From Rhodococcus aetherivorans (GTDB lineage Bacteria; Actinomycetota; Actinomycetes; Mycobacteriales; Mycobacteriaceae): a stretch of DNA of 64,000 nucleotides. The notes beneath the pieces were generated by a model. The model was given only the letters and a program-made list of their open reading frames with translations. It was not told the origin of the DNA and did not search any database. Within the stretch, counting starts at the first letter, position 1; every line of letters starts with the position of its first letter. This document shows positions 1 to 64,000 of this stretch, in pieces. Both the position numbers and the translations under genes were made by a program. Location of the stretch: positions 1 to 64,000 of the forward strand of contig NZ_JAALEG010000002.1 in assembly GCF_011058165.1 (NCBI RefSeq), written 5' to 3'.

Positions 1-787
1 CCCAGTCCCAGAACCCGAACATGTTCGCCGGGTCGATGCCGAACTCGGCGACCTTGCTCGCGTTCGTGGACACCGCCACGAAATGCGCCGCGACGGCGTC
101 CTCACCGAGCGCGGCGACCAGCCAGCGCCGCGCGGCGGTGGCGTTGGTGAGGGTTTCGACGGTGGTGAACGTCTTCGACGCCACCACGAACAGCGTGGTG
201 GCCGGGTCCAGGCCGGTCAGCTGCGCGGTCAGATCCGCCGGGTCGATGTTGGCGACGAACCGCACCGCCGGGCCGTCGGCGTAGTGCCGCAACGCCCGCG
301 CCACCATCGCCGGGCCCAGATCCGAGCCGCCGATCCCGAGGTTCACCACCGTGGCGATCGGCTCGCCGGTGGCGCCGCGCCAGGTGCCCGAGCGGACCTT
401 CTCGGCGAAGCCGGCCATCGCGTCGAGCACCGTGTGCACCTCGGCGACCACGTCGGTGCCGTCCACGGTCAGCGTCGCCGACCGCGGCAACCGCAGCGCG
501 GTGTGCAGCACCGCCCGGTCCTCGGTGGTGTTGATCCGGTCCCCGGCGAACATCGCATCGCGGCGGGCCTCGAGCCCACACGCCCGGGCCAGCTCGAGCA
601 GCAACCCCACCGTGGTGTCGGTGATCCGATGCTTGCTGTAGTCGATGTACCACTCCCCGACGGTCAGCGAGAACCGCTGCGCCCGCCCCGGATCCGCCGC
701 GAACAACCCCCGCAGATCCACCGCCTCGAGCTCCGAACGGTGCTGGGACAGCTGCTGCCACGGTGCGGTTCGAGTCACGTCGCTCAT
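1..787 (-). CDS. pgi: Glucose-6-phosphate isomerase, N-terminal part (cut by window edge)
   Basis: Reads [19 protein letters not shown] from the ATG at 787 and stays open to the window edge (about 262 residues seen of a usual ~550). The glycine-rich [13 protein letters not shown] and the [12 protein letters not shown] stretch are hallmarks of phosphoglucose isomerase, which interconverts glucose-6-phosphate and fructose-6-phosphate in the cytoplasm. Divergent from the aldehyde dehydrogenase gene, with about 80 bp between the starts. In mycobacteria pgi also sits two genes from uvrD1, so the location fits. Nothing unusual seen in the visible part. Confidence 0.95.
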
Positions 788-866
788 GAATTCAGAGCCT
801 AGTGCGGGGCCGCAGTTACCGGCGGGTTCGGAATCCGCTCGGGTCGTGGAGCGCATGATGTGGGTC

Positions 867-2318
867 ATGGACACCGAAGAACTGATCCGGACCGTACCGA
901 CAGAACTGTTCCTCGGCGGGGAGTGGGTGGCCGCAGAGAACGGCGCCACCTTCCCCGTCCACGATCCCGCCACCGGCGACACGCTCACCGACGTCGCCGA
1001 CGCGAGTCCGGCGGACGCCGTCCGCGCCCTCGACGCCGCGGTGGCCGTCCAGCACGAGTGGGCTGCGACCCCGCCGCGCGAACGTGGCGAACTGCTGCGT
1101 TCGGTGTTCGCGCGGATCACCGAACGTGCCGAGGACTTCGCGCTCCTGATGACCCTGGAGATGGGCAAGGCCCTGCCGGAGAGCCGGGCCGAGGCCAAGT
1201 ACGGTGCCGAGTTCTTCCGCTGGTTCGCCGAGGAGGCGGTGCGGATCGCGGGCCGCTACACCCACGCGCCCGCGGGCAACGGACGGATCCTGGTGACGAA
1301 GCAGCCGGTGGGACCGTGCCTGGCGATCACGCCGTGGAACTTCCCGCTCGCGATGGGCACCCGCAAGATCGGTCCCGCCCTCGCTGCGGGCTGCACGATC
1401 CTGATGAAGCCCGCGTCGGAGACCCCGCTGACGATGCTGCTGCTCGCCCAGCTGTTCGCCGAGGCCGGCCTGCCGAAGGGGGTGCTGTCCGTGCTGCCGA
1501 CGTCGCGCGCCGGGGCGGTCACCGGTCCGCTGATCGACGATCCCCGCCTGCGCAAGCTGACCTTCACCGGTTCCACCGGGGTCGGCCGGGCCCTGTCCGA
1601 GCGGGCCGGGAAGGCGATGCTGCGCACGTCGATGGAGCTGGGCGGCAACGCGCCGTTCCTGGTGTTCGACGACGCCGACCTCGACGCCGCGGTCGAGGGC
1701 GCGCTGGCCGCGAAGCTACGCAACGGCGGCGAGGCGTGCACGGCCGCGAACCGCTTCCACGTCGCCAACTCGGTGCGAGAGGAGTTCGTGAAGAAGCTGA
1801 CCGAGCGGATGGCGCAGTACCGGCTCGGGCGCGGCACCGACCCCGGCACCACACTCGGGCCGCTGATCAACGCCGGCCAGCGGGAGACCGTCGGCGCGCT
1901 GGTGCAGGACGCAGTGGGGGCCGGGGCGAGCCTCCGGCTCGGCGGATCCGTCCCCGACGGCCCGGGGTGGTACTACCCGGCGACCGTGCTCGACGGGGTG
2001 ACGGCCGAGGCCCGGATCCTGCGGGAGGAGGTGTTCGGCCCCGTCGCCGCCGTGGCCGGGTTCGACACCGAGCAGGAGGCGATCGATGCGGCCAACGCCA
2101 CCGAATACGGACTGGCCGCGTACATCTACACGCAGAGCCTGGACCGGGCGCTGCGGGTGGCCGAGGCCGTCGAGTCCGGCATGGTGGGCGTCAACCGGGG
2201 CGTGATCTCCGACGTGGCGGCGCCGTTCGGCGGTGTCAAGGCCTCCGGGCTGGGCCGCGAGGGCGGCAGTGAAGGCATCGAGGAGTACCTCGAGACGAAG
2301 TACATCGCGCTGCAGTGA
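867..2318 (+). CDS. gabD: NAD(P)-dependent aldehyde dehydrogenase, succinate-semialdehyde dehydrogenase type
   Basis: About 483 residues, the normal length for the aldehyde dehydrogenase superfamily. Visible motifs are the [19 protein letters not shown] cofactor/substrate segment, [11 protein letters not shown], the general-base segment [18 protein letters not shown], and the nucleophile segment [11 protein letters not shown]. The [21 protein letters not shown] wording is typical of GabD-type succinate-semialdehyde dehydrogenases, which feed GABA carbon into succinate. Three in-frame ATGs exist (855, 858, 867); 867 ([18 protein letters not shown]) matches family N-termini best, but the start is not certain. 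Substrate is inferred from family resemblance; another aldehyde remains possible. Confidence 0.85.
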
Positions 2319-2383
2319 CCTGCGCGACGGTGACGCCCCCGAGCGTCGGGACCGACGGGCTCGGGGGCGTACCGGCGGGACTC

Positions 2384-2503
2384 GGTGACCGAACCGGCCG
2401 TGGCCTCGGTGACCCGGACGGCCGTGGCCTCGGTGACCCGGACGGCCGTGGCCTCGGTGACCCGGACGGCCGTGGCGTCAGTGACCGAGACGGCCGCGGC
2501 CGA
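2384..2503. repeat. 24-bp tandem repeat, five units, spanning the chorismate mutase stop codon
   Basis: Five head-to-tail units of 24 bp (2384, 2408, 2432, 2456, 2480). Units 2 and 3 are identical, unit 4 differs at one base, and units 1 and 5 are more diverged. On the minus strand unit 5 encodes the last codons of chorismate mutase (GRLGH), and the stop codon lies at the unit 4/5 junction, so the array looks like an amplified copy of the gene's own 3' end. Confidence 0.9.
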
Positions 2504-2786
2504 GCCGCAGCAGCAGCATGGCCAGGGTGTGACCCTCCTGGCCCAGCTCGCTGAAGCGCTCGAGAACCTTCATCTCGCGGCTGTGCACCAGGCGGGTACC
2601 GCCGGAGGCCATGCGGGTCTGGCCGATGATGCGCGAGACCTCGGTACGGCGTTTGACCGCCGCCAGGATCTCGGAGTCGAGCCGGTCGATCTCTTTACGG
2701 AGCTCGTCGATCTCCGCCTCGGTGGTGGGCAGGGCAGCGTCGGATGCGCTGGCTCCGGAACCGGCGGCCTCGGTGTTGGTGCTCAT
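2478..2786 (-). CDS. Intracellular chorismate mutase, AroQ type
   Basis: A 102-residue all-helical protein. The core AEIDELRKEIDRLDSEIL, VKRRTEVSRIIG and TRLVHSREMKVLERF is the AroQ helix-1/helix-2 signature, with the catalytic Arg and Lys positions in place. It converts chorismate to prephenate for Phe/Tyr synthesis. The C-terminus LLLRLGRGRLGH matches, from memory, the ending of the mycobacterial enzyme that is activated by DAHP synthase, so the protein appears full length. The first ~20 residues are a low-complexity Ala/Ser leader. It is divergent from uvrD1, and its stop sits inside a tandem repeat array. Confidence 0.9.
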   Translation of the reverse strand: MSTNTEAAGSGASASDAALPTTEAEIDELRKEIDRLDSEILAAVKRRTEVSRIIGQTRMASGGTRLVHSREMKVLERFSELGQEGHTLAMLLLRLGRGRLGH

Positions 2787-3075
2787 GTCGTCTCCTCGCG
2801 TCAGCTCTGGGATCGCTTCGGATACTGCGGGCGTTACCGGTCCGGCCGTCGGCTCGGGACTTCGGTGGCGCAGCAGCCGAAGCCTCGGGTGTGGTCAGGC
2901 CTCGGTCATCGGCTCTCACACCGATGGAAGTGTCGCCGATAGTGGCGACGTGGAGCGCATGACATGACGTTCAGTTTGCCACCCGTCCCCGAACCGGCCA
3001 AGTAAGGCATACCTGCCGAATCGCCCCGGCCCGGCCGGCACGGCTGTCGGCGATCGCCGGTAGTTTGGTACCACG

Positions 3076-5520
3076 ATGAACACACCCGTTGCCTCCGGCC
3101 GTCCCGTCCCCGCGTCGAACTCGGGGGTGCGGGCGATGACCCCCGACGCGCTGCTCGAGGGACTCAATCCCCAGCAACGGGAGGCCGTGACCCACACGGG
3201 GTCTCCGCTGCTCATCGTCGCGGGGGCCGGCTCCGGCAAGACGGCGGTGCTGACCCGGCGCATCGCGTACCTGCTGGGTGAGCGTGGGGTGGCGCCGGGC
3301 CAGATCCTGGCGATCACGTTCACCAACAAGGCGGCCGCCGAGATGCGCGAGCGCGTCGCCCACCTCGTCGGTCCGCGCGCGAACAGCATGTGGGTGTCGA
3401 CGTTCCATTCGAGCTGCGTGCGGATCCTGCGGGCGCAGTCGGCGCTGCTGTCGGGGATGAACTCGAACTTCACCATCTACGACGCGGACGACTCCCGGCG
3501 GCTGCTCACCATGATCGCCAAGGATCTCGACCTCGACGTCAAGCGGTATTCCGCGCGGCTGCTGGCGACGCACATCTCCAATCTCAAGAACGAGCTGATC
3601 GGCCCCGAGGAGGCCGCGGCCGACGCGGACCGCGAGGCGGCGGAACTGCCGCGGATCGTCGCGCGGGTCTACGCGCACTACCAGCAGCGGCTGCGCGCGG
3701 CCAACGCCTTCGACTTCGACGACCTGATCGGCGAGACGGTGGCACTGTTGCAGGCGCATCCGCAGGTGGCGGAGTACTACCGCCGACGGTTCCGCCACGT
3801 TCTCGTCGACGAATACCAGGACACCAACCACGCGCAGTACGTGCTCGTGCGCACGCTCGTGGGCGGTGCGGACGACACCGTGACGGACGATGCGGTCGCG
3901 CCGGGGGAGCTGTGTGTCGTCGGCGATGCCGACCAGTCCATCTACGCGTTCCGCGGCGCGACGATCCGCAACATCGAGGAGTTCGAACGCGACTATCCCG
4001 ACGCTCGCACGATCCTGCTCGAGCAGAACTACCGTTCCACGCAGAACATCCTCTCGGCGGCCAACGCGGTGATCGCGCGCAACACCGGACGACGGGAGAA
4101 GCGGTTGTGGACGGACTCCGGCGCGGGAGAACCGATCACCGGGTACGTCGCCGACAACGAGCACGACGAGGCGCAGTTCGTGGCGGCGGAGATCGACCGG
4201 CTCGTCGACGCCGGTGAGGCCAGGTTCGCCGACGTCGCGGTGTTCTACCGCACCAACAACTCCTCCCGTGCCCTCGAGGACGTGTTCATCCGGCACGGCG
4301 TGCCCTACCGGGTGGTCGGCGGCGTGCGCTTCTACGAGCGCAAGGAGGTCCGCGACCTCGTCGCGTACCTGCGGGTGCTCGCCAACCCGGACGACACGGT
4401 CAGCCTGCGCCGTATCCTCAACACCCCCCGTCGCGGCATCGGCGACCGCGCGGAGGCCTGCGTGGCGGTGCACGCCGAACGCACGGCGGTCGGGTTCGGC
4501 CGGGCCCTGCGCGACGCGGCCGAGGGCACCGTGCCCCTGCTGAACACCCGCTCGCAGAAGGCCATCGCCGCGTTCGTCGACCTCATGGACGAGCTGCGGG
4601 GGATGCTCACCGAGACCGACGCCGACGGCAACGACCTCGTCGACATCGGCGACGTCGTCGAGGCGGTCCTCGACCGCACCGGTTACCGCGCCGAGCTCGA
4701 GGCCAGCGACGACCCGCAGGACGGCACGCGGCTCGACAATCTCAACGAGTTGGTCAGCGTGGCAAGGGAATTCAGTTCGGATGCCCGCAATGCCGCGGGT
4801 CTCGAGGAGGAACGGGAGGGCGCGGAGGGGGAGCCCGAGCCCGGCTCGCTCGCCGCGTTCCTCGAACGGGTGTCGCTGGTGGCCGACGCCGACCAGATCC
4901 CCGAGGAGGGCGACGGGGTCGTCACCCTGATGACGCTGCACACCGCCAAGGGTCTCGAGTTCCCGGTGGTGTTCGTGACCGGGTGGGAGGACGGGCAGTT
5001 CCCGCACATGCGAGCGCTCGGCGACCCGGCCGAGCTGTCGGAGGAACGGCGCCTGGCCTATGTCGGGCTCACCCGCGCGCGGCAGCGCCTCTACCTGAGC
5101 CGGGCGGTGCTGCGCTCGGCCTGGGGGCAGCCGGTGACCAATCCGGAATCGCGCTTCCTGCAAGAGATTCCGCAGGAACTCGTGGAGTGGCGCCGGGAGG
5201 ATCCGGGGGTGGCCGGTGGTCACGCCATCGGAGCCGGCCGGGGCCGGGGCGGCTACGGCGGAGTCGGCTCCGGCTTCGGGGGCGGAGCGTCCCGGTTCGG
5301 CGACGACCGGCAGTCGACACCGAGTTTCGGGACCGCGCGCTCGCGCAACAACCATCTCGTGCTCGCCGTCGGCGACCGGGTCAGCCACGACAAGTACGGC
5401 CTCGGCACGGTCCTCGAGACCCGCGGCTCCGGGCCGACGGCGACGGTGGTCATCGACTTCGGCAGCGCCGGGAAGGTGCGGCTGATGCTCGTCGGCGGCG
5501 TGCCGATGGTCAAGCTCTGA
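3076..5520 (+). CDS. pcrA: ATP-dependent DNA helicase UvrD1/PcrA
   Basis: 814 residues, superfamily 1A helicase. Walker A AGAGSGKT at residues 49-56, the Q-motif LNPQQREAV just before it, motif II DEYQDTNHAQYV near 246, GDADQSIYAFRGATIRN near 283, QNYRSTQNIL, and VTLMTLHTAKGLEFPVVF in domain 2A. A Gly-rich linker (about 715-745) leads to a C-terminal VGDRVSHDKYGLGTVL segment, the Tudor-like RNA polymerase-binding module of UvrD/PcrA. The enzyme unwinds DNA 3'-5' in nucleotide excision repair and removes stalled complexes. Its position between chorismate mutase and an M23 peptidase matches Rv0949. Followed by a strong hairpin. Confidence 0.96.
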   Translation: MNTPVASGRPVPASNSGVRAMTPDALLEGLNPQQREAVTHTGSPLLIVAGAGSGKTAVLTRRIAYLLGERGVAPGQILAITFTNKAAAEMRERVAHLVGPRANSMWVSTFHSSCVRILRAQSALLSGMNSNFTIYDADDSRRLLTMIAKDLDLDVKRYSARLLATHISNLKNELIGPEEAAADADREAAELPRIVARVYAHYQQRLRAANAFDFDDLIGETVALLQAHPQVAEYYRRRFRHVLVDEYQDTNHAQYVLVRTLVGGADDTVTDDAVAPGELCVVGDADQSIYAFRGATIRNIEEFERDYPDARTILLEQNYRSTQNILSAANAVIARNTGRREKRLWTDSGAGEPITGYVADNEHDEAQFVAAEIDRLVDAGEARFADVAVFYRTNNSSRALEDVFIRHGVPYRVVGGVRFYERKEVRDLVAYLRVLANPDDTVSLRRILNTPRRGIGDRAEACVAVHAERTAVGFGRALRDAAEGTVPLLNTRSQKAIAAFVDLMDELRGMLTETDADGNDLVDIGDVVEAVLDRTGYRAELEASDDPQDGTRLDNLNELVSVAREFSSDARNAAGLEEEREGAEGEPEPGSLAAFLERVSLVADADQIPEEGDGVVTLMTLHTAKGLEFPVVFVTGWEDGQFPHMRALGDPAELSEERRLAYVGLTRARQRLYLSRAVLRSAWGQPVTNPESRFLQEIPQELVEWRREDPGVAGGHAIGAGRGRGGYGGVGSGFGGGASRFGDDRQSTPSFGTARSRNNHLVLAVGDRVSHDKYGLGTVLETRGSGPTATVVIDFGSAGKVRLMLVGGVPMVKL

Positions 5521-5540
5521 CCCCGGGTTCCCGGCCGGAC

Positions 5541-5582
5541 GCGAAACGGGCCCCGCACCAGCCGGTGCGGGGCCCGTTTCGC
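5541..5582. terminator. Perfect 19-bp hairpin between convergent uvrD1 and M23 peptidase genes
   Basis: The arm starting GCGAAACGGGCCCCGCACC is perfectly complemented after a 4-nt loop. There is no T-run on either side. It lies 20 bp past the uvrD1 stop and 15 bp before the peptidase stop, so it could end transcription from both directions. Confidence 0.8.
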
Positions 5583-5597
5583 GAGAAGCGCCGGAGG

Positions 5598-6641
5598 TCA
5601 GTCGTTCCGGATGCCGAGGGAGATGCCGCGGGTCGCGAGCCAGGGCAGCGGGTCGATCTTGTCGATGCCGTTGAGGTGCACCTCGAAGTGCAGGTGCGGG
5701 CCGGTCGACTGGCCGCGGTTGCCCATGGTGGCGATCTGGTCGCCGGCCATGACCTGCTGACCGACCGTCACCATGGACTGGTCGATGTGGCCGTAGACGG
5801 TGACGGTGCCGTCCGCGTGGCGCAGGCGCACCCACATGCCGAAGCCGGACGCGGGACCGGAGTCGATGACGGTGCCGTCGGCGACCGCGAGGATCGGGGT
5901 CCCGATCGGACCGGCGATGTCCACCCCGGCGTGGAGGGTGCCCCAGCGGGCACCGTAGCTGGAGGTGAAGACGCCGGCGGCCGGAAGGACGAACAGCGGG
6001 CGGCGGGCGGCGGCCTCGCGGGCGGCGCGCTCCTCGCTGAACCGCTGGCCCTTGGCGAGCAGGTTCGAGAACTGGGAGAGGTCGTTCGGGTCCGCGATGT
6101 TGAGGACCTGCGGGGCCTGGGACGGGGCGGCGCCCTCGGACTCGGTCTCCGGGGCGAACTGCGCGGCCTGCGGCACCGCGGTGGCGGTGATGACGTGCGA
6201 GTCGGTGGCGTCCGCGGCGAGGGCGACCTCGGAGTGCCCGGACTCCTGGGCGGGGCCGCTGGCGGCGGCCTGGCCCGCGGCGACGACGGCGCCAGCGGCG
6301 ACCGCGAGGACCGCGGCGCGGCCCTTGAGGGCGGCGGGGGGAGTGGGAACCCGGTGGGCGCCGCCGCGACGAGTGGGGGCGGCCAGATCGCTGTCGGGTG
6401 ATCCGGGGGCGGTGAGCGGCTCGGCCGGCTCGGTGCCATAGAATTCGTACTGCTCGGTGGTACTGGTGTTGCGGAAGTTCACAATGCTCGAGACGTCTAG
6501 ATCGTCCGCCGGGCCCTCGTCGAGGTAACGCTCGTGCGGCTGCCAGTGGCCCGGATAGAGATGGTCGGTGGCCTCCGTGGACTCGAAGTCACCGAACCCG
6601 CTGCCGGGACGGCTGTCGGCGCGTGGAGTGCAAGTGTGCAT
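5598..6641 (-). CDS. M23 (LytM-type) peptidoglycan peptidase, membrane anchored or secreted
   Basis: 347 residues from the ATG at 6641, chosen because a GGAGGA-like ribosome site lies just upstream; a longer ORF to 6719 lacks one. The N-terminal ~100 residues are acidic and disordered, followed by one hydrophobic segment (GRAAVLAVAAGAVVAAGQAA) that may be a signal anchor. A linker with EERAAREAAARR leads to the M23 core, with zinc ligands in HAGVDIAGPIGTPILA and GPHLHFEVHLNG. The domain cleaves cross-linking peptides in the cell wall. The position next to uvrD1 matches Rv0950c. Whether it is an active hydrolase or an activator is not shown, though the ligand residues are present. Confidence 0.9.
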   Translation of the reverse strand: MHTCTPRADSRPGSGFGDFESTEATDHLYPGHWQPHERYLDEGPADDLDVSSIVNFRNTSTTEQYEFYGTEPAEPLTAPGSPDSDLAAPTRRGGAHRVPTPPAALKGRAAVLAVAAGAVVAAGQAAASGPAQESGHSEVALAADATDSHVITATAVPQAAQFAPETESEGAAPSQAPQVLNIADPNDLSQFSNLLAKGQRFSEERAAREAAARRPLFVLPAAGVFTSSYGARWGTLHAGVDIAGPIGTPILAVADGTVIDSGPASGFGMWVRLRHADGTVTVYGHIDQSMVTVGQQVMAGDQIATMGNRGQSTGPHLHFEVHLNGIDKIDPLPWLATRGISLGIRND

Positions 6642-6867
6642 CGACTGCCGTCCTCCGTTCGTGACCTGACCGTTATTCGGACCGAAGCGACGGTAACGAA
6701 ACGATCGCAAGCGTGGCAACCCAAACGGGCTGGAAATCGGGCCTTGTGACTGGCATCACAGTTTGAGCTGGGCGTATATGGAAACGTTCCTTCGGTTACG
6801 GCGCGATACCGAATATTCACGGTGTGTCACGCCGCGATGAATCGGAACGTCGCCGTAGCGTCGGGGC

Positions 6868-8583
6868 GTGCCGAGCCGCCCGCCCGTCCTCGTCGCCGCG
6901 TTCGTCCTGTCCGTGCTCGGCGCCATCGCCGTGGCGGTCGCGCCGTTCCTGCCGGCGGTCCGCGCCGACGCCGGGCCCGTCGGCGCCGCCCTCGGCGCCG
7001 CGACGCTCGTCGCCGTCGCCGCCGCGCTCGCGGTGCCCGTCGGCGCGGTGAATCTCGCCCGTCGGCCCGGGCCCCTCGCCGGAATCCGGGCCGGCGCGCT
7101 GCTTGCGGGGGCCGGGTTCGTCGCACTCGGCGCGGCCCTGCTCGACGTCGCGCTGTTCACCGACGCCCTCGACGCCGACCGGCTCGAGCTCTTCCGGCCC
7201 CTCACCGCCGCCGGCCTCACGGCGGGCCCGGGCGCGGGCGTCGTCCTCGCCGGCCATCTCGCCGCGGTCGGCGCCGGAGTCCTCGGGGCCGTCGCGGTCC
7301 GGCGGCTCGGGGCCGACCCCGCACACGTGCCCGGCGAGGACGGCCCGGTGGGTGTGCGCGTCGGGGCCCCGGCGGCGACCGCGGTGGCGGTGGCGGCCCT
7401 GGTCGCGGCCGGTGCGCTCCTCGCCCCGCCCTTCGTCTCGGACGACCCGGTGCTGCTCGGCCCCGGCGTCCTCGACGCCACCACTGCCACCGCGATCGGT
7501 TCCCTGGCCGCCGCGGTCGCGGTGGTGCTGACGGCGACGTGGGCGCTGGTGACCGGTTCGCCGGCCGCCGCGACGGGCCTGGTGGCGGGTGCGGGGCTCG
7601 GTGCGCTCGGCATCCTGGGCCCGCGCCTGGCGGCGGGTCTCACCGGTGAGCGGCTCGCGCCGTCGCCCGGTGCCGCCGTCGGGGTGGTCGCCGCCGTCGC
7701 CCTCGTCGCGGCCGCGGTCGCACTGCCCCGGCTCGTCGCCCGGTCCGCCCGCGCCGCAGGGCCGGTGCCCAGGGCGGTCACGTCCGTCCCGGCGATGCTG
7801 CGCCGGCACGTCACCGCGGGCGTCGCGGGGATTGCCACCGGCGTCGTCGCGACGGCGGGTGCGCTGCTGCCCACCCTGTCGGTCCCGGCCGGGGCGCCGG
7901 CGCCCGACCTGCCGGCCACTCGCCTGCTGCTCGCCGCAGGCCTGCTCGTGCTGGCGCTGAGCGTGTGGCTGCTGCTCTCCGAATTCGCCGCCCCGCTGCG
8001 GCCCGCCGTCGCGGTGCCGGTCGTCGCGGTGGTCACCGCCGCCGGGGCGGTCCTGCAGTCCTGGGTGCTCGCCACGGACCTGCCCGGCGTCGGTGCCGGG
8101 CCGGGCGCGTGGCTGGCCGGCGCCGCGATCCTGGGGGCGGCGGCGACGGGGGTGCTCGTCGTGCTGGCCGGGGGTGCGGAACGCGACGGCATCGACACCT
8201 CCGTCGAACGGATCGCCGGGCCGGTCGTGCGCGCGGTGGGCGCGGCTGCGGCTCTCGTCGCCGGTGCCGGTGTGCTGTTGCCGGTGCAGCCCGGGGCCGG
8301 TTCGGTCCTGGGCTATCCGTGGGGCTACGACGTGTGGGGGCGGGTGCTGCTCGCCGTCGCGGTGGTCGCAGCGGTGCTGGTCGCAGCGCGGTCGCGGCCG
8401 GCCCGGGGCGGTGTGCTGCTGCTCGGCGCGGCGGCGTCGGTGGCGCTGTATGCGGCGTCGTGGTTGCTCGTGCGGAGCCCGGAGCAGGAGCCGGTGAACG
8501 GCGTCCTCACACTGCCTGCAATCCTTGGGGTGGTGTTCCTCCTGGCTGCGGCGTGGCTCACAATCCGGGAGGAAAATCCGTGA
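6868..8583 (+). CDS. Large Ala/Gly/Val-rich polytopic membrane protein of unknown function
   Basis: 571 residues from a GTG start (PSRPPVLVAAFVLSVLGAIAV). The sequence is an alternation of long hydrophobic stretches rich in Ala, Val, Leu and Gly; roughly twelve or more membrane spans can be drawn, with few charged loops. The first pair of spans resembles the organisation of the last, so an internal duplication is possible. No transporter or enzyme motif was recognised. It lies alone between the divergent M23 peptidase and sucC, on the same strand as sucC but 144 bp upstream of it. The composition could inflate an ORF, but the frame has the expected codon-position bias and is very long. Confidence 0.75.
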   Translation: MPSRPPVLVAAFVLSVLGAIAVAVAPFLPAVRADAGPVGAALGAATLVAVAAALAVPVGAVNLARRPGPLAGIRAGALLAGAGFVALGAALLDVALFTDALDADRLELFRPLTAAGLTAGPGAGVVLAGHLAAVGAGVLGAVAVRRLGADPAHVPGEDGPVGVRVGAPAATAVAVAALVAAGALLAPPFVSDDPVLLGPGVLDATTATAIGSLAAAVAVVLTATWALVTGSPAAATGLVAGAGLGALGILGPRLAAGLTGERLAPSPGAAVGVVAAVALVAAAVALPRLVARSARAAGPVPRAVTSVPAMLRRHVTAGVAGIATGVVATAGALLPTLSVPAGAPAPDLPATRLLLAAGLLVLALSVWLLLSEFAAPLRPAVAVPVVAVVTAAGAVLQSWVLATDLPGVGAGPGAWLAGAAILGAAATGVLVVLAGGAERDGIDTSVERIAGPVVRAVGAAAALVAGAGVLLPVQPGAGSVLGYPWGYDVWGRVLLAVAVVAAVLVAARSRPARGGVLLLGAAASVALYAASWLLVRSPEQEPVNGVLTLPAILGVVFLLAAAWLTIREENP

Positions 8584-8727
8584 GGTACCCCTCGGGCCCC
8601 TCGCTCCGGTGACATGCGACACATACCAGGAGTGCGGGCGTTTGGTGGGACTTCCGACTAGTTACAGTCCGAACGGACCCGCTCATACCCCTCGAGCGGG
8701 CGTCAACGCAGACGAGACGGTGAGCAG

Positions 8728-9897
8728 ATGGATCTCTTCGAATACCAGGCGAAGGAACTCTTCGCCAAGCATGGTGTGCCGACGTCGCTGGGTCGTGTGA
8801 CCGACACGGCCGACGATGCCAAGGCGATCGCCGAGGAAATCGGTAAGCCTGTGATGGTCAAGGCCCAGGTCAAGACCGGTGGTCGTGGCAAGGCCGGTGG
8901 CGTGAAGTACGCCGCCACCCCCGAGGATGCGAAGACCCACGCCGAGAACATCCTCGGCCTCGACATCAAGGGTCACATCGTCAAGAAGCTCCTGGTCGCC
9001 GAGGCCAGCGACATCGCCGAGGAGTACTACATCTCCTTCCTGCTCGACCGGGCCAACCGCACCTACCTGGCCATGTGCTCGGTCGAGGGCGGCATGGAGA
9101 TCGAGGAGGTCGCGGCCACCAAGCCCGAGCGTCTCGCCAAGGTTCCCGTGGACGCCGTCAAGGGCGTCGACCTCGCGTTCGCGCGCAGCATCGCCGAGCA
9201 GGGCCACCTGCCCGCCGACGTGCTCGACGCCGCGGCCGTGACCATCCAGAAGCTGTGGGAGGTCTTCGTCGCCGAGGACGCCACCCTGGTCGAGGTCAAC
9301 CCGCTCGTGCGCACCCCCGACGATCAGATCCTCGCCCTCGACGGCAAGGTCACCATCGACGAGAACGCGGGCTTCCGCCACCCCGAGCACGCCGAGCTCG
9401 AGGACAAGGACTCCACCGATCCGCTCGAGGCCAAGGCCAAGGAGCACGATCTGAACTACGTCAAGCTCGACGGCCAGGTCGGCATCATCGGCAACGGCGC
9501 GGGCCTGGTCATGTCGACCCTCGACGTCGTCGCGTACGCCGGTGAGAAGCACGGCGGCGTCAAGCCCGCCAACTTCCTCGACATCGGTGGCGGCGCGTCC
9601 GCCGAGGTCATGGCCGCCGGCCTGGACGTCATCCTGAACGACGGCCAGGTCGAGAGCGTGTTCGTCAACGTCTTCGGTGGCATCACCGCGTGCGACGCGG
9701 TCGCCAACGGCATCGTCAAGGCGCTGGAGATCCTCGGCGACGAGGCCAACAAGCCGCTGGTCGTCCGCCTGGACGGCAACAACGTCGAGGCGGGCCGCAA
9801 GATCCTGGCCGACGCCAACCACCCGCTGGTCACGCTGGTCGGAACCATGGACGAGGCCGCTGACAAGGCCGCCGAGCTGGCGCACGCCGCGAAGTAA
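8728..9897 (+). CDS. sucC: Succinyl-CoA synthetase (ADP-forming) beta subunit
   Basis: 389 residues, standard length. Begins [20 protein letters not shown] with an ATP-grasp domain ([19 protein letters not shown]), then the C-terminal CoA-ligase domain with [24 protein letters not shown] and [13 protein letters not shown]. Together with SucD it makes succinate, CoA and ATP from succinyl-CoA in the TCA cycle. It is 15 bp from sucD with a clear ribosome site between them, so an operon. The upstream 144 bp is the likely promoter region. Confidence 0.97.
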
Positions 9898-9912
9898 GGA
9901 CACACGGAGAAC

Positions 9913-10815
9913 ATGTCTATCTTCCTCAACAAGGACTCGAAGGTCATCGTCCAGGGCATCACCGGCGGCGAGGGCACCAAGCACACCGCCCTGATGCTCA
10001 AGGCCGGTACCCAGGTCGTCGGCGGCGTCAACGCCCGCAAGGCCGGCACCACTGTGTCCCACACCGCCGCCGACGGCTCGGCCGTCGAGCTGCCCGTCTT
10101 CGGTACCGTCGCCGAGGCGATGAAGGAGACCGGCGCGGACGTCTCGATCGCGTTCGTCCCCCCGAAGTTCGCCAAGGACGCCATCATCGAGGCCATCGAC
10201 GCGGAGATCCCGCTGCTCGTGGTCATCACCGAGGGCATCCCGGTGCAGGACACCGCGTACGCGTGGGCCTACAACGTCGAGAAGGGCAACAAGACCCGGA
10301 TCATCGGCCCCAACTGCCCCGGCATCATCACCCCGGGTGAGTCGCTGGTCGGCATCACCCCGGCCAACATCTCCGGCAAGGGCCCGGTGGGCCTGGTGTC
10401 CAAGTCCGGCACCCTGACCTACCAGATGATGTTCGAGCTGCGTGACTTCGGCTTCTCCACCGCCATCGGCATCGGCGGCGACCCGGTCATCGGCACCACC
10501 CACATCGACGCCATCGAGGCGTTCGAGAAGGACCCCGAGACCAAGCTCATCGTCATGATCGGCGAGATCGGCGGCGACGCCGAGGAGCGCGCGGCCGACT
10601 ACATCAAGGCCAACGTGACCAAGCCGGTCGTCGGCTACGTCGCCGGGTTCACCGCTCCGGAGGGCAAGACCATGGGCCACGCCGGCGCCATCGTCTCCGG
10701 CTCCTCGGGCACCGCGCAGGCCAAGAAGGACGCCCTCGAGGCGGCCGGCGTGAAGGTCGGCAAGACGCCGTCCGAGACCGCCGCTCTCGCGCGCGAGATC
10801 CTGCAGTCGCTGTAG
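9913..10815 (+). CDS. sucD: Succinyl-CoA synthetase alpha subunit
   Basis: 300 residues. Reads [20 protein letters not shown] (CoA-binding Rossmann fold), [24 protein letters not shown], and [17 protein letters not shown], where His256 is the phosphohistidine that carries phosphate during catalysis. It pairs with the upstream sucC product. A 23-bp perfect hairpin follows 11 bp beyond the stop and probably ends the operon. Confidence 0.97.
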
Positions 10816-10826
10816 GCGGCTCCGCC

Positions 10827-10874
10827 GCCGGTGCGTCCTTTGGGCGGTCCTGACCGCCCAAAGGACGCACCGGC
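10827..10874. terminator. 23-bp perfect hairpin between convergent sucD and yigZ
   Basis: Arms starting GCCGGTGCGTCC pair perfectly over 23 bp around a 2-nt loop. Outer bases GTAGGC (10812) and GCCTAC (10883) can extend the stem imperfectly. No T-run, so it is best seen as a bidirectional hairpin terminator. Confidence 0.8.
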
Positions 10875-10885
10875 AGCTCCGCTGC

Positions 10886-12849
<1,964 letters not shown>

Positions 12850-12915
12850 CGGCTCCCGCACGTGCTGCGGCGCGCCTGACCGTCACGACCGTCGCCGGGT
12901 GACACTCTCGACACG

Positions 12916-14544
12916 ATGACCTCGACGCTAGGCCGGTCCGACCGGCGCACCACCCCGGAAGGCAACCCGGTCGAACCGGAGCAGCTGCGGATCCTGCTCG
13001 GCACGGCGGCCAGGGTGCCGGCAGTGACCCTCGCGTTGATCGCCACGCTGGTGGTGACCACGATGGTGGCCGCGAGCAGCGACCTGACCGGCATCTACGC
13101 GGCGATCGCGGGAAGCTGGCTGGCCCTGCATCAGGTGACGCTGACGATCGACGGGGTAGCGCTCGGCGTGCTGCCGTTGCTGCCGACGGCGGTGCTGGTG
13201 TGGCTGACCGCCCGGGCCGCGCGTTCGGCCACCGACGCCTTCGTCGCGCTCGGCGGCCGTCCGCTCGATCGTCGGAACGCCTCACGCATCGCCGTGGCCA
13301 CCCTCGCCGGTCCGACGGTGATCACGATCGTGGCACTGATCGTGATCCAGGATGCGGCGAGTGTCCTGCCCGTCGTCACCCCCAATCCGGCGGCCGCGCT
13401 GGCCTGGGTGACGGCCCTCTACCTGTTCGGGGCCGGGCTCGGCATCGGTGCCCGGACGTGGCGGCCGCTGTCCGTCCGCTACGGCGTGCCGAACTGGCTG
13501 GTCGCCGCCGTGCGCCCCGCGGCCCGCGCGGTGCTGGGGATGTTCGCCGCGGCCGGGGTGGTGACCGTACTCGGGCTGCTGTGGTCGTGGACCGTGGTCG
13601 GTGACCTGATCGGCCGCGGCGGGGGAGTGACTGGAGCACTCGGGTTGACGGTGCTGTCGGTGCTGTACCTGCCCAACGTGCTGATCGGGGCCGCCGCCGT
13701 GGTGGCCGGCAGCACGGTGCAGTTCGGCGACGTGACCCTGAGCCTGTTCGAGGCGACCGGCGGTGACCTGCCCGCACTGCCGGTGCTCGCCGTGATCCCA
13801 CCGGGACCGGCCGCGCCGTTCTGGCCGGTGCTGCTGGCCGTTCCCGCGACGGTGGGTGCGCTGCTCGGACGGTACGTCGCCCAGCGCCACCTCGAGGCGC
13901 GGGCCCGGGGGGAGTACGTGTCGTCCACCGACGCCGCGCTCACGGTGGTCGCTGCGGCGGCGCTCGCGGGCGCGACGAGCGCGCTGGCCACGTGGGTCGC
14001 CGGTGGCCCCCTGGGGATCTTCGGCGTGGTCGGCGGAAACTGGTGGCTTGCCGGGGTTCTGGTATTCGCGTGGTCGGGGCTGCTGGGCCTCGTCACGTCG
14101 CAGCTGCTGCTGTGGCGCGAGCACCGCCTGGCCGCGGCGGAGGCCGTCCGAGCGTCGGCCGCCGCGGGGGAGTCCGCCACGGAGACCGCCGCCGCCGAGA
14201 ATCCCGACGGCGACGAGCCGGTCGAGGAGGCCGACGCCACCCCGCTCGACGAGGCGAAGGCGCTCGAGGCGGGCCCGGCGACGCCGGCCGCCGACGTGCT
14301 CGAGGCCGAGATCGTCGAGGACGGCCCCGCGGGGCAGCAGGACCCCGCCGACGCCGGCACCGAGGGCGAGGACCCCGCCGAGCGCGTGGACCCCGCCGAC
14401 GACGAGCGTGTGGACGTCGCCGACGCGGAACTCGAGGACGCCGCCGACGAGCCGGGCGGGTCCGGCTTAACCGAGCAGGATGCCGGCGCGCCGCCGGAGC
14501 GCAACGGTGACCTGCCGGAGGGGGCCGCACCCCCCAAGGGCTAG
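12916..14544 (+). CDS. perM: PerM-like polytopic membrane protein (DUF6350)
   Basis: 542 residues. The first ~400 form about nine membrane segments, starting ARVPAVTLALIATLVVTTMV. The C-terminal ~140 residues are a strongly acidic, Ala/Asp/Glu-rich disordered tail (DPADAGTEGEDPAERVDPAD). Position after the DUF5336 gene and before purN is that of Rv0955/PerM, a mycobacterial membrane protein needed for cell division under low magnesium and for persistence. PerM identity is inferred from position, length and topology. The tail is longer than I recall for PerM. Confidence 0.75.
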   Translation: MTSTLGRSDRRTTPEGNPVEPEQLRILLGTAARVPAVTLALIATLVVTTMVAASSDLTGIYAAIAGSWLALHQVTLTIDGVALGVLPLLPTAVLVWLTARAARSATDAFVALGGRPLDRRNASRIAVATLAGPTVITIVALIVIQDAASVLPVVTPNPAAALAWVTALYLFGAGLGIGARTWRPLSVRYGVPNWLVAAVRPAARAVLGMFAAAGVVTVLGLLWSWTVVGDLIGRGGGVTGALGLTVLSVLYLPNVLIGAAAVVAGSTVQFGDVTLSLFEATGGDLPALPVLAVIPPGPAAPFWPVLLAVPATVGALLGRYVAQRHLEARARGEYVSSTDAALTVVAAAALAGATSALATWVAGGPLGIFGVVGGNWWLAGVLVFAWSGLLGLVTSQLLLWREHRLAAAEAVRASAAAGESATETAAAENPDGDEPVEEADATPLDEAKALEAGPATPAADVLEAEIVEDGPAGQQDPADAGTEGEDPAERVDPADDERVDVADAELEDAADEPGGSGLTEQDAGAPPERNGDLPEGAAPPKG

Positions 14545-14598
14545 GCTCTACCCGGCCGAGCATCCGGCCGACCCCTCTCGAGTTCCAGGAGTAGAGCG

Positions 14599-15246
14599 CT
14601 GACTGCCTCGCGTGACCAGCTGCCGCCGACTGCGCCGGCACGGGTCGTCGTCCTCGCCTCGGGCACCGGAAGCCTGCTGCGGTCGCTGATCGACGCGACG
14701 CACACGGACGGGTACCCCGCCCGGATCGTCGCCGTCGGAGTGGACCGCGAGTGCGCCGCCGAGGGGCATGCCGAGGCCGCCGGCATCCCGCATCTCCGCG
14801 TCGTGCTGCGTGAGCACCCGGACCGCGCCGCGTGGGACCGCGCCCTCACCGACGCCGTCGCCGCGCACGAGCCGGACCTGGTGGTCTCCGCCGGTTTCAT
14901 GAAGATCCTGGGGCCGACCTTCCTGCACCGGTTCGGCGGCCGCATCGTCAACACCCACCCTGCGCTGCTGCCGGCGTTCCCCGGCGCGCACGCAGTCCCC
15001 GACGCCCTCTCCTACGGGGTGAAGGTCACCGGGTCGACCGTGCATCTGGTCGATGCCGGTGTCGATACCGGCCCCATCCTGGCGCAGGAACCCGTGCCGG
15101 TCCTCGACGACGACGACGAGGCCACCCTGCACGAACGCATCAAGGTTGTGGAGCGACGGTTGCTGGCCGACGTGGTCGCCGCCGTCGCCACCCGTGGAGT
15201 TGTATCCGATGGACGAAAGGCCGTGATCCCCAGTGACCGAACGTAA
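14599..15246 (+). CDS. purN: Phosphoribosylglycinamide formyltransferase, apparently starting with CTG
   Basis: 215 residues. Transfers formyl from 10-formyl-THF to GAR in purine synthesis. Motifs: phosphate loop [14 protein letters not shown] near the N-terminus, [10 protein letters not shown]-type segment ([15 protein letters not shown]), the catalytic region [16 protein letters not shown], and SGSTVH-like [19 protein letters not shown] with the essential Asp. The only GTG in frame (14740) would remove the phosphate loop. No ATG/GTG/TTG exists between the upstream in-frame stop (14542) and that loop. A CTG at 14599 lies 7 nt after AGGAG and is taken as the start. It overlaps purH by 14 bp. 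Confidence 0.9.
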
Positions 15247-16798
15247 GGCTGTGCGACGTGCACTCGTCAGCGTCTACGACAAGACCGGTTTGGTCGAACT
15301 GGCGACGGGTCTGCACGAGGCGGGTGTCGCGCTGGTCTCCACCGGCTCCACGGCCGCGACCATCGCCGGCGCCGGCATCCCCGTCACCAAGGTGGAGGAC
15401 CTGACCGGCTTCCCCGAGTGCCTCGAGGGCCGGGTCAAGACGCTGCACCCGCGAGTGCACGCCGGCATCCTCGCCGACACGCGCAAGCAGGACCACCTCG
15501 ACCAGCTCGCCGAGCTCGGTGTCGAGGCGTTCGAGTTGGTCGTGGTGAACCTGTACCCGTTCACGCAGACCGTCGCCTCGGGGGCCACCCCCGACGAGTG
15601 CGTCGAGCAGATCGACATCGGCGGCCCGTCCATGGTGCGTGCCGCCGCGAAGAACCATCCGTCGGTCGCCGTCGTCGTCGACCCGGCCCGGTACGACGAC
15701 GTGCTCGACGCCGTCAAGGCGGGCGGCTTCACCCTGCCGCAGCGCAAAGCCCTTGCCGCCCAGGCGTTCCAGCACACCGCCGCCTACGACGTGGCGGTGG
15801 CGAGCTGGATGAACGCCGGTTATGCCGTCCCGGAGGCGGACGCCGCCGAGCAGTTCCCGGCCTGGGCCGGTGCGACGTGGCAGCGTGCGGCCGTGCTGCG
15901 GTACGGCGAGAACCCGCACCAGGCGGCGGCGCTGTACGTGAACGAGGCCGGCGAGCCGGGCCTGGCCCGCGCCGAGCAGTTCCACGGCAAGGAGATGTCC
16001 TACAACAACTACCAGGACGCCGACGCGGCCTGGCGCGCCGCGCACGACCACGACCGGCCGTGCGTCGCGATCATCAAGCACGCCAACCCGTGCGGCATCG
16101 CGGTGGCCGACACCGTCGCCGAGGCGCACCGCAAGGCGCACGAGTGCGATCCGGTGAGCGCGTTCGGCGGCGTGATCGCCGTCAACCGCGAGGTGAGCGT
16201 GGCGATGGCCGAACAGGTCGCCGAGATCTTCACCGAGGTGATCATCGCCCCGGCGTACGCGGCCGGCGCGGTCGAGGTGCTCAGCCGCAAGAAGAACATC
16301 CGCATCCTGCGGGCCGACTCGCCGCAGGCGGCGCAGATCGAGCTGCGTCAGATCTCCGGCGGCATGCTGCTGCAGGAGCGCGACACCCTCACGGCGCCGG
16401 GTGATTCGGCCGGGAACTGGGAGCTGGCCTGCGGCGAGGCCGCCGACGCCGAGACCCTCGCGGATCTCGAGTTCGCCTGGCGCGCCTGCCGGGCCGTGAA
16501 GTCCAACGCGATCCTGCTCGCTGCGGGCGGCGCCACCGTCGGCGTCGGCATGGGCCAGGTCAACCGCGTGGACTCCGCCCGGCTCGCGGTCTCACGCGCC
16601 GGGGACCGTGTCACCGGATCCGTCGCCGCATCGGACGCGTTCTTCCCGTTCGCGGACGGCCTGCAGGTGCTCACCGAGGCCGGCGTCAAGGCCATCGTGC
16701 AGCCGGGTGGTTCGGTGCGCGACAACGAGGTGATCGAGGCCGCTCGCGAGGCCGGCGTGACCCTGTACCTCACCGGCGCACGGCACTTCGCGCACTGA
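15233..16798 (+). CDS. purH: Bifunctional AICAR formyltransferase/IMP cyclohydrolase
   Basis: 521 residues from GTG 15233 ([22 protein letters not shown]). N-terminal MGS-fold IMP cyclohydrolase with [16 protein letters not shown] and [15 protein letters not shown]. The C-terminal AICAR transformylase part has [15 protein letters not shown], the [10 protein letters not shown] active-site segment, and the ending [19 protein letters not shown]. It performs the last two steps to IMP. Overlaps purN by 14 bp, so the two are translationally linked, as in mycobacteria. Confidence 0.97.
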
Positions 16799-16821
16799 GC
16801 GCCGCCCGGCCGCCCGCGCCG

Positions 16822-17058
16822 TCAGGCCGCGTGCGGGTGGCCGGTCGCCGGGCGGGTCACGGTCCGCGGCGCGGCGTCGCGGGCGTCGGAGATGACCAGC
16901 CGGGCGGCACCGCGGTCGAGCAGTTCGCGGATGAGGTCCGCAGCGGCCGCGGCCTGTTCGGTGCCGACGTGGCTCAGGTCGATCGTGATCGCGTGACCGG
17001 TGAGATCGTCGGGCAGGTCCTTGGGGACGGCGCCGGTGGCGCCGAGTCGCAGTTTCAT
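16822..17058 (-). CDS. Small unknown protein (78 aa)
   Basis: Begins MKLRLGATGAVPKDLPDDL after a good ribosome site (AGAGGAGAACACG). The central HAITIDLSHVGTEQ followed by AAADLIRELLDRGAARLVISD reads like an alternating strand-helix-strand unit, loosely STAS-like, but I do not recognise a family. It is convergent with purH (23 bp between stops). Upstream, 34 bp away on the same strand, is an intrinsic terminator preceded by a 36-codon ORF, so expression may depend on read-through. Confidence 0.6.
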   Translation of the reverse strand: MKLRLGATGAVPKDLPDDLTGHAITIDLSHVGTEQAAAAADLIRELLDRGAARLVISDARDAAPRTVTRPATGHPHAA

Positions 17059-17091
17059 CGTGTTCTCCTCTTACTGGACAAGATCGGTACG

Positions 17092-17130
17092 GGATAAAGA
17101 AAGGCACCCGAGGCGATGTGCCCGGGTGCC
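17092..17130 (-). terminator. Intrinsic terminator between a 36-aa ORF and a 78-aa ORF
   Basis: On the minus strand GGCACCCG and CGGGTGCC form a perfect 8-bp stem with a 12-nt loop, followed by TTTCTTTAT. It lies 28 bp past the stop of the 36-aa ORF and 34 bp before the start of the next gene. A T-tract is rare in this window, making this one of the clearest intrinsic terminators. Confidence 0.75.
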
Positions 17131-17157
17131 CGAGAAGGAGTCTTTCGAGTCGTCGAC

Positions 17158-17268
17158 TCATTCCCGGGGTTGCCACTTGGCGAAGTGGAAGTACGCGTAG
17201 GTGTGTCGGCACCAGGTGGGTACGGCAATGCGCATCGACTTCGCCGCGATGACCTTGTCGTCTCGCAT
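17158..17268 (-). CDS. Very small ORF (36 aa) with its own ribosome site and terminator
   Basis: Starts at ATG 17268 and reads MRDDKVIAAKSMRIAVPTW, then CRHTYAYFHFAKWQPRE. GAGAAAGG lies 9 nt upstream of the ATG. The C-terminal half is aromatic and basic (Trp, Tyr, Phe, His). The ~100 bp upstream to the hydrolase gene is AT-richer than its surroundings and contains TATGGT, a possible -10. An intrinsic terminator follows. No family was recognised. It may be a real microprotein or a leader peptide controlling the 78-aa gene. Confidence 0.5.
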   Translation of the reverse strand: MRDDKVIAAKSMRIAVPTWCRHTYAYFHFAKWQPRE

Positions 17269-17370
17269 CGGACCGTACCTTTCTCGTGTGTTCCTACGGG
17301 TTAACCGGACACCATACCCGAGTAACGCGAATCTGACATCTCTTGTTTTCCGCCCATCTCGGGCGGCGGG

Positions 17371-18330
17371 TCAGAGCTTGGCGAGCCACGCCTCGAAACC
17401 GCGGGTGAACTCGTCCGAGAAGGGCAGATCGGCGATGTAGTCGGCGCCGGTGGACTGCTGGTCGCCGATGTCCTTGAGCACGTGGTTGGCCCGGTGCAGG
17501 CGCAGCGAGGTCAGGCTCGTGTGCACGAGTGCCGAGTCGAGGGCGTCGACGTCCTCGACCCGCACCTGGATGTCCTTCGCGGAGACGCTGGTGAGTACCG
17601 GCAGCGCCCCGTCGAGCTGGGCCGCGAGCATCCGCGGATCGAGGGCGTCCTCCTCGGCGAGGGCCTTTGCGTTGGCCGAGACCAGTCCGGCGTTGCGGAG
17701 CGGCTCGGGCAGGGTGTCGCTGAGGGTGCCGTCGGCCCGCAGCGATTCGACGGCGTCCGCGAGGGCGAGACGCAGTTCGTCGGCCACCTGGATCGGGAGC
17801 TGACCGGCGTCGACGACGGCGTCGAGCTGGGCGTCGATCTGGGCGGTGAGCAGGTCCAGCAGCCGCACCGCCAGCGGCTCGAGCAGGGCGATGCCCGCGA
17901 CGGGCGCGCCGGCGTGGGCGAGGGAGAGGGCGATGAGCGCGCCCTCGCTGTGCCCGACGACGTAGAGTCGCTCGGCGTCGACGCCCGGCTGTCCGGCGAG
18001 GAACCGCAGGCCGTCGGTGGCGGCGTCGATGAAGGTGGAGAATCCGAGGTCGGCGACGTCGGAGACGTCGTACGGACCGAGGCCGGTGACGCCACTGCCG
18101 AGCTTGTCGTAGCGCAGGCTGGCGAAGCCGTTGCGTTCGAGCACGTCGGCGAGGTGACGCAGGGTGCCGATCGGGCCGGGCAGCAGCGCGCTGTCGCCGT
18201 TGCGGTCGGTGGGACCGCTGCCGGCGAGCAGCAGCACGGCCGGGACGTCCCCGTCGCCCGCGGCGGGCACGCGCAGGCTGCCGTGCAGGGTCACGTCGCC
18301 GCTGGAGAAGGAGATGTCGGTGTCCGCCAT
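17371..18330 (-). CDS. Alpha/beta-hydrolase
   Basis: 319 residues from ATG 18330; longer in-frame extensions run antisense to the next gene and are unlikely. Fold landmarks: VLLLAGSGPTDRNGD (oxyanion loop), SLRYDKLGSGVTG, and the nucleophile elbow VVGHSEGALIAL with Ser128. A probable catalytic His is in LHRANHVLKD near residue 285. The GSGPTDRNGD form is typical of dienelactone-hydrolase/YqkD-like serine hydrolases. Substrate unknown. No signal peptide, so cytoplasmic. It is 23 bp from the DUF4126 gene on the same strand, probably co-transcribed. Confidence 0.85.
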   Translation of the reverse strand: MADTDISFSSGDVTLHGSLRVPAAGDGDVPAVLLLAGSGPTDRNGDSALLPGPIGTLRHLADVLERNGFASLRYDKLGSGVTGLGPYDVSDVADLGFSTFIDAATDGLRFLAGQPGVDAERLYVVGHSEGALIALSLAHAGAPVAGIALLEPLAVRLLDLLTAQIDAQLDAVVDAGQLPIQVADELRLALADAVESLRADGTLSDTLPEPLRNAGLVSANAKALAEEDALDPRMLAAQLDGALPVLTSVSAKDIQVRVEDVDALDSALVHTSLTSLRLHRANHVLKDIGDQQSTGADYIADLPFSDEFTRGFEAWLAKL

Positions 18331-18353
18331 GGCGTCGTGTCTATCAGAACCGG

Positions 18354-18926
<573 letters not shown>

Positions 18927-19062
18927 GGCGGGAGTGTAGGGATCGCCGCCGACATCGGGTACCGAACCGGGCCGGGCAGGCGCTCCCGCGCGGCGTTCCC
19001 GCCGCGGCGACGCGCCGCGGCTGCAGGTGCCGAAATCACCGAACGCTCGTACCTTGGGAGGG

Positions 19063-20448
19063 GTGACGTCACCCACAGTCAGGCCGTCCACCCTCGGCGA
19101 GCTGCGCGCCTCGGGCCATGTGCACCGCTCCGTCAAGGACGAGATCCGGCAGAACCTGCTCGCCGCCCTGCGCGACGGCATCGACCCGTGGCCGGGCATC
19201 GTCGGATTCGACGACACCGTCGTTCCGCAACTCGAACGCGCCCTCCTCGCGGGCCACGACGTGGTGCTGCTGGGCGAACGCGGTCAGGGCAAGACCCGGT
19301 TGCTGCGCACCCTGCCCCTGCTGCTCGACGAGTGGACACCGGTGATCGCCGGCTCCGAGCTCGGGGAGCATCCCTACGACCCGATCACCCCCGCCTCGAT
19401 CCGCCGCGCCGCGGAGCTCGGCGACGACCTGCCCGTCGCCTGGCGGCACCGCAGCGAGCGCTACGCCGAGAAGCTCGCCACCCCCGACACCTCCGTCGCC
19501 GACCTGGTCGGCGACGTCGACCCCGTCAAGGTCGCCGAGGGCCGCAGCCTCGGCGACCCCGAGACCATCCACTTCGGTCTCGTACCCCGCGCCCACCGCG
19601 GCATCGTCGCCGTCAACGAGCTGCCCGACCTCGCCGAGCGCATCCAGGTCTCGCTGCTCAACGTGATGGAGGAGCGCGACATCCAGGTGCGGGGGTACAC
19701 GCTGCGGCTCCCGCTCGACGTCCTGCTCGTCGCCAGCGCCAACCCGGAGGACTACACCAACCGGGGCCGGATCATCACCCCGCTCAAGGACCGGTTCGGC
19801 GCCGAGATCCGTACCCACTACCCGACGCAGCTCGACGACGAGATCGCCGTCATCGAGCAGGAGGCGCAGCTGCAGTCGCGGGTCCCGGACTTCCTGCTCG
19901 AGATCCTGGCCCGCTTCACCCGCCTGCTGCGCGAATCCACGTCGGTGGACCAGCGTTCCGGCGTGTCCGCGCGCTTCGCCGTCGCCGGTGCCGAGACCGT
20001 CGCGGCCGCCGCGATGCGTCGCGGGGCCGTGCTCGGCGAGGCCGACCCCGTCGCACGGCCCGTCGACCTCGGCACCGTCGTGGAGGTGCTGCGCGGCAAG
20101 GTCGAGTTCGAATCCGGCGAGGAGGGACGGGAATTCGAGGTGCTCGACCATCTGCTCCGGCGGGCCACGGCGGACGCCGCCCGAACCCGGCTGGCCGGGG
20201 TGGACCTCGGTCCGCTCGTCGCGGCCGTCGAGCAGGGCCGGCCGGTGGTGACCGGCGACCGGATCACCGCCAAGGCGCTGCTCGACGAGCTGCCCGACCT
20301 GCCCGTCCTCGACGTCGTCGCCGAACGGCTCGGCGCGGACGGCATCGGAACCCGGGCTGCCGCCGTCGAACTCGCCCTCGAGGGCCTCTATCTGGCGCGG
20401 CGCATCGCCAAGCACGCCGACGACGACGGTGCCGCGGTGTACTCCTGA
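19063..20448 (+). CDS. MoxR-type AAA+ ATPase (magnesium-chelatase-like)
   Basis: 461 residues if GTG 19063 is the start; an in-frame GTG at 19027 is also possible. Walker A GERGQGKT at 71-78, the Walker B-like GIVAVNELPDLAERIQVSLLN, sensor-1 VLLVASANPEDYTNRGRII, and a helix-2-insert-like VRGYTLRLPLDV mark a MoxR/ChlI ATPase. Such ATPases work with a VWA partner to remodel or insert cofactors into targets; the partner is the next gene, overlapping by 1 nt (TGATG). This is the Rv0958-Rv0959 arrangement. The target protein is unknown. Confidence 0.88.
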   Translation: MTSPTVRPSTLGELRASGHVHRSVKDEIRQNLLAALRDGIDPWPGIVGFDDTVVPQLERALLAGHDVVLLGERGQGKTRLLRTLPLLLDEWTPVIAGSELGEHPYDPITPASIRRAAELGDDLPVAWRHRSERYAEKLATPDTSVADLVGDVDPVKVAEGRSLGDPETIHFGLVPRAHRGIVAVNELPDLAERIQVSLLNVMEERDIQVRGYTLRLPLDVLLVASANPEDYTNRGRIITPLKDRFGAEIRTHYPTQLDDEIAVIEQEAQLQSRVPDFLLEILARFTRLLRESTSVDQRSGVSARFAVAGAETVAAAAMRRGAVLGEADPVARPVDLGTVVEVLRGKVEFESGEEGREFEVLDHLLRRATADAARTRLAGVDLGPLVAAVEQGRPVVTGDRITAKALLDELPDLPVLDVVAERLGADGIGTRAAAVELALEGLYLARRIAKHADDDGAAVYS

Positions 20449-22385
20449 TGAGCCGGGGCGCGAGGTACGGACCTTACGACGGCGGCGACCCGCTCGCCCC
20501 GCCGGTGGATCTGCGTGAGGCCCTCGCCGCCATCGGCGAGGACGTGCTGTCCGGCAGTTCGCCGCGACGGGCGCTGCGGGAGCTGCTGCGCCGCGGGCAC
20601 GGGTCCATGCGCGGCCTGGACCGGCTTGCCGCGCAGGCGAATCGGCGTCGCAGGGACCTGCTGGACCGCACGAATCTCGACGGCACGCTGCGTGAGGTGC
20701 GCGAGCTGCTCGACCGGGCCGTGCTCGAGGAGCGCAAGGCGCTCGCGCGCGCTCTCGACGACGAGGCCCGGTTCGCGGAGATGCGGATCGAGGAACTGCC
20801 CGCCTCCGCCGCCCAGGCCGTGCAGGAACTCGCCGACTACGACTGGCGCAGTTCGCAAGCCCGGGAGGACTACGAGAAGATCCGCGATCTGCTGGGGCGG
20901 GAGATGCTCGACCAGCGGTTCGCCGGGATGAAGCAGGCCCTCGAAGGCGCGACCGACGAGGACCGCGAACGTGTGAACCGGATGCTCGAGGATCTGAACG
21001 ATCTGCTGGACAAGCATTCCCGCGGGGAGGACACCCAGGAGGACTTCGAGCAGTTCATGGCCGAGCACGGCGACTTCTTCCCGGAGAACCCCCGCAACGT
21101 GGAGGAACTGCTCGACTCGCTCGCCCAGCGCGCCGCGGCGGCGCAGCGACTGCGCAACTCGCTCAGCCAGGAACAGCGGGACGAGCTCGACGCTCTCGCC
21201 CAGCAGGCGTTCGGCTCGCCGAGCCTGATGTCGCAGCTCGACCGCCTCGACTCGCACCTGCGCGCCGCCCGTCCCGGCGAGGACTGGACCGGGTCGGAGC
21301 GGTTCCGCGGCGACCAGGGCATGGGCCTCGGCGAAGCGACCGGGGCGCTGCAGGAGGTTGCCGAACTCGACGCGCTCGCCGAGCAGCTCTCCCAGCAGTA
21401 CGCCGGGGCCTCCCTCGACGACATCGACCTCGACGCGCTGGCTCGCCAGCTCGGCGACGAGGCCGCGGCCGACGCGCGCATGCTCGCCCAGCTCGAGAAG
21501 GAACTGCAACGGCAGGGGCTCTTCGACCGCGGCGCCGACGGGCAGTGGCGACTGTCGCCCAAGGCGATGCGCGAACTCGGCCGGACCGCGCTGCGCGACG
21601 TCATGGACCAGCTGTCCACCCGCGGCGGGCAGCGCGAGACCCGCCGTGCGGGGGCGACGGGCGAGCCCACCGGGGCGTCGCGTCCGTGGGAGTTCGGAGA
21701 CACCGAGCCGTGGGACGTCGTGCGCACCCTCACCAACGCCACCCTGCGCGCTCCCGCGCGAATCCCGGTGCGGATGGACGTCACCGACGTCGAGGTCGTC
21801 GAGACCGAGCAGCGCACCCAGGCCGCCGTGGCACTGCTGGTGGACACCTCGTTCTCGATGGTGATGGACGGTCGATGGGTGCCGATGAAGCGCACGGCAC
21901 TGGCCCTCAACCACCTGGTCTCGACCCGGTTCCGCGGTGACGCGCTGCAGCTGATCGCGTTCGGCCGGCACGCTCGGGTCGTCACCGCCACCGAACTCGC
22001 CGGGCTGGACGGGGTCTACGAGCAGGGCACCAACCTGCATCATGCGCTGATGCTGGCCGGCCGGCACCTGCGCCGGCATTCCAACGCCCAGCCGGTGGTG
22101 CTGGTGGTCACCGACGGCGAACCCACCGCGCACCTCGAGGCGGACGGCTACGCGGCGTTCGACTATCCACCCAGCGCCCGCACCCTGGGGATGACGGTCC
22201 GCGAATTCGATCATCTCGCCCGCGCCGGTGCGCACGTGACGATCTTCCGGCTCGGCGACGATCCCGGGCTGGCACGGATCGTCGACCGTATGGCCCGCCG
22301 GGTCGGTGGGCGGGTCGTCGCGCCCGACGTCGACGGACTCGGCGCCGCCGTCGTCGGTGACTACGTGCGGCTGCGCCGGCGGTGA
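20448..22385 (+). CDS. VWA-domain partner of the MoxR ATPase
   Basis: 645 residues. The first ~400 are charged and helical (RRALRELLRRGHGSMRGLDR, NRMLEDLNDLLDKHSRGE), probably forming long helices. The VWA domain occupies about 455-640 with a complete MIDAS: DTSFS at 466-470, Thr in YEQGTNLHHAL, and Asp in VLVVTDGEPTAHL. Starts on the ATG overlapping the MoxR stop. Equivalent to Rv0959 by position. Metal-dependent binding of a client is inferred from the family. The stop codon sits in a 25-bp tandem repeat that continues beyond the gene. Confidence 0.88.
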   Translation: MSRGARYGPYDGGDPLAPPVDLREALAAIGEDVLSGSSPRRALRELLRRGHGSMRGLDRLAAQANRRRRDLLDRTNLDGTLREVRELLDRAVLEERKALARALDDEARFAEMRIEELPASAAQAVQELADYDWRSSQAREDYEKIRDLLGREMLDQRFAGMKQALEGATDEDRERVNRMLEDLNDLLDKHSRGEDTQEDFEQFMAEHGDFFPENPRNVEELLDSLAQRAAAAQRLRNSLSQEQRDELDALAQQAFGSPSLMSQLDRLDSHLRAARPGEDWTGSERFRGDQGMGLGEATGALQEVAELDALAEQLSQQYAGASLDDIDLDALARQLGDEAAADARMLAQLEKELQRQGLFDRGADGQWRLSPKAMRELGRTALRDVMDQLSTRGGQRETRRAGATGEPTGASRPWEFGDTEPWDVVRTLTNATLRAPARIPVRMDVTDVEVVETEQRTQAAVALLVDTSFSMVMDGRWVPMKRTALALNHLVSTRFRGDALQLIAFGRHARVVTATELAGLDGVYEQGTNLHHALMLAGRHLRRHSNAQPVVLVVTDGEPTAHLEADGYAAFDYPPSARTLGMTVREFDHLARAGAHVTIFRLGDDPGLARIVDRMARRVGGRVVAPDVDGLGAAVVGDYVRLRRR

Positions 22386-22456
22386 CTATGCGCGGCTGCG
22401 CCGCCGGTGACTATGCGCGGCTGCGCCGCCGGTGACTATGCGCGGCTGCGCCGCCG
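22357..22456. repeat. 25-bp tandem repeat, four units, at the 3' end of the VWA gene
   Basis: Units begin at 22357, 22382, 22407 and 22432. Unit 1 is the CDS end (DYVRLRRR, stop); units 2-4 are identical to one another and differ from unit 1 at two bases. Each unit preserves the TGA at its start, so the array looks like amplification of the gene end. Confidence 0.92.
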
Positions 22457-22467
22457 CTGACGCGGCC

Positions 22468-22507
22468 GTGCGCGGTTCCGGTAGTGGGAGCTACCGAAAG
22501 CGCGCAC
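22468..22507. terminator. Hairpin between the VWA and MFS genes
   Basis: GTGCGCGGTTCCGGTAG pairs with CTACCGAAAGCGCGCAC (15 of 17 positions) around a TGGGAG loop. Located between convergent genes just past the 25-bp repeat array. Confidence 0.65.
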
Positions 22508-22516
22508 GGGTGGCGT

Positions 22517-23683
22517 CTACCTGCGCAGCGCCCGCCACGTGCTCACCGCGGCAGCCGACAGCAGTCCCGCGGTTACCAGGAACACCGAGGCGGTGCCGGC
22601 GACCCCGGCGATCGCGCCGGCTGCCAACGGCACCGACACTTGGCCGAGACGGTTGCCGGTGAGGCGTACCGCCAGCGCCGACGCCCGGTCCGCCGGTGCC
22701 ACCAGTTCGACCACCCACGTCATGGTCAGCGGCTGCCCGAAACCCCAGAAGGCGCCGCAGAGCGCCAGGAGCGCGCCCAGCGCCCACGGGTTGGGCAGAA
22801 ACGGTAGGGCCGCGACGGGCAGCGCAGTGCACGCCGTCGCCGACAGCAGCAGACGTCGCCGCGGGATCGTCCGCAGCGCCCACGGCAGCACCGCGCGCGA
22901 GACGATCGACGCGACGGTGCGGGCGGTGAGCAGAGCCGACACGAGCAGCACCCCGAATCCGAACTCCTCACCGAGCAGCGGCAGGTACGCGACGACGATG
23001 TCCACGGACGCCAGCACCACGAGGCTCGAGAACATCGCGGGCTTCATCCCGCGCGTGCGCAGCATCGACAGCACCGACTGCGGGGGCGCGTCGTCCGGGG
23101 TGCGTCCGGAACCGGGTGGTTCGCGCAAGCCGACGACGAACGGCAGGGCCATCGCGGCCAGAACCGTCATCACGAGCAGCGCCGGCGTGGTCTCGACGGT
23201 CTCGCCGTTGCTCGCCGCAGCGATCACGCCGGCGAGCGGCACCCCGATCGCCTGACCGACCGACACCCCGAGGGTGATGCCCGCGAAGCCGCGATCGAGC
23301 TCGCCCGGCGGCGACAGGATCGACACGAACGCCTGCCCCGACACCGTCACCAGGAGCTGACCGAGACCCAGGACGGCGTTGCCGAGACCGAGCACCAGCA
23401 GGTCCGGGCTGAGGGCGATGATCAGCGCACCGGCCACCGACACGACCACCCCGGCCCGGAGGATTCCGGCCGCGTGCCGGCGGTCGACGGCCCGGCCGAG
23501 TGGCACCGCGAGCACCAGCGGAACGAGGGCGAACAGGGCCGTCACCACGCCGATCACGGCCGCGTCGCCGCCGAGGGCGAGAACGCGGTAGGAGACGAGG
23601 ACGCGCACCGACTGGAACGTCGCGTGCAGCAGCGCCGTCGCCGTGCACAGGAGCAGCAGCCAGTGCCGGGGGGTGCGGGCCAT
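22517..23683 (-). CDS. MFS transporter
   Basis: 388 residues with about twelve hydrophobic spans. The A-loop between spans 2 and 3 reads PLGRAVDRRHAAGILR, a variant of the MFS GxxxDRxGRR motif. The middle loop (REPPGSGRTPDDAPPQSVLS) splits two six-helix halves. Substrate unknown; the DHA1-like layout suggests export. It is the last gene of a three-gene minus-strand run, starting 3 bp past the stop of a lipoprotein gene, so probably translated together with it. Confidence 0.85.
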   Translation of the reverse strand: MARTPRHWLLLLCTATALLHATFQSVRVLVSYRVLALGGDAAVIGVVTALFALVPLVLAVPLGRAVDRRHAAGILRAGVVVSVAGALIIALSPDLLVLGLGNAVLGLGQLLVTVSGQAFVSILSPPGELDRGFAGITLGVSVGQAIGVPLAGVIAAASNGETVETTPALLVMTVLAAMALPFVVGLREPPGSGRTPDDAPPQSVLSMLRTRGMKPAMFSSLVVLASVDIVVAYLPLLGEEFGFGVLLVSALLTARTVASIVSRAVLPWALRTIPRRRLLLSATACTALPVAALPFLPNPWALGALLALCGAFWGFGQPLTMTWVVELVAPADRASALAVRLTGNRLGQVSVPLAAGAIAGVAGTASVFLVTAGLLSAAAVSTWRALRR

Positions 23684-23686
23684 CGA

Positions 23687-24079
23687 TCAGCCGGCCGTCA
23701 CGATCCGGTCGGCGAGCGGCGCCCGCAGCGTCAGTTCGAGCACACCGGTGACGGCGATCATGATGCACGCCCGGTCCACCGCCTCGGGCAGCGTGCCGCC
23801 GCGCAGCGCCACCGTCACGGAGGTGCCGGACTCGGTGACGGTGGCGTCGACCCCGAAACACTCGGGTGTGCCGGTCTCGAAGTGGACGGCGATGCGGTCG
23901 CCGCCGACGCGGGTCCACGACTGTATCGGGATCGGGTGCGGGTCGACGAGATCGTCGCGGGCCGTGAAGACCGTTGCCCCCTCCGGCGTCGGCGCCTCGG
24001 GCAGGGCGGGGACGCCGGCGCCGCCCGGACCGCACGCGACGGCCAGGACGCAGCAGGCGGCGAGCAGCAGCAATCGCAT
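23687..24079 (-). CDS. Small lipoprotein
   Basis: 130 residues. MRLLLLAACCVLAVACGPGG carries a lipobox (LAVAC) with the lipidated Cys at position 16. The mature part is mostly beta (TVFTARDDLVDPHPIPIQSW, IAVHFETGTPECFGVDATV). Contains two further cysteines (TPECFG, VDRACIM) that could form a disulfide. No known domain recognised. Sits between the AEC permease and MFS genes and may be their extracytoplasmic accessory protein, an inference from position only. An upstream in-frame start (MTGTARLRPM) is less likely. Confidence 0.7.
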   Translation of the reverse strand: MRLLLLAACCVLAVACGPGGAGVPALPEAPTPEGATVFTARDDLVDPHPIPIQSWTRVGGDRIAVHFETGTPECFGVDATVTESGTSVTVALRGGTLPEAVDRACIMIAVTGVLELTLRAPLADRIVTAG

Positions 24080-24102
24080 GGGTCTCAACCTAGCCGTGCC
24101 CG

Positions 24103-25029
24103 TCATGCCAGCAGCGCGGCGACGACGCCGATCGCGGGTATCGAGGCGAGCGTGGTGACCAGCGCGGCGTCGCGGGCGAGCACCATGCCGCGGCCGTAGC
24201 GGCTGGCGTAGACGAACACGTTCTGTGCGGTCGGCAGCGTCGCCACCACGACGATCGCGAAGAGCTCGTGCCCGTCGAGGCCCATCAGGTGGCGGGCCAT
24301 GACGTAGGCGAGGACGGGCTGCACCACGATCTTGAGTACCGAGGCGAGCGCGACGTCGCGGCGTGGGCTCGTGCCCTTTTCGAGCACCCGCACGCCCTGG
24401 AGCGACAGGCCGAACGCGAGCAGGGCACCCGGCACCGAGGCGCCCCCGAGGAGGTGGAACGGCTGCATCAGCGCGGTGGGCAGCGTCCAGCCGGCGACGG
24501 CGACGGTGAGCCCGGCCGCACCGGCCAGCACGATGGGGTTCTTGAACGGGGCGGTGATCGTCTCCATCCGGGACGCCCCGGCGCGCATCGTGGACAGGTC
24601 CAGCATCGTCAACGCGATGGGGGAGAACAGCACGATCTGGAACAGCAGCAGCGGCGCGACGAAGGAGGCGTCGCCGAGGACGAACACCGCGATCGGGATG
24701 CCGAGGTTGGCGGAGTTGACGTAGGAGGCGGCGAGCGCGCCGATCGTCAGTTCCGGCAGGGGTCGGCGCAGCCACAGCTTCGCGACGACGAGGTAGAGCG
24801 CGGCGACGGCGAACGCCGTGGCCGCGGCGACGTACAGGGTGGGGGAGAAGATCACCGACAGGTCGGAGGTGGCCAGCGAGTCGAACAGCAGCGCGGGAGT
24901 GGCGACGAAGAACACCATCCGGCTGAGCACAAACTGTCCCTCGGGTCCGAGCGTGCCGGTGCGGCCGAGCGCGAATCCGATCGCGATGATCACGAAGATG
25001 ACGCTGAATCCCGCGATCACGCCCGACAC
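24103..25029 (-). CDS. AEC-family (auxin efflux carrier-like) permease
   Basis: 308 residues, ten hydrophobic spans in two halves of five. Typical AEC segments: IAIGFALGRTGTLGPE, LSRMVFFVATPALLF, ASYVNSANLGIPIAVFVLGD, and LPTAQNVFVYASRYG near the end. The NSANLGIP and PTAQNVF unwound segments correspond to the two crossover regions of the bile-acid/auxin transporter fold. Bacterial members export organic acids such as malate; the substrate here is unknown. First gene of the three-gene run with the lipoprotein and MFS genes. Confidence 0.85.
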   Translation of the reverse strand: MSGVIAGFSVIFVIIAIGFALGRTGTLGPEGQFVLSRMVFFVATPALLFDSLATSDLSVIFSPTLYVAAATAFAVAALYLVVAKLWLRRPLPELTIGALAASYVNSANLGIPIAVFVLGDASFVAPLLLFQIVLFSPIALTMLDLSTMRAGASRMETITAPFKNPIVLAGAAGLTVAVAGWTLPTALMQPFHLLGGASVPGALLAFGLSLQGVRVLEKGTSPRRDVALASVLKIVVQPVLAYVMARHLMGLDGHELFAIVVVATLPTAQNVFVYASRYGRGMVLARDAALVTTLASIPAIGVVAALLA

Positions 25030-25198
25030 CGACCGTCACAACCCTTCGTCACCACCCGACACTCAGGCGCTGCACGCCAGGCCGAGAACCTTACCGGCGG
25101 TAACGGCACCGCGGCTCACCGGGCGTGCCGGGCAGCAGGAACGATGCGGGTGGGAGCCCGGCCGGACATCGCGGGCGAAAGTCTGCGATGCTGAAAAA

Positions 25199-25357
25199 AT
25201 GCCGACCGACCCGATTGTTTACCCTCCGGCCAACGTCATCGCGCTGGCTCAGCATCCGCGCTACCAGCACGCCGACTGGACGATCTCGGAGCGGCTGGTG
25301 CGACGGCAGGAACTGGTCCTGCAGCATCTCGGCGTGTGCGGCGACGACGGTTCCTGA
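25199..25357 (+). CDS. Small unknown protein (52 aa)
   Basis: Begins MPTDPIVYPPANVIALAQH. The rest, PRYQHADWTISERLVRRQEL then VLQHLGVCGDDGS, is charged and probably helical. The ATG follows an A-run (CTGAAAAAATG); no strong ribosome site is seen. Divergent from the AEC gene and convergent with the GntR gene. No family recognised. The composition is protein-like (proline-aromatic start, amphipathic helix). Confidence 0.55.
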   Translation: MPTDPIVYPPANVIALAQHPRYQHADWTISERLVRRQELVLQHLGVCGDDGS

Positions 25358-25403
25358 GGGGCTCCGGGCCCGGCGCACCTCGCCGCCGTGCTCCGGGGCG
25401 GAC

Positions 25404-26120
25404 TCAGGGCGTCACCGTGGCGACGAACGTCATCCGGTCCCCGCGGTAGAGCGACCGCCGCTGCTCGATCGGCGCGTCGTGCTGATCGTAGGAAACGCGG
25501 TTGAGCAGGAGCATGGGCGTGCGGATGTCGGCGTCGAGGAGTGCCGCCTCGCGGGCGTCGGGCAGGGTGGTCTCGATGTACTCGACCGCGCGCGCGAAGG
25601 TGATCCCGCGCGCGCGGATCGCCGCGTACAGCGACGACGTGGAGTCGAAGCTGTCGACGAGTCCCGGATAGCGATCGGCGGGCAGGCGCGTCCGTTCGAG
25701 TCCGACGCGGACGCCGTCGGTGAGCAGGACGCGTTCGAGTTCGAGGACGGGGTCGCCGACGGCGATCGCGAGTACCTCGGCGAGGTCGGGGTCGGCGGCG
25801 AGGTCGGTCCAGCCGACGAGAATGCGTCCCGCGCTGCGGCCCTCCGCGAGGGCGGCCTCGGTGTAGGAGCCGATGATCAGCGGTTGCAGGATCTTGGGCT
25901 TCGCGACGACGGTGCCCCGGCCGCGGCGTTCGATGCGGCCGTCGACGAGGAGTTCGCGCAGCGCCTGGCGCACGGTCTCCCGGGCCACGTCGAACCGGGT
26001 GGCGAGGTCGCGCTCGGAAGGCACCGGGTCGCCGACGGAGAGCTCGTCGAGCAGGGCGTCGACCTGATGCCGCACGATCTGGTGCTTGGGGACCCGGGCC
26101 TCGCGAGCGGTTGCTGTCAC
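25404..26120 (-). CDS. phnF: GntR/HutC-family regulator of the phosphonate operon (PhnF-like)
   Basis: 238 residues from GTG 26120. N-terminal winged helix: VGDPVPSERDLATRFDVARE, then TVRQALRELLVDGRIERRGRGT. The C-terminal UTRA effector domain runs from about 85 to 235 (GVRVGLERTRLPADRYPGL, ending YRGDRMTFVATVTP). Divergent from the phosphonate genes with two TGGTCTA-type operators in the 97-bp gap; one matches the mycobacterial PhnF site in reverse complement. Likely an autoregulated repressor released by a phosphonate or phosphate-related ligand (inferred). Confidence 0.8.
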   Translation of the reverse strand: MTATAREARVPKHQIVRHQVDALLDELSVGDPVPSERDLATRFDVARETVRQALRELLVDGRIERRGRGTVVAKPKILQPLIIGSYTEAALAEGRSAGRILVGWTDLAADPDLAEVLAIAVGDPVLELERVLLTDGVRVGLERTRLPADRYPGLVDSFDSTSSLYAAIRARGITFARAVEYIETTLPDAREAALLDADIRTPMLLLNRVSYDQHDAPIEQRRSLYRGDRMTFVATVTP

Positions 26121-26140
26121 GCTCGAAGCGTACCGGATTT

Positions 26141-26152
26141 TGGTCTATACCA
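26141..26152. promoter_or_regulatory. PhnF-type operator, regulator-proximal
   Basis: TGGTCTATACCA, 20 bp upstream of the regulator GTG. Its reverse complement, TGGTATAGACCA, is as I recall the sequence reported for PhnF of Mycobacterium smegmatis. TATAGA inside it could be the regulator's -10, fitting autorepression. Confidence 0.7.
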
Positions 26153-26187
26153 ATTGTTCACCGCGCGTTCGCCTGCCGTCCCCTCAT

Positions 26188-26199
26188 TGGTCTAGACCA
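26188..26199. promoter_or_regulatory. PhnF-type operator, operon-proximal
   Basis: TGGTCTAGACCA, a perfect 12-bp palindrome, 18 bp before the first phosphonate gene's ATG and 47 bp (centre to centre) from the other operator. Suited to block transcription of the operon. Confidence 0.7.
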
Positions 26200-26217
26200 T
26201 CGCTCAGGCTCGGGGCC

Positions 26218-27348
26218 ATGCGAATCCTGATCATCGGCGGCGGCATTCTGGGCACCGCCCACGCCGACGCCGCCGTCCGCCGCGGACACGACGTCGTTCA
26301 CCTCGAACGCGAACCGGAGGCCCGGGGCGCCACCGTCCGCAACTTCGGCCTCGTGTGGGTCTCCGGGCGTACCGAGGGCGAACTGGCTGCCACCCTGCGC
26401 TCCCGCGAGTTGTGGGCCGACCTCGGCGCCCGCGTCCCCGGCATCGGTTTCCGGGCGAACGGATCGATCACCCTTCTTCGCACCGACGCCGAGGTGGCCG
26501 TCGCCCGGGAGGCCGCGGACCGCGCCGACGCGCGTGACCGGGGCTTCACCCTGCTCGAGCCCGAGGCGGTCCGGCGGCTCAATCCCGCCCTGCGCGGCAA
26601 GTTCGTCGCCGGTCTGCACTGCAGCACCGACGCCGCCGTCGAATCCCGCGTCGCCCTGCCCGCGATCCGGTGGCACCTCGCCACCTCCGGGCGGTATCGA
26701 TTCCGGCCGGAGACCGAGGCGCGCACCGTGACCCGCACCGCCCACGGCACCGTGCAGGTGCGCGACGACCACGGCACCGTCCACGAGGCCGACCTCGTGC
26801 TCGTGTGCCCCGGAGCGACCCTGTCCGGTCTCGCCCGCGAACTCGGCGGCGACCTGCCCCTGCGCCGCGTGCGATTGCAGATGATGCAGACCGCGCCGCT
26901 GGGGGAGAAGCTCACCACGTCCGTCGCCGACGGCGACAGCCTGCGCTACTACCCGGGATTCGCCGGGGCCGCGCTGGAGGAGCTGAAGGCGCGCGAACCG
27001 CAGGCGCTCACCGCCGAGCGGCACCGCATGCAGCTGCTGTGCGTGCAGCGCCTGGACGGCGGGCTCACTCTCGGCGACACCCACGAGTACGACGAACCGT
27101 TCGCCTTCGACGTCGACGAGGCCCCGTACGAGCACCTCGTCACCGTCGCGGAGGACCTGCTCGGACGCCGGCTCCCGCCGGTGATGCGGCGCTGGGCCGG
27201 GGTCTACAGCCAGTGCCTCGATCCCACCGAACTCGTCCACCGTGCCCGCGTCGACGACGACATCTGGATCATCGCCGGGCCGGGCGGCCGCGGCATGACC
27301 CTCGGCCCCTACCTCGGCGAGCGGACCGCCGATCTCCTCGAGCTCTGA
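26218..27348 (+). CDS. FAD-dependent oxidoreductase of the phosphonate type (TIGR03364/HpnW-like)
   Basis: 376 residues. Starts MRILIIGGGILGTAHADAAV, a GxGxxG FAD-binding fold with the acidic end of strand 2 in VVHLERE. Other DAO-family landmarks are RNFGLVWVSGR, ADLVLVCPGATLS, RYYPGF and the C-terminal IIAGPGGRGMTLGPYLGE. This is the glycine-oxidase-like clade found beside phosphonatase-like hydrolases. The proposed role is oxidative deamination of an aminophosphonate (2-aminoethylphosphonate or a hydroxy/N-methyl derivative) to an aldehyde. First gene of the operon; the operator lies directly upstream. No transaminase gene is present, so this enzyme probably supplies the hydrolase's substrate. 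Confidence 0.82.
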   Translation: MRILIIGGGILGTAHADAAVRRGHDVVHLEREPEARGATVRNFGLVWVSGRTEGELAATLRSRELWADLGARVPGIGFRANGSITLLRTDAEVAVAREAADRADARDRGFTLLEPEAVRRLNPALRGKFVAGLHCSTDAAVESRVALPAIRWHLATSGRYRFRPETEARTVTRTAHGTVQVRDDHGTVHEADLVLVCPGATLSGLARELGGDLPLRRVRLQMMQTAPLGEKLTTSVADGDSLRYYPGFAGAALEELKAREPQALTAERHRMQLLCVQRLDGGLTLGDTHEYDEPFAFDVDEAPYEHLVTVAEDLLGRRLPPVMRRWAGVYSQCLDPTELVHRARVDDDIWIIAGPGGRGMTLGPYLGERTADLLEL

Positions 27349-27380
27349 ACATCCTCTCCCGCAACGATTCCGGAGTAGCA

Positions 27381-28058
27381 ATGACTGTCATCCGACTGGC
27401 CGTGCTCGACATGGCCGGCACCACCGTCGCCGACGGCGGCCTCGTCCTCCGCGCCTTCGACGCGGCCGCCACCAGCGTCGGACTGCCCGCCGACGGGCCC
27501 GAACGCGACGCCGCCCGGGGCTACGTCCTCGACACGATGGGCCGGTCCAAGATCGTCGTCTTCCGGTCCCTGTTCGGCTCCGAGGAACGGGCCCGCGCCG
27601 CGAACGCCGCCTTCGAGCGGGCCTACGACGAATTCGTCGACGCCGGCGAGGTCGAGCCGATCCCCGGGGCCGCCGAGGCGATCACCCGGTTGCGCGACGC
27701 CGGCCTCGCCGTGGCCCTCACCACCGGCTTCAGCCGCGCCACCCAGGACCGGCTGCTCGCCGCCCTCGGCTGGGAGGACCTCGCCGATCTCACCCTCGCG
27801 CCGTCCGACGCCGTTCGCGGCCGGCCGTACCCCGACCTGGTGCTCACCGCGCTGCTGCGCGCCGAGATCGACGACGTTCGCGAGGTCGCCGTGGTCGGCG
27901 ACACCGTGGGCGACATGCTCTCCGGCCGCCGCGCCGGTGCCTCCGTCGTCGCCGGCACCCGCACCGGCGCCCACGACGAACAGGCGCTGCGCGACGCCGG
28001 GGCCACCCACATCGTCGATTCCGTCGCCGACCTGCCCGATCTGCTCCTGCAGTCCTGA
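27381..28058 (+). CDS. Phosphonatase-like HAD hydrolase (TIGR03351 type)
   Basis: 225 residues. Asp10 in LAVLDMAGTTVADGG is the HAD nucleophile; the position two residues on is Ala12, as in phosphonoacetaldehyde hydrolase (DxAGT) rather than the usual Asp. The cap has TMGRSK with Lys57, aligned with the Schiff-base Lys of PhnX (MGxxK). VALTTGFSRA gives motif II, and VAVVGDTVGDMLSGRRAGA gives motif IV. Expected to cleave a C-P bond in an aldehyde phosphonate, releasing phosphate. Starts 32 bp after the oxidase stop. Shorter than classic PhnX (~265). Confidence 0.82.
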   Translation: MTVIRLAVLDMAGTTVADGGLVLRAFDAAATSVGLPADGPERDAARGYVLDTMGRSKIVVFRSLFGSEERARAANAAFERAYDEFVDAGEVEPIPGAAEAITRLRDAGLAVALTTGFSRATQDRLLAALGWEDLADLTLAPSDAVRGRPYPDLVLTALLRAEIDDVREVAVVGDTVGDMLSGRRAGASVVAGTRTGAHDEQALRDAGATHIVDSVADLPDLLLQS

Positions 28059-28088
28059 CAGACACCCCGACCCCGAGGACTTCCCGAC

Positions 28089-29051
28089 ATGCACTGCTCC
28101 AGCCGAACGGTCGCGGCGACCGCGCTCGCGACCGGCCTCGCTCTCGCCCTCACCGCCTGCGGCGGCTCCGATCCCGACGCCGTCAACGCCCAGGGCTTCC
28201 CCGAGAAGCTCACCCTGGCCGCGATTCCCGCCGAGAACTCGGCGGACCTGCAGGCCGGTTACGACCCGCTCATCGCGCTCCTCGAGCGCGAGACCGGCGC
28301 CGATGTCGAGTTCGTGCAGGCCTCCGACTACGCCGGCGTGGTCGAGGGCATCATCGCCGACAACGTCGACCTCGCCTTCTTCGGCCCGTTCGCCTACGTC
28401 GTGGCCGGCGTCAACGGCGCCGATGTCAGCCCGCTCGGCGCCGTCGTCCAGGCCGCCGGCGGCGAGCCGGGTTACCGGTCCTACGGCCTCACCCGCTCCG
28501 ACAACACCGAGATCGACGGCATCGACGACTTCGCCGGCAAGGACGTGTGCTTCGTGGACCCGGGATCCACGTCCGGATTCCTCTACCCCTCCGCGGGACT
28601 CATCGAGGCCGGCGTCGTCGAATCCGGCACCGAGCAGGCCGTCGCCGCCGGTGTGAACCCGATCTACGCGGGCGGCCACGACGCCTCGGCCCTCGCGATC
28701 GCCGCCGGCGACTGCGATGCCGGATTCGCCTTCGACACCATGGTCGACGAGACCATGATCGCCAGCGGCGACCTGAAGGAAGGCGAACTGAAGAAGGTCT
28801 GGGAGTCCGAGACGATCGCCGGCTCGCTGTTCGTGGCGAGCAACTCGCTCGGTGCCGACACCGTCGACCGGCTCCGCACGATCTTCGTCGACAAGGCCAA
28901 CGCCGATCACATGCGCGCCGCGGGACTGTGCGACGGCGAGTGCCGCATCACCGACGAACGGGCGTGGGGCGTCGTCGCCGCGACCGACGCCGACTACGAG
29001 GGCGTGCGCGAGGTGTGTGCCCTGACCGAGTCCGACAAGTGCAAGGGCTGA
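28089..29051 (+). CDS. phnD: Phosphonate/phosphite ABC transporter substrate-binding lipoprotein
   Basis: 320 residues. Signal peptide with lipobox LTACGG (lipid Cys24). The mature part is a PhnD-type binding protein: KLTLAAIPAENSADLQAGYD, QASDYAGVVEGIIADNVDLA, FFGPFAYVVA, and CFVDPGSTSGFLYPSAGL, where the STSG segment contacts phosphonate oxygens in known PhnD structures. Delivers phosphonate to the PhnE permease. Followed directly (1 bp after the stop) by phnC, which starts TTG. Confidence 0.92.
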   Translation: MHCSSRTVAATALATGLALALTACGGSDPDAVNAQGFPEKLTLAAIPAENSADLQAGYDPLIALLERETGADVEFVQASDYAGVVEGIIADNVDLAFFGPFAYVVAGVNGADVSPLGAVVQAAGGEPGYRSYGLTRSDNTEIDGIDDFAGKDVCFVDPGSTSGFLYPSAGLIEAGVVESGTEQAVAAGVNPIYAGGHDASALAIAAGDCDAGFAFDTMVDETMIASGDLKEGELKKVWESETIAGSLFVASNSLGADTVDRLRTIFVDKANADHMRAAGLCDGECRITDERAWGVVAATDADYEGVREVCALTESDKCKG

Positions 29052-29052
29052 G

Positions 29053-29985
29053 TTGAACAGCGATCACACCGTCGCGGGCGACGAAGACCTCACCGTCGCG
29101 GGCGACGAAGACCTCACCGTCGCGGGCGACGAAGACCTCACCGTCGCGGGCGACGAAGACCTCACCGTCGCGGGCGACGAAGACCTCACCGTCGCGGGCG
29201 ACGACGTCGTCGTCTCCGCCCGTCGCGTCACGAAGAAGTTCGGCGACACCGTGGCTCTCGACGGTGTCGACCTCGAGGTGCACCGCAGCGAACTCGTCGT
29301 GCTGCTGGGCCTGTCCGGCTCCGGCAAGTCGACGCTGCTGCGCTGCCTCAACGGTCTGCACAGCGTCACCGAAGGGGCCGTGGAGGTGGCCGGCACCCGC
29401 GTCGATCTGGCGTCCCGCGCCGAGCTGCGCATGCTGCGGCGGGAGGTCGGGTTCGTCTTCCAGCACTTCAACCTCGTCGGCCGGCTCAGCTGCCTCGAGA
29501 ACGTCCTCGTCGGCGGGCTCGGGCGCCTGCGCCTGCCCCGCTACGGCGCCGCGACGTACCCGAAGCGGATGCGCACCGAGGCCCTCGACCACCTCGACCG
29601 CGTGGGGCTGGCCGACCTCGCGGATCGTCGCGCCGACACCCTCTCCGGTGGGCAGCAGCAACGGGTCGCGATCGCGCGGACGCTGATGCAGCGTCCCACC
29701 GTCCTGCTCGCCGACGAACCGGTCGCGTCCCTCGACCCCGAGAACGCCGGGGTGGTGATGGACCTGCTCTTCCGTGTGTGCATGGAGGACAAGCTCACCG
29801 TCGTGTGCACCCTGCACCAGGTGGACCTCGCGCTGGGCTGGGCCCACCGGATCGTCGGCCTGCGCGGCGGACGGAAGGTGCTCGACCGGCCGGCCGTGGA
29901 GCTGAGCAGGGGTGAGGCCATGGACATCTACCGGCGGGTCGACCCGGCCGCCCGGCCGGCCTCGGCGCCGACGGGACCGTCGTGA
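29053..29985 (+). CDS. phnC: Phosphonate ABC transporter ATPase with an N-terminal octapeptide repeat tail
   Basis: 310 residues from TTG 29053, the only plausible in-frame start before the domain. Residues 6-45 are five copies of TVAGDEDL plus a partial sixth. The ABC domain begins near 55 (VSARRVTKKFGDTVALDGVD), with Walker A GLSGSGKST at 86-94, Q-loop FVFQHFNLV, signature LSGGQQQRVAIART, Walker B VLLADEPVASLDP and the H-loop CTLHQVD. Powers import with PhnD and PhnE. The repeats add about 50 acidic residues not part of the normal ~250-residue PhnC. Overlaps phnE by 4 nt. Confidence 0.9.
   Translation: MNSDHTVAGDEDLTVAGDEDLTVAGDEDLTVAGDEDLTVAGDEDLTVAGDDVVVSARRVTKKFGDTVALDGVDLEVHRSELVVLLGLSGSGKSTLLRCLNGLHSVTEGAVEVAGTRVDLASRAELRMLRREVGFVFQHFNLVGRLSCLENVLVGGLGRLRLPRYGAATYPKRMRTEALDHLDRVGLADLADRRADTLSGGQQQRVAIARTLMQRPTVLLADEPVASLDPENAGVVMDLLFRVCMEDKLTVVCTLHQVDLALGWAHRIVGLRGGRKVLDRPAVELSRGEAMDIYRRVDPAARPASAPTGPS
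29068..29204. repeat. 24-bp in-frame tandem repeat inside phnC
   Basis: Five identical 24-bp units (29068, 29092, 29116, 29140, 29164) and a 17-bp partial sixth. Being a multiple of 3 with no stop, gain or loss of units would keep phnC in frame. Each unit encodes TVAGDEDL (three acidic residues per unit). Confidence 0.93.
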
Positions 29986-31583
29986 GCACCGCCCTCGCGC
30001 CGTCGCCGCCCGACCGTGTCGGGCGGCGCCTGCCGCGGCCGGCCGTCCGCCGCCGGCGTCTGCTGGGAACGTGCGCGGCTGTCGCGCTCCTCGTCGTCCT
30101 GGTCTCCGCCCGCTACATCGACTTCGCCCCCGCGGCACTGCTCGACGGGCTCGACGACGTCGCCGGCCTGCTCGGCCGCATGTTTCCACCCACCCTCGAC
30201 GATCCGGGCCGGATCTGGAAACTCGCCCTCGACACGCTGCTGATGGCGGTGCTCGGGACGGTGCTCGCGACCGTCGCGTCGGTGCCGCTGGCCTTCCTGG
30301 CCGCCCGCAACACCACCCCGCACCCCGCCGTGTACACGGTGGCGCGCGCGGTGATCACCTTCTGCCGGGCGGTGCCGGACCTGCTGTTCGCGGTGCTGTT
30401 CGTCCGCGCCCTCGGCATCGGTGTCCTGCCCGGCGTGCTCGCGCTCGCGCTGCATTCCATCGGCATGCTCGGCAAGCTGTTCGCCGACGCCGTCGAGCAG
30501 ACCGATCCCGGACCACGGGAGGCGGTACGCAGCACGGGTGCCGGCTATGTCCGCGAGATGCTCAATGCCGTGGTGCCCCAGGTGGTTCCGTCCTGGATGG
30601 GTACCTTCGTCTACCGCATCGACATCAACCTGCGCACCTCCGTCGTGCTCGGTTTCGTCGGCGCCGGCGGCATCGGGTTCGCGCTCCAGGACGCCCTGCG
30701 CGGACTGGTGTATCCGCGGGCGTTGGGCATCGTGTGCGTGATCCTCGCGATCATCGCCGCGATGGAGGTGCTCGCGGTCGTCGTCCGGCGGGTTCTGCTG
30801 GCACCCTCCGTTCCGGATCCGCGCCGGGAAAGAGCCGCGCGACTCATCTTCTCCGGCACGGTCGCCGCCGCCACGATCGGTGCACTGATCAGCCTGCGTA
30901 TCGACCCGCGTGCGCTGGTCACGTGGATCGGTCCGTCACTCGAGGTGTTCACCCGGCTGCTCCCGCCGGACTTCACCGCCGTCGGCGGCAGGCTGCTCGA
31001 CGCCGTCCTGCAAACCTTCGCGATCGGTGCGGTCGCCACGGCCGCCGGGATCGTGCTCTCCCTGCCGTTCGGGATACTCGCCGCCCGCAACGTGTCCCCG
31101 AACTCGGCTGTGTATTGGTCGGCTCGCTCGGTGATCCTGTTCGTCCGCGCGGTGCCCGAGCTGATCCTCGCGGTGATCTTCGTCGCCGCGATCGGCCTCG
31201 GTCCCGTCGCGGGGGCGTGCGCACTCGCTCTCGGATCCGTGGGATTCCTCGGCAAACTCGTGGCGGACGCCGTCGAGGAGATCGATCCCGGGCCGGTCGA
31301 GGCGGTGCGGGCCGTCGGCGGGGGCTGGTGGAAGACGTTGTTCGCGGCGGTGATTCCGCAGGCGGTGCCGTCCGTCATCGGCTCGAGCCTCTACCTGCTC
31401 GACGTCAACATTCGCACCTCGACGGTGCTCGGCATCGTCGGCGCCGGCGGCGTCGGCTTCCTGCTGTTCGAGGCGATCCGCACCCTGAACTTCGAGTTCG
31501 CCGGAGCGATCGTGATCATCGTGTTCGCCGTCGTCTACCTGATCGAAAGGATGTCGGGATGGATCCGGTCGCTGGTGGTCTGA
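29982..31583 (+). CDS. phnE: Phosphonate ABC permease, fused double PhnE
   Basis: 533 residues from GTG 29982. Two homologous PhnE halves: the first has TPHPAVYTVARAVITFCRAV and the EAA-loop GPREAVRSTGAGY (about residues 30-270); the second has SPNSAVYWSARSVILFVRAV and GPVEAVRAVGGGW (about 285-533). Each half has about six membrane spans and ends in a GAGG(I/V)GF motif. One polypeptide therefore supplies both transmembrane domains. Overlaps phnC upstream and the dehydrogenase downstream, so tightly coupled. Confidence 0.92.
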   Translation: MSTALAPSPPDRVGRRLPRPAVRRRRLLGTCAAVALLVVLVSARYIDFAPAALLDGLDDVAGLLGRMFPPTLDDPGRIWKLALDTLLMAVLGTVLATVASVPLAFLAARNTTPHPAVYTVARAVITFCRAVPDLLFAVLFVRALGIGVLPGVLALALHSIGMLGKLFADAVEQTDPGPREAVRSTGAGYVREMLNAVVPQVVPSWMGTFVYRIDINLRTSVVLGFVGAGGIGFALQDALRGLVYPRALGIVCVILAIIAAMEVLAVVVRRVLLAPSVPDPRRERAARLIFSGTVAAATIGALISLRIDPRALVTWIGPSLEVFTRLLPPDFTAVGGRLLDAVLQTFAIGAVATAAGIVLSLPFGILAARNVSPNSAVYWSARSVILFVRAVPELILAVIFVAAIGLGPVAGACALALGSVGFLGKLVADAVEEIDPGPVEAVRAVGGGWWKTLFAAVIPQAVPSVIGSSLYLLDVNIRTSTVLGIVGAGGVGFLLFEAIRTLNFEFAGAIVIIVFAVVYLIERMSGWIRSLVV

Positions 31584-32572
31584 CGCGCGCGGCCGTGTGG
31601 ACCGGCGACGGCGTCGACGTGCTCGACGTCCCCGTCCCGCGGCTCGGTGACGGGGAACTGCTGGTGCGTGTCCGGCTCGCAACCGTGTGCGGCAGCGACC
31701 TGCACACCGTCGCCGGACGGCGGCCCGGGCCGCGGCCGTCGGTGCTGGGGCACGAAGCCGTCGGTGACGTCGTCGCGGCCGGTCCCGGTGCCGGGACCGT
31801 CGTCGGCGCGCGCGTCGTGTGGACTGTCACGGCCTCGTGCGGCGCGTGCGACAGGTGCGTGTCCGGGCGGACCGCCAAGTGCCGGGCCGTGCGCAAGGTG
31901 GGGCACGAACCGTTCGACGGCGACTGGGCGTTGTCGGGCGGCTACGCCCACCACATCGTGCTGCCGGCCGGGGTGGGCGTGGTCCGGGTGCCGGACTCGG
32001 TGCCGGACGTCGTCGCGGCCCCGGCGGCATGTGCGACGGCGACGGCGGTCGCCGCTGTCGAGGCGGCCGGTGACGTCGCCGGACGGCGGGTGCTGGTGTG
32101 CGGCGCCGGCCTGCTCGGGGTCACCGCGATCGCGCTGTGCGCGGCGGCCGGTGCCGATGTGCGCGTCGCCGACCCGGATGCGGAACGGATCGCGGTGGCC
32201 GAGCGGTTCGGGGCCCTCGGCGACGAGGGCGGCCCCGTCGACGTCGCGCTCGACTTCTCGGGATCCGTCGCGGCGGTGGGGGAGTGCCTGCGCCGGCTCG
32301 ACGTCGGGGGCCGCCTCGTGCTGGCCGGGTCCGTGACGCCGGGCCCTTCGGTGCCCCTCGACCCCGAGGCCGTCGTGCGGGGGTGGCTCACCGTCACCGG
32401 AGTCCACAACTACGAGCCCGCCCACCTCCGTCGTGCCGTGGCGTTCCTGACCCGCACGGCCGGTACCTACCCGTGGGACGAACTCGTCGCCGAACCGGTC
32501 CGGCTGGACGATCTCGCGGACGCCCTGCGTCGGCCCGCCGCGCCCGCCCTGCGCGCGTCCGTCGCCCCGTGA
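31559..32572 (+). CDS. Zinc-binding alcohol dehydrogenase associated with phosphonate catabolism (TIGR03366-like)
   Basis: 337 residues from ATG 31559, which overlaps phnE by 25 bp. Medium-chain dehydrogenase: catalytic zinc ligands in ATVCGSDLHTVAG and VLGHEAVG, four structural-zinc cysteines in CGACDRCVSGRTAKC, the Rossmann motif VLVCGAGLLGVTA, and VALDFSGSVAAVGECLRRL. Members beside phosphonate genes are proposed to oxidise or reduce the alcohol/aldehyde phosphonate intermediate, possibly converting a hydroxy-phosphonate to the aldehyde or handling the aldehyde product. Last gene of the operon. Confidence 0.82.
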   Translation: MDPVAGGLTRAAVWTGDGVDVLDVPVPRLGDGELLVRVRLATVCGSDLHTVAGRRPGPRPSVLGHEAVGDVVAAGPGAGTVVGARVVWTVTASCGACDRCVSGRTAKCRAVRKVGHEPFDGDWALSGGYAHHIVLPAGVGVVRVPDSVPDVVAAPAACATATAVAAVEAAGDVAGRRVLVCGAGLLGVTAIALCAAAGADVRVADPDAERIAVAERFGALGDEGGPVDVALDFSGSVAAVGECLRRLDVGGRLVLAGSVTPGPSVPLDPEAVVRGWLTVTGVHNYEPAHLRRAVAFLTRTAGTYPWDELVAEPVRLDDLADALRRPAAPALRASVAP

Positions 32573-32632
32573 GCGCGCACTTCTCGTGACGACACGCCGT
32601 GACTCAGCGCGAATTGTGCGCACTCGGCGGTC
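32573..32632. repeat. 60-bp direct repeat, copy A (after the phosphonate operon)
   Basis: Begins the base after the dehydrogenase stop. Aligns without gaps to copy B at 33570-33629 (51 of 60 identical). Contains the shared core AGCGCGAATTGTGC and two GTGCGCAC-type palindromes near its ends. The stop codon of the DUF559 gene lies inside it. Confidence 0.85.
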
Positions 32633-33497
32633 GGACGGGAGCGCCTGCCGCTCGAAGCCGCATCCGCACGCGCTCCACGACCGATGCGGGGCGCAGGCGC
32701 AGTTGTTCGGAGTTGACGCGGACCACGGACCAGCCCAGCGCCGCGAATGCCTCGTATCGTTCGATGTCCTTGGTGCGCTGTCGCTCGTCCGTCCAGTGAT
32801 GGATGCCGTCGTACTCGACGAGGGTGCGCCATTGCTTCCAGCCCAGGTCGGCCCACCCGAGGACGCGTCCGTCCACGCCGGCGACCGGGACCTGGGTGCT
32901 GGGGCGGGGTAGGCCGCCACGCACGAGAAGCAGCCGTACCCGCGTCTCCGGGAGCGACTCGGCTCCGGGGTCGACCAGTGGGAGCGCCTGCCTCAGCCGC
33001 CGCACGCCGCGGGCGCCGCTGTGCCGATCGGCCAGTTCGGCGACATGCGCAGGGTCCAAGCGGGTGGCACGGCACAGCGCGTCGAGCTGTTCGACCGCGG
33101 TATCCAGGACGAGACGACGACCGAGATCGAACGCGGTCCGGGCCGAAGACGTCACCCGCATGTCTGCCAGCGTGCACACTTCGTCGTCGAGGATCGTCTC
33201 GGCGTGCACGACGACCCCGTCCGTACCCCGGCGGCTACCGCGTCGGATCAGTTCGGCGGGCGCGGTCGCGTCGATCCATCGGCTGCCGAACAGGGCAGCG
33301 GCCGAGTAGCCGGCCAGCACGCCGTCGCCTCCCGCCCAGAGCCATGCGGCCCGTGCGCGGCCGTACGGTGTGACGGCCGCGTCCCGGTGGATGTACACGT
33401 CCCGGTGTACGCGCCGGAATCGCCGAAGTTGGTGCGGCGTGAGAAGGCCCGCCCGTACGGCCTGCGTCCCCAGGAACGGTTCGTCGAATTCCCCCAT
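32604..33497 (-). CDS. DUF559 (endonuclease-fold) protein with AbiEi-like N-terminus
   Basis: 297 residues from ATG 33497. The N-terminal part (GLLTPHQLRRFRRVHRDVYI) resembles the winged-helix start of AbiEi-type antitoxin/regulator proteins. The C-terminal part has LVEYDGIHHWTDERQRTKDI and ERYEAFAALGWSVVRVNSEQ, the DUF559 form of a very-short-patch-repair endonuclease fold with an acidic E-Y-D-G motif. Function unknown; a role in DNA processing or phage defence is possible but not shown. Flanked by the two 60-bp repeats, the downstream one supplying its last codons and stop. The family is common in multiple copies in rhodococci and mycobacteria. Confidence 0.8.
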   Translation of the reverse strand: MGEFDEPFLGTQAVRAGLLTPHQLRRFRRVHRDVYIHRDAAVTPYGRARAAWLWAGGDGVLAGYSAAALFGSRWIDATAPAELIRRGSRRGTDGVVVHAETILDDEVCTLADMRVTSSARTAFDLGRRLVLDTAVEQLDALCRATRLDPAHVAELADRHSGARGVRRLRQALPLVDPGAESLPETRVRLLLVRGGLPRPSTQVPVAGVDGRVLGWADLGWKQWRTLVEYDGIHHWTDERQRTKDIERYEAFAALGWSVVRVNSEQLRLRPASVVERVRMRLRAAGAPVRPPSAHNSR

Positions 33498-33569
33498 GAT
33501 CGCCGAGGATGCCCGGTGACCGTGCGGGAGGGAACCGCGGTCGCGACGGCCTGTGGACAACTCGCGCGA

Positions 33570-33629
33570 GTGTGCACATCTCGGGACGACACACCGTGAG
33601 CCAGCGCGAATTGTGCACACTCGACGGTC
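33570..33629. repeat. 60-bp direct repeat, copy B (upstream of the DUF559 gene)
   Basis: Same length and orientation as copy A, 51 of 60 identical. Ends in GTGTGCAC and GTGCACAC arms, which are inverted relative to each other, so each copy has short terminal inverted repeats about 30 bp apart. Lies 8 bp before the rpsR terminator hairpin. Confidence 0.85.
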
Positions 33630-33637
33630 CACAGATA

Positions 33638-33679
33638 CGACGAGGGCCGCGCGGGCACGTGCCCGCGCGACCCTCGTCG
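33638..33679 (-). terminator. Terminator hairpin of the zinc-independent ribosomal protein operon
   Basis: CGACGAGGG..GCGCGGGCA pairs with its complement over 20 bp with one mismatch and a 2-nt loop. Located 11 bp past the rpsR stop. Confidence 0.75.
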
Positions 33680-33690
33680 CGAGTGGAGCT

Positions 33691-33951
33691 CTACTTGCTG
33701 GTGGTGGTGAAGGGCAGCAGCGCCATCTCGCGGGCGTTCTTGACCGCGACGGCGACCTGCCGCTGCTGCTGCGGGGTCAGGCCGGTCACGCGACGGCTGC
33801 GGATCTTGCCGCGATCGGAGATGAACGTGCGGAGCAGGTTCACGTCCTTGTAGTCGACGTACTCGATCTTCGCCGCGAACAGCGGGTTCTTCTTGGGCTT
33901 GCGGCCTTCCACGGCACGCGACTTCTTCGACGGGCCCCTCTTGACTGCCAT
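33691..33951 (-). CDS. rpsR: 30S ribosomal protein bS18, cysteine-free paralog
   Basis: 86 residues. Core [20 protein letters not shown] and [20 protein letters not shown] are the S18 signature. No cysteine at all, unlike zinc-binding S18 forms. Last gene of the rpmB-rpmG-rpsN-rpsR run, expected to be induced on zinc depletion through the upstream Zur-like box so that zinc-carrying ribosomal proteins can be replaced. Confidence 0.93.
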
Positions 33952-33961
33952 GACTCGCTCC

Positions 33962-34267
33962 TCACCAGCTCGACTTGTGGACGCCGGGCAGCTCGCCGCG
34001 GTGCGCGAGTTCCCTCACGCGCACGCGTGAGAGCCCGAACTTCCGCAGGTGGCCGCGCGGACGTCCATCCGCAGCGTCTCGATTGCGCAATCGTACCGGA
34101 CTGGCGTCGCGCGGCAGACGCTGCAGGGCCGTCCGGGCGGCGAGGCGTTCCGCGTCGGTGCTCGACGGGCGCCGCACGATCTCCTTCAGTTCCGCGCGAC
34201 GTGCGGCGTAGCGGGCGACGACGAGCTTGCGCTGCTCGTTGCGGGCGATCTTCGATTTCTTGGCCAT
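33962..34267 (-). CDS. rpsN: 30S ribosomal protein uS14, zinc-free form
   Basis: 101 residues. [20 protein letters not shown] at the N-terminus and [20 protein letters not shown] near the end identify S14. The zinc-ribbon cysteines of the short 61-aa form are absent and the protein has the longer ~100-aa form. 10 bp upstream of rpsR and 3 bp downstream of rpmG. Confidence 0.94.
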
Positions 34268-34270
34268 GGC

Positions 34271-34435
34271 CTACTTTTCCTCGCGGAAGTCGATGTGGCG
34301 GCGCAGCACGGGATCGTATTTGCGCAGGACCAGCCGGTCGGGATCGTTGCGCCGGTTCTTGCGGGTGACGTAGGTGTACCCGGTGCCGCCGGTGGAGCGC
34401 AGCTTGACGATGGGTCGGATCTCGTTGCGGGCCAC
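34271..34435 (-). CDS. rpmG: 50S ribosomal protein bL33, cysteine-free paralog
   Basis: 54 residues from GTG 34435. [29 protein letters not shown], then [18 protein letters not shown] is a complete L33 with none of the CxxC pairs of the zinc form. Its start overlaps the rpmB stop by 1 nt (TAGTG), showing translational coupling. Confidence 0.93.
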
Positions 34436-34671
34436 TAGAGCTTTTCTCCTCGGGCGCGGAGGCGGGCGACGACGGCTTCGATGCCGTCGCGGTCGATGGT
34501 CTTGATGCCCTTGGCGGAGAGCGTCAGGGTGACCCGGCGTCCCTCGGAGGGCAGGTAGTAGGTCTTGCGCTGGATGTTCGGGTCCCAGCGGCGATTGCTG
34601 CGGACGTGCGAATGGGAGACGGATTTCCCGAAGCCGGGCTTGCGTCCGGTCACCTGGCAGTGCGCCGACAC
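34435..34671 (-). CDS. rpmB: 50S ribosomal protein bL28, zinc-independent paralog
   Basis: 78 residues from GTG 34671, after an AAGGGAG ribosome site. [33 protein letters not shown] and [20 protein letters not shown] are L28. Only one cysteine remains (Cys5), too few for a zinc site. First gene of the minus-strand operon; the Zur-like dyad is centred about 44 bp upstream. Confidence 0.93.
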
Positions 34672-34704
34672 GGCGGGCTCCCTTCTGTCGGCGCCCCGAG
34701 GGCG

Positions 34705-34725
34705 TAACGACAATCGTTTTCGACA
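34705..34725 (-). promoter_or_regulatory. Zur-like operator for the rpmB operon
   Basis: TAACGACAATCGTTTTCGACA contains the dyad AACGA-CAA-TCGTT, an AT-rich island in GC-rich DNA. It lies just upstream of four zinc-independent ribosomal genes. A second near-copy lies 33 bp away. Zur identity is inferred from the regulon. Confidence 0.7.
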
Positions 34726-34758
34726 AATGGCCCGAGCGACTGTACGCTCCCTTCGAGC

Positions 34759-34779
34759 TAATGACAATCGTTACCGAAA
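34759..34779 (+). promoter_or_regulatory. Zur-like operator for the COG0523-rpmE2-rpmF operon
   Basis: TAATGACAATCGTTACCGAAA contains the dyad TAATGA-CAA-TCGTTA and shares GACAATCGTT with the first box. It ends 9 bp before the GTG start of the COG0523 gene and would occlude its promoter or ribosome site. Confidence 0.72.
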
Positions 34780-34788
34780 GGGGTTCCG

Positions 34789-36003
34789 GTGGACACCAGA
34801 ACGCCGCTGATCGTCGTCTCGGGCCGGCGCGGACCCACCGAACGCACCGCGCGGGCCCTGCTGCGTCCGGGAACCGTCGTCGTGCACCACGACCTCGACC
34901 ACGTCGGTGAGGGGGTCGTGCGCCGCACCCTCACCACCGTGCACGACCACCGCCTCGACGTGCTCGAACTGGCCCACGGCTGCGTCTCCTGCACCCTCCG
35001 CGAGGATCTGCTCCCGCTGCTGCGGCGCCTGCACGCCCGCAGCAACGTCGACCGCATCGTCCTGCTCCTCGACCCGCGGCTCGAACCCGAGGCGCTGTGC
35101 TGGGCCGTCGAGCACGTCGTCGTCTCCGGCGTGGTCGGGCAGATCGACGGACCCGCCGCCCACGACGTGCGGATCGAGGCCACCGTCACCTGCATCGACG
35201 CCGCCACCTGGCTCACCGACGCCACCGGCGACGAGGAACTCGACGACGACCGCACCGTCGCCCAGGTCGTCGTCGGCCAGGTCGAGTTCGCCGACGCCCT
35301 CGTCGTCCGGCCCGGAGCCGACGGCTGGCAGCAGGCCAAGCTGCACGCGGTGCTCTCGCGGCTCGCGCCCGACGCACCCGTCGCGTGGGGCGAGGACGTC
35401 GACGTCGAACACCTGCTCCGGCAGATCCCGCCCGGCGCGCGGCGCGGGACGGTGTCCGACGCGCACTCTCCGCTGCTGCGCGGTCAACCACCGCTCGGCG
35501 AGGACTGCGGCGTGCGGCTGCTCGAGTTCGGTGCCCGCCGGCCCTTCCACCCGCAGCGCCTGCACGAGGCGATCGACGTCCTCCTCGACGGCGTGGTCCG
35601 CGCCCGCGGCCGGGCCTGGGTCGCGACGCAACCGGACAACGCGCTGCTGATCGAGTCCGCCGGTGAGGGCCTGCGCGTCGCCCACGCCGGGCCGTGGCTC
35701 GCCGCGATGACTCCCGAGCAACAGCAACGCGTCTCCGGCGAACGGCGGGCCATGGCGGCACTGCGCTGGGACGACACCCACGGGGACCGCGACACCTCGA
35801 TGGTGATCCTCACCCACGACGCGGACCCCGACGAGATCCACCGCGCCCTGGAGTGGGCGCTGCTCACCGACGAGGAGTTCGCCGACCCGGCGGCCTGGCC
35901 GACGTGGGACGACCCGTTCGGCGAGTACCACGAAGACCCGTGCGACGACCTGTCGGCACCCACCGCCGGCACCGCACCGACAGAAGGAGAAGGACGAGCA
36001 TGA
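34789..36003 (+). CDS. COG0523/CobW-like protein with degraded P-loop (mycobacterial MRF-like)
   Basis: 404 residues from GTG 34789 (GAAAGGGG ribosome site). The N-terminal [19 protein letters not shown] occupies the place of the CobW GxxGxGKT P-loop but lacks the GKT. The metal-binding CxCC motif is reduced to [11 protein letters not shown] (Cys65, Cys68). The CobW C-terminal domain is intact ([20 protein letters not shown]). The same features are found in Rv0106 and in the mycobacterial factor that recruits the hibernation protein Mpy under zinc starvation. That role is inferred here. Translationally coupled to rpmE2 (ATGA). Confidence 0.8.
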
Positions 36004-36254
36004 AGCCCGGCATCCACCCCGACTACCACCCCGTGGTGTTCCAGGACGCCAACACCGGATCGGCGTTCCTGACCCGCTCCACCGTCACCGCCGACCGCAC
36101 GGTCGAATGGTCCGACGGCAACACCTACCCGCTGATCGTCGTGGACGTCACCAGCGAATCCCACCCCTTCTGGACGGGAACTGCCCGCGTGCTCGACGCC
36201 GCCGGCCGGGTCGAGAAGTTCGAACGCAAGTACGGCAAGCGCCGCCGGCCCTGA
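36000..36254 (+). CDS. rpmE2: 50S ribosomal protein bL31, type B (zinc-free)
   Basis: 84 residues. [20 protein letters not shown] and [20 protein letters not shown], then FERKYGKR, are type-B L31. No cysteines. Starts on the ATG overlapping the COG0523 stop. Part of the zinc-starvation ribosome set. Confidence 0.95.
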
Positions 36255-36284
36255 CCCCCACCCGGACACCCGAGGAGAACCACC

Positions 36285-36458
36285 ATGGCAGTACCCAAGC
36301 GCCGGATGTCCCGGTCCAACACTCGCAGCCGCCGCTCGCAGTGGCACGCGCAGGTCCCGGCCCTGGTGCCGGTCACCGTCGCCGGTGTCACGCACCACGT
36401 CCCGCGACGGCTCGTGAAGGCCGTGCGGCTCGGGGTGATCGACCCGAACGAGGTGTGA
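36285..36458 (+). CDS. rpmF: 50S ribosomal protein bL32, cysteine-free paralog
   Basis: 57 residues, [20 protein letters not shown] at the start, the L32 N-terminus. The four zinc cysteines of ordinary L32 are all missing. 30 bp after rpmE2 with a GAGGAG ribosome site; followed by a hairpin. Confidence 0.92.
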
Positions 36459-36464
36459 CGACCC

Positions 36465-36502
36465 GCGAGGGGGAACCGCGGCGCCGGGCGGGTCCCCCTC
36501 GC
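36465..36502 (+). terminator. Hairpin after rpmF
   Basis: GCGAGGGGGAACC pairs with GGGTCCCCCTCGC at 11 of 13 positions around a 12-nt loop, 6 bp past the rpmF stop. No T-run. Confidence 0.6.
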
Positions 36503-36517
36503 CGGACACGCCGCCGC

Positions 36518-36536
36518 CCTCTCAGACACCTCTCAG
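36518..36536 (+). promoter_or_regulatory. MprA box upstream of mprA
   Basis: CCTCTCAG, 3-nt spacer ACA, CCTCTCAG: two identical 8-bp direct repeats. This is the 8-3-8 layout described for M. tuberculosis MprA sites at mprA and pepD. Ends 23 bp before the mprA ATG, so positive autoregulation is likely. Confidence 0.75.
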
Positions 36537-36559
36537 CGGTCGGGTCCACACTGGAGGCC

Positions 36560-37249
36560 ATGCGCATTCTGGTGGTCGACGACGACCGGGCGGTGCGGGA
36601 GTCCCTGCGCCGATCACTGAGCTTCAACGGATACACCGTCGAACTCGCCACGGACGGGCAGGACGCCCTCGAACAGGTCGCGGCCGAGCGGCCCGACGCG
36701 ATGGTCCTCGACGTGATGATGCCGCGGGTCGACGGCCTCGAGGTGTGCCGCCGACTCCGCAGTACCGGCGACGACCTGCCCATCCTCGTCCTGACCGCCC
36801 GTGACTCCGTCTCCGAGCGCGTCGCCGGCCTGGACGCCGGCGCCGACGACTACCTCCCCAAGCCGTTCGCGCTCGAGGAACTGCTCGCCCGGCTGCGCGC
36901 GCTGCTCCGCCGCGCCTCGCCCGACCCGGCCACCGAGTCGGAGGAGACGCTGCGTTTCGCGGACCTGACGCTGAACCCGTCCACCCGCGAGGTGACCCGC
37001 GGCACCCGGTCGATCAGCCTCACCCGCACCGAGTTCGCGCTCATGGAAATGCTCATGGCGAACCCCCGCCGGGTCCTCAGCCGCAGCCGCATCCTCGAGG
37101 AGGTGTGGGGCTACGACTTCCCCACCTCCGGCAACGCCCTCGAGGTGTACGTGGGCTACCTGCGCCGCAAGACCGAGGCCGACGGGGAGCCGCGCCTGAT
37201 CCACACGGTGCGCGGCGTCGGCTACGTCCTGCGGGAAACCCCGCCGTGA
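36560..37249 (+). CDS. mprA: Response regulator MprA
   Basis: 229 residues. Receiver domain with acidic pocket VVDDD (7-9), phospho-acceptor Asp51 in [12 protein letters not shown], and Lys in [12 protein letters not shown]. OmpR-type winged helix follows ([20 protein letters not shown], ending [15 protein letters not shown]). Controls envelope-stress genes including sigE and pepD in mycobacteria. Coupled to mprB by a GTGA overlap; preceded by its own MprA box. Confidence 0.93.
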
Positions 37250-38676
37250 CCCGGCTCGACGGCGCCGACCCGGATTCGAAGCGCCCCATGCGCCCCCCGC
37301 TGCTGCTGACCCGGTCGGTGCCGCTGCGCCGGCGTGTCACGTTGCTGGCCGCCGGCGCGGTGGCGATCGCCGTCGCGGTGACCTCCATCGCGGCGTACGC
37401 GGTGGTGGCCCGCGCCCTCTACGCCGACGTCGACAAGCAGTTGCGGGCGCGGGCTGCCGCGCTCGTCGAGAGCAGCACCCTGATCACCTACGACCCCCGC
37501 TACATCGGTGGCGCCCAGCTCTACAGCTCCGACATCAGCGTGGCGCTCATCTACTCCAACCTGGGGCAGTACGTGCCGCCCGGGTCGTCCGTCCCGATCG
37601 GCGGCGCCGAACTCGCCGTCGCGAAGGGCGAACGGGAGTCGTCGCTGCGCACCGTCGGCCATCAGCGGGTGCTCGCGCAGCGCATCCCCGACGGCAGCAC
37701 CATCGTCATCGCCCAGCGCCTGCAGCCGACGGCGGACATCCTCAAACGGCTCGCGAGCGTGCTGTTCGTCGTCGGGGGGTGCGGCGTGGTGCTCGCCGCC
37801 GCTGCCGGCGCGACGGTGGGACGCACCGGTCTGCGCCCCGTCGCGCGCCTCACCGCGGCGGCCGAGCGGGTCGCCCGCACCGACGACCTGCGGCCGATCC
37901 GCGTGACCGGGCACGACGAGCTGGCCCGGCTCACCGAGAGCTTCAACACGATGCTGCGCGCCCTCGCCGAGTCGCGGGAGCGGCAGAGCCGGCTCGTCGC
38001 CGACGCCGGCCACGAGCTGCGCACCCCGCTGACGTCGCTGCGCACGAACATGGAGCTGCTCATCGCGGCGAGCCGGCCCGACGCGCCGAACCTGCCCGAG
38101 GAGGACATGGCGGAGCTGCGCGCCGACGTGGTGGCGCAGATCGAGGAGCTGTCCACCCTGGTGGGCGACCTCGTCGACCTCGCCCGCGAGGACGCCCCCG
38201 AGACGGTGTTCGAACCCGTCGACATCTCGGAGGTCGTCGAGCGCAGCCTCGAACGCGCCCGGCGCCGCCGCTCCGACATCGACTTCACGGCGCACACGGA
38301 ACCGTGGTTCGTCTACGGCGACCACGCCGCGCTCTCCCGGGCGGTGCTCAACGTCCTCGACAACGCTGCCAAGTGGAGTCCCGCCGACGCCGAGGTGCTG
38401 GTGTCGATGCGCCAGCTCGGCACCGGCCTGATGGAGCTGACCGTCGACGACGCCGGGCCCGGCATCCCCGAGGAGGACCGCGAGCTGGTGTTCGAGCGGT
38501 TCTACCGCTCCACCGCGTCGAGGTCGATGCCCGGATCCGGCCTCGGCCTCGCGATCGTGCGGCAGGTGGTGATGAAGCACGGCGGCACCATCGCGGTCGA
38601 CATCTCGTCGCGTGGGGGTGCCCTCGTCCGGATCGTGCTGCCCGGCACCCCGCAGCTCGAACACCCGGCGGATTGA
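37246..38676 (+). CDS. mprB: Sensor histidine kinase MprB
   Basis: 476 residues from GTG 37246. Two membrane spans (about 27-55 and 165-190) flank a ~110-residue extracytoplasmic sensor. HAMP follows, then the HisKA H-box [17 protein letters not shown] with His256, N-box [14 protein letters not shown]1 [14 protein letters not shown] and G2 [13 protein letters not shown]. Phosphorylates MprA on envelope stress; in mycobacteria its sensor contacts DnaK. An MprA-like box and pepD follow. Confidence 0.93.
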
Positions 38677-38693
38677 CAGGAAAATCGCCGTCG

Positions 38694-38712
38694 GATCTAA
38701 GCGGACTCTCAG
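38694..38712 (+). promoter_or_regulatory. Imperfect MprA box upstream of pepD
   Basis: GATCTAAG, spacer CGG, ACTCTCAG: the same 8-3-8 layout as the mprA site, with the second half conserved and the first half degraded. Located 71 bp before the pepD ATG. Confidence 0.55.
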
Positions 38713-38783
38713 CCGCCGCGGGCATGCTGGAAGCCGAACGACGAGCCGCCGACCCGGCGGCCGTGTAGACCGAAAGCGATGAG

Positions 38784-40052
38784 ATGAGCGAGGACCCCAC
38801 ACCGGGTGGCGGCCGCCCCGAGCCGCACCAGCCGACACCGCAGCAGCCGACACCGCACCAGCCGAATCCCTACCAGGCTCCCTCCGGTCCCTATGCCGGG
38901 TACGGGCACACCGCGCCGTTCGGCGCCCCGCCCCAGCCCGCGCCGGGGCCCCAGGGTTCACCCCGATCGGCGCGGGGCCTGCTCGCCCTCGGCGCCGTCG
39001 CGCTGGCACTGGTCAGCGGCGGGATCGGCGGCGCCGTCGGCGCGTGGACCACGCAGCAGTCGACCGGCGGCACGGCCGTCACCAACGCCCTCGACGCGCC
39101 GCGGCCGTCCACGACGACCGTCGCCGCCGCCCCCGCCGGTTCGGTGCAGGCCGTCGCGCAGAAGGTCGTACCGAGCGTCGTGCGCATCGAGGTGGTCGGC
39201 CGCACCGCGCAGGGCGAGGGCTCGGGCGTGATCCTGTCCTCCGACGGCCTGATCCTCACCAACAACCACGTCGTCGCCGGAGGCGGCGCCGGCGCGCAGC
39301 TCACGGTGTACTTCTCCGACGGCAGCTCGGTCCCCGCGACCATCGTGGGCGCCGACCCGATCTCCGACATCGCCGTGATCCGCGCGGAGGGCCGCACCGA
39401 CCTCACCCCGATCGAGCTCGGCGACTCGAACGCCGTGCAGGTGGGCCAGCAGGTGGTGGCGGTCGGCTCGCCGCTCGGTCTCGAGAGCACGGTGACCACC
39501 GGTATCGTCTCGGCCCTGGACCGGCCGGTGTCGACCAGCGGGGAGACTGGCAACCAGAACACCGTCATCGATGCGCTGCAGACCGACGCCGCGATCAACC
39601 CCGGCAACTCCGGCGGCGCGCTGGTGAACATGGACGGCCAGCTGATCGGCGTCAACACGGCGATCGCCACGGCCGGCGGACAGTCCGGATCCATCGGCCT
39701 CGGCTTCGCCATCCCGGTCGATCAGGCACGCCGCATCGCCGACGAACTCGTCGACACCGGCAAGGCGACCCACGCCGTCATCGGCGTCCAGGTGCCGTCG
39801 CAAAGCGACGTGCGCGGCGCTCGGGTCATGGAGGTCACCGGCGGCGGGCCGGCGGAACGGGCCGGTATTCCGAGCGGCGTGATCATCACCAAGGTCGACG
39901 ACCGGCTCGTCACCGACGGGGACTCGCTGATCGCGGCGGTCCGCTCGTACGCGCCCGGTGACACCGTGCGCATCACCTACACCGACGCACAGGGTGGCAG
40001 CGAGAAGACCGTCGACGTGCAGCTCGCGGCGGCCGAGGCGGGTGGCCGATGA
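38784..40052 (+). CDS. pepD: HtrA-like serine protease PepD
   Basis: 422 residues. A Pro/Gln-rich cytoplasmic tail (about 1-60, with PTPQQPTPHQPNPY) leads to one membrane anchor (ARGLLALGAVALALVSGGIG). Trypsin-like protease with triad His162 (LTNNHVV), Asp195 (ISDIAVI) and Ser276 (NPGNSGGAL). One PDZ domain at the C-terminus (GGPAERAGIPSGVIITKVDD). Acts outside the membrane on misfolded proteins and dampens MprAB/SigE signalling in mycobacteria. Downstream of mprAB as in Rv0981-Rv0983. Confidence 0.93.
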   Translation: MSEDPTPGGGRPEPHQPTPQQPTPHQPNPYQAPSGPYAGYGHTAPFGAPPQPAPGPQGSPRSARGLLALGAVALALVSGGIGGAVGAWTTQQSTGGTAVTNALDAPRPSTTTVAAAPAGSVQAVAQKVVPSVVRIEVVGRTAQGEGSGVILSSDGLILTNNHVVAGGGAGAQLTVYFSDGSSVPATIVGADPISDIAVIRAEGRTDLTPIELGDSNAVQVGQQVVAVGSPLGLESTVTTGIVSALDRPVSTSGETGNQNTVIDALQTDAAINPGNSGGALVNMDGQLIGVNTAIATAGGQSGSIGLGFAIPVDQARRIADELVDTGKATHAVIGVQVPSQSDVRGARVMEVTGGGPAERAGIPSGVIITKVDDRLVTDGDSLIAAVRSYAPGDTVRITYTDAQGGSEKTVDVQLAAAEAGGR

Positions 40053-40123
40053 GAAGAGACGCCGCCGGGTTCATTCTCGGACATACAGCTCGTTCGACGG
40101 ACAGGGCAACTACGGTGGGCATC

Positions 40124-40621
40124 ATGGAATTCGAAACCCCCAGGACCGGGCGAGCCCTCGTGGTGATCGTAGACGACCGGGTAGCGCACGGCGACAACCC
40201 GGACTCCGCCGGGCCCCTGGTCACCGAGCTCCTCGCAGAGGAGGGATTCGCCGTGGACGGTGTCGTCACGGTGTCGGCCGACGAGGTGGAGATCCGCAAC
40301 GCCCTCAACACCGCCGTCATCGGCGGCGTGGACCTGGTCATCTCCGTCGGCGGCACCGGGGTGTCGCCGCGCGACGTGACGCCCGACGCCACCTCCGATG
40401 TGCTCGACCGGGAACTCCCGGGGATCGGCGAGGCCCTGCGCTCGTCCGGCTTCTCCGCCGGCGCGATGGACGCCGGTCTGTCCCGCGGTCTGGTCGGCCT
40501 GTCCGGCTCCACGTTGGTCGCGAACCTCGCCTCCTCGCGCGCGGCGATCCGCGACGGCATGGCCACGCTCCTGCCGCTCGCCTCGCACGTGATCGAGGAA
40601 CTGTCGCGGGTGGAGGGATAG
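40124..40621 (+). CDS. moaB2: Molybdenum cofactor biosynthesis protein MoaB2-like
   Basis: 165 residues from ATG 40124 (MEFETPRTGRALVVIVDD); an in-frame ATG at 40049 overlapping the pepD stop (ATGA) would add 25 residues. The MogA/MoaB fold is shown by ISVGGTGVSPRDVTPDATSD, SAGAMDAGLSRGLVG and LSGSTLVANLASSRAAI. MoaB proteins bind molybdopterin for adenylylation; in mycobacteria MoaB2 also binds SigE, which would suit its place behind mprAB-pepD. The GTPE-like motif appears here as DVTPDATSD. Confidence 0.88.
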   Translation: MEFETPRTGRALVVIVDDRVAHGDNPDSAGPLVTELLAEEGFAVDGVVTVSADEVEIRNALNTAVIGGVDLVISVGGTGVSPRDVTPDATSDVLDRELPGIGEALRSSGFSAGAMDAGLSRGLVGLSGSTLVANLASSRAAIRDGMATLLPLASHVIEELSRVEG

Positions 40622-40623
40622 CC

Positions 40624-40845
40624 ATCACCGGCACGGACGAGAGCGCGTCCGGCGCGTCGTCGGACGACGCACCACGGCGCGACGACGCGAGCCGGGCCCG
40701 GATCGACCGGGCCCGGCTCCGCCGCATCTTCGGCGACGTCCTCCCCGAGACGACCCGCGACGAGCGCTCGCCGGCAGACGATTCGTCCGACTCGGAAGAA
40801 TGGCTGCGCCGGCAGGTACCGCCGCATCACGGTGGTGGTGTGTGA
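40624..40845 (+). CDS. Small charged protein (73 aa) without a normal start codon
   Basis: The open frame begins 3 bp past the moaB2 stop. A strong GGAGGG (in the last moaB2 codons) lies 6 nt before ATC 40624; an ATA at 40618 is the only other candidate. No ATG, GTG or TTG exists before the C-terminal end. The product is disordered at first (TGTDESASGASSDDAPRRDD), then RARIDRARLRRIFGDVLPET and EEWLRRQVPPHHGGG. The helical RARLRRIFGDVLPET block and the codon bias look genuine. Function unknown. Confidence 0.55.
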   Translation: MTGTDESASGASSDDAPRRDDASRARIDRARLRRIFGDVLPETTRDERSPADDSSDSEEWLRRQVPPHHGGGV

Positions 40846-41581
40846 TCTACCCCACTTCTAGTTGCCTTCGCATGGCTTATCGTTAATTTCTCGGCCGACG
40901 ATTCGAAATCTTTTCGTAACCCCTAGGCTCGGCGTTCCCTCTCGCCCCTCGGGGCCTCATCGGGTGGTTCCGATCACGCGTTGCATACCAGGTGTATCAC
41001 GTCACACCCCGTTTGCGTGTGTCACCAGTGGGTATGCGCAAATGCGGATAAGCTAACCCTAAGAATTGACATCTTGCGGTCTCTGTGTGCCGCTGTCTCC
41101 ATTGGTCACCGGTTGTTTCACTGAGCCGAAACATTTCCGGTCCGTGGCGTCCCGTCGCGCCGACGTAGCCGTTGCTGGCTCTTGAGGTCACGGTCTAGTC
41201 TCTGTCGTGGTTCGCTGAGGTCAAGATCGGAAGCCTTGCGAGGATCTTCATCACGAATCGGAAACGGAGCCTGTCGAGACGTCTCCGTCGGTCCCCGATC
41301 CATGAGGCCGGGTGGGCGACGGCGCACGCTCGGCGCGCTCGAGGACGGTAGTCGGCGCGGACGTGCGGACGGACAGGCAGAGAACGGATGACGCATTGAG
41401 AAACAGGTCGGCAGGACCGGGTGCGACATCCGTCGGCAGTGGTCTTCTCGCCGGTCCGAGACGCTGCTCGTCAGGGCACATGGTCCGGGATCGTCGTCTA
41501 CGTCGAACCATCGCAAGTCCGGGAACCCGGTCCGGAATGGGCCAGCCCTGCAGTAACCCCACCACGAAGTACGGAGAAGAA
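40846..41581 (+). other. 736-bp gene-free leader upstream of the MspA-type porin
   Basis: No convincing gene in either strand; the DNA is AT-richer than the surroundings up to about 41130. GCATACC (40983) and GGTATGC (41031) form arms of an imperfect hairpin with inner GGTG/CACC pairing. TTGACA occurs at 41066 without a clear -10 at the right spacing. The last 450 bp are GC-richer with no codon bias. A long regulatory region or 5' UTR for the porin is the simplest reading. Confidence 0.5.
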
Positions 41582-42274
41582 ATGGGAATCAAGTCGCGTG
41601 GCCTCAAGGCCGCACGTAACGCCGCGGTGTCCGGTGCCGCTGTCCTGGGCCTGGTCCTCGGTGCGACCGGTACGGCGCAGGCCGCGGTCGACGACTCCAA
41701 CCGGATCGTCTCGAACGGTCTCGAGGTCGTAGTGTCCCAGGAGGACACCTTCATCCACGGCGTACCGGCCCTCGGTGGCAGCCCGTTCAATCGCGAGTGG
41801 TTTCACAACGGGCGGGGCAAGGCCGTCCTGAGCGGTGAGGACGCGGCCGACGCGACCAGCACCTTCCAGTTCGGCTACCAGTTCGCGTGGGCCGGCAGCG
41901 TCGACGGCAAGATCGGCGTCACCTACTCCACCCCGCAGCTCGAGCTGGAGACGGGTGCGGAGGGTACGGCCACCGTGGGGCTGGATCCGCTGGATGCGCC
42001 GGCCGAGGCGGAGGTCACGGTCGGAAGCACGGCGACCGTCACCGACATCCTGCCGCAGGCCTACGCCGAGATCGAGCTGACCCCGGCACCGGGTATCGAG
42101 GAACTCGTCGTCACCGAGGGTGAGTTCGACGGGGACTACAAGGAAGTTCAGTTCGCGAACGTCCACGGCACCGGCTCCGGCATCATCGGCAGCGTTCAGG
42201 TCCGTCCGTTCGTCCGCGTGATCACCGCGAACGGCGACAACGTGACCACCTACGGCAAGCCCTGGACCGTCTGA
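41582..42274 (+). CDS. MspA-family porin
   Basis: 230 residues from ATG 41582 (ACGGAGAAGAA upstream). Signal peptide of 34 residues ending TGTAQA. Mature part AVDDSNRIVSNGLEVVVSQE, then SPFNREWFHNGRGKAVLSGE, GYQFAWAGSVDGKIGVTYS, and a C-terminal rim segment ending TTYGKPWTV. The layout is that of MspA/rhodococcal PorA-type octameric goblet porins of the mycolic-acid outer membrane. It admits small hydrophilic solutes. Strong intrinsic terminator follows; long leader precedes. Confidence 0.9.
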   Translation: MGIKSRGLKAARNAAVSGAAVLGLVLGATGTAQAAVDDSNRIVSNGLEVVVSQEDTFIHGVPALGGSPFNREWFHNGRGKAVLSGEDAADATSTFQFGYQFAWAGSVDGKIGVTYSTPQLELETGAEGTATVGLDPLDAPAEAEVTVGSTATVTDILPQAYAEIELTPAPGIEELVVTEGEFDGDYKEVQFANVHGTGSGIIGSVQVRPFVRVITANGDNVTTYGKPWTV

Positions 42275-42303
42275 CACGACGTCCTGCCGACAGGCTGAAC
42301 ACG

Positions 42304-42344
42304 GGTTGGGCCCGCTCGGAATTCCGAGCGGGCCCAACCTTTTT
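42304..42344 (+). terminator. Strong intrinsic terminator of the porin gene
   Basis: A 36-bp perfect palindrome centred on GGAATTCC (arms GGTTGGGCCCGCTCGG) followed by TTTTT. Located 30 bp past the porin stop; the best intrinsic terminator in the window. Confidence 0.92.
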
Positions 42345-42364
42345 CGTCGGTGGCACGGTTGCGC

Positions 42365-42796
42365 CTACTGTTCCCTCTCCTCGAGGCTCAGCTTGGCGTG
42401 TGCGCCGGTCTGGCCGGACTGCACCTGGAGGAGGTCGCGGATCTGGATGAGCAGATCCTCGGCGCTCGCCTTGGTGTCGTCCCTCTCGGTGGCGAACCGC
42501 TTCTTGGCCGCGTTCGCCGGGACGATCAGCACGAAGTAGACGACGGCGGCGATGATGACGAAATTGATGATCGCCGACACCACCGCGCCGATGTTGACGA
42601 ACGTGGCGGGATTGTCCGCGAGGATCTGGAAGCCCCAGCCCATCTCGTTGTCGCCGCCGAGCGCGGCAATCAGGGGTTCGATGACGTTGCTGGTGAAGGC
42701 CGTGACGATGGCCGTGAACGCGGTGCCGATGACGACCGCGACAGCGAGGTCGAGTACGTTTCCGCGGAGCAGGAAGTCCTTGAAGCCTTTCAACAT
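42365..42796 (-). CDS. mscL: Large-conductance mechanosensitive channel MscL (copy 1)
   Basis: 143 residues. MLKGFKDFLLRGNVLDLAVA, then VVIGTAFTAIVTAFTSNVIE for TM1, a periplasmic loop with NEMGWGFQI, TM2 AIINFVIIAAVVYFVLIVPA, and the C-terminal helix EDLLIQIRDLLQ. Forms a pentameric pore opened by membrane tension on osmotic downshock. Position after pepD-moaB2 matches Rv0985c. A second paralog lies at 58608-59033. Confidence 0.95.
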   Translation of the reverse strand: MLKGFKDFLLRGNVLDLAVAVVIGTAFTAIVTAFTSNVIEPLIAALGGDNEMGWGFQILADNPATFVNIGAVVSAIINFVIIAAVVYFVLIVPANAAKKRFATERDDTKASAEDLLIQIRDLLQVQSGQTGAHAKLSLEEREQ

Positions 42797-42892
42797 GGCG
42801 CTTCTCCTAGACGTGTCTTGTCGTCATGCTCGCAGTCGCACCATAGACCAGTAGGTATGTCGCAAAGTCCGGAATGCGGATCCCGGCCCGGA

Positions 42893-43591
42893 TCAGTGCA
42901 GGGTCACCGTCAACGCGCTCACGAGCGACGCAGCAGCCACAGCCGTCGCGGGCTCGGGCGGCAGGGCGAGCAGGACCACCTTCTCGCCGCGGTCGCTCGT
43001 CCGGTCCGTTCCCTGGGCCAGCACGACGGTCGCCTCCGTGGCCAGCACCCGCACCTCCGGCGCCGCACCCGACGAGGGGGGGTCGTCCTCGGCGACGGTG
43101 AGGACGTCGACGAGGTCGCCTTCGCGCAGCAGATCCCCGACGCCGGGATCGGCCAGGCGCACCGGGACCACCCGAGCCGCCGCGTCGCCGGTGGCGGACG
43201 CCGCCAGCCGCGGCCCGAGCATCCGCACCCCGACGAGGGCTTCGCCGGCGGGCACCGGTCCGGCCAGGGTGTGGCCGATCGCCTCGGCGGGGTCGGTGAG
43301 TGCCCCGGACGGGAGTTGGGACGAGTCGCGCTCGACGACGGTGACGTCGTCGGCGGTGAGGGTCTGCCCGGGCCGCAGGTCGCGGGCGGCGACGACCGTG
43401 GGGGTCCGGTCGCCCGACGGGCCGCCGGTGACGGCGGAGACCGCCGCGACCCCGACGAGACCGGCCGCGATCGCGCGGCGGACGGCGACGGTGCGCGCCC
43501 AGCCCGGCCGTATCAGGGCCGTGAGGCGGTCGGGCAGGGTGGGATCGAGCGGATTCCGCAGGGGCGGGAACGAGAACGGACCGGCGGGCAT
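42893..43591 (-). CDS. SAF-domain protein (CpaB/RcpC-like)
   Basis: 232 residues. A short cytoplasmic N-terminus, one membrane span (AIAAGLVGVAAVSAVTGG), then a SAF domain: TPTVVAARDLRPGQTLTADD, EAIGHTLAGPVPAGEALVGV. CpaB-type SAF proteins act in pilus assembly, but no pilus genes are nearby. Position equals Rv0990c. Role unknown; cell-surface location inferred. Confidence 0.75.
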   Translation of the reverse strand: MPAGPFSFPPLRNPLDPTLPDRLTALIRPGWARTVAVRRAIAAGLVGVAAVSAVTGGPSGDRTPTVVAARDLRPGQTLTADDVTVVERDSSQLPSGALTDPAEAIGHTLAGPVPAGEALVGVRMLGPRLAASATGDAAARVVPVRLADPGVGDLLREGDLVDVLTVAEDDPPSSGAAPEVRVLATEATVVLAQGTDRTSDRGEKVVLLALPPEPATAVAAASLVSALTVTLH

Positions 43592-43647
43592 GGTCCGAAC
43601 CCTACGAGTTCGGCCGTGCCCGCCGGCCCGGTGAAGTGCCGGTCACG

Positions 43648-43673
43648 GGCGGACTGTGGATGAACCGTCCGCC
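43648..43673 (-). terminator. Possible hairpin between the FmdB-type and SAF genes
   Basis: GGCGGAC and GTCCGCC form a 7-bp stem, 16 bp past the FmdB-type gene's stop. The loop contains CTGTGGATGAA, which recurs just beyond the stem. Confidence 0.4.
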
Positions 43674-43689
43674 TGTGGATGAAACTGTG

Positions 43690-43989
43690 TCAGCTCGCGG
43701 CTGCGGCCGGGGCCGACGAGGTGCTCGACGACGAGGAGTCCGACGACGAGGTGCTCGACGAACTGCCGGACGACGAGTCGGACTTGGCCGGCTCGCTGGC
43801 GGTGCTGCCTCCGCCGCGGGAGTCGGTGCGGTAGAAGCCGCTGCCCTTGAAGACGATGCCGACCGAATTGAACAGCTTGCGCAGCTTGCCCGAGCACTCG
43901 TTGCATTCCGTCAGGGCGTCGTCGGTGAACGACTGCACGATGTCGAATCGGTTGTCGCAGGACGTACAGGCATAGGAGTAAGTGGGCAC
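43690..43989 (-). CDS. FmdB-family zinc-ribbon protein (Rv0991c/Ruc-like)
   Basis: 99 residues. MPTYSYACTSCDNRFDIVQS and CNECSGKLRKLFNSVGIVF give a zinc ribbon with Cys8, Cys11, Cys29 and Cys32. FKGSGFYRTDSR is the usual FmdB ending of the folded part. The last ~35 residues are Ser/Ala-rich and disordered. The M. tuberculosis ortholog is a redox-switched chaperone whose disordered tail is exposed when zinc is lost; that role is inferred. Same strand as the folate cyclo-ligase upstream. Confidence 0.88.
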   Translation of the reverse strand: MPTYSYACTSCDNRFDIVQSFTDDALTECNECSGKLRKLFNSVGIVFKGSGFYRTDSRGGGSTASEPAKSDSSSGSSSSTSSSDSSSSSTSSAPAAAAS

Positions 43990-44058
43990 CGGTGGATCCT
44001 CCGCGAATTGGTTGGCGACCGCAGCATTAGCACTCTACAGCCGACAGTGCCAACGTGG

Positions 44059-44664
44059 CTACCTGGGTGCTCTATTCCCGGTGTCGCGCGACCCGTTCAG
44101 CGGCACCAGGCCGCGGCCGGGGGTCAGGGCCCAGCCCATCCGGATGTCGTGGGGATCCTCCGGCAGCTCCGGCACGAGTTCGTCGTCCCGGACCACCGCG
44201 ACCAGGACGGCGTCGGCGGCGGCGAGGTGCAGGGTCCGGTCGTAGAAGCCGGCCCCGCGACCGAGCCGCACGCCGCGCTCGTCCACTGCGAGCGCCGGCA
44301 CCACCACGGTGTGCGCCCGTCGCACCTCCTCCGGGCCCAGCGCCGGCCCGGTGGGTTCCAGCAGGCCGTACCCGGCGGGGGCGAGGGCGCCGGGGCCGGT
44401 GTACTGCGCCCAGTCCAGGGTGCTGTCCGGACGGGTGAGCGGGAGCAGCACCCGGTTTCCGGCCTCGCGCAGGGCGTCGAGCAGGGACAACGCACCGGGT
44501 TCCGAACCGACCGGCACGTACGCGCAGACCGTCGCCCTAGCGGGGGCCAGCGACCGTGCCGCCGCGGCGAGGGCGTCGTCCTCGCCGCGGCGCTCCCCGT
44601 CGCTGCGGGCCCGTCGCGCAGCAACGATTCGGGCCCGCCATTCCGACTTGGAGAGTGCGCTCAT
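44059..44664 (-). CDS. 5-formyltetrahydrofolate cyclo-ligase
   Basis: 201 residues from ATG 44664 (AAGG 8 nt upstream); a GTG 9 bp earlier is possible. Motifs: SKSEWRARIVAARRAR at the start, the YVPVGSEPGAL substrate segment, and the ATP-binding end VPALAVDERGVRLGRGAGFY, DRTL. Converts 5-formyl-THF to 5,10-methenyl-THF using ATP. Equals Rv0992c by position; divergent from galU. Confidence 0.9.
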   Translation of the reverse strand: MSALSKSEWRARIVAARRARSDGERRGEDDALAAAARSLAPARATVCAYVPVGSEPGALSLLDALREAGNRVLLPLTRPDSTLDWAQYTGPGALAPAGYGLLEPTGPALGPEEVRRAHTVVVPALAVDERGVRLGRGAGFYDRTLHLAAADAVLVAVVRDDELVPELPEDPHDIRMGWALTPGRGLVPLNGSRDTGNRAPR

Positions 44665-44726
44665 ATCCGCCACCTTAGGATCTGACGTATCTACCGGGTG
44701 GTAGCCGAAAGTTAGGGTGGGTGTTT

Positions 44727-45638
44727 ATGACGAACAGAGCGACCGGTGAAGCCGGCCACTTCCGGACGGCGGTGGTTCCCGCAGCCGGTCTCGGTACGCG
44801 CTTTCTGCCCGCGACCAAGACCGTGCCGAAGGAACTTCTTCCGGTGGTGGACACGCCCGGAATCGAGCTCGTGGCGGGGGAGGCCGCGGACTCGGGTGCC
44901 GAGCGCCTGGTGATCGTGACGGCTCCGGGTAAGGACGGCGTCGTCGCGCATTTCGTCGAGGACCTGGTCCTCGAGTCGAAGCTGAAGGAGAGCGGCAAGT
45001 ACCACCTGCTCGAGAAGGTCCGCAAGGCGCCGGGCCTGCTCGAGGTGGAGTCGGTGGTGCAGGAGAAGCCGCTCGGGCTCGGGCACGCCGTCGCGTGCGC
45101 CGAGGTCGCCCTCGATCCGGACGAGGACTCCATCGCGGTGCTGCTCCCGGACGACCTCGTGCTGCCGCGCGGCGTCCTCGAGACCATGCAGCGGGTGCGT
45201 GCCAAGCGCGGCGGCACGGTGCTGTGCGCGATCGACGTGCCCAAGGACCAGGTGAGCGCCTACGGCGTCTTCGACGTCGAGGAGGTGCCCGACGCCGTCA
45301 ACCCGGACGTGCTGAAGGTCGTCGGCATGGTCGAGAAGCCGGCGCCCGAGGATGCGCCGTCCACCTTCGCCGCTGCCGGCCGCTATCTGCTCGATCGAGC
45401 GATCTTCGACGCGCTGCGCCGGATCACCCCCGGTGCGGGCGGCGAACTGCAGCTCACCGATGCGATCGCCCTGCTCATCGAGGAGGGTCACCCCGTGCAT
45501 GTGGTGGTGCATCGCGGCACTCGACACGACCTCGGAAATCCCGGCGGCTATCTGCGCGCTGCGGTTGACTCTGCGTTGAACAGCGAGGAGTACGGCCCCT
45601 CCCTGCGGGAGTGGCTGGTCGAGCGCCTGAAGCACTGA
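44727..45638 (+). CDS. galU: UTP-glucose-1-phosphate uridylyltransferase
   Basis: 303 residues from ATG 44727; a GTG at 44721 has no room for a ribosome site. Nucleotidyltransferase motif VVPAAGLGTRFLPATKTVPK, then ELLPVVDTPGIELV, VVQEKPLGLGHAVACAE, VLLPDDLVLPRGVLE, and GRYLLDRAIFDAL. Makes UDP-glucose for trehalose, arabinogalactan and polysaccharide synthesis. First gene of the galU-glp-rimJ run, matching Rv0993-Rv0995. Confidence 0.95.
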   Translation: MTNRATGEAGHFRTAVVPAAGLGTRFLPATKTVPKELLPVVDTPGIELVAGEAADSGAERLVIVTAPGKDGVVAHFVEDLVLESKLKESGKYHLLEKVRKAPGLLEVESVVQEKPLGLGHAVACAEVALDPDEDSIAVLLPDDLVLPRGVLETMQRVRAKRGGTVLCAIDVPKDQVSAYGVFDVEEVPDAVNPDVLKVVGMVEKPAPEDAPSTFAAAGRYLLDRAIFDALRRITPGAGGELQLTDAIALLIEEGHPVHVVVHRGTRHDLGNPGGYLRAAVDSALNSEEYGPSLREWLVERLKH

Positions 45639-45670
45639 CGGCGCGACAGGTCGGGAGGACGAGAAGCGGT

Positions 45671-46930
45671 ATGCGGTCGGTCGAGGATCAACAGGCCAGG
45701 GTCACGGCGGCGGCGGTGGCGCCACGGCCGGTCCGGGTCGCCATCTCCGAGGCCCAGGGGCTGCTCTGCGCGGAGGAAGTGGTCACCGAACGGCCACTGC
45801 CCGGCTTCGACCAGGCCGCGATCGACGGTTACGCGGTCCGCAGCGTCGACGTCCAGGGGGCGGGCACCGACCGGACCGGCGAGGACGGCGAGCCGATCGA
45901 GCTGACCCTGCCCGTGGTGGGGGAGGTCTCGGCCGGCTCGCGTCAACCGATCCGGCTGCAGCCACGGCAGGCCGTGCGGGTGGACACCGGGGCGCCGCTG
46001 CCGACCCTCGCCGACGCCGTCCTCCCGCTCGACCGCACCGACGGTGGCCGCGCGCGCATCAAGGTCCTGCGTCCCGTCCGGACCGGCGACTACGTGCGCC
46101 GCGCCGGCGACGACGTCCAGCCCGGTGACGTCGCGGTCCGGGCCGGCACCATCATCGGGGCCGCCCAGGTCGGGCTGCTCGCGGCGGTCGGCCGCGACAA
46201 GGTGCTGGTCCATCCGCGTCCCCGGCTCTCGGTGATCTCCATCGGCGGCGAACTCGTGGACGTGGACCGCACTCCGGGCCCCGGCCAGGTGTACGACGTC
46301 AACTCGTACGCGCTCGCGGCGGCCGCCCGCGACGCCGGCGCGGACGTCAACCGCGTCGGAATCGCCAGCACCGACCCGAAGCGCCTGCGGGAGGTCGTCG
46401 AGGGCCAGCTGATCCGCTCCGAGATCGTCGTCGTCGCGGGAGCCGTCGGTGGCGGCGCGCTCGAGGACGTGCGCGAGGCGTTGTCGGACCTCGGCAAGCT
46501 CGAAGTGGAGCGGGTGGCGATGCACCCCGGTTCGGTGCAGGGGTTCGGCCAGCTCGGCCGCGACGAGGTGCCCACCTTCCTGCTGCCGGGCAACCCGGTC
46601 AGCGCGCTGGTCGTGTTCGAGGTGATGGTGCGGCCGCTGATCCGTATCGCGCTCGGCCGCCGGCAGCCGATGCGCCGCGTCGTCACCGCCCGCACCGTCA
46701 CGCCGATCACCTCGATCCCGGACCGCAAGGGATTCCTGCGGGGGCAGCTGATGCGCGACGAGGCGACCGGCGAGTACATGGTCCAGGCGCTCGGTGGGGC
46801 GGCGGGCGCGTCGTCGCACCTGCTGGCGACCCTGGCCGAGGCGAACTGCCTGGTGCTGATCGAGCCGGAGGTGACCGAGGTGCGCACCGGGGATCCGGTG
46901 GACGTCGCCTTCCTCGGACAGCGCGGCTGA
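45671..46930 (+). CDS. glp: MoeA/gephyrin-like molybdotransferase, probably the division protein Glp
   Basis: 419 residues from ATG 45671. MoeA architecture: PLPGFDQAAIDGYAVRSVDV, GEVSAGSRQPIRLQPRQAVR, RVDTGAPLP-type VRVDTGAPLPTLADAV, then the MogA-like domain VISIGGELVDVD, YDVNSYALAAAARDAGAD, and HPGSVQGFGQLG with FLLPGNPVSALVVFEV. Usual MoeA has HMKPGKP where this has MHPGSVQ. In corynebacteria the copy in this gene neighbourhood (with glpR) is Glp, which binds FtsZ and its membrane receptor. That assignment rests on the neighbouring glpR gene. Overlaps rimJ by 1 nt. Confidence 0.85.
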   Translation: MRSVEDQQARVTAAAVAPRPVRVAISEAQGLLCAEEVVTERPLPGFDQAAIDGYAVRSVDVQGAGTDRTGEDGEPIELTLPVVGEVSAGSRQPIRLQPRQAVRVDTGAPLPTLADAVLPLDRTDGGRARIKVLRPVRTGDYVRRAGDDVQPGDVAVRAGTIIGAAQVGLLAAVGRDKVLVHPRPRLSVISIGGELVDVDRTPGPGQVYDVNSYALAAAARDAGADVNRVGIASTDPKRLREVVEGQLIRSEIVVVAGAVGGGALEDVREALSDLGKLEVERVAMHPGSVQGFGQLGRDEVPTFLLPGNPVSALVVFEVMVRPLIRIALGRRQPMRRVVTARTVTPITSIPDRKGFLRGQLMRDEATGEYMVQALGGAAGASSHLLATLAEANCLVLIEPEVTEVRTGDPVDVAFLGQRG

Positions 46931-47565
46931 TGACCCGTCATCCGGGATGGCCGGCGGAGCTGGGCCCGCTGCGGGTGGCCGGCGGCCTGGTCACGGTGCG
47001 GCCGATCCGGCTGCGGGACGCGGCGGCGTGGAGCCGGTTGCGGATCCGGGACCGGGCGCATCTCGAGCCGTGGGAACCCACCGGCGACGTGCCGTGGGAG
47101 ATGCGCCATCACATCACCGTGTGGCCGGGGCTGTACCGCAGCCTGCGGGCGGAGGCCCGCCGGGGCCACATGCTGCCGATGGCGATCGAGCTCGACGGCG
47201 AGTTCTGCGGGCAGATCACCGTGGGCAACGTGGTGCGCGGAGCGCTGCGGTCGGCGTGGATCGGGTATTGGGTGGCCAAGCACGTCAACGGCCTGGGCGT
47301 GGCGACAGCGGCGGTGGCGCTGGGGCTCGACCACTGCTTCGGGCCGGCCGGACTGCACCGGGTGGAGGCCACGGTGCGGCCGGAGAACGTTGCGAGCCGC
47401 GCGGTCCTGCGCAACGTCGGCTTCCGGGAGGAGGGCCTGCTGCGGCGCTACCTCGACGTCGACGGGCGGTTCCGCGACCATCTGCTGGTCGCGATGACGG
47501 TCGAGGAGGTCCCCGGAAGCGTGTCCGATGTGCTGATCCGGGGCGGCCGGGCCACCTGGGCCTGA
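46930..47565 (+). CDS. rimJ: GNAT N-acetyltransferase, RimJ-like
   Basis: 211 residues. RimJ/RimL-type GNAT: VRPIRLRDAAAWSRLRIRDR, FCGQITVGNVVRGALRSAWI, GYWVAKHVNGLGVATAAVAL (acetyl-CoA loop) and HRVEATVRPENVASRAVLRN, VGFREEG. Acetylates protein N-termini or a small molecule. ATG overlaps the glp stop (TGATG). Equals Rv0995. Confidence 0.88.
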   Translation: MTRHPGWPAELGPLRVAGGLVTVRPIRLRDAAAWSRLRIRDRAHLEPWEPTGDVPWEMRHHITVWPGLYRSLRAEARRGHMLPMAIELDGEFCGQITVGNVVRGALRSAWIGYWVAKHVNGLGVATAAVALGLDHCFGPAGLHRVEATVRPENVASRAVLRNVGFREEGLLRRYLDVDGRFRDHLLVAMTVEEVPGSVSDVLIRGGRATWA

Positions 47566-47644
47566 TCTTGTAACGCAGATTACGTGCATCGCTGCGTAGT
47601 AATACCCACACGGTCCTATATCCCTGTGACTAGAGTGAAGAGAG

Positions 47645-47674
47645 TGTCACATGATTCGCGTGACTCGTGTGACA
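47645..47674. promoter_or_regulatory. Inverted TGTCACA/TGTGACA arms upstream of glpR
   Basis: TGTCACA and TGTGACA are perfect inverted 7-mers 16 bp apart, with another GTGAC between them. In the 225-bp gap before glpR, about 120 bp from its start. Possibly a regulator site (MtrA- or CRP-like GTGAC elements), but spacing does not match a consensus I can cite. Confidence 0.35.
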
Positions 47675-47790
47675 GCTGTAGTCATCTGAGTCGGCGTTTC
47701 TGTCCGGGTGACGGCTTCGGGGCCGCTAACCTGACGGGGTCAGTGGCGTCGACGGACTGGTAGGCGACAACTGGGAGGAGGGCCGCCGAA

Positions 47791-48645
47791 ATGCCGAACT
47801 CGCTCCTGTGGATCGGGCTGGTTGCCGTGTGGTTGTTCGTTCTGGTGCCCATGCTGGTCACGAAGCGCCCCCGTATTCGCCAGACGACCGACGCCGCACT
47901 CGCAACCCGGGTCCTGCACCGAGGTGACGACGAGCCACTCGCCCCGCGCGGGCCGGCCGCCGGTCATCGCACCGACCCCCACTGGCGTCCGAGTCGGGAT
48001 TCCGCCCGTCCCACAGCCGGCGACGACTCCGGTCGCGCCCGCACGGTGGACGACCGCAGACACCGCCACCCAGCGGAGGACCGCATGGACACACAGCTCG
48101 ACACCGACCACGACACCGACATCGACTTCGAGGAGCGTCCCGACCGGGCTCCCGCCCGGGAGTTCGTGCCCCAGCGCCGCGGACGCGGCGGATTCGACCC
48201 GCAGGCCGACGCCATGGCCCGGGCCGCGCGCTACGAGTTCCGGCAGCGCACCGTGCTCGGCCTGCTGTTCGCCGCGATCATCACCGCCGCCCTCGCCCTC
48301 ATCGTCTCGTCGGCCCTGTGGTGGCTGTGCACGGTGGCGACGGCTGCCCTCGCCGGCTACCTGATCTACCTCCGTCGCCAGGTGCGTGTCGAGCAGGAGA
48401 TCCGCCGCCGTCGCATGGCGCGCCTGAACCGTTCGCGGCTCGGCGTCGAGTCACACAGTGACGACGAGCTGCGGCTGGTCCCGGCCCGGCTGCGACGCCC
48501 CGGCGCGGTGGTGCTCGAGGTGGACGACGAGGACCCGGTGTTCGAGCACCTGGACCACTACACGGACGACGAGCCCGCCCACGAGACGTACGAACCCCGT
48601 TACGACGCCGACGACTACCCGGTGCGTCGGGCCTCCGGGGAGTAG
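47791..48645 (+). CDS. glpR: GlpR/SepX-like membrane receptor of Glp
   Basis: 284 residues. An N-terminal membrane helix (NSLLWIGLVAVWLFVLVPML) and a cytoplasmic disordered stretch (about 25-145) lead to two closely spaced hydrophobic helices (VLGLLFAAIITAALALIVSS, ALWWLCTVATAALAGYLIYL). A charged tail with PGAVVLEVDDEDPVFEHLDH follows. This is the three-span plan of the corynebacterial Glp receptor (SepX in Streptomyces, Rv0996 in position). Links the gephyrin-like protein to the divisome and polar growth machinery (inferred). Confidence 0.82.
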   Translation: MPNSLLWIGLVAVWLFVLVPMLVTKRPRIRQTTDAALATRVLHRGDDEPLAPRGPAAGHRTDPHWRPSRDSARPTAGDDSGRARTVDDRRHRHPAEDRMDTQLDTDHDTDIDFEERPDRAPAREFVPQRRGRGGFDPQADAMARAARYEFRQRTVLGLLFAAIITAALALIVSSALWWLCTVATAALAGYLIYLRRQVRVEQEIRRRRMARLNRSRLGVESHSDDELRLVPARLRRPGAVVLEVDDEDPVFEHLDHYTDDEPAHETYEPRYDADDYPVRRASGE

Positions 48646-48662
48646 TCACCGATCCGTTCGGG

Positions 48663-48717
48663 CCGAGCGAATGTATCGTTCATCTCCTCAGCGGTAGCGG
48701 GCGATACATTCGCTCGG
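48663..48717. terminator. 16-bp perfect stem with 23-nt loop between glpR and a methyltransferase gene
   Basis: CCGAGCGAATGTATCG pairs perfectly with CGATACATTCGCTCGG. Between convergent stops. The long loop and AT-bearing stem differ from the other terminator hairpins here. Confidence 0.65.
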
Positions 48718-48730
48718 AGCGAGGGCGTAT

Positions 48731-49522
48731 TCAGCGCGCGGTGACGATGTGCGCCACGAGAGGCGCCGACACCGAGCCGTCCGGGTCGGTGAACCGGGCC
48801 AGCACCGTTCGGGCCTCCGAGGTGATCGCCTCGTACGTTCCGGCGTCGAGCCGTTCGATCAACGGGCTGCCCTCGACCTCGGTCGCCACCATCGCATCCA
48901 CGGACGGGAACCGCGCGCTTCCGGTGTGCGTGGTGAACCGATCGACGGTGAGTCCGGCGTCGCGGAACCATCCCCGTAGTTCGTCGCGGTCCCCACAACT
49001 CCAGTAGGTGCCCAGGAGGGATGCCGCGGGCGGGCCGGCGTGCCGCACCGCGACGTCGACGAAGTCTCGGTATGCCGGCTGCTCGTCCAACGCGGCCGGC
49101 ACACACACGGCGACCATCTCCGTCGCCACGCGGCGCATCTCGCGCAGCGCCCGTGCACGATCGGGAAAGAACATCAGCGCCATCTGGCACAGCGCCGCAT
49201 CGAACGAACCGTCCGCGAACGGCAGCGCGCCGGCGTCACCCCGGTGCCATTCGAGGTCGGGACGCAACCGACGTGCCACCGCCAGCATGGCCTCACTGGC
49301 ATCGACACCGACCACCCGTCCCGACGGGCCTACCCGGTCGGCGGCTACGCGCGCGACGATCCCGGTTCCGCATGCCACGTCCAGCACCCGCGTGCCCGTC
49401 GTGATCGCAGCCTGGTCCAGCAGCCGTGGCGCCCACTGCGCGAAGATCGCGGGTACGAAGCGTGACTCGTACACCTCCGCGGCCGCCGGTGAAATCCCGA
49501 AGTTCTCGCTTGTGTTCGTCAT
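48731..49522 (-). CDS. Class I SAM-dependent methyltransferase
   Basis: 263 residues. UbiE/Methyltransf_11 core: [20 protein letters not shown] (motif I), [37 protein letters not shown] and [15 protein letters not shown]. The acceptor is unknown. Its ATG overlaps the LuxR gene's stop (ATGA), so the regulator and the enzyme are made together. Confidence 0.85.
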
Positions 49523-51168
49523 ACACCGAGGATGGCGCCGCGCCCGGGTGCCGCGCATCGGGCAGGTGACCCATCTTCCGGGTGGGCGGCGGCATACGCG
49601 GCGGCCTCCGAGCGGTTCCGCACGCCGAGCTTGCGGAGGATGTGGCTCACGTGGTGCGCCACCGTCTTGCGGGAGACGAACAGCCGGCCGGCGATCTCCG
49701 GATTCGTCAAACCCCTCGCGAGCAGGTCCAGTACTTCGCGTTCGCGGGCGGTGAGGCCGCTGTCGAGATCCGGGCCGGCGCGAGTGGTGGCGCGGATGCC
49801 GGCGCCGCGCACCCCGAGACGCCGCAACAGGGCCGCGGAACGGTCCGCGGCGGCGACGGCTCCGAGTTCCCGGAAGATCGTCACCGCCGTTCGCCCGCGT
49901 GCGGTCGCGAGGACAGGATCGTCGTTCATCGCCGACGCGGCCAGTTCGAGCAGGCATCGGGCCTCCTCGAACGGCGCCGAGCGGTCCGCCCAGCGAGCGG
50001 CGGCCGTCTCGAAGGCATCGACCGCGGCCGCCACGCAGCCCTGCGCCGCGGCAGTCAGCGCCGACGCCTCCACCGCCTCGGGACCGTCGGGATCGAGCGC
50101 CGCCGCGGTGGTCGTCGCCGCGTTCAGGTCGCCCGTGGCCGCCTGGGCCCGGGCACACAGCAGGGACGTGGTGCCGTGACGTTCGAGCAGCCGCCGGGCG
50201 GTTGCGGGATCGCCGTCGGCGAGGGCGACCTCGGCGCGGGCGGTGTCCAATTCCGTGGTCGGGCGGCGGGATCGGTCCAGCATCGCCCGGGCCTCGTCGA
50301 GCCGCCCCTGCCGGACCCGGAGCGTGGCGAGGGCCGCGACGGCGCGCGCGTGGACGGCGGGGCAGACCTTCTCGTCGAGCGTGAGAACCGCCGTCAGGAG
50401 CCGGTCCGCCTCCGCCCAACGGCCCGCGGTGAGCAGCAATGCCCCGTAGAGGGTGCGGCACTCGACGTACAGGAAGGGACACCCCCAGCGGGAGGTGAAG
50501 TCCTCGGCGACGCGGCACCACTCGTCGGCGCGACGGGTGTCGCCGGCGAGCGCACACGCGCCCAGCATGTCGCAGCAGACGAACACGACGGTGTCGAATC
50601 GGCGGTCCGCATCGCCCAGAGCGGCCGCCGCGGCCTCGTCCAGCAGCGCGAATCCGGGTTCCAGGTCGCCCCGGGCCACAGCCACGTGACCGGACTGGGC
50701 GAGTGCCACCAGTTCGAGATCCCGGTCGCCGCATCGGTGTGCGGCGTCCAGGGCGCGCGCCGCCCACGGTCCGGCCGCTGCGGCGTCCGGGAGCAGGCGG
50801 TGGGCGTGTGCCACCCACACCAGGGCGTGCAACGCGCCCGGTGCGCCCTCGGGCAGCAGTCGCTGCGCCCGGCGGACCCAACCGTGGGCCACCGACCGGT
50901 TGCCGAAATCGGACGTGTAGCTGATGCTCAGCCACGCCGCGCAGCGAACCGCACTCTCTCGGTCGCCGATCCGGAGAGCCGTCGTGTAGGCCCTGCGATA
51001 GGCGGCGACGCTGTCGTCGAGGAGCCCGAGCCACCACGACGCCTCGCCGACGCCGAGCCACGCCGCCGGATCGTCGGTCGCGGCCGCCACCGACGTCAGG
51101 TCGGCCAGCGCGGCGGCCCACCGACCCTCCCGCAGGGCCTGCTCCCCGCGGAGGCGCACTGCATCCAC
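49519..51168 (-). CDS. LuxR-family transcriptional regulator with helical repeat sensor
   Basis: 549 residues if GTG 51168 is the start; further upstream the frame runs antisense through the tRNA gene. Residues ~1-450 are alpha-helical repeats of TPR/MalT type ([29 protein letters not shown]-like units) without an N-terminal ATPase. The C-terminal HTH is [40 protein letters not shown]. Likely controls its operon partner methyltransferase or itself; ligand unknown. Confidence 0.78.
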
Positions 51169-51267
51169 ATGTCGATTGTCCGCCGCCGTGACCTGTGCCG
51201 ATACCGCAATTTCGTCTCCGGCTCGCTGGTTTGCTACAGTTTGCGAGCGGTTCCGAACGGAACCTGC

Positions 51268-51343
51268 GGGGCTGTGGCGCAGTTGGTAGCGCGCTTCGTT
51301 CGCATCGAAGAGGTCAGGGGTTCGATTCCCCTCAGCTCCACCA
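51268..51343 (+). tRNA. tRNA-Ala (anticodon CGC), CCA encoded
   Basis: 73 nt plus CCA. Acceptor GGGGCTG/CAGCTCC with the G3-U70 pair that marks alanine tRNAs; D-arm GCGC-AGTTGGTA-GCGC; anticodon stem CTTCG/CGAAG with loop TTCGCAT (anticodon CGC, reads GCG); T-arm AGGGG-TTCGATT-CCCCT. Confidence 0.96.
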
Positions 51344-51344
51344 C

Positions 51345-51379
51345 CGAAGGGCGTCTCCCGGACAGGGAGGCGCCCTTCG
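51345..51379 (+). terminator. Hairpin right after tRNA-Ala
   Basis: CGAAGGGCGTCTCCC pairs with GGGAGGCGCCCTTCG (14 Watson-Crick plus one G-T) around a 5-nt loop, 1 bp past the CCA. Confidence 0.8.
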
Positions 51380-51441
51380 TCGTCGATGCCGTGCCGCCGA
51401 TTGCCGGCCGAACCGGCCCGCGGTCGGGGAGACTGTGTGAC

Positions 51442-51597
51442 ATGGAACACAGAATGAGTGACGACGAACTGCGGCGCGCTATTCGAGTGCTCCGCGAACG
51501 TGCCGACAGCGCCCGCAGCGAAGGGCGCGAGGCCGACGCCGACGGCATCGAGGAGACGATCCGCAAGTACCAGGAGGAGATGGCCCAGCGTCTCTGA
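51442..51597 (+). CDS. Small charged helical protein (51 aa)
   Basis: [20 protein letters not shown], then [20 protein letters not shown] and [11 protein letters not shown]: almost wholly amphipathic helix rich in Glu and Arg. A second ATG (51454) would give 47 residues. GGGGAGA lies upstream. Located between tRNA-Ala and an SDR gene; unknown family, but the composition and a clean ORF support it. Confidence 0.6.
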
Positions 51598-51773
51598 GCC
51601 GTCCGCGCGCATCGGTGCCGCCCGCGCGCATTCGTCGCGCACACGCACTGTCGAGCGCGCGGCCGGCGGTCCCATACGCCCTCAGCCCCTCTCTCTCACC
51701 GCGGCGCCCGCGCGGCGCCGCGGCGGATCGCGCCGCGCTAAGGTGACCCGCACACGACGAATCGGGGGCGGAG

Positions 51774-52634
51774 ATGGCGATCAAGGACCTGCGGGGCCGG
51801 AAGTTCCTCGTGACCGGGGCGGCCAGCGGCATCGGCCGGGCGCTGGCCCTGGCCGCCGCCGCGGAGGGTGCCGAACTGGTGCTCACCGACCTCGCCGCCG
51901 ACGGTCTCGACGACACGGTGCGGACGGTGCGCGAAGGGGGTGGGTCGGTGCTGCACGCCGCCGCCCTCGACATCTCCGACTACGACGCGGTCACCGCCTT
52001 CGCCGCCGACGTCCACGACCGCGCCGGCGCCCTCGACGTGGTCGCCAACGTCGCCGGAACGTCGGTGTGGGGCACGGTCGACGCCCTCGAGCACCGCCAC
52101 TGGAAGCAGATGGTCGACGTCAACCTGATGGGCCCGATCCACGTCATCGAGAACTTCGTGCCCCCCATGATCGAGGCCGGCCGCGGCGGGCACCTCGTCA
52201 ACGTCTCCTCCGCGGCGGGCCTGCTGGCCCTGCCGTGGCACGCGGCGTACAGCGCGAGCAAGTTCGGCCTGCGCGGGGTCTCCGAGGTGCTGCGCTTCGA
52301 CCTGCACCGGCACCGCATCGGGGTCTCGCTCGTCGTGCCCGGCGCCGTGCGTACCCCGCTGGTGAACTCGGTGCAGATCGTCGGCGTGGACCGCGACCAT
52401 CCGACCGCCCGAAAGCTCACCTCGCGGTTCGAGCGGCACGCCGCGTCGCCGGAGAAGGTCGCCGGGTGCATCCTCGCCGGGATCCGGAAGAACCGTTTCC
52501 TGGTGTACACGTCGTTCGACGTGCGCTTCGGTTACTGGTGGGCCCGCAAGTTCGCGCCTCCGTACAACGTGGTGATGCAGCTCGCCAACAACTACTTCTC
52601 CCGCACGCTCGAGGCGGTGCGTACCCGCCGGTGA
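51774..52634 (+). CDS. Short-chain dehydrogenase/reductase
   Basis: 286 residues. KFLVTGAASGIGRALALAAA gives the TGxxxGIG cofactor motif; NVAGTSVWGTVDALEHRHWK the NAG region; the catalytic Ser is in LVNVSSAAGLLALP and the YxxxK in HAAYSASKFGLRGVSEVL. LVVPGAVRTPLV follows. Extra C-terminal ~60 residues with NRFLVYTSFDVRFGYWWARK could associate with the membrane. Substrate unknown; TLTDLAA after strand 2 with Asp suggests NAD preference. Confidence 0.88.
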   Translation: MAIKDLRGRKFLVTGAASGIGRALALAAAAEGAELVLTDLAADGLDDTVRTVREGGGSVLHAAALDISDYDAVTAFAADVHDRAGALDVVANVAGTSVWGTVDALEHRHWKQMVDVNLMGPIHVIENFVPPMIEAGRGGHLVNVSSAAGLLALPWHAAYSASKFGLRGVSEVLRFDLHRHRIGVSLVVPGAVRTPLVNSVQIVGVDRDHPTARKLTSRFERHAASPEKVAGCILAGIRKNRFLVYTSFDVRFGYWWARKFAPPYNVVMQLANNYFSRTLEAVRTRR

Positions 52635-52637
52635 CGC

Positions 52638-53300
52638 TCAGGCGGGCGTCTTGTCGAGGGCGAACTCGCGCAGCCGTGTTCCCGCCCGCAGCGCCTCCCG
52701 ATCGTGCGTGACCATCACGACGGCGACGTCGCGTTCGCGTGCCATCCGTTCGAGCAGCTCGACGATCTCCCGGCTGCGCTCGGCGTCCAGCGCCGAAGTC
52801 GGCTCGTCGACCAGCAGCACCGCCGGATCGTTGACCAGGCTCCGGGCGATCGCGACCCGCTGCCGCTGCCCGCCGGAGAGCTGGTGCGGGCGGCGGTCGG
52901 CCTGCTGCGTCAGGCCCACCGCGGCGAGCAGGTCGCGGGCGCGGGCCCGGTCGAGCCGGCGCCCGCTCAGGTGCGCGATCAGCGAGAGCTGTTCGGTGGC
53001 GGTCAGCGAGGGAAGCAGATTCGCCTGCTGGAACACGAAGCCGATCCGTTCGCGCCGCAGCCGCGTGCGGGCCGCCGCGTCGAGGCCCGTGGTGTCCACG
53101 CCGTCGAGGACGACCCGCCCGGAGTCGGGCACGGTGAGCAGCCCCGCGACGGCCAGCAGGCTCGACTTGCCGGATCCGGACGGACCGGTGACGGCGACCG
53201 TCTCGCCGGGCTCGGCGTGGAAGTCCAGGCCGTCGAGGACGCGCAGCGTGGCGTCGCCGTCGGGATAGGTGAGGACGATGTCGGTGAGCCGCACGCTCAT
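52638..53300 (-). CDS. ABC transporter ATP-binding protein (LolD/MacB type)
   Basis: 220 residues from ATG 53300. VAVTGPSGSGKSSLL (Walker A), FVFQQANLLPSLTATEQ (Q-loop region typical of MacB-like ATPases), LSGGQRQRVAIARSLV, VLLVDEPTSALDAERSREI, VVMVTHDREALR. Pairs with the FtsX-like permease upstream. Likely exports or extracts a lipoprotein, peptide or lipid (unknown). Confidence 0.92.
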   Translation of the reverse strand: MSVRLTDIVLTYPDGDATLRVLDGLDFHAEPGETVAVTGPSGSGKSSLLAVAGLLTVPDSGRVVLDGVDTTGLDAAARTRLRRERIGFVFQQANLLPSLTATEQLSLIAHLSGRRLDRARARDLLAAVGLTQQADRRPHQLSGGQRQRVAIARSLVNDPAVLLVDEPTSALDAERSREIVELLERMARERDVAVVMVTHDREALRAGTRLREFALDKTPA

Positions 53301-53303
53301 GGT

Positions 53304-53359
53304 GGTGCCTTTCTCGAACGAGTCGGTGTCTTTCGAACAGCGTCGGTGTCTCGAACAGC
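53304..53359 (-). repeat. Imperfect ~18-20 bp tandem repeats between permease stop and ATPase start
   Basis: Two clear units (20 bp at 53322-53341, 18 bp at 53342-53359) share GTTCGA and GACACCGAC; a third degraded unit (53304-53321) keeps GTTCGAGAAAG. The first unit starts on the base after the permease TGA. The last holds the ATPase ribosome site (GAAAGG). Confidence 0.7.
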
Positions 53360-54439
53360 TCAGTGGGCCGCGGCGAGCGCGGTGAGCGGGTCGACGGAGC
53401 CGATGCGTGCGACGGCCGCCGCGGCCCCGAGGAGGCCGACCCCGACCAGCGCGACGAACGGCAGCACGGTCGTGGCCGCGCTCAGCGTGAACGGCACGAC
53501 GGTGGCTGCGGCCGCTCCCGCGGCTGTCGCGGCGACGGTGCCCAGGCCGGTGCCGAGCACGAGCACCACCGCGGCCTGTCCGAGGGCGTCGCGCAGCAGG
53601 TAGGAGGTGGAGGCGCCGACCGCGCGCAGCACCGCGATGTCCCGGCTGCGCTGGACCGTCCACACCGTGAAGAACGCACCCACGACGAGGGCGCCGACGA
53701 CGAGCAGCATGCCCTGCATCAGCAGCAGCGACCCGCGTTCGGAGGTGTACGAGCCGACGGTGTTCAGGGTCGCGGACGTGTCGAGGACGCTCGTGCCGGT
53801 CGCGGCCGCGGCCGCCGCCGTGTCGAACCCGGGACCGGTCCGCAGCGCGATCACCGTCCCGTCGGCGCCGGCCGTCGCGGGGAGTTCGCGCCAGGTGCCG
53901 AGGTCGAGCCACACCACGGGCTGATGGCTGTAGTAGGAGCCCTCGACGAGAGCGGTGAGGGTGACCTCCCGCCCGCCGACGGTCAGGACGGTGCCCGGCG
54001 TCCAGCCGTTGTCGGTGGCGAGTTGCGCGTCGACCGCCGCCGTCGCCGGGCGCAGGGCCGCCGGTGCCGCGAAGGAACCGGGAGCGACCCCGAACAGTGC
54101 CGCCATCACCTCGCGCCCGCCCGCACCGACGCGTCCGGGGGCAACGCCGAGCACGGCGGTGTCGGTCACGCCGGGTTGCGCGGCGAGGGCGGTGCGCTGC
54201 GCGTCCGTGACGGTGGACTCCCCGAACGACAGGTCGGACGGATCGGCGTCACCGCCGTCGAGGGCGAAGTGATCGGCGCCGATGCCGCGGATCGCGGCGA
54301 TCGACTGGTTGCCCAGGCCCGCGGTGAGGCCGGAGAGCATGACGACGAGAAACGAGACCAGGACGAGCACCGCCGACATGACGGCGAAGCGCCCCGTGGC
54401 GAAGCGCAGATCGCGCAGTGCGAGGAACATGAGTTCCAC
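53360..54439 (-). CDS. FtsX-like ABC permease
   Basis: 359 residues. N-terminal span (FAVMSAVLVLVSFLVVMLSG), a ~200-residue extracytoplasmic domain, then three spans (LLLMQGMLLVVGALVVGAFF, AAVVLVLGTGLGTVAATAAG, TTVLPFVALVGVGLLGAAAA). RSRDIAVLRAVGASTSYLLR is the FtsX/MacB cytoplasmic coupling segment and SVDPLTALAA the conserved ending. Forms an exporter with the downstream ATPase. Divergent from a histidine kinase that may control it. Confidence 0.88.
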   Translation of the reverse strand: MELMFLALRDLRFATGRFAVMSAVLVLVSFLVVMLSGLTAGLGNQSIAAIRGIGADHFALDGGDADPSDLSFGESTVTDAQRTALAAQPGVTDTAVLGVAPGRVGAGGREVMAALFGVAPGSFAAPAALRPATAAVDAQLATDNGWTPGTVLTVGGREVTLTALVEGSYYSHQPVVWLDLGTWRELPATAGADGTVIALRTGPGFDTAAAAAATGTSVLDTSATLNTVGSYTSERGSLLLMQGMLLVVGALVVGAFFTVWTVQRSRDIAVLRAVGASTSYLLRDALGQAAVVLVLGTGLGTVAATAAGAAAATVVPFTLSAATTVLPFVALVGVGLLGAAAAVARIGSVDPLTALAAAH

Positions 54440-54542
54440 GGTGCCCGGTGCGGCGATGCCGGCGCATCGCTCGGTGGATGGGTTCCCGGATCAATCGAAA
54501 GTGGGAGGCGGCGGCGTGCGCGGCGGTGTTAGCGTCGGTGAA

Positions 54543-55724
54543 ATGCAGACCGCCCGACAGCACCGCCCCGAGGGGACGGTCCCGGTGCTGCGTGCGATGC
54601 AGCTGGGCCAGCACGCGCTGTTCGTACTGCTGCTGCTCGTCGGGGTGCTGCGCGGCGGCGGCACCCCGGGGGTGCTGGTCCTCGCGGGCGCCGAATTCGC
54701 CTGGTACATCTCGGGGCTGTGGTTCGCCCGGCGCGGGTCCCGCGGCGGGATCTGGCTGGCGGTGCTGCTGGCCGGCTGGCTGGCGCTGGTGGTGCTCGCA
54801 CCGGATTTCGTGTGGCTCGCCTTCGCGCTGTTCTTCCTGTGCTTCCACCTGCTGCCCACGATCGCCGCGTTCGCCGCGACGGCGGCTCTGACGGCGGTCG
54901 CGATCGCCGCGAGCCTGGGCCACGGCACGGCCAACGCCACGGCCGCCGTCGTCGGCCCGTTGTTCGGGGCGCTCGTCGCGTCCGGCACGGCCCTGATCTA
55001 CCGGCAGCTCGTGCGCGACGCCGAGCAGCGCGACGCGCTGCTCGCCGAGCTCACCGAGGCACACCGCGAACTGCTCGACGCCCAGGACGAGCTGGTGCGG
55101 TTGCAGCGGGAGACCGGTGCCACCGCCGAGCGGGCCCGGCTGGCCCGCGACATCCACGACACCCTCGCCCAGGGCTTCTCGTCGATCCTGCTGCTCGCCC
55201 GCGCCGGGCTGCGGGCCGGCGACGACACCGCGGCGCTGCTCGGCCGGATCGAGGAGACGGCACGGCGCAATCTCGTCGAGGCCCGCCGGGTCGTCGACAA
55301 GCTGCGACCGTCCGATCTCGACGATGCGCCGCTCGCGGCGGCCCTCGGCCGCATCCTGGACCGGTTGCGTGCCGACACCGGCATCGACGCGGAACTGCGC
55401 GTGGACGGCGAACCGTTGCCGCTGCCCACGGGATTCGACGTCGCGCTGCTGCGGGTGGCGCAGAGCGCGCTGGCGAACGTCCGGCTGCACGCCCACGCGC
55501 GCCGCGTGCGGGTCACCCTCGCCTACACCCCGGACGAGGTCCGGCTCGACGTGGTCGACGACGGCGTCGGCTTCGACGTCCGCGACGCGGGTTCGGGCGG
55601 TGGGTTCGGGCTCACCGCCATGCGGGAGCGGCTCGCCGAGCTGGGCGGCACGGTGTTCCTCGAGTCGGCGCCGGGCGACGGAACCGCCGTGGCGGCAACG
55701 CTTCCCGTGCGGGTGCTGCCGTGA
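54543..55724 (+). CDS. NarL-type sensor histidine kinase
   Basis: 393 residues from ATG 54543. About six membrane spans in the first 165 residues, a coiled coil (EAHRELLDAQDELVRLQRET), the HisKA_3 H-box ARLARDIHDTLAQGFSSIL with His205, and HATPase_c with VVDDGVGFDVRD and GGGFGLTAMRERLAELGG. No large external sensor, so the membrane domain itself probably senses. GTGA overlap with its response regulator. Divergent from the ABC exporter, suggesting membrane or antibiotic stress control of it. Confidence 0.9.
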   Translation: MQTARQHRPEGTVPVLRAMQLGQHALFVLLLLVGVLRGGGTPGVLVLAGAEFAWYISGLWFARRGSRGGIWLAVLLAGWLALVVLAPDFVWLAFALFFLCFHLLPTIAAFAATAALTAVAIAASLGHGTANATAAVVGPLFGALVASGTALIYRQLVRDAEQRDALLAELTEAHRELLDAQDELVRLQRETGATAERARLARDIHDTLAQGFSSILLLARAGLRAGDDTAALLGRIEETARRNLVEARRVVDKLRPSDLDDAPLAAALGRILDRLRADTGIDAELRVDGEPLPLPTGFDVALLRVAQSALANVRLHAHARRVRVTLAYTPDEVRLDVVDDGVGFDVRDAGSGGGFGLTAMRERLAELGGTVFLESAPGDGTAVAATLPVRVLP

Positions 55725-56338
55725 TCCGGATACTGCTCGTCGACGACCATCCCGTTGTGCGGGCGGGGCTGCGTGCCCTCCTCGCGTCGGAGCCCGGGCT
55801 CGAGGTGGTGGCCGAGGCTGCGTCCGGTCGGGAGGCCGTCGCGCAGAACGCGGCGCACCGCCCGGACGTGGTGCTGATGGACCTGCGGCTCGGGCCCGGG
55901 ATGGACGGGGCGCAGGCGACGGCCGAACTGGCTTCCGCGCCGGATCCGCCGAAGGTGCTGGTGCTGACCACCTACGACACCGACTCCGACATCCTGCGCG
56001 CGGTCGAGGCGGGGGCGGCCGGGTATCTGCTCAAGGACGCCGACCCGGCCGTGCTCGTCGACGCGGTGGCCCGGGCCGCCCGGGGCGAAACCGTGCTGGA
56101 TCCCGGTGTGGCGCAACGGCTCTACCGCAGCATGCAGACGCCGCGGGTGGAGCTGAGCGCCCGCGAGATCGAGGTGCTCGGCGCGGTGGCGCGGGGGCTC
56201 TCCAACCGGGCCGTCGCCAAGGAACTGTTCGTGAGCGAGGCCACCGTCAAGTCCCATCTGGTGCATGCCTTCTCGAAGCTGGGCGTGGATTCGCGCACCG
56301 CGGCGGTCGCGGCGGCGCGCGAGCGCGGCCTGCTGTGA
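55721..56338 (+). CDS. NarL/LuxR-type response regulator
   Basis: 205 residues from GTG 55721. Receiver: LLVDDHPVVRAGLRALL, phospho-Asp54 in VLMDLRLGPGMDG, Lys in GYLLKDADPA. HTH: LSAREIEVLGAVARGLSNRA, VAKELFVSEATVKSHLVHAF. Partner of the kinase immediately upstream. Confidence 0.92.
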   Translation: MIRILLVDDHPVVRAGLRALLASEPGLEVVAEAASGREAVAQNAAHRPDVVLMDLRLGPGMDGAQATAELASAPDPPKVLVLTTYDTDSDILRAVEAGAAGYLLKDADPAVLVDAVARAARGETVLDPGVAQRLYRSMQTPRVELSAREIEVLGAVARGLSNRAVAKELFVSEATVKSHLVHAFSKLGVDSRTAAVAAARERGLL

Positions 56339-56342
56339 ACGG

Positions 56343-56810
56343 TTATCCGGCGCGTCGCAGCCGGGCGTGCAGGTGGTGGGTGAGCGGGGTCTGGGCGTGC
56401 GCCATCCACAGGTCGTAGGACAGTTCGTCGCCGTCGAGGACGAACCGCCGCCGCAGCTCGTGCACCGGCTTCGCGTGGGGAGAGCGCTCGAGGTGCACGG
56501 TGGTGAAGTCGAGGACGCCGTGGGTGAGCCGCGACCGCTGGATCTCCACGAACCCGGTCGGCTGGGAGACGAGCAGCTCCACCTCGTGATCGGCGAGACG
56601 GAGGTATCCGTTCTCGGTGTGCATCGGCTGACCGGTGCCCGGGTTCTTCGTGCGGCTGACGTACATCAGGAACGGCTTGCCCGGGGTGGGGGTGAACTCG
56701 ATGGTCTCGTTGTAGGTGAAGTCCTCGATGGTGGGGTAGTGGCCTTCGCCGCCGCCCACCCAGCGGCCGGCGAAGGCGGCGAGATCACCGAGCGGGCCGG
56801 TGTCGGTCAT
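56343..56810 (-). CDS. Nitrobindin-like heme protein (FABP/THAP4 family)
   Basis: 155 residues. [20 protein letters not shown] is the nitrobindin motif; a ten-strand beta barrel is expected. The C-terminal [10 protein letters not shown] offers the axial heme His. Such proteins bind ferric heme and isomerise peroxynitrite to nitrate. Stop lies 4 bp from the response-regulator stop (convergent). Divergent from arcA across 116 bp. Confidence 0.85.
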
Positions 56811-56926
56811 GTGGGTCTCCTCGGTCGTCGGGCACCGTCGATCCTGCCATCGCCGGGCGGGCGCCCGGCCGGCTTCGCGGAGTTTCGGCGCGCCGCGCGG
56901 CGGGCCGCGGCATTACGGTCTTATTC

Positions 56927-58132
56927 ATGAACGCTCAGCTGGGTGTGGATTCCGAGGTGGGGTCGCTGCGGGCGGTGCTGATGCACCGGCCGGGCGCGGA
57001 GCTCGAACGCCTGACTCCCCGCAACAACGACCAGCTGCTGTTCGACGCGTTGCCGTGGGTGGCGCGGGCGCAGGAGGAACACGACGCGTTCGTCGACCTG
57101 CTGCGCGGGCGGGGGGTGGAGGTGCTGCTCCTGTCCGACCTGCTCACCGAGACCCTCGAGGTCAGCGGGGCCGCCCGCGTCCAGGGGGTGTCGTCCGCGG
57201 TGGATCCGCGCCGGCTCGGGCACGGGCTGGCGCAGGAACTCGCCGCGCACCTGCGCGCGATGTCCGCCGCGGATCTCACCCGCGTCCTCGTCGCGGGCAT
57301 GACGTTCGACGAACTACCCGTCGCGGGCCTCGGAGCCGCGCCGTCGCTGGTGCGGTTGATGCATCACGGAGCCGACTTCGTGATCGAGCCGCTGCCGAAC
57401 CTGCTGTTCACCCGCGACTCGTCGTTCTGGATCGGCCCGCGGGTCGCGATCCCCACCCTGGCACTGCCGGCCCGGCGCCGGGAGGCCTCGATCACTGATC
57501 TGATCTACGCGTTCCACCCGCGGTTCCTGGGGGTGCGCCGCGCCTACGAATCGCACACGGCGCCGGTCGAGGGCGGCGACGTGCTGCTGCTCGGCCCGGG
57601 AGTCGTGGCCGTGGGCGTGGGGGAGCGCACGACACCGGCGGGTGCGGAAGCGTTGGCGCGCAGCGTCTTCGAGGACGGTCTCGCGCACACCGTGCTGGCG
57701 GTGCCGATCGCGCAGCAGCGGGCCTCGATGCATCTGGACACCGTGTGCACCATGGTGGACGTCGACGCCGTGGTGATGTACCCCGCGGTGCGGGAAACGT
57801 TGCAGGCCTTCACTCTGCGCCGGGAGAACGGCGACGTCCGGATCGGCGGGCCGCGCGGGTTCCTCGAGGCGGCCGCCGACGCGATGGGCATCGAGAAGCT
57901 CCGCGTCATCGACACCGGCCTCGATCCGGTCGTCGCCGAGCGTGAACAGTGGGACGACGGCAACAACACCCTCGCCCTCGCGCCCGGCGTGGTGGTCGCC
58001 TACGAACGCAACATCGAGACCAACACCCGCCTCGAGGACGCGGGCATCGAGGTGCTGCGGATCGCCGGGTCCGAACTGGGCTCCGGACGCGGCGGGCCGC
58101 GCTGCATGTCCTGCCCGCTCGCCCGCGGCTGA
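56927..58132 (+). CDS. arcA: Arginine deiminase
   Basis: 401 residues. Substrate and catalytic motifs: [52 protein letters not shown] (His/Asp pair), and the C-terminal [13 protein letters not shown] with nucleophile Cys393. Hydrolyses arginine to citrulline and ammonia. No carbamate kinase or ornithine transcarbamylase gene adjoins it, as in Rv1001, so it may serve acid or nitrogen stress rather than fermentation (inferred). Confidence 0.94.
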
Positions 58133-58165
58133 CCGGCGCGTCCGGCGCGGGCGAGCGGCCGGACC

Positions 58166-58513
58166 CTAGAGGATCTCGCGCACCTTCTCCACCGGGCGGG
58201 CGAGCACGGTGCCCTTGTCGGTGACCACGATCGGCCGCTCGATGAGGATCGGGTGCTTCACCATCGCGTCGAGCAGCTCGTCCTCGGAGGCGTCCGCCAG
58301 GTTCAGCTCCGCGAACAGTGCCTCCTTCCGCCGGATCGCCTGGCTCGGCACGAGTCCGGCGTCGTCGAGCAGCTTGCGCAGCCCGTCGCGCGACGGCGGG
58401 GTCTCGAGGTACTTGACGACGGTCGGCTCGAGGCCCGCCTCCTGCAGCACCTTCAGGGTGTTGCGGGACGTGCTGCACCGGGGGTTGTGGTAGATCGTCG
58501 CGGTCGTTGCCAT
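58166..58513 (-). CDS. ArsC-family (glutaredoxin-type) arsenate reductase-like protein
   Basis: 115 residues from ATG 58513; a GTG at 58519 is possible. TIYHNPRCSTSRNTLKVLQE carries the active Cys13 of the ArsC/Spx family; KYLETPPSRDGLRKLL and ILIERPIVVTDKGTVLARPV (with the second conserved Arg) follow. Of E. coli ArsC/YfgD type. No arsenic efflux genes nearby, so a role in arsenate reduction is plausible but not proven. Convergent with arcA. Confidence 0.88.
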   Translation of the reverse strand: MATTATIYHNPRCSTSRNTLKVLQEAGLEPTVVKYLETPPSRDGLRKLLDDAGLVPSQAIRRKEALFAELNLADASEDELLDAMVKHPILIERPIVVTDKGTVLARPVEKVREIL

Positions 58514-58607
58514 GGCCACATTCTGCCGTGCCGCACCCGCTCCGGTTGAGTGCGGCGCGGCCGGTCTCTACCATCGTCCGGCGTCGGTGAAGGACAGGAG
58601 AGGTGTC

Positions 58608-59033
58608 GTGCTGAAGGGATTCCGGGATTTTCTGCTGCGCGGGAACGTGGTCGAGCTCGCCGTCGCGGTGGTCGTCGGGGCCGCGTTCACGGCCATCGTC
58701 ACCGCCTTCACCAACCACATCGTCAACCCGCTCGTGGCCTCGGTGGGCGGCGCGAACGAGTACGGCTGGGGATTCCAGATCACCTCGAGCCCGGAGACGT
58801 TCGTCAACATCGGTGCCGTGGTGTCGGCGGTGATCAACTTCCTGCTGATCGCCGCGGTCGTCTACTTCGTGCTGATCCTGCCGGTGAACACCGCCAAGGC
58901 CCGGTTCGCCCCCAAGGAGGAGGGCGACAAGCCGCTGAGCGAGACCGACCTGCTGATCCAGATCCGCGACCTGCTCGAGACCGGCAGCTACACCCGGGCC
59001 GCGGACGCCGACGAGGACAGGGCGCGGGTCTGA
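58608..59033 (+). CDS. mscL: Large-conductance mechanosensitive channel MscL (copy 2)
   Basis: 141 residues from GTG 58608 (AGGAGAGGTGTC upstream). LKGFRDFLLRGNVVELAVAV, VVGAAFTAIVTAFTNHIVNP, NEYGWGFQI, AVINFLLIAAVVYFVLILPV and DLLIQIRDLLETG parallel copy 1 at 42365-42796 almost segment for segment. Differs mainly in the periplasmic loop and the C-terminal tail, so gating may differ. Confidence 0.94.
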   Translation: MLKGFRDFLLRGNVVELAVAVVVGAAFTAIVTAFTNHIVNPLVASVGGANEYGWGFQITSSPETFVNIGAVVSAVINFLLIAAVVYFVLILPVNTAKARFAPKEEGDKPLSETDLLIQIRDLLETGSYTRAADADEDRARV

Positions 59034-59115
59034 GGCGGCCCCCGCGGCGCAGTCGGGGACGGTCGGCCCGCACTGTTAGCCTCGACGCACCACCTGCCCA
59101 CCTGAGGACGCCCCG

Positions 59116-59478
59116 ATGCTCGACATCGTCATCGACCCCGACTCGCCGGTCCCGCCGTACGAGCAGCTGCGCCAGCGGATCGTCACGATGGTGCGGCGCG
59201 ACGAGCTGATCGCCGGCACCAAGCTTCCCACCGTCCGTGGGCTGGCCGAACACCTCGGCATCGCCCCGAACACCGTGGCCAAGACCTACCGGGAGCTCGA
59301 GCATCTCGGCATCATCGAGACGCGGGGCCGGGCGGGCACGTTCGTCGCCGAGTCCGGTGACCCCACCCGCACGCTCGCCCAGCGCGCCGCCACCGGCTAC
59401 GTCCGCGAATTGCGCACCCTCGGCATGTCCGACGACGAGGTGCTCGAATTCGTCGTCGCGGCGCTGCGGGGCGCGTGA
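59116..59478 (+). CDS. Short GntR-family regulator (YtrA type)
   Basis: 120 residues. Only a winged helix (PPYEQLRQRIVTMVRRDELI, AGTKLPTVRGLAEHLGIAPN, TVAKTYRELEHLGIIETRGR) and a short two-helix dimerisation tail, the YtrA plan, with no effector domain. The stop overlaps a possible GTG start of the BCCT gene (GTGA). Likely regulates that transporter. Confidence 0.88.
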   Translation: MLDIVIDPDSPVPPYEQLRQRIVTMVRRDELIAGTKLPTVRGLAEHLGIAPNTVAKTYRELEHLGIIETRGRAGTFVAESGDPTRTLAQRAATGYVRELRTLGMSDDEVLEFVVAALRGA

Positions 59479-59543
59479 CTCGTCCGACTTCCCCCGGAGC
59501 GGTGACGGTTGCGCTCCGCAGAGAAGTGGACGAGGTTTACATC

Positions 59544-61196
59544 ATGGGCCTTTCGGACGAACCGACGGATCCGCACGACGCTCGGCGTGGCCGGCTCGTT
59601 TCGGTTCGCCCGGGAGGGCTGCGCCGACGGACCGCACCGGTGATCGATCCGGCCGTGTTCGTCCCGACGGCCCTGATCGTGGTGTCGATCGTCGTCTGGG
59701 GGCTGCTCGCACCGGACAATTTCGCCGCCGTGACGGGGGCGGTACTGGACTGGCTGGTGGTCAACCTGGGGTGGCTGTTCGTGCTCACCGCGTCGGGTTT
59801 CGTGGTCTTCTCGATCTGGCTGGCCCTGAGCCGGTTCGGACGGATCCCGCTCGGCAAGGACGACGAGGTGCCGGAGTTCCGCACCGTCAGCTGGATTGCG
59901 ATGATGTTCAGCGCCGGTATGGGCATCGGCCTGATGTTCTTCGGTGTCGCCGAGCCCCTGGCCCATTTCGTGACCCCGCCGCCGGGCACAGCCGGGGGCG
60001 TGGGACCGGCGATGGCGACGACGATGTTCCACTGGAGCCTGCACCCGTGGTCGATCTATGCCGTGGTGGGTCTGGCCATCGCCTACGGCACCTACCGCAA
60101 GGGGCGTAAGCAGCTGATCAGTTCCGCCTTCCTGCCGCTGCTCGGCCGCCGCGCCGAGGGACCCGCCGGGAAGGTCATCGACATCCTCGCCCTGTTCGCC
60201 ACGCTGTTCGGCACTGCTGCCTCGCTCGGCCTCGGGGCCCTGCAGATCGGGTCCGGCTTCGCGGTGACCGGTTGGCTCGAGGAGACGGGGGTGCTGCTGC
60301 TCGTGGCGATCATCGCGCTGCTCACAGCAGCCTTCGTCGCCTCCGCGGTGTCCGGTGTGGCTCGTGGCATCCAGTGGCTGTCCAACATCAACATGGTGCT
60401 CGCGCTCGCGCTCGCCGCGTTCGTCTTCGTGGTCGGTCCCACCGTGCTGATCCTGAATCTCGTACCCACCACTCTCGGCGCCTATGCCGCCGATCTGGCC
60501 CGCATGTCCGCTCGTACCGCGGCGTCGAGCCCCGAGGTCGCCGAGTGGCTCTCCGCGTGGACCGTCTTCTACTGGGCATGGTGGATCTCGTGGACGCCGT
60601 TCGTCGGGATGTTCCTGGCCCGCATCAGCCGTGGCCGCACGGTCCGCCAGTTCGTCGTAGGGGTCATCGTCGTTCCCAGCACGGTGAGCCTGGTGTGGTT
60701 CGCGGTGTTCGGTGGTGCGGCCATCGGCGAGCAGCGCGACGGCCTCGGCCTGGCCGACGTCGGCACGACCGAGGCGCAGTTGTTCGGCATGCTCGACAAT
60801 CTGCCGCTGTTCACGATTTCGGCCGCCGTCGTGATGGTGCTCGTGGCCATCTTCTTCGTCTCGGGGGCCGACGCCGCATCGATCGTGATGGGCACCCTGT
60901 CCCAGCGCGGCACACTCTCCCCGCACCGTCGGGTCGTGGTGTTCTGGGGCGTGCTCACCGGCGGCGTCGCCGCCCTGCTCCTGTGGACGGGCGGTGCCGA
61001 TGCCCTCACCGCCTTGCAGACCATGACGATCATCGCGGCGGCGCCGTTCGTGCTCGTCATGGTGGGTCTGTGCGTGTCCTTGTACCGGGACCTGTCGCGG
61101 GACCCACTGGTGTCCCCACGCGGTCGGCGGTTGCTGCGCCGCGCCGAGTACCGGTCCCCGGCGCGGCGCGGAGAAGAACGGACGTCGAATGAGTAG
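59544..61196 (+). CDS. BCCT-family osmolyte (betaine/choline/carnitine) transporter
   Basis: 550 residues from ATG 59544; an in-frame GTG at 59475 overlapping the GntR stop would add 23. Twelve spans. BCCT motifs: AMMFSAGMGIGLMFFGVAEP (glycine-rich TM3), HWSLHPWSIYAVVGLAIAY, and WWISWTPFVGMFLARISRGR with the aromatic box of TM8. Takes up compatible solutes with sodium or protons. Sits between a YtrA-like regulator and a small methyltransferase, close to mscL copy 2, giving a small osmotic-stress cluster. Confidence 0.9.
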   Translation: MGLSDEPTDPHDARRGRLVSVRPGGLRRRTAPVIDPAVFVPTALIVVSIVVWGLLAPDNFAAVTGAVLDWLVVNLGWLFVLTASGFVVFSIWLALSRFGRIPLGKDDEVPEFRTVSWIAMMFSAGMGIGLMFFGVAEPLAHFVTPPPGTAGGVGPAMATTMFHWSLHPWSIYAVVGLAIAYGTYRKGRKQLISSAFLPLLGRRAEGPAGKVIDILALFATLFGTAASLGLGALQIGSGFAVTGWLEETGVLLLVAIIALLTAAFVASAVSGVARGIQWLSNINMVLALALAAFVFVVGPTVLILNLVPTTLGAYAADLARMSARTAASSPEVAEWLSAWTVFYWAWWISWTPFVGMFLARISRGRTVRQFVVGVIVVPSTVSLVWFAVFGGAAIGEQRDGLGLADVGTTEAQLFGMLDNLPLFTISAAVVMVLVAIFFVSGADAASIVMGTLSQRGTLSPHRRVVVFWGVLTGGVAALLLWTGGADALTALQTMTIIAAAPFVLVMVGLCVSLYRDLSRDPLVSPRGRRLLRRAEYRSPARRGEERTSNE

Positions 61197-61749
61197 TGCC
61201 GTGCCGGCGCGGATCGCGTTCGCGGTCGAGGCCATGGACCCGCAGCCGGGCAGCGACGTGCTCGAGATCGGCTGCGGTGGGGGTGTCGCCGTCGCGCTCG
61301 TGTGCGAGCGGCTGCGCCGCCGCGGCCGGGTCGTCGGGGTGGACCGCTCGGCCACGCAGATCGATCGGGCTCGTCGCCGCAACCGGGACGGAGTCGACGC
61401 CGGGCTCGCCGAACTGCGCGTCGGCGAATTCCCCGGCGTCGACCTGCCGGGATCGTTCGACCTGGTCTTCGCCGTCAACGTCCCCGGTTTCCGCAGCGAG
61501 GACCCGGCCGCGCCGACGGCCGTCGCATCGCTGCTGCGACCCGCCGGCGAGTTGTGGGTGTTCGACGAACCGCCGCCCGGCCTCGCCCTCGGACCGGTGT
61601 CCATGCGGATCAGCGCGCTGCTCTCGCGCTGCGGCTACGCGATCGTCGACATCGTCGAGCGCGAGCGGACCGTCGGCGTGCGGGCCGCGCCGCCGGACGT
61701 CACCGCCAGCTCGGCAGCCACAGCTGCTGCTGCCACGTCTCCACGGTGA
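61189..61749 (+). CDS. Class I SAM-dependent methyltransferase (186 aa)
   Basis: DVLEIGCGGGVAVALVCERL is motif I, VVGVDRSATQIDRARRRNRD motif post-I, FDLVFAVNVPGFRSEDPAAP and LLRPAGELWVFDEPPP follow. Acceptor unknown. ATG lies 8 bp inside the BCCT gene end. The last ~17 codons (Ala/Ser/Thr-rich SSAATAAAATSPR) overlap the 3' end of the convergent pmt gene by 50 bp. Confidence 0.82.
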   Translation: MSSAVPARIAFAVEAMDPQPGSDVLEIGCGGGVAVALVCERLRRRGRVVGVDRSATQIDRARRRNRDGVDAGLAELRVGEFPGVDLPGSFDLVFAVNVPGFRSEDPAAPTAVASLLRPAGELWVFDEPPPGLALGPVSMRISALLSRCGYAIVDIVERERTVGVRAAPPDVTASSAATAAAATSPR

Positions 61750-63256
61750 TCGGCGCTGCGGTGAGGATCGGCCACAGCCACACGAAGTTCGCCACCACCA
61801 GGCCGACGTAGAGGCACACGACCAGCAGGCCGGTCGAGCGTCGCTCGGCCGAGGCCCGCGGCGAGCCGAGGACGTCGCCGAGCACCAGCGCCAGCCCCAT
61901 GACCAGGAAGGGCGCGAGCGGGACCGCGTAGAAGTAGTACATCTGCCGGTCGAGCGTCGCGAACCACGGCAGCAACGTCGCCGTGTAACCGGTGAGCACC
62001 GCGGCCCACCGCCAGTCCCGCCGCACCAGCAGCTGCCACCCACCCCACGCGAGCATCGGCAGCGCCAGCCACCACATCGCCGGGGTGCCCACCAGCATGA
62101 CCGCCTTGACGCACTGCTCGCCGCCGCACCCACGGATCTGCTCGCCGTCGGCGAAGTAGTACAGCATCGGGCGCAACCCCATCGGCCACGTCCACGGCTT
62201 GGACTCCCAGGGATGCAGGTTGCCGGCCGAGTTCGTCAGCCCCGAGTGGAACTCGAGCACGGAGGCGCTGTAATACCACAGCGACCGCAGGGCGTCCGGC
62301 ACGAATGCGAACGCCCCGTCCGTGCCGATCTGACGACCCACCGCGTGCCGGTACACCCCGGTCTCGCCGGCGAACCACGCCCAGAACGTCGCCAGGTACA
62401 CCCCGAGCGGCACCACCACCAGCGCGTACAGCGCCGGACCGACGTCGCGCAGCCCGGTGCCGAGCCACGGCCGTTGCACGCCGTAGGCCCGGCGGGCGGC
62501 GACGTCGAACGCCACCGACATCAGCCCGAAGAAGGCGATCAGATACAGCCCCGACCACTTGGTGCCCACCGCCAGACCCAGCAGCACGCCGGCTCCGAAC
62601 CGCCACCACCGCACGCCCAGCCGGGGACCCCACACCGTGTCGGCGATGCGTCCCTCGGCGTGCACGCGCGCCATGCGTTCCCGCATCTCGTCCCGGTCGA
62701 CGATCAGGCACCCGAACGCGGCGACCGCGAACAGCGCCAGGAAGATGTCCAGCATCCCGAGGCGCGACGAGACGAACGTGACGCCGTCGGCGATCAGCAG
62801 GATCCCCGCCAGGCCGCCGAGCAGGGTCGAGCGGGTCAGCCGCCGCACGATCCGCACCACCAGCAGGACCAGCAGCGTCCCGGCGACGGCGGCGGAGAAC
62901 CGCCACCCCCACCCGTTGTAACCGAACAGCGCCTCGCCGAGCGCGATGAGCTGCTTGCCCACGGGCGGGTGCACGACGAGGCCGTACCCGGGGTTGTCCT
63001 CGATCCCGCCGCCGGTGAGCACCTGCCAGCCCTGCGGGGCGTAGTGCTTCTCGTCGAACACCGGCGTCTTCGCGTCGGTGGGGTAGTGCAGCATCGTGAA
63101 CCGGGTGATCGCCGCGATCGCGGTGACGAACAGCGTCACCACCCAGCCCCGGCCGCGGTCGACCGGACCGAAATCCGGTGCGGGCACCGTCGGGCCCGGG
63201 CTGTTCATCCGGCGGCGGTCCGATGCCACGGCAGGGCGCTCGTCCGTCACGGTCAC
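61700..63256 (-). CDS. pmt: Protein O-mannosyltransferase (GT39)
   Basis: 518 residues. About eleven spans. The first external loop has PVFDEKHYAPQGWQVLTGGG with the acidic Asp-Glu of PMT enzymes and GYGLVVHPPVGKQLIALGEA after it. Transfers mannose from polyprenol-phosphate-mannose to Thr/Ser of secreted proteins. Equals Rv1002c and is divergent from rsmI, as in mycobacteria (23 bp between starts). C-terminal WQQQLWLPSWR overlaps the methyltransferase gene. Confidence 0.93.
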   Translation of the reverse strand: MTVTDERPAVASDRRRMNSPGPTVPAPDFGPVDRGRGWVVTLFVTAIAAITRFTMLHYPTDAKTPVFDEKHYAPQGWQVLTGGGIEDNPGYGLVVHPPVGKQLIALGEALFGYNGWGWRFSAAVAGTLLVLLVVRIVRRLTRSTLLGGLAGILLIADGVTFVSSRLGMLDIFLALFAVAAFGCLIVDRDEMRERMARVHAEGRIADTVWGPRLGVRWWRFGAGVLLGLAVGTKWSGLYLIAFFGLMSVAFDVAARRAYGVQRPWLGTGLRDVGPALYALVVVPLGVYLATFWAWFAGETGVYRHAVGRQIGTDGAFAFVPDALRSLWYYSASVLEFHSGLTNSAGNLHPWESKPWTWPMGLRPMLYYFADGEQIRGCGGEQCVKAVMLVGTPAMWWLALPMLAWGGWQLLVRRDWRWAAVLTGYTATLLPWFATLDRQMYYFYAVPLAPFLVMGLALVLGDVLGSPRASAERRSTGLLVVCLYVGLVVANFVWLWPILTAAPITVETWQQQLWLPSWR

Positions 63257-63279
63257 GCCCCGATCGTAGGCTGAGACGC

Positions 63280-64000
63280 ATGCAGGCAGACAATCCGGGA
63301 CAGGGCCGGCTCGTGCTCGCCGCCACCCCCATGGGCGACATCGGCGACGCCTCGAAACGGCTCCGCGACGCGCTCGGCAGCGCCGACGTCGTCGCGGCCG
63401 AGGACACCCGTCGTACCAGGGCGCTCGCCGCCGCGCTGGGGGTCACCGTCACCGGACGGGTGGTCAGCTTCTACGACCAGGTGGAGGCCGCCCGGACGCC
63501 GGCGTTGGTCGCCGACGTCGAGGCCGGCAAGACGGTGCTGCTGGTCACCGACGCCGGCATGCCGTCCGTCAGCGACCCCGGCTACCGCCTGGTGTCGGCG
63601 TGCGTCGCGGCCGGGCTGCCCGTCACGTGCCTGCCCGGCCCGTCCGCGGTGACCACCGCACTCGCGCTGTCCGCGCTGCCGGTCGAGCGGTTCTGCTTCG
63701 AAGGCTTCCCACCGCGCAAGGCCGGCGCCCGTCGCGCCTGGCTGCAGACCCTCGCCGCCGAGCCGCGCGCGGTGGTGTTCTTCGAGGCCCCGCATCGCCT
63801 CGCCGCGTGCCTCGCCGACGCCGTCGACGTGCTCGGCGGGCAGCGGCGCGCCGCGGTGTGCCGGGAGCTGACCAAGACCTACGAGGAGGTGCGTCGCGGC
63901 ACGCTCGCCGAGCTGGCGCGGTGGGCGGCCGACGGGGCGCGCGGCGAGATCACCGTCGTGCTCGAGGGCGCGTCGGCGCAGATCGCGGAGCCGGCCGAGC
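63280..64000 (+). CDS. rsmI: 16S rRNA 2'-O-ribose C1402 methyltransferase RsmI (cut by window edge)
   Basis: About 240 residues seen of ~280. GRLVLAATPMGDIGDASKRL, ADVVAAEDTRRTRALAAALG, LLVTDAGMPSVSDPGYRLVS, CLPGPSAVTTALALSALPVE, FCFEGFPPRK, FFEAPHRLAACL and RELTKTYEEVRRGTL are the tetrapyrrole-methylase-fold RsmI signature. Methylates C1402 in the decoding centre. Continues beyond the window. Confidence 0.95.
   Translation, partial: MQADNPGQGRLVLAATPMGDIGDASKRLRDALGSADVVAAEDTRRTRALAAALGVTVTGRVVSFYDQVEAARTPALVADVEAGKTVLLVTDAGMPSVSDPGYRLVSACVAAGLPVTCLPGPSAVTTALALSALPVERFCFEGFPPRKAGARRAWLQTLAAEPRAVVFFEAPHRLAACLADAVDVLGGQRRAAVCRELTKTYEEVRRGTLAELARWAADGARGEITVVLEGASAQIAEPAE

Follow-up and report, generated by a model that had tools for sequence, protein, structure and literature searches.

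Gene content and layout of the cluster

The window, a stretch of 64,000 nucleotides from a soil bacterium closely related to Rhodococcus ruber, contains a cluster of seven genes: a regulator on the minus strand and, divergent from it, six plus-strand genes in the order oxidase, HAD hydrolase, PhnD, PhnC, PhnE and dehydrogenase. The features are as follows.

25404..26120, minus strand: GntR/UTRA (HutC-type) PhnF-like regulator, a probable repressor (PF07702 and PF00392 over cut-off)
26142..26151, plus strand: putative operator palindrome 1, GGTCTATACC
26156..26188, plus strand: three 11-nt steps starting GTTCACC, GTTCGCC and GTCCCCT, a possible PhoP/RegX3-type phosphate-starvation site
26189..26198, plus strand: putative operator palindrome 2, GGTCTAGACC, 47 bp from palindrome 1 and 20 bp ahead of the start codon of the oxidase gene
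26218..27348, plus strand: FAD-dependent amine oxidase, TIGR03364 (HpnW, contains PbfD1; 347.2 bits, cut-off 285.1), PF01266
27381..28058, plus strand: PhnX-like HAD hydrolase, TIGR03351 (248.2 bits, cut-off 218.9), predicted nucleophile D10 and Schiff-base lysine K57
28089..29051, plus strand: PhnD-like substrate-binding lipoprotein, PF12974, TIGR01098 (167, cut-off 112)
29053..29985, plus strand: PhnC ATPase, TIGR02315 (273.1 bits, cut-off 266.1)
29982..31583, plus strand: double (two-domain) PhnE permease, TIGR01097 (509.5 bits, cut-off 217, in two stretches)
31559..32572, plus strand: HpnZ zinc-dependent alcohol dehydrogenase, the proposed second entry enzyme, TIGR03366 (383.1 bits, cut-off 328.1), PF08240 and PF00107

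Along the plus strand, the genes are separated by gaps of 32, 30 and 1 nt and then overlap by 4 and 25 nt. Every gene named in the original prediction was found in the order given there, with the overlapping or nearly touching layout it described. The seven proteins are 91–95% identical to those of R. ruber NBRC 15591, where their order is unchanged, so the arrangement is not due to chance. The oxidase, the HAD hydrolase and the dehydrogenase each exceed the cut-offs of curated NCBI families that were already flagged as phosphonate-linked. PhnD scored 174.7 bits with the equivalog model TIGR03431, below its cut-off of 261.1, and a 24-nt repeat array lies within the first codons of PhnC. An Rfam search returned one tRNA and nothing else.

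The predicted lack of an aminotransferase agrees with a genome search for PhnW, in which the best match reached 51 bits against a cut-off of 400.8; PhnW did not exceed this cut-off in any of the 14 control genomes either, which left the search with no positive control. In a search of 17 genomes, PhnW exceeded the cut-off in 0. PhnJ, of the C-P lyase pathway, gave no match in the genome, with a positive E. coli control. The genome also has matches to PEP_mutase, which were examined by a loose motif scan only.

Regulator and putative operators

The divergent PhnF-like repressor of the original prediction is supported by the two palindromes between the divergent genes, but its score of 108 bits with the PhnF model TIGR02325 is below the cut-off of 156.8. 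The features of PhnF-like control are all present, namely GntR and UTRA domains, a divergent gene and paired palindromes. GGTNTANACC has two matches in the 64-kb window, compared with 0.11 expected, and none of 100 shuffles reached two. Related loci conserve the paired putative GntR operator upstream of the operon, as well as GTTmACC and GTTC between the operators; in the count of operator pairs, N. carnea was entered twice (L058, L165) and L051 yields two pairs of 58 bp. We take the 11-nt steps at 26156..26188 to resemble a PHO-box.

The oxidase and the PhnX-like HAD hydrolase

A characterized member of TIGR03364, PbfD1 from A. baumannii, oxidises N-methyl-AEP to phosphonoacetaldehyde (PAA); the family note quoted in the same paper guesses 1-hydroxy-AEP as the substrate (PMC10590968). 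The suggestion that a flavoprotein replaces PhnW is supported by the TIGR03364 score over cut-off and by the failure to find PhnW. As a novelty it was rejected, because this role had already been published for the family (PMC10590968); the replacement is ordinary, and the amine route into the pathway is essentially known already.

The HAD hydrolase, described beforehand as phosphonatase-like, is indeed PhnX-like, but belongs to the sister family TIGR03351 and not to PhnX itself (79.5 bits with TIGR01422, cut-off 220). It keeps the DxAGT motif with the Asp nucleophile, the cap lysine, the Arg before the last motif, and GDxxxD, and in an alignment to a solved PhnX its K57 falls on the cap lysine. 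Residues D10, A12-G13-T14, K57, R148, D174 and D178 are fully conserved among the aligned relatives (98 of 98). The PhnX histidine three residues past the lysine is not kept, and is replaced by valine in 95 of the 98 rows. Arginine takes the place of K57 in one of 10 aligned HADs, L018, which scores below the family cut-off.

The HpnZ dehydrogenase

Comparison of HpnZ sequences showed R55, W88, K113, H116, H283 and N284 to be common to 31/31 rows, 29 of them distinct because L136 is the window and L135 is L058. Three of 12 relatives below the cut-off keep R55, K113, H116, H283 and N284, with no cluster gene clearly adjoining in the stretch read; therefore the conserved basic residues are no proof of a phosphonate substrate. 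The curated models scoring next after HpnZ are those of L-threonine 3-dehydrogenases, whose target is a hydroxyl adjacent to an amine. No plasmid match to the dehydrogenase was found at 1e-30. A literature search on the family names and the annotation phrase, with most subscription papers outside its coverage, found no function for HpnZ. Assignment as a PbfF-like enzyme was rejected, since PbfF belongs to another family.

Distribution of the modules among relatives

The new element of this work is the comparison of module distribution across loci and genomes. In a sample of 80 actinobacterial HAD loci, 67 contained the oxidase without the dehydrogenase. The dehydrogenase was present in 12, all of them with PhnDCE, and two oxidase queries (E 0.01) detected no oxidase in 6 of these. 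A PhnS-like transporter protein occurred in 57 of the 67 oxidase-type loci versus 0 of the 12 dehydrogenase-bearing loci. AEP or N-methyl-AEP is favoured as the substrate of the oxidase because of this PhnS-like protein. A home-made flavoenzyme profile proved too weak, missing oxidase-like genes that tblastn found, and absence of the oxidase is therefore based on tblastn together with the family model.

In a second sample of 201 family genomes, an E 1e-50 threshold gave the HAD in 97 genomes, 92 of which exceeded the curated cut-off; it was present in all 36 genomes with HpnZ. The oxidase was also present in 34 of the 36, lying within 10 kb of HpnZ in 26 and not within that distance in 8. In five HpnZ genomes the sole HAD adjoins HpnZ and the oxidase is far away, with the reverse in two. 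No TIGR03364 oxidase over cut-off was found in 2 of the 36, neither of which has PhnW over cut-off; each does contain other PF01266-type matches that score under the TIGR03364 threshold. Among genomes lacking HpnZ, 60 of 62 have the oxidase no more than 10 kb from the HAD. Of the 94 genomes that carry the oxidase together with the HAD, 60 show no HpnZ above the cut-off. In G374 and G735, HpnZ lies beside PhnDCE and away from the only HAD. A class-wide sample of 19 HpnZ loci besides the window contained an oxidase-like match in 14, the HAD in 16 and PhnE in 16, with none of the three in L162 and L171.

The original interpretation is thus supported in part. The assignment to phosphonate catabolism, the flavoprotein as substitute for PhnW and the PhnF-like repressor are retained. 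The dehydrogenase as a linear third redox step is less well supported: it is absent from 67/80 loci, in which the oxidase is present, it occurs with the HAD but no detectable oxidase in 6/80 loci, and in 2/36 HpnZ genomes no TIGR03364 oxidase exceeds the cut-off at any position. An alternative entry through HpnZ, in the simplest case from 2-hydroxyethylphosphonate to PAA, would fit this distribution better, although both enzymes are present in most HpnZ genomes.

Proposed pathway and alternatives

We propose, with a probability of about 0.5, that the operon scavenges phosphonates through two entry enzymes that converge on PAA. Small phosphonates would be imported by PhnDCE. At the first entry, judging from published relatives, the TIGR03364 flavoenzyme would oxidise the amine of AEP or N-methyl-AEP to give PAA, with ammonia or methylamine as the by-product. 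At the second, which is newly proposed, HpnZ would use NAD+ to oxidise an alcohol-type phosphonate, in the simplest case 2-hydroxyethylphosphonate, also to PAA. The conserved residues of the PhnX-like HAD suggest that it then cleaves PAA, by way of a Schiff base on the lysine, into acetaldehyde and phosphate. The GntR protein would repress both divergent transcripts at the two palindromes, which flank a possible site for a phosphate-starvation activator.

A more detailed version is somewhat less probable when taken as a whole. It holds that HpnZ is a catabolic 2-hydroxyethylphosphonate dehydrogenase, that in actinomycetes two swappable modules, the amine oxidase and the alcohol dehydrogenase with PhnDCE, feed one phosphonatase-like HAD, that modules located at a distance from each other share this HAD in trans, and that the modules were fused into hybrid operons at least twice independently.

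Alternatively, the pathway might be linear: the oxidase and HAD would use AEP or N-methyl-AEP, and the sole task of the dehydrogenase would be to convert the acetaldehyde product. Acetaldehyde from PhnX-type cleavage is reactive and needs other enzymes for its processing (PMC10590968), and the three enzymes lie mutually within 10 kb in 26/36 HpnZ genomes. We nevertheless consider this unlikely, because the oxidase–HAD pair makes the same aldehyde without such a dehydrogenase in 67/80 loci, HpnZ over cut-off is missing from 60/94 genomes that have oxidase and HAD, and HpnZ tracks PhnDCE rather than the HAD alone (12/12 loci; G374 and G735). The conserved basic residues of HpnZ would also be unexpected in a pocket that binds a small neutral aldehyde.

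An objection of similarly low probability concerns import, in that PhnDCE may be mainly a phosphate transporter, with the phosphonates entering by another route. In M. smegmatis, PhnDCE with a divergent, two-site PhnF is reported as a phosphate and not a phosphonate carrier, according to the available part of PMC7866108, and the layout here is similar. However, PhnDCE and the enzymes share a single operon of overlapping genes, and a PhnS-like protein is missing from all 12 dehydrogenase-bearing loci, so that the locus shows no alternative importer.

Least probable is action of the oxidase and dehydrogenase in sequence on one hydroxylated aminophosphonate, 1-hydroxy-AEP or a similar compound, with the HAD acting either after or before them: the co-occurrence of both enzymes in 34/36 HpnZ genomes is compatible with joint action, and the substrate guess in the TIGR03364 family note and the nearness of HpnZ to L-threonine 3-dehydrogenases point the same way, but 2/36 genomes have HpnZ and HAD with no TIGR03364 oxidase or PhnW over cut-off, 8/36 keep an oxidase that is not within 10 kb of HpnZ, and oxidase-type loci, 57/67 with the PhnS-like protein, need no dehydrogenase.

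Ancestry of the operon

Trees of the regulator, oxidase and HAD gave a mixed ancestry for the window and another mixed ancestry for hybrids from Mycobacterium. These were quick trees with SH-aLRT support only and a long-branch warning, built from hits covering at least 80–85% of the query (98 HAD, 91 oxidase and 80 regulator sequences from 101 loci plus the window); some rows (L195/L176, L196/L175 and L200/L186) are one locus fetched twice. The window operon is apparently a hybrid of oxidase-type and dehydrogenase-type operons that exist separately in relatives, and such hybrids appear to have been assembled at least twice independently.

The cluster had originally been regarded as a possible accessory acquisition, which is supported in part. 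In favour of this, HpnZ exceeds the cut-off in 7 of 15 listed same-genus genomes, and in five same-genus genomes with such a cluster the 19-kb stretch read contains no flanking gene of the window. A recent insertion into this strain was rejected, since about 18.3–37.1 kb of the window align collinearly with R. ruber NBRC 15591 at about 93%, and the GC content of the cluster equals that of its flanks.

Comparison with known systems

The closest parallel is the hydrolytic PbfD–PhnX pathway, described for PbfD2 of Mariniblastus fucicola and PbfD1 of A. baumannii, in which a PF01266 flavoenzyme makes PAA from AEP or N-methyl-AEP, a HAD frees the phosphate and PhnW may be absent (PMC10590968). PbfD1 and the window oxidase both belong to TIGR03364. 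In contrast, the window HAD is a TIGR03351 protein below the PhnX cut-off, and the window adds HpnZ and PhnDCE. The word 'actinobacter' is absent from the main text of that paper.

The hpnW-phnX-phnSTU cluster of Achromobacter likewise has an HpnW-type oxidase in a phosphonatase cluster in which phnW is absent, but it has a true PhnX, a LysR regulator and PhnSTU; the available part of PMC11203657 reports no HpnZ, and no HpnW assay was found in it. M. smegmatis PhnF–PhnDCE resembles the window in having a divergent GntR repressor that controls phnDCE from two sites within the bidirectional promoter, and differs in being reported as a phosphate transporter (PMC7866108). PbfF, an NAD-dependent HAEP racemase, is comparable to HpnZ as a dehydrogenase-like accessory enzyme found via gene context that feeds PAA formation; however, it belongs to pfam02826, is not zinc-dependent and, when its authors considered this role for it, was shown to be inactive on 2-hydroxyethylphosphonate (PMC12366243).

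In the passages and sections examined, no enzyme is given that would channel 2-hydroxyethylphosphonate to hydrolytic cleavage. The route by way of the alcohol dehydrogenase looks like a new, directly testable entry point. If the proposal is true for HpnZ, a family of unknown function would gain an assignment, and one of the phosphorus sources used by soil actinomycetes would become explainable. Even with another substrate, the module distribution allows the question to be addressed by means of three proteins and an assay for phosphate. The window dehydrogenase exceeds the cut-off of NCBIfam TIGR03366, named 'putative phosphonate catabolism associated alcohol dehydrogenase', and the role of this family in a two-entry pathway is first proposed here.

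Operon content and the role of the oxidase

The region at 25404–32572 comprises a GntR/UTRA regulator divergent from six co-oriented genes that overlap or almost abut, an arrangement put forward in the original prediction and confirmed by gene calls and curated models. The window oxidase, HAD and dehydrogenase scored above the cut-offs of TIGR03364 (HpnW), TIGR03351 (PhnX-like) and TIGR03366 (HpnZ), and the transporter consists of PhnD, PhnC and a two-domain PhnE. The HAD fell under the cut-off for PhnX proper (TIGR01422), as did the regulator for PhnF proper (TIGR02325) and PhnD for its equivalog model (TIGR03431). Phosphonate roles are already proposed in the NCBI names of all three enzyme families.

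Features of the operon and its surroundings
26218–27348, oxidase
27381–28058, HAD hydrolase
29067–29204, tandem array of a 24-nt unit, 5.8 copies, perfect (100% match)
31559–32572, HpnZ dehydrogenase
32604–33458, strand opposite to the operon and directly behind it, DUF559/MTES_1575-like putative endonuclease gene
34789–36003, MRF-type ribosome-hibernation GTPase (NF047431, 611 bits, cut-off 375)
40000–43999, GC drop to ~0.65–0.69, against ~0.72 around

The nearest named relative found, Rhodococcus ruber NBRC 15591, encodes all seven proteins at 91–95% identity, with collinear flanks. Among the best 80 of 542 HAD relatives, it is also the only one with the DUF559-like gene adjoining the operon. 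The tandem repeat places repeated VAGDEDLT units on the PhnC N-terminus; the array was not seen in R. zopfii or R. ruber, the latter having the core once, and it may be a variable repeat.

A search of the window's own genome (6.43 Mb, 216 contigs) gave no PhnW over cut-off, with no positive control over cut-off in that search, and no match for the C-P lyase marker PhnJ, for which the E. coli control was positive. PhnW over cut-off was likewise found in 0 of 17 genomes searched. The use of a flavoprotein oxidase in place of the transaminase, the main surprise of the original prediction, is already known for this family and thereby explained: in the available text of PMC10590968, PbfD1 of A. baumannii, a TIGR03364 member, oxidizes N-methyl-AEP to phosphonoacetaldehyde, and PbfD2 of M. 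fucicola also accepts AEP, thus substituting for PhnW, while in Achromobacter the accessible part of PMC11203657 places hpnW alongside phnX and phnSTU. Judged from its family, the window oxidase would quite likely make phosphonoacetaldehyde from AEP or N-methyl-AEP. A second TIGR03364 subtype occurs in Actinobacteria (locus L079, 7003–8121, and relatives; ~30% identical to the window's, at least 430 bits), with its own HAD loci in genomes G374 and G575.

Distribution of the oxidase and dehydrogenase modules

In 201 genomes of the family scanned for the three enzymes, HpnZ was present in 36, the oxidase in 96 and the HAD in 97. All 36 HpnZ genomes contained the HAD (Fisher p = 6e-14, to be taken as descriptive because the genomes are related) and 34 the oxidase, with none over cut-off in 2. 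The HAD was no more than 10 kb from HpnZ in 34 of the 36 HpnZ genomes, and the oxidase in 26; in HpnZ-less genomes, oxidase and HAD were this close in 60/62. The sole HAD sat beside HpnZ, with the oxidase distant, in five HpnZ genomes, and beside the oxidase, with HpnZ distant, in two; one genome had two HADs, one for each module. On the simplest reading, each module depends on the HAD but not on the other module. Against this independence, most HpnZ genomes keep both modules, and a class-wide search of 345 genomes (18 others with HpnZ over cut-off, 19 loci read) showed an oxidase-like match near HpnZ at 14/19 loci, with HAD and PhnE each at 16/19. Two of these loci, L162 and L171, had none of the three nearby. 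Separately, L160 (G374) and L234 (G735) are PhnDCE-HpnZ operons without an adjoining HAD, the only HAD of each genome lying elsewhere beside an oxidase.

Types among 80 named actinobacterial HAD loci (those of the best 80 among 542 confirmed relatives)
67/80, oxidase present, no dehydrogenase, no PhnE
8/80, HAD-PhnDCE-dehydrogenase without the window-type oxidase
4/80, complete set, as in the window
1/80, on a 4-kb contig

Six of the eight dehydrogenase-type loci yielded no oxidase match to either of two distinct queries, even at a threshold of E 0.01; the remaining two, L079 and L083, have a different oxidase behind the regulator (L079: TIGR03364, 431 bits). Among these best 80 of 542, a PhnS-like protein was present in 57/67 oxidase-type versus 0/12 dehydrogenase-bearing loci. 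Two PhnS members from two oxidase-type loci passed 2-aminoethylphosphonate models (453 and 490 bits, cut-off 310), as did one permease from the oxidase-type loci scanned (411 bits, cut-off 247); matches to TIGR03227 (PhnS), TIGR03258 (PhnT), TIGR03226 (PhnU) and TIGR03255 (PhnV) in transporter proteins of two oxidase-type loci were under cut-off. The association of these transporters with the oxidase type points to aminophosphonates as oxidase substrates and suggests, in contrast, that the dehydrogenase takes a different phosphonate.

Phylogenies placed the window regulator with dehydrogenase-type loci (11 rows, SH-aLRT 100), its oxidase with oxidase-type Rhodococcus, Prescottella and Speluncibacter loci (11 rows, SH-aLRT 96), and its HAD outside the principal oxidase-type clade (57 rows, SH-aLRT 98). 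The regulators of the Mycobacterium hybrids L086, L166 and L169 instead fell within the mycobacterial oxidase-type group (23 rows, SH-aLRT 97), and the modules therefore met at least two times. A third arrangement, with the oxidase behind the dehydrogenase, was found in G684 (L232).

Catalytic residues and the proposed role of HpnZ

When profile-aligned with PhnX of solved structure, M-G-R-S-K57 of the window HAD matched the PhnX motif M-G-x-x-K, including the cap lysine, catalytic according to family descriptions; GRPYP and GDTxxD also lined up. D10, A12-G13-T14, K57, R148, D174 and D178 were invariant in 98/98 aligned rows. Arginine replaced K57 in one of ten HADs of an earlier alignment (L018, under the family cut-off and outside the 98). 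The PhnX histidine three residues past the lysine is valine in 95/98 rows, so the HAD stays a sister family of PhnX. The HAD would probably act as a phosphonoacetaldehyde hydrolase. For TIGR03351, the literature searched gave only the quoted family note.

Comparison of 31 HpnZ rows (29 distinct) with 12 lower-scoring relatives showed R55, W88, K113, H116, H283 and N284 to be common to HpnZ, and C44, H65, C158 and four structural cysteines to be present in both groups. The basic residues would suit an anionic substrate. D205 presumably marks a position favouring NAD. Three of the 12 relatives (L223–L225) have the whole HpnZ set except W88 and no clearly adjoining cluster gene, and another under cut-off, L226, has PhnD-, PhnC- and PhnE-like genes within ~7 kb; the pocket is thus a lead, not a test. 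The own genome also carries a second HpnZ-like dehydrogenase (L174; G000:C17, ~7992; 241 bits, under cut-off) without R55, K113, H116, H283 and N284.

The dehydrogenase was originally predicted to add a third redox step. It reads better as a second entry into the pathway, and we give such an alternative role, whatever its substrate, a probability of roughly 0.55. PhnDCE would probably import phosphonates. That HpnZ acts specifically on 2-hydroxyethylphosphonate is a more tentative proposal. Oxidation of this compound would supply phosphonoacetaldehyde to the pathway, and PbfF was shown not to oxidize it (both from the available text of PMC12366243). The abundance of this compound is reported in the accessible part of PMC9381506, and known accessory enzymes are reviewed in that of PMC10574752. 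No function of HpnZ was found in print in the literature searched.

Predicted control

The motif GGTNTANACC had two matches in the 64-kb window, and each of them falls between the divergent genes (expected 0.11; 0/100 shuffles reached two). Among the loci of the best 80 of 542 HAD relatives, two operator-type sites lay within 60 bp in 44, every match was unpaired in 25, and the motif was absent from 11. Across all loci read, the spacing was 47 bp in 42 pairs and 58 or 59 bp, ~11 more, in 8; the longer spacing was found in dehydrogenase-type loci, although N. carnea, also of this type, has 47 bp. Steps of 11 nt starting GTTmACC and GTTC sit between paired sites. Two oxidase loci distant from the HAD, L217 and L218, also contain the motif. 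We infer GntR repression combined with phosphate-starvation activation. M. smegmatis PhnF is reported, in the available text of PMC7866108, to bind two sites at a similar position.
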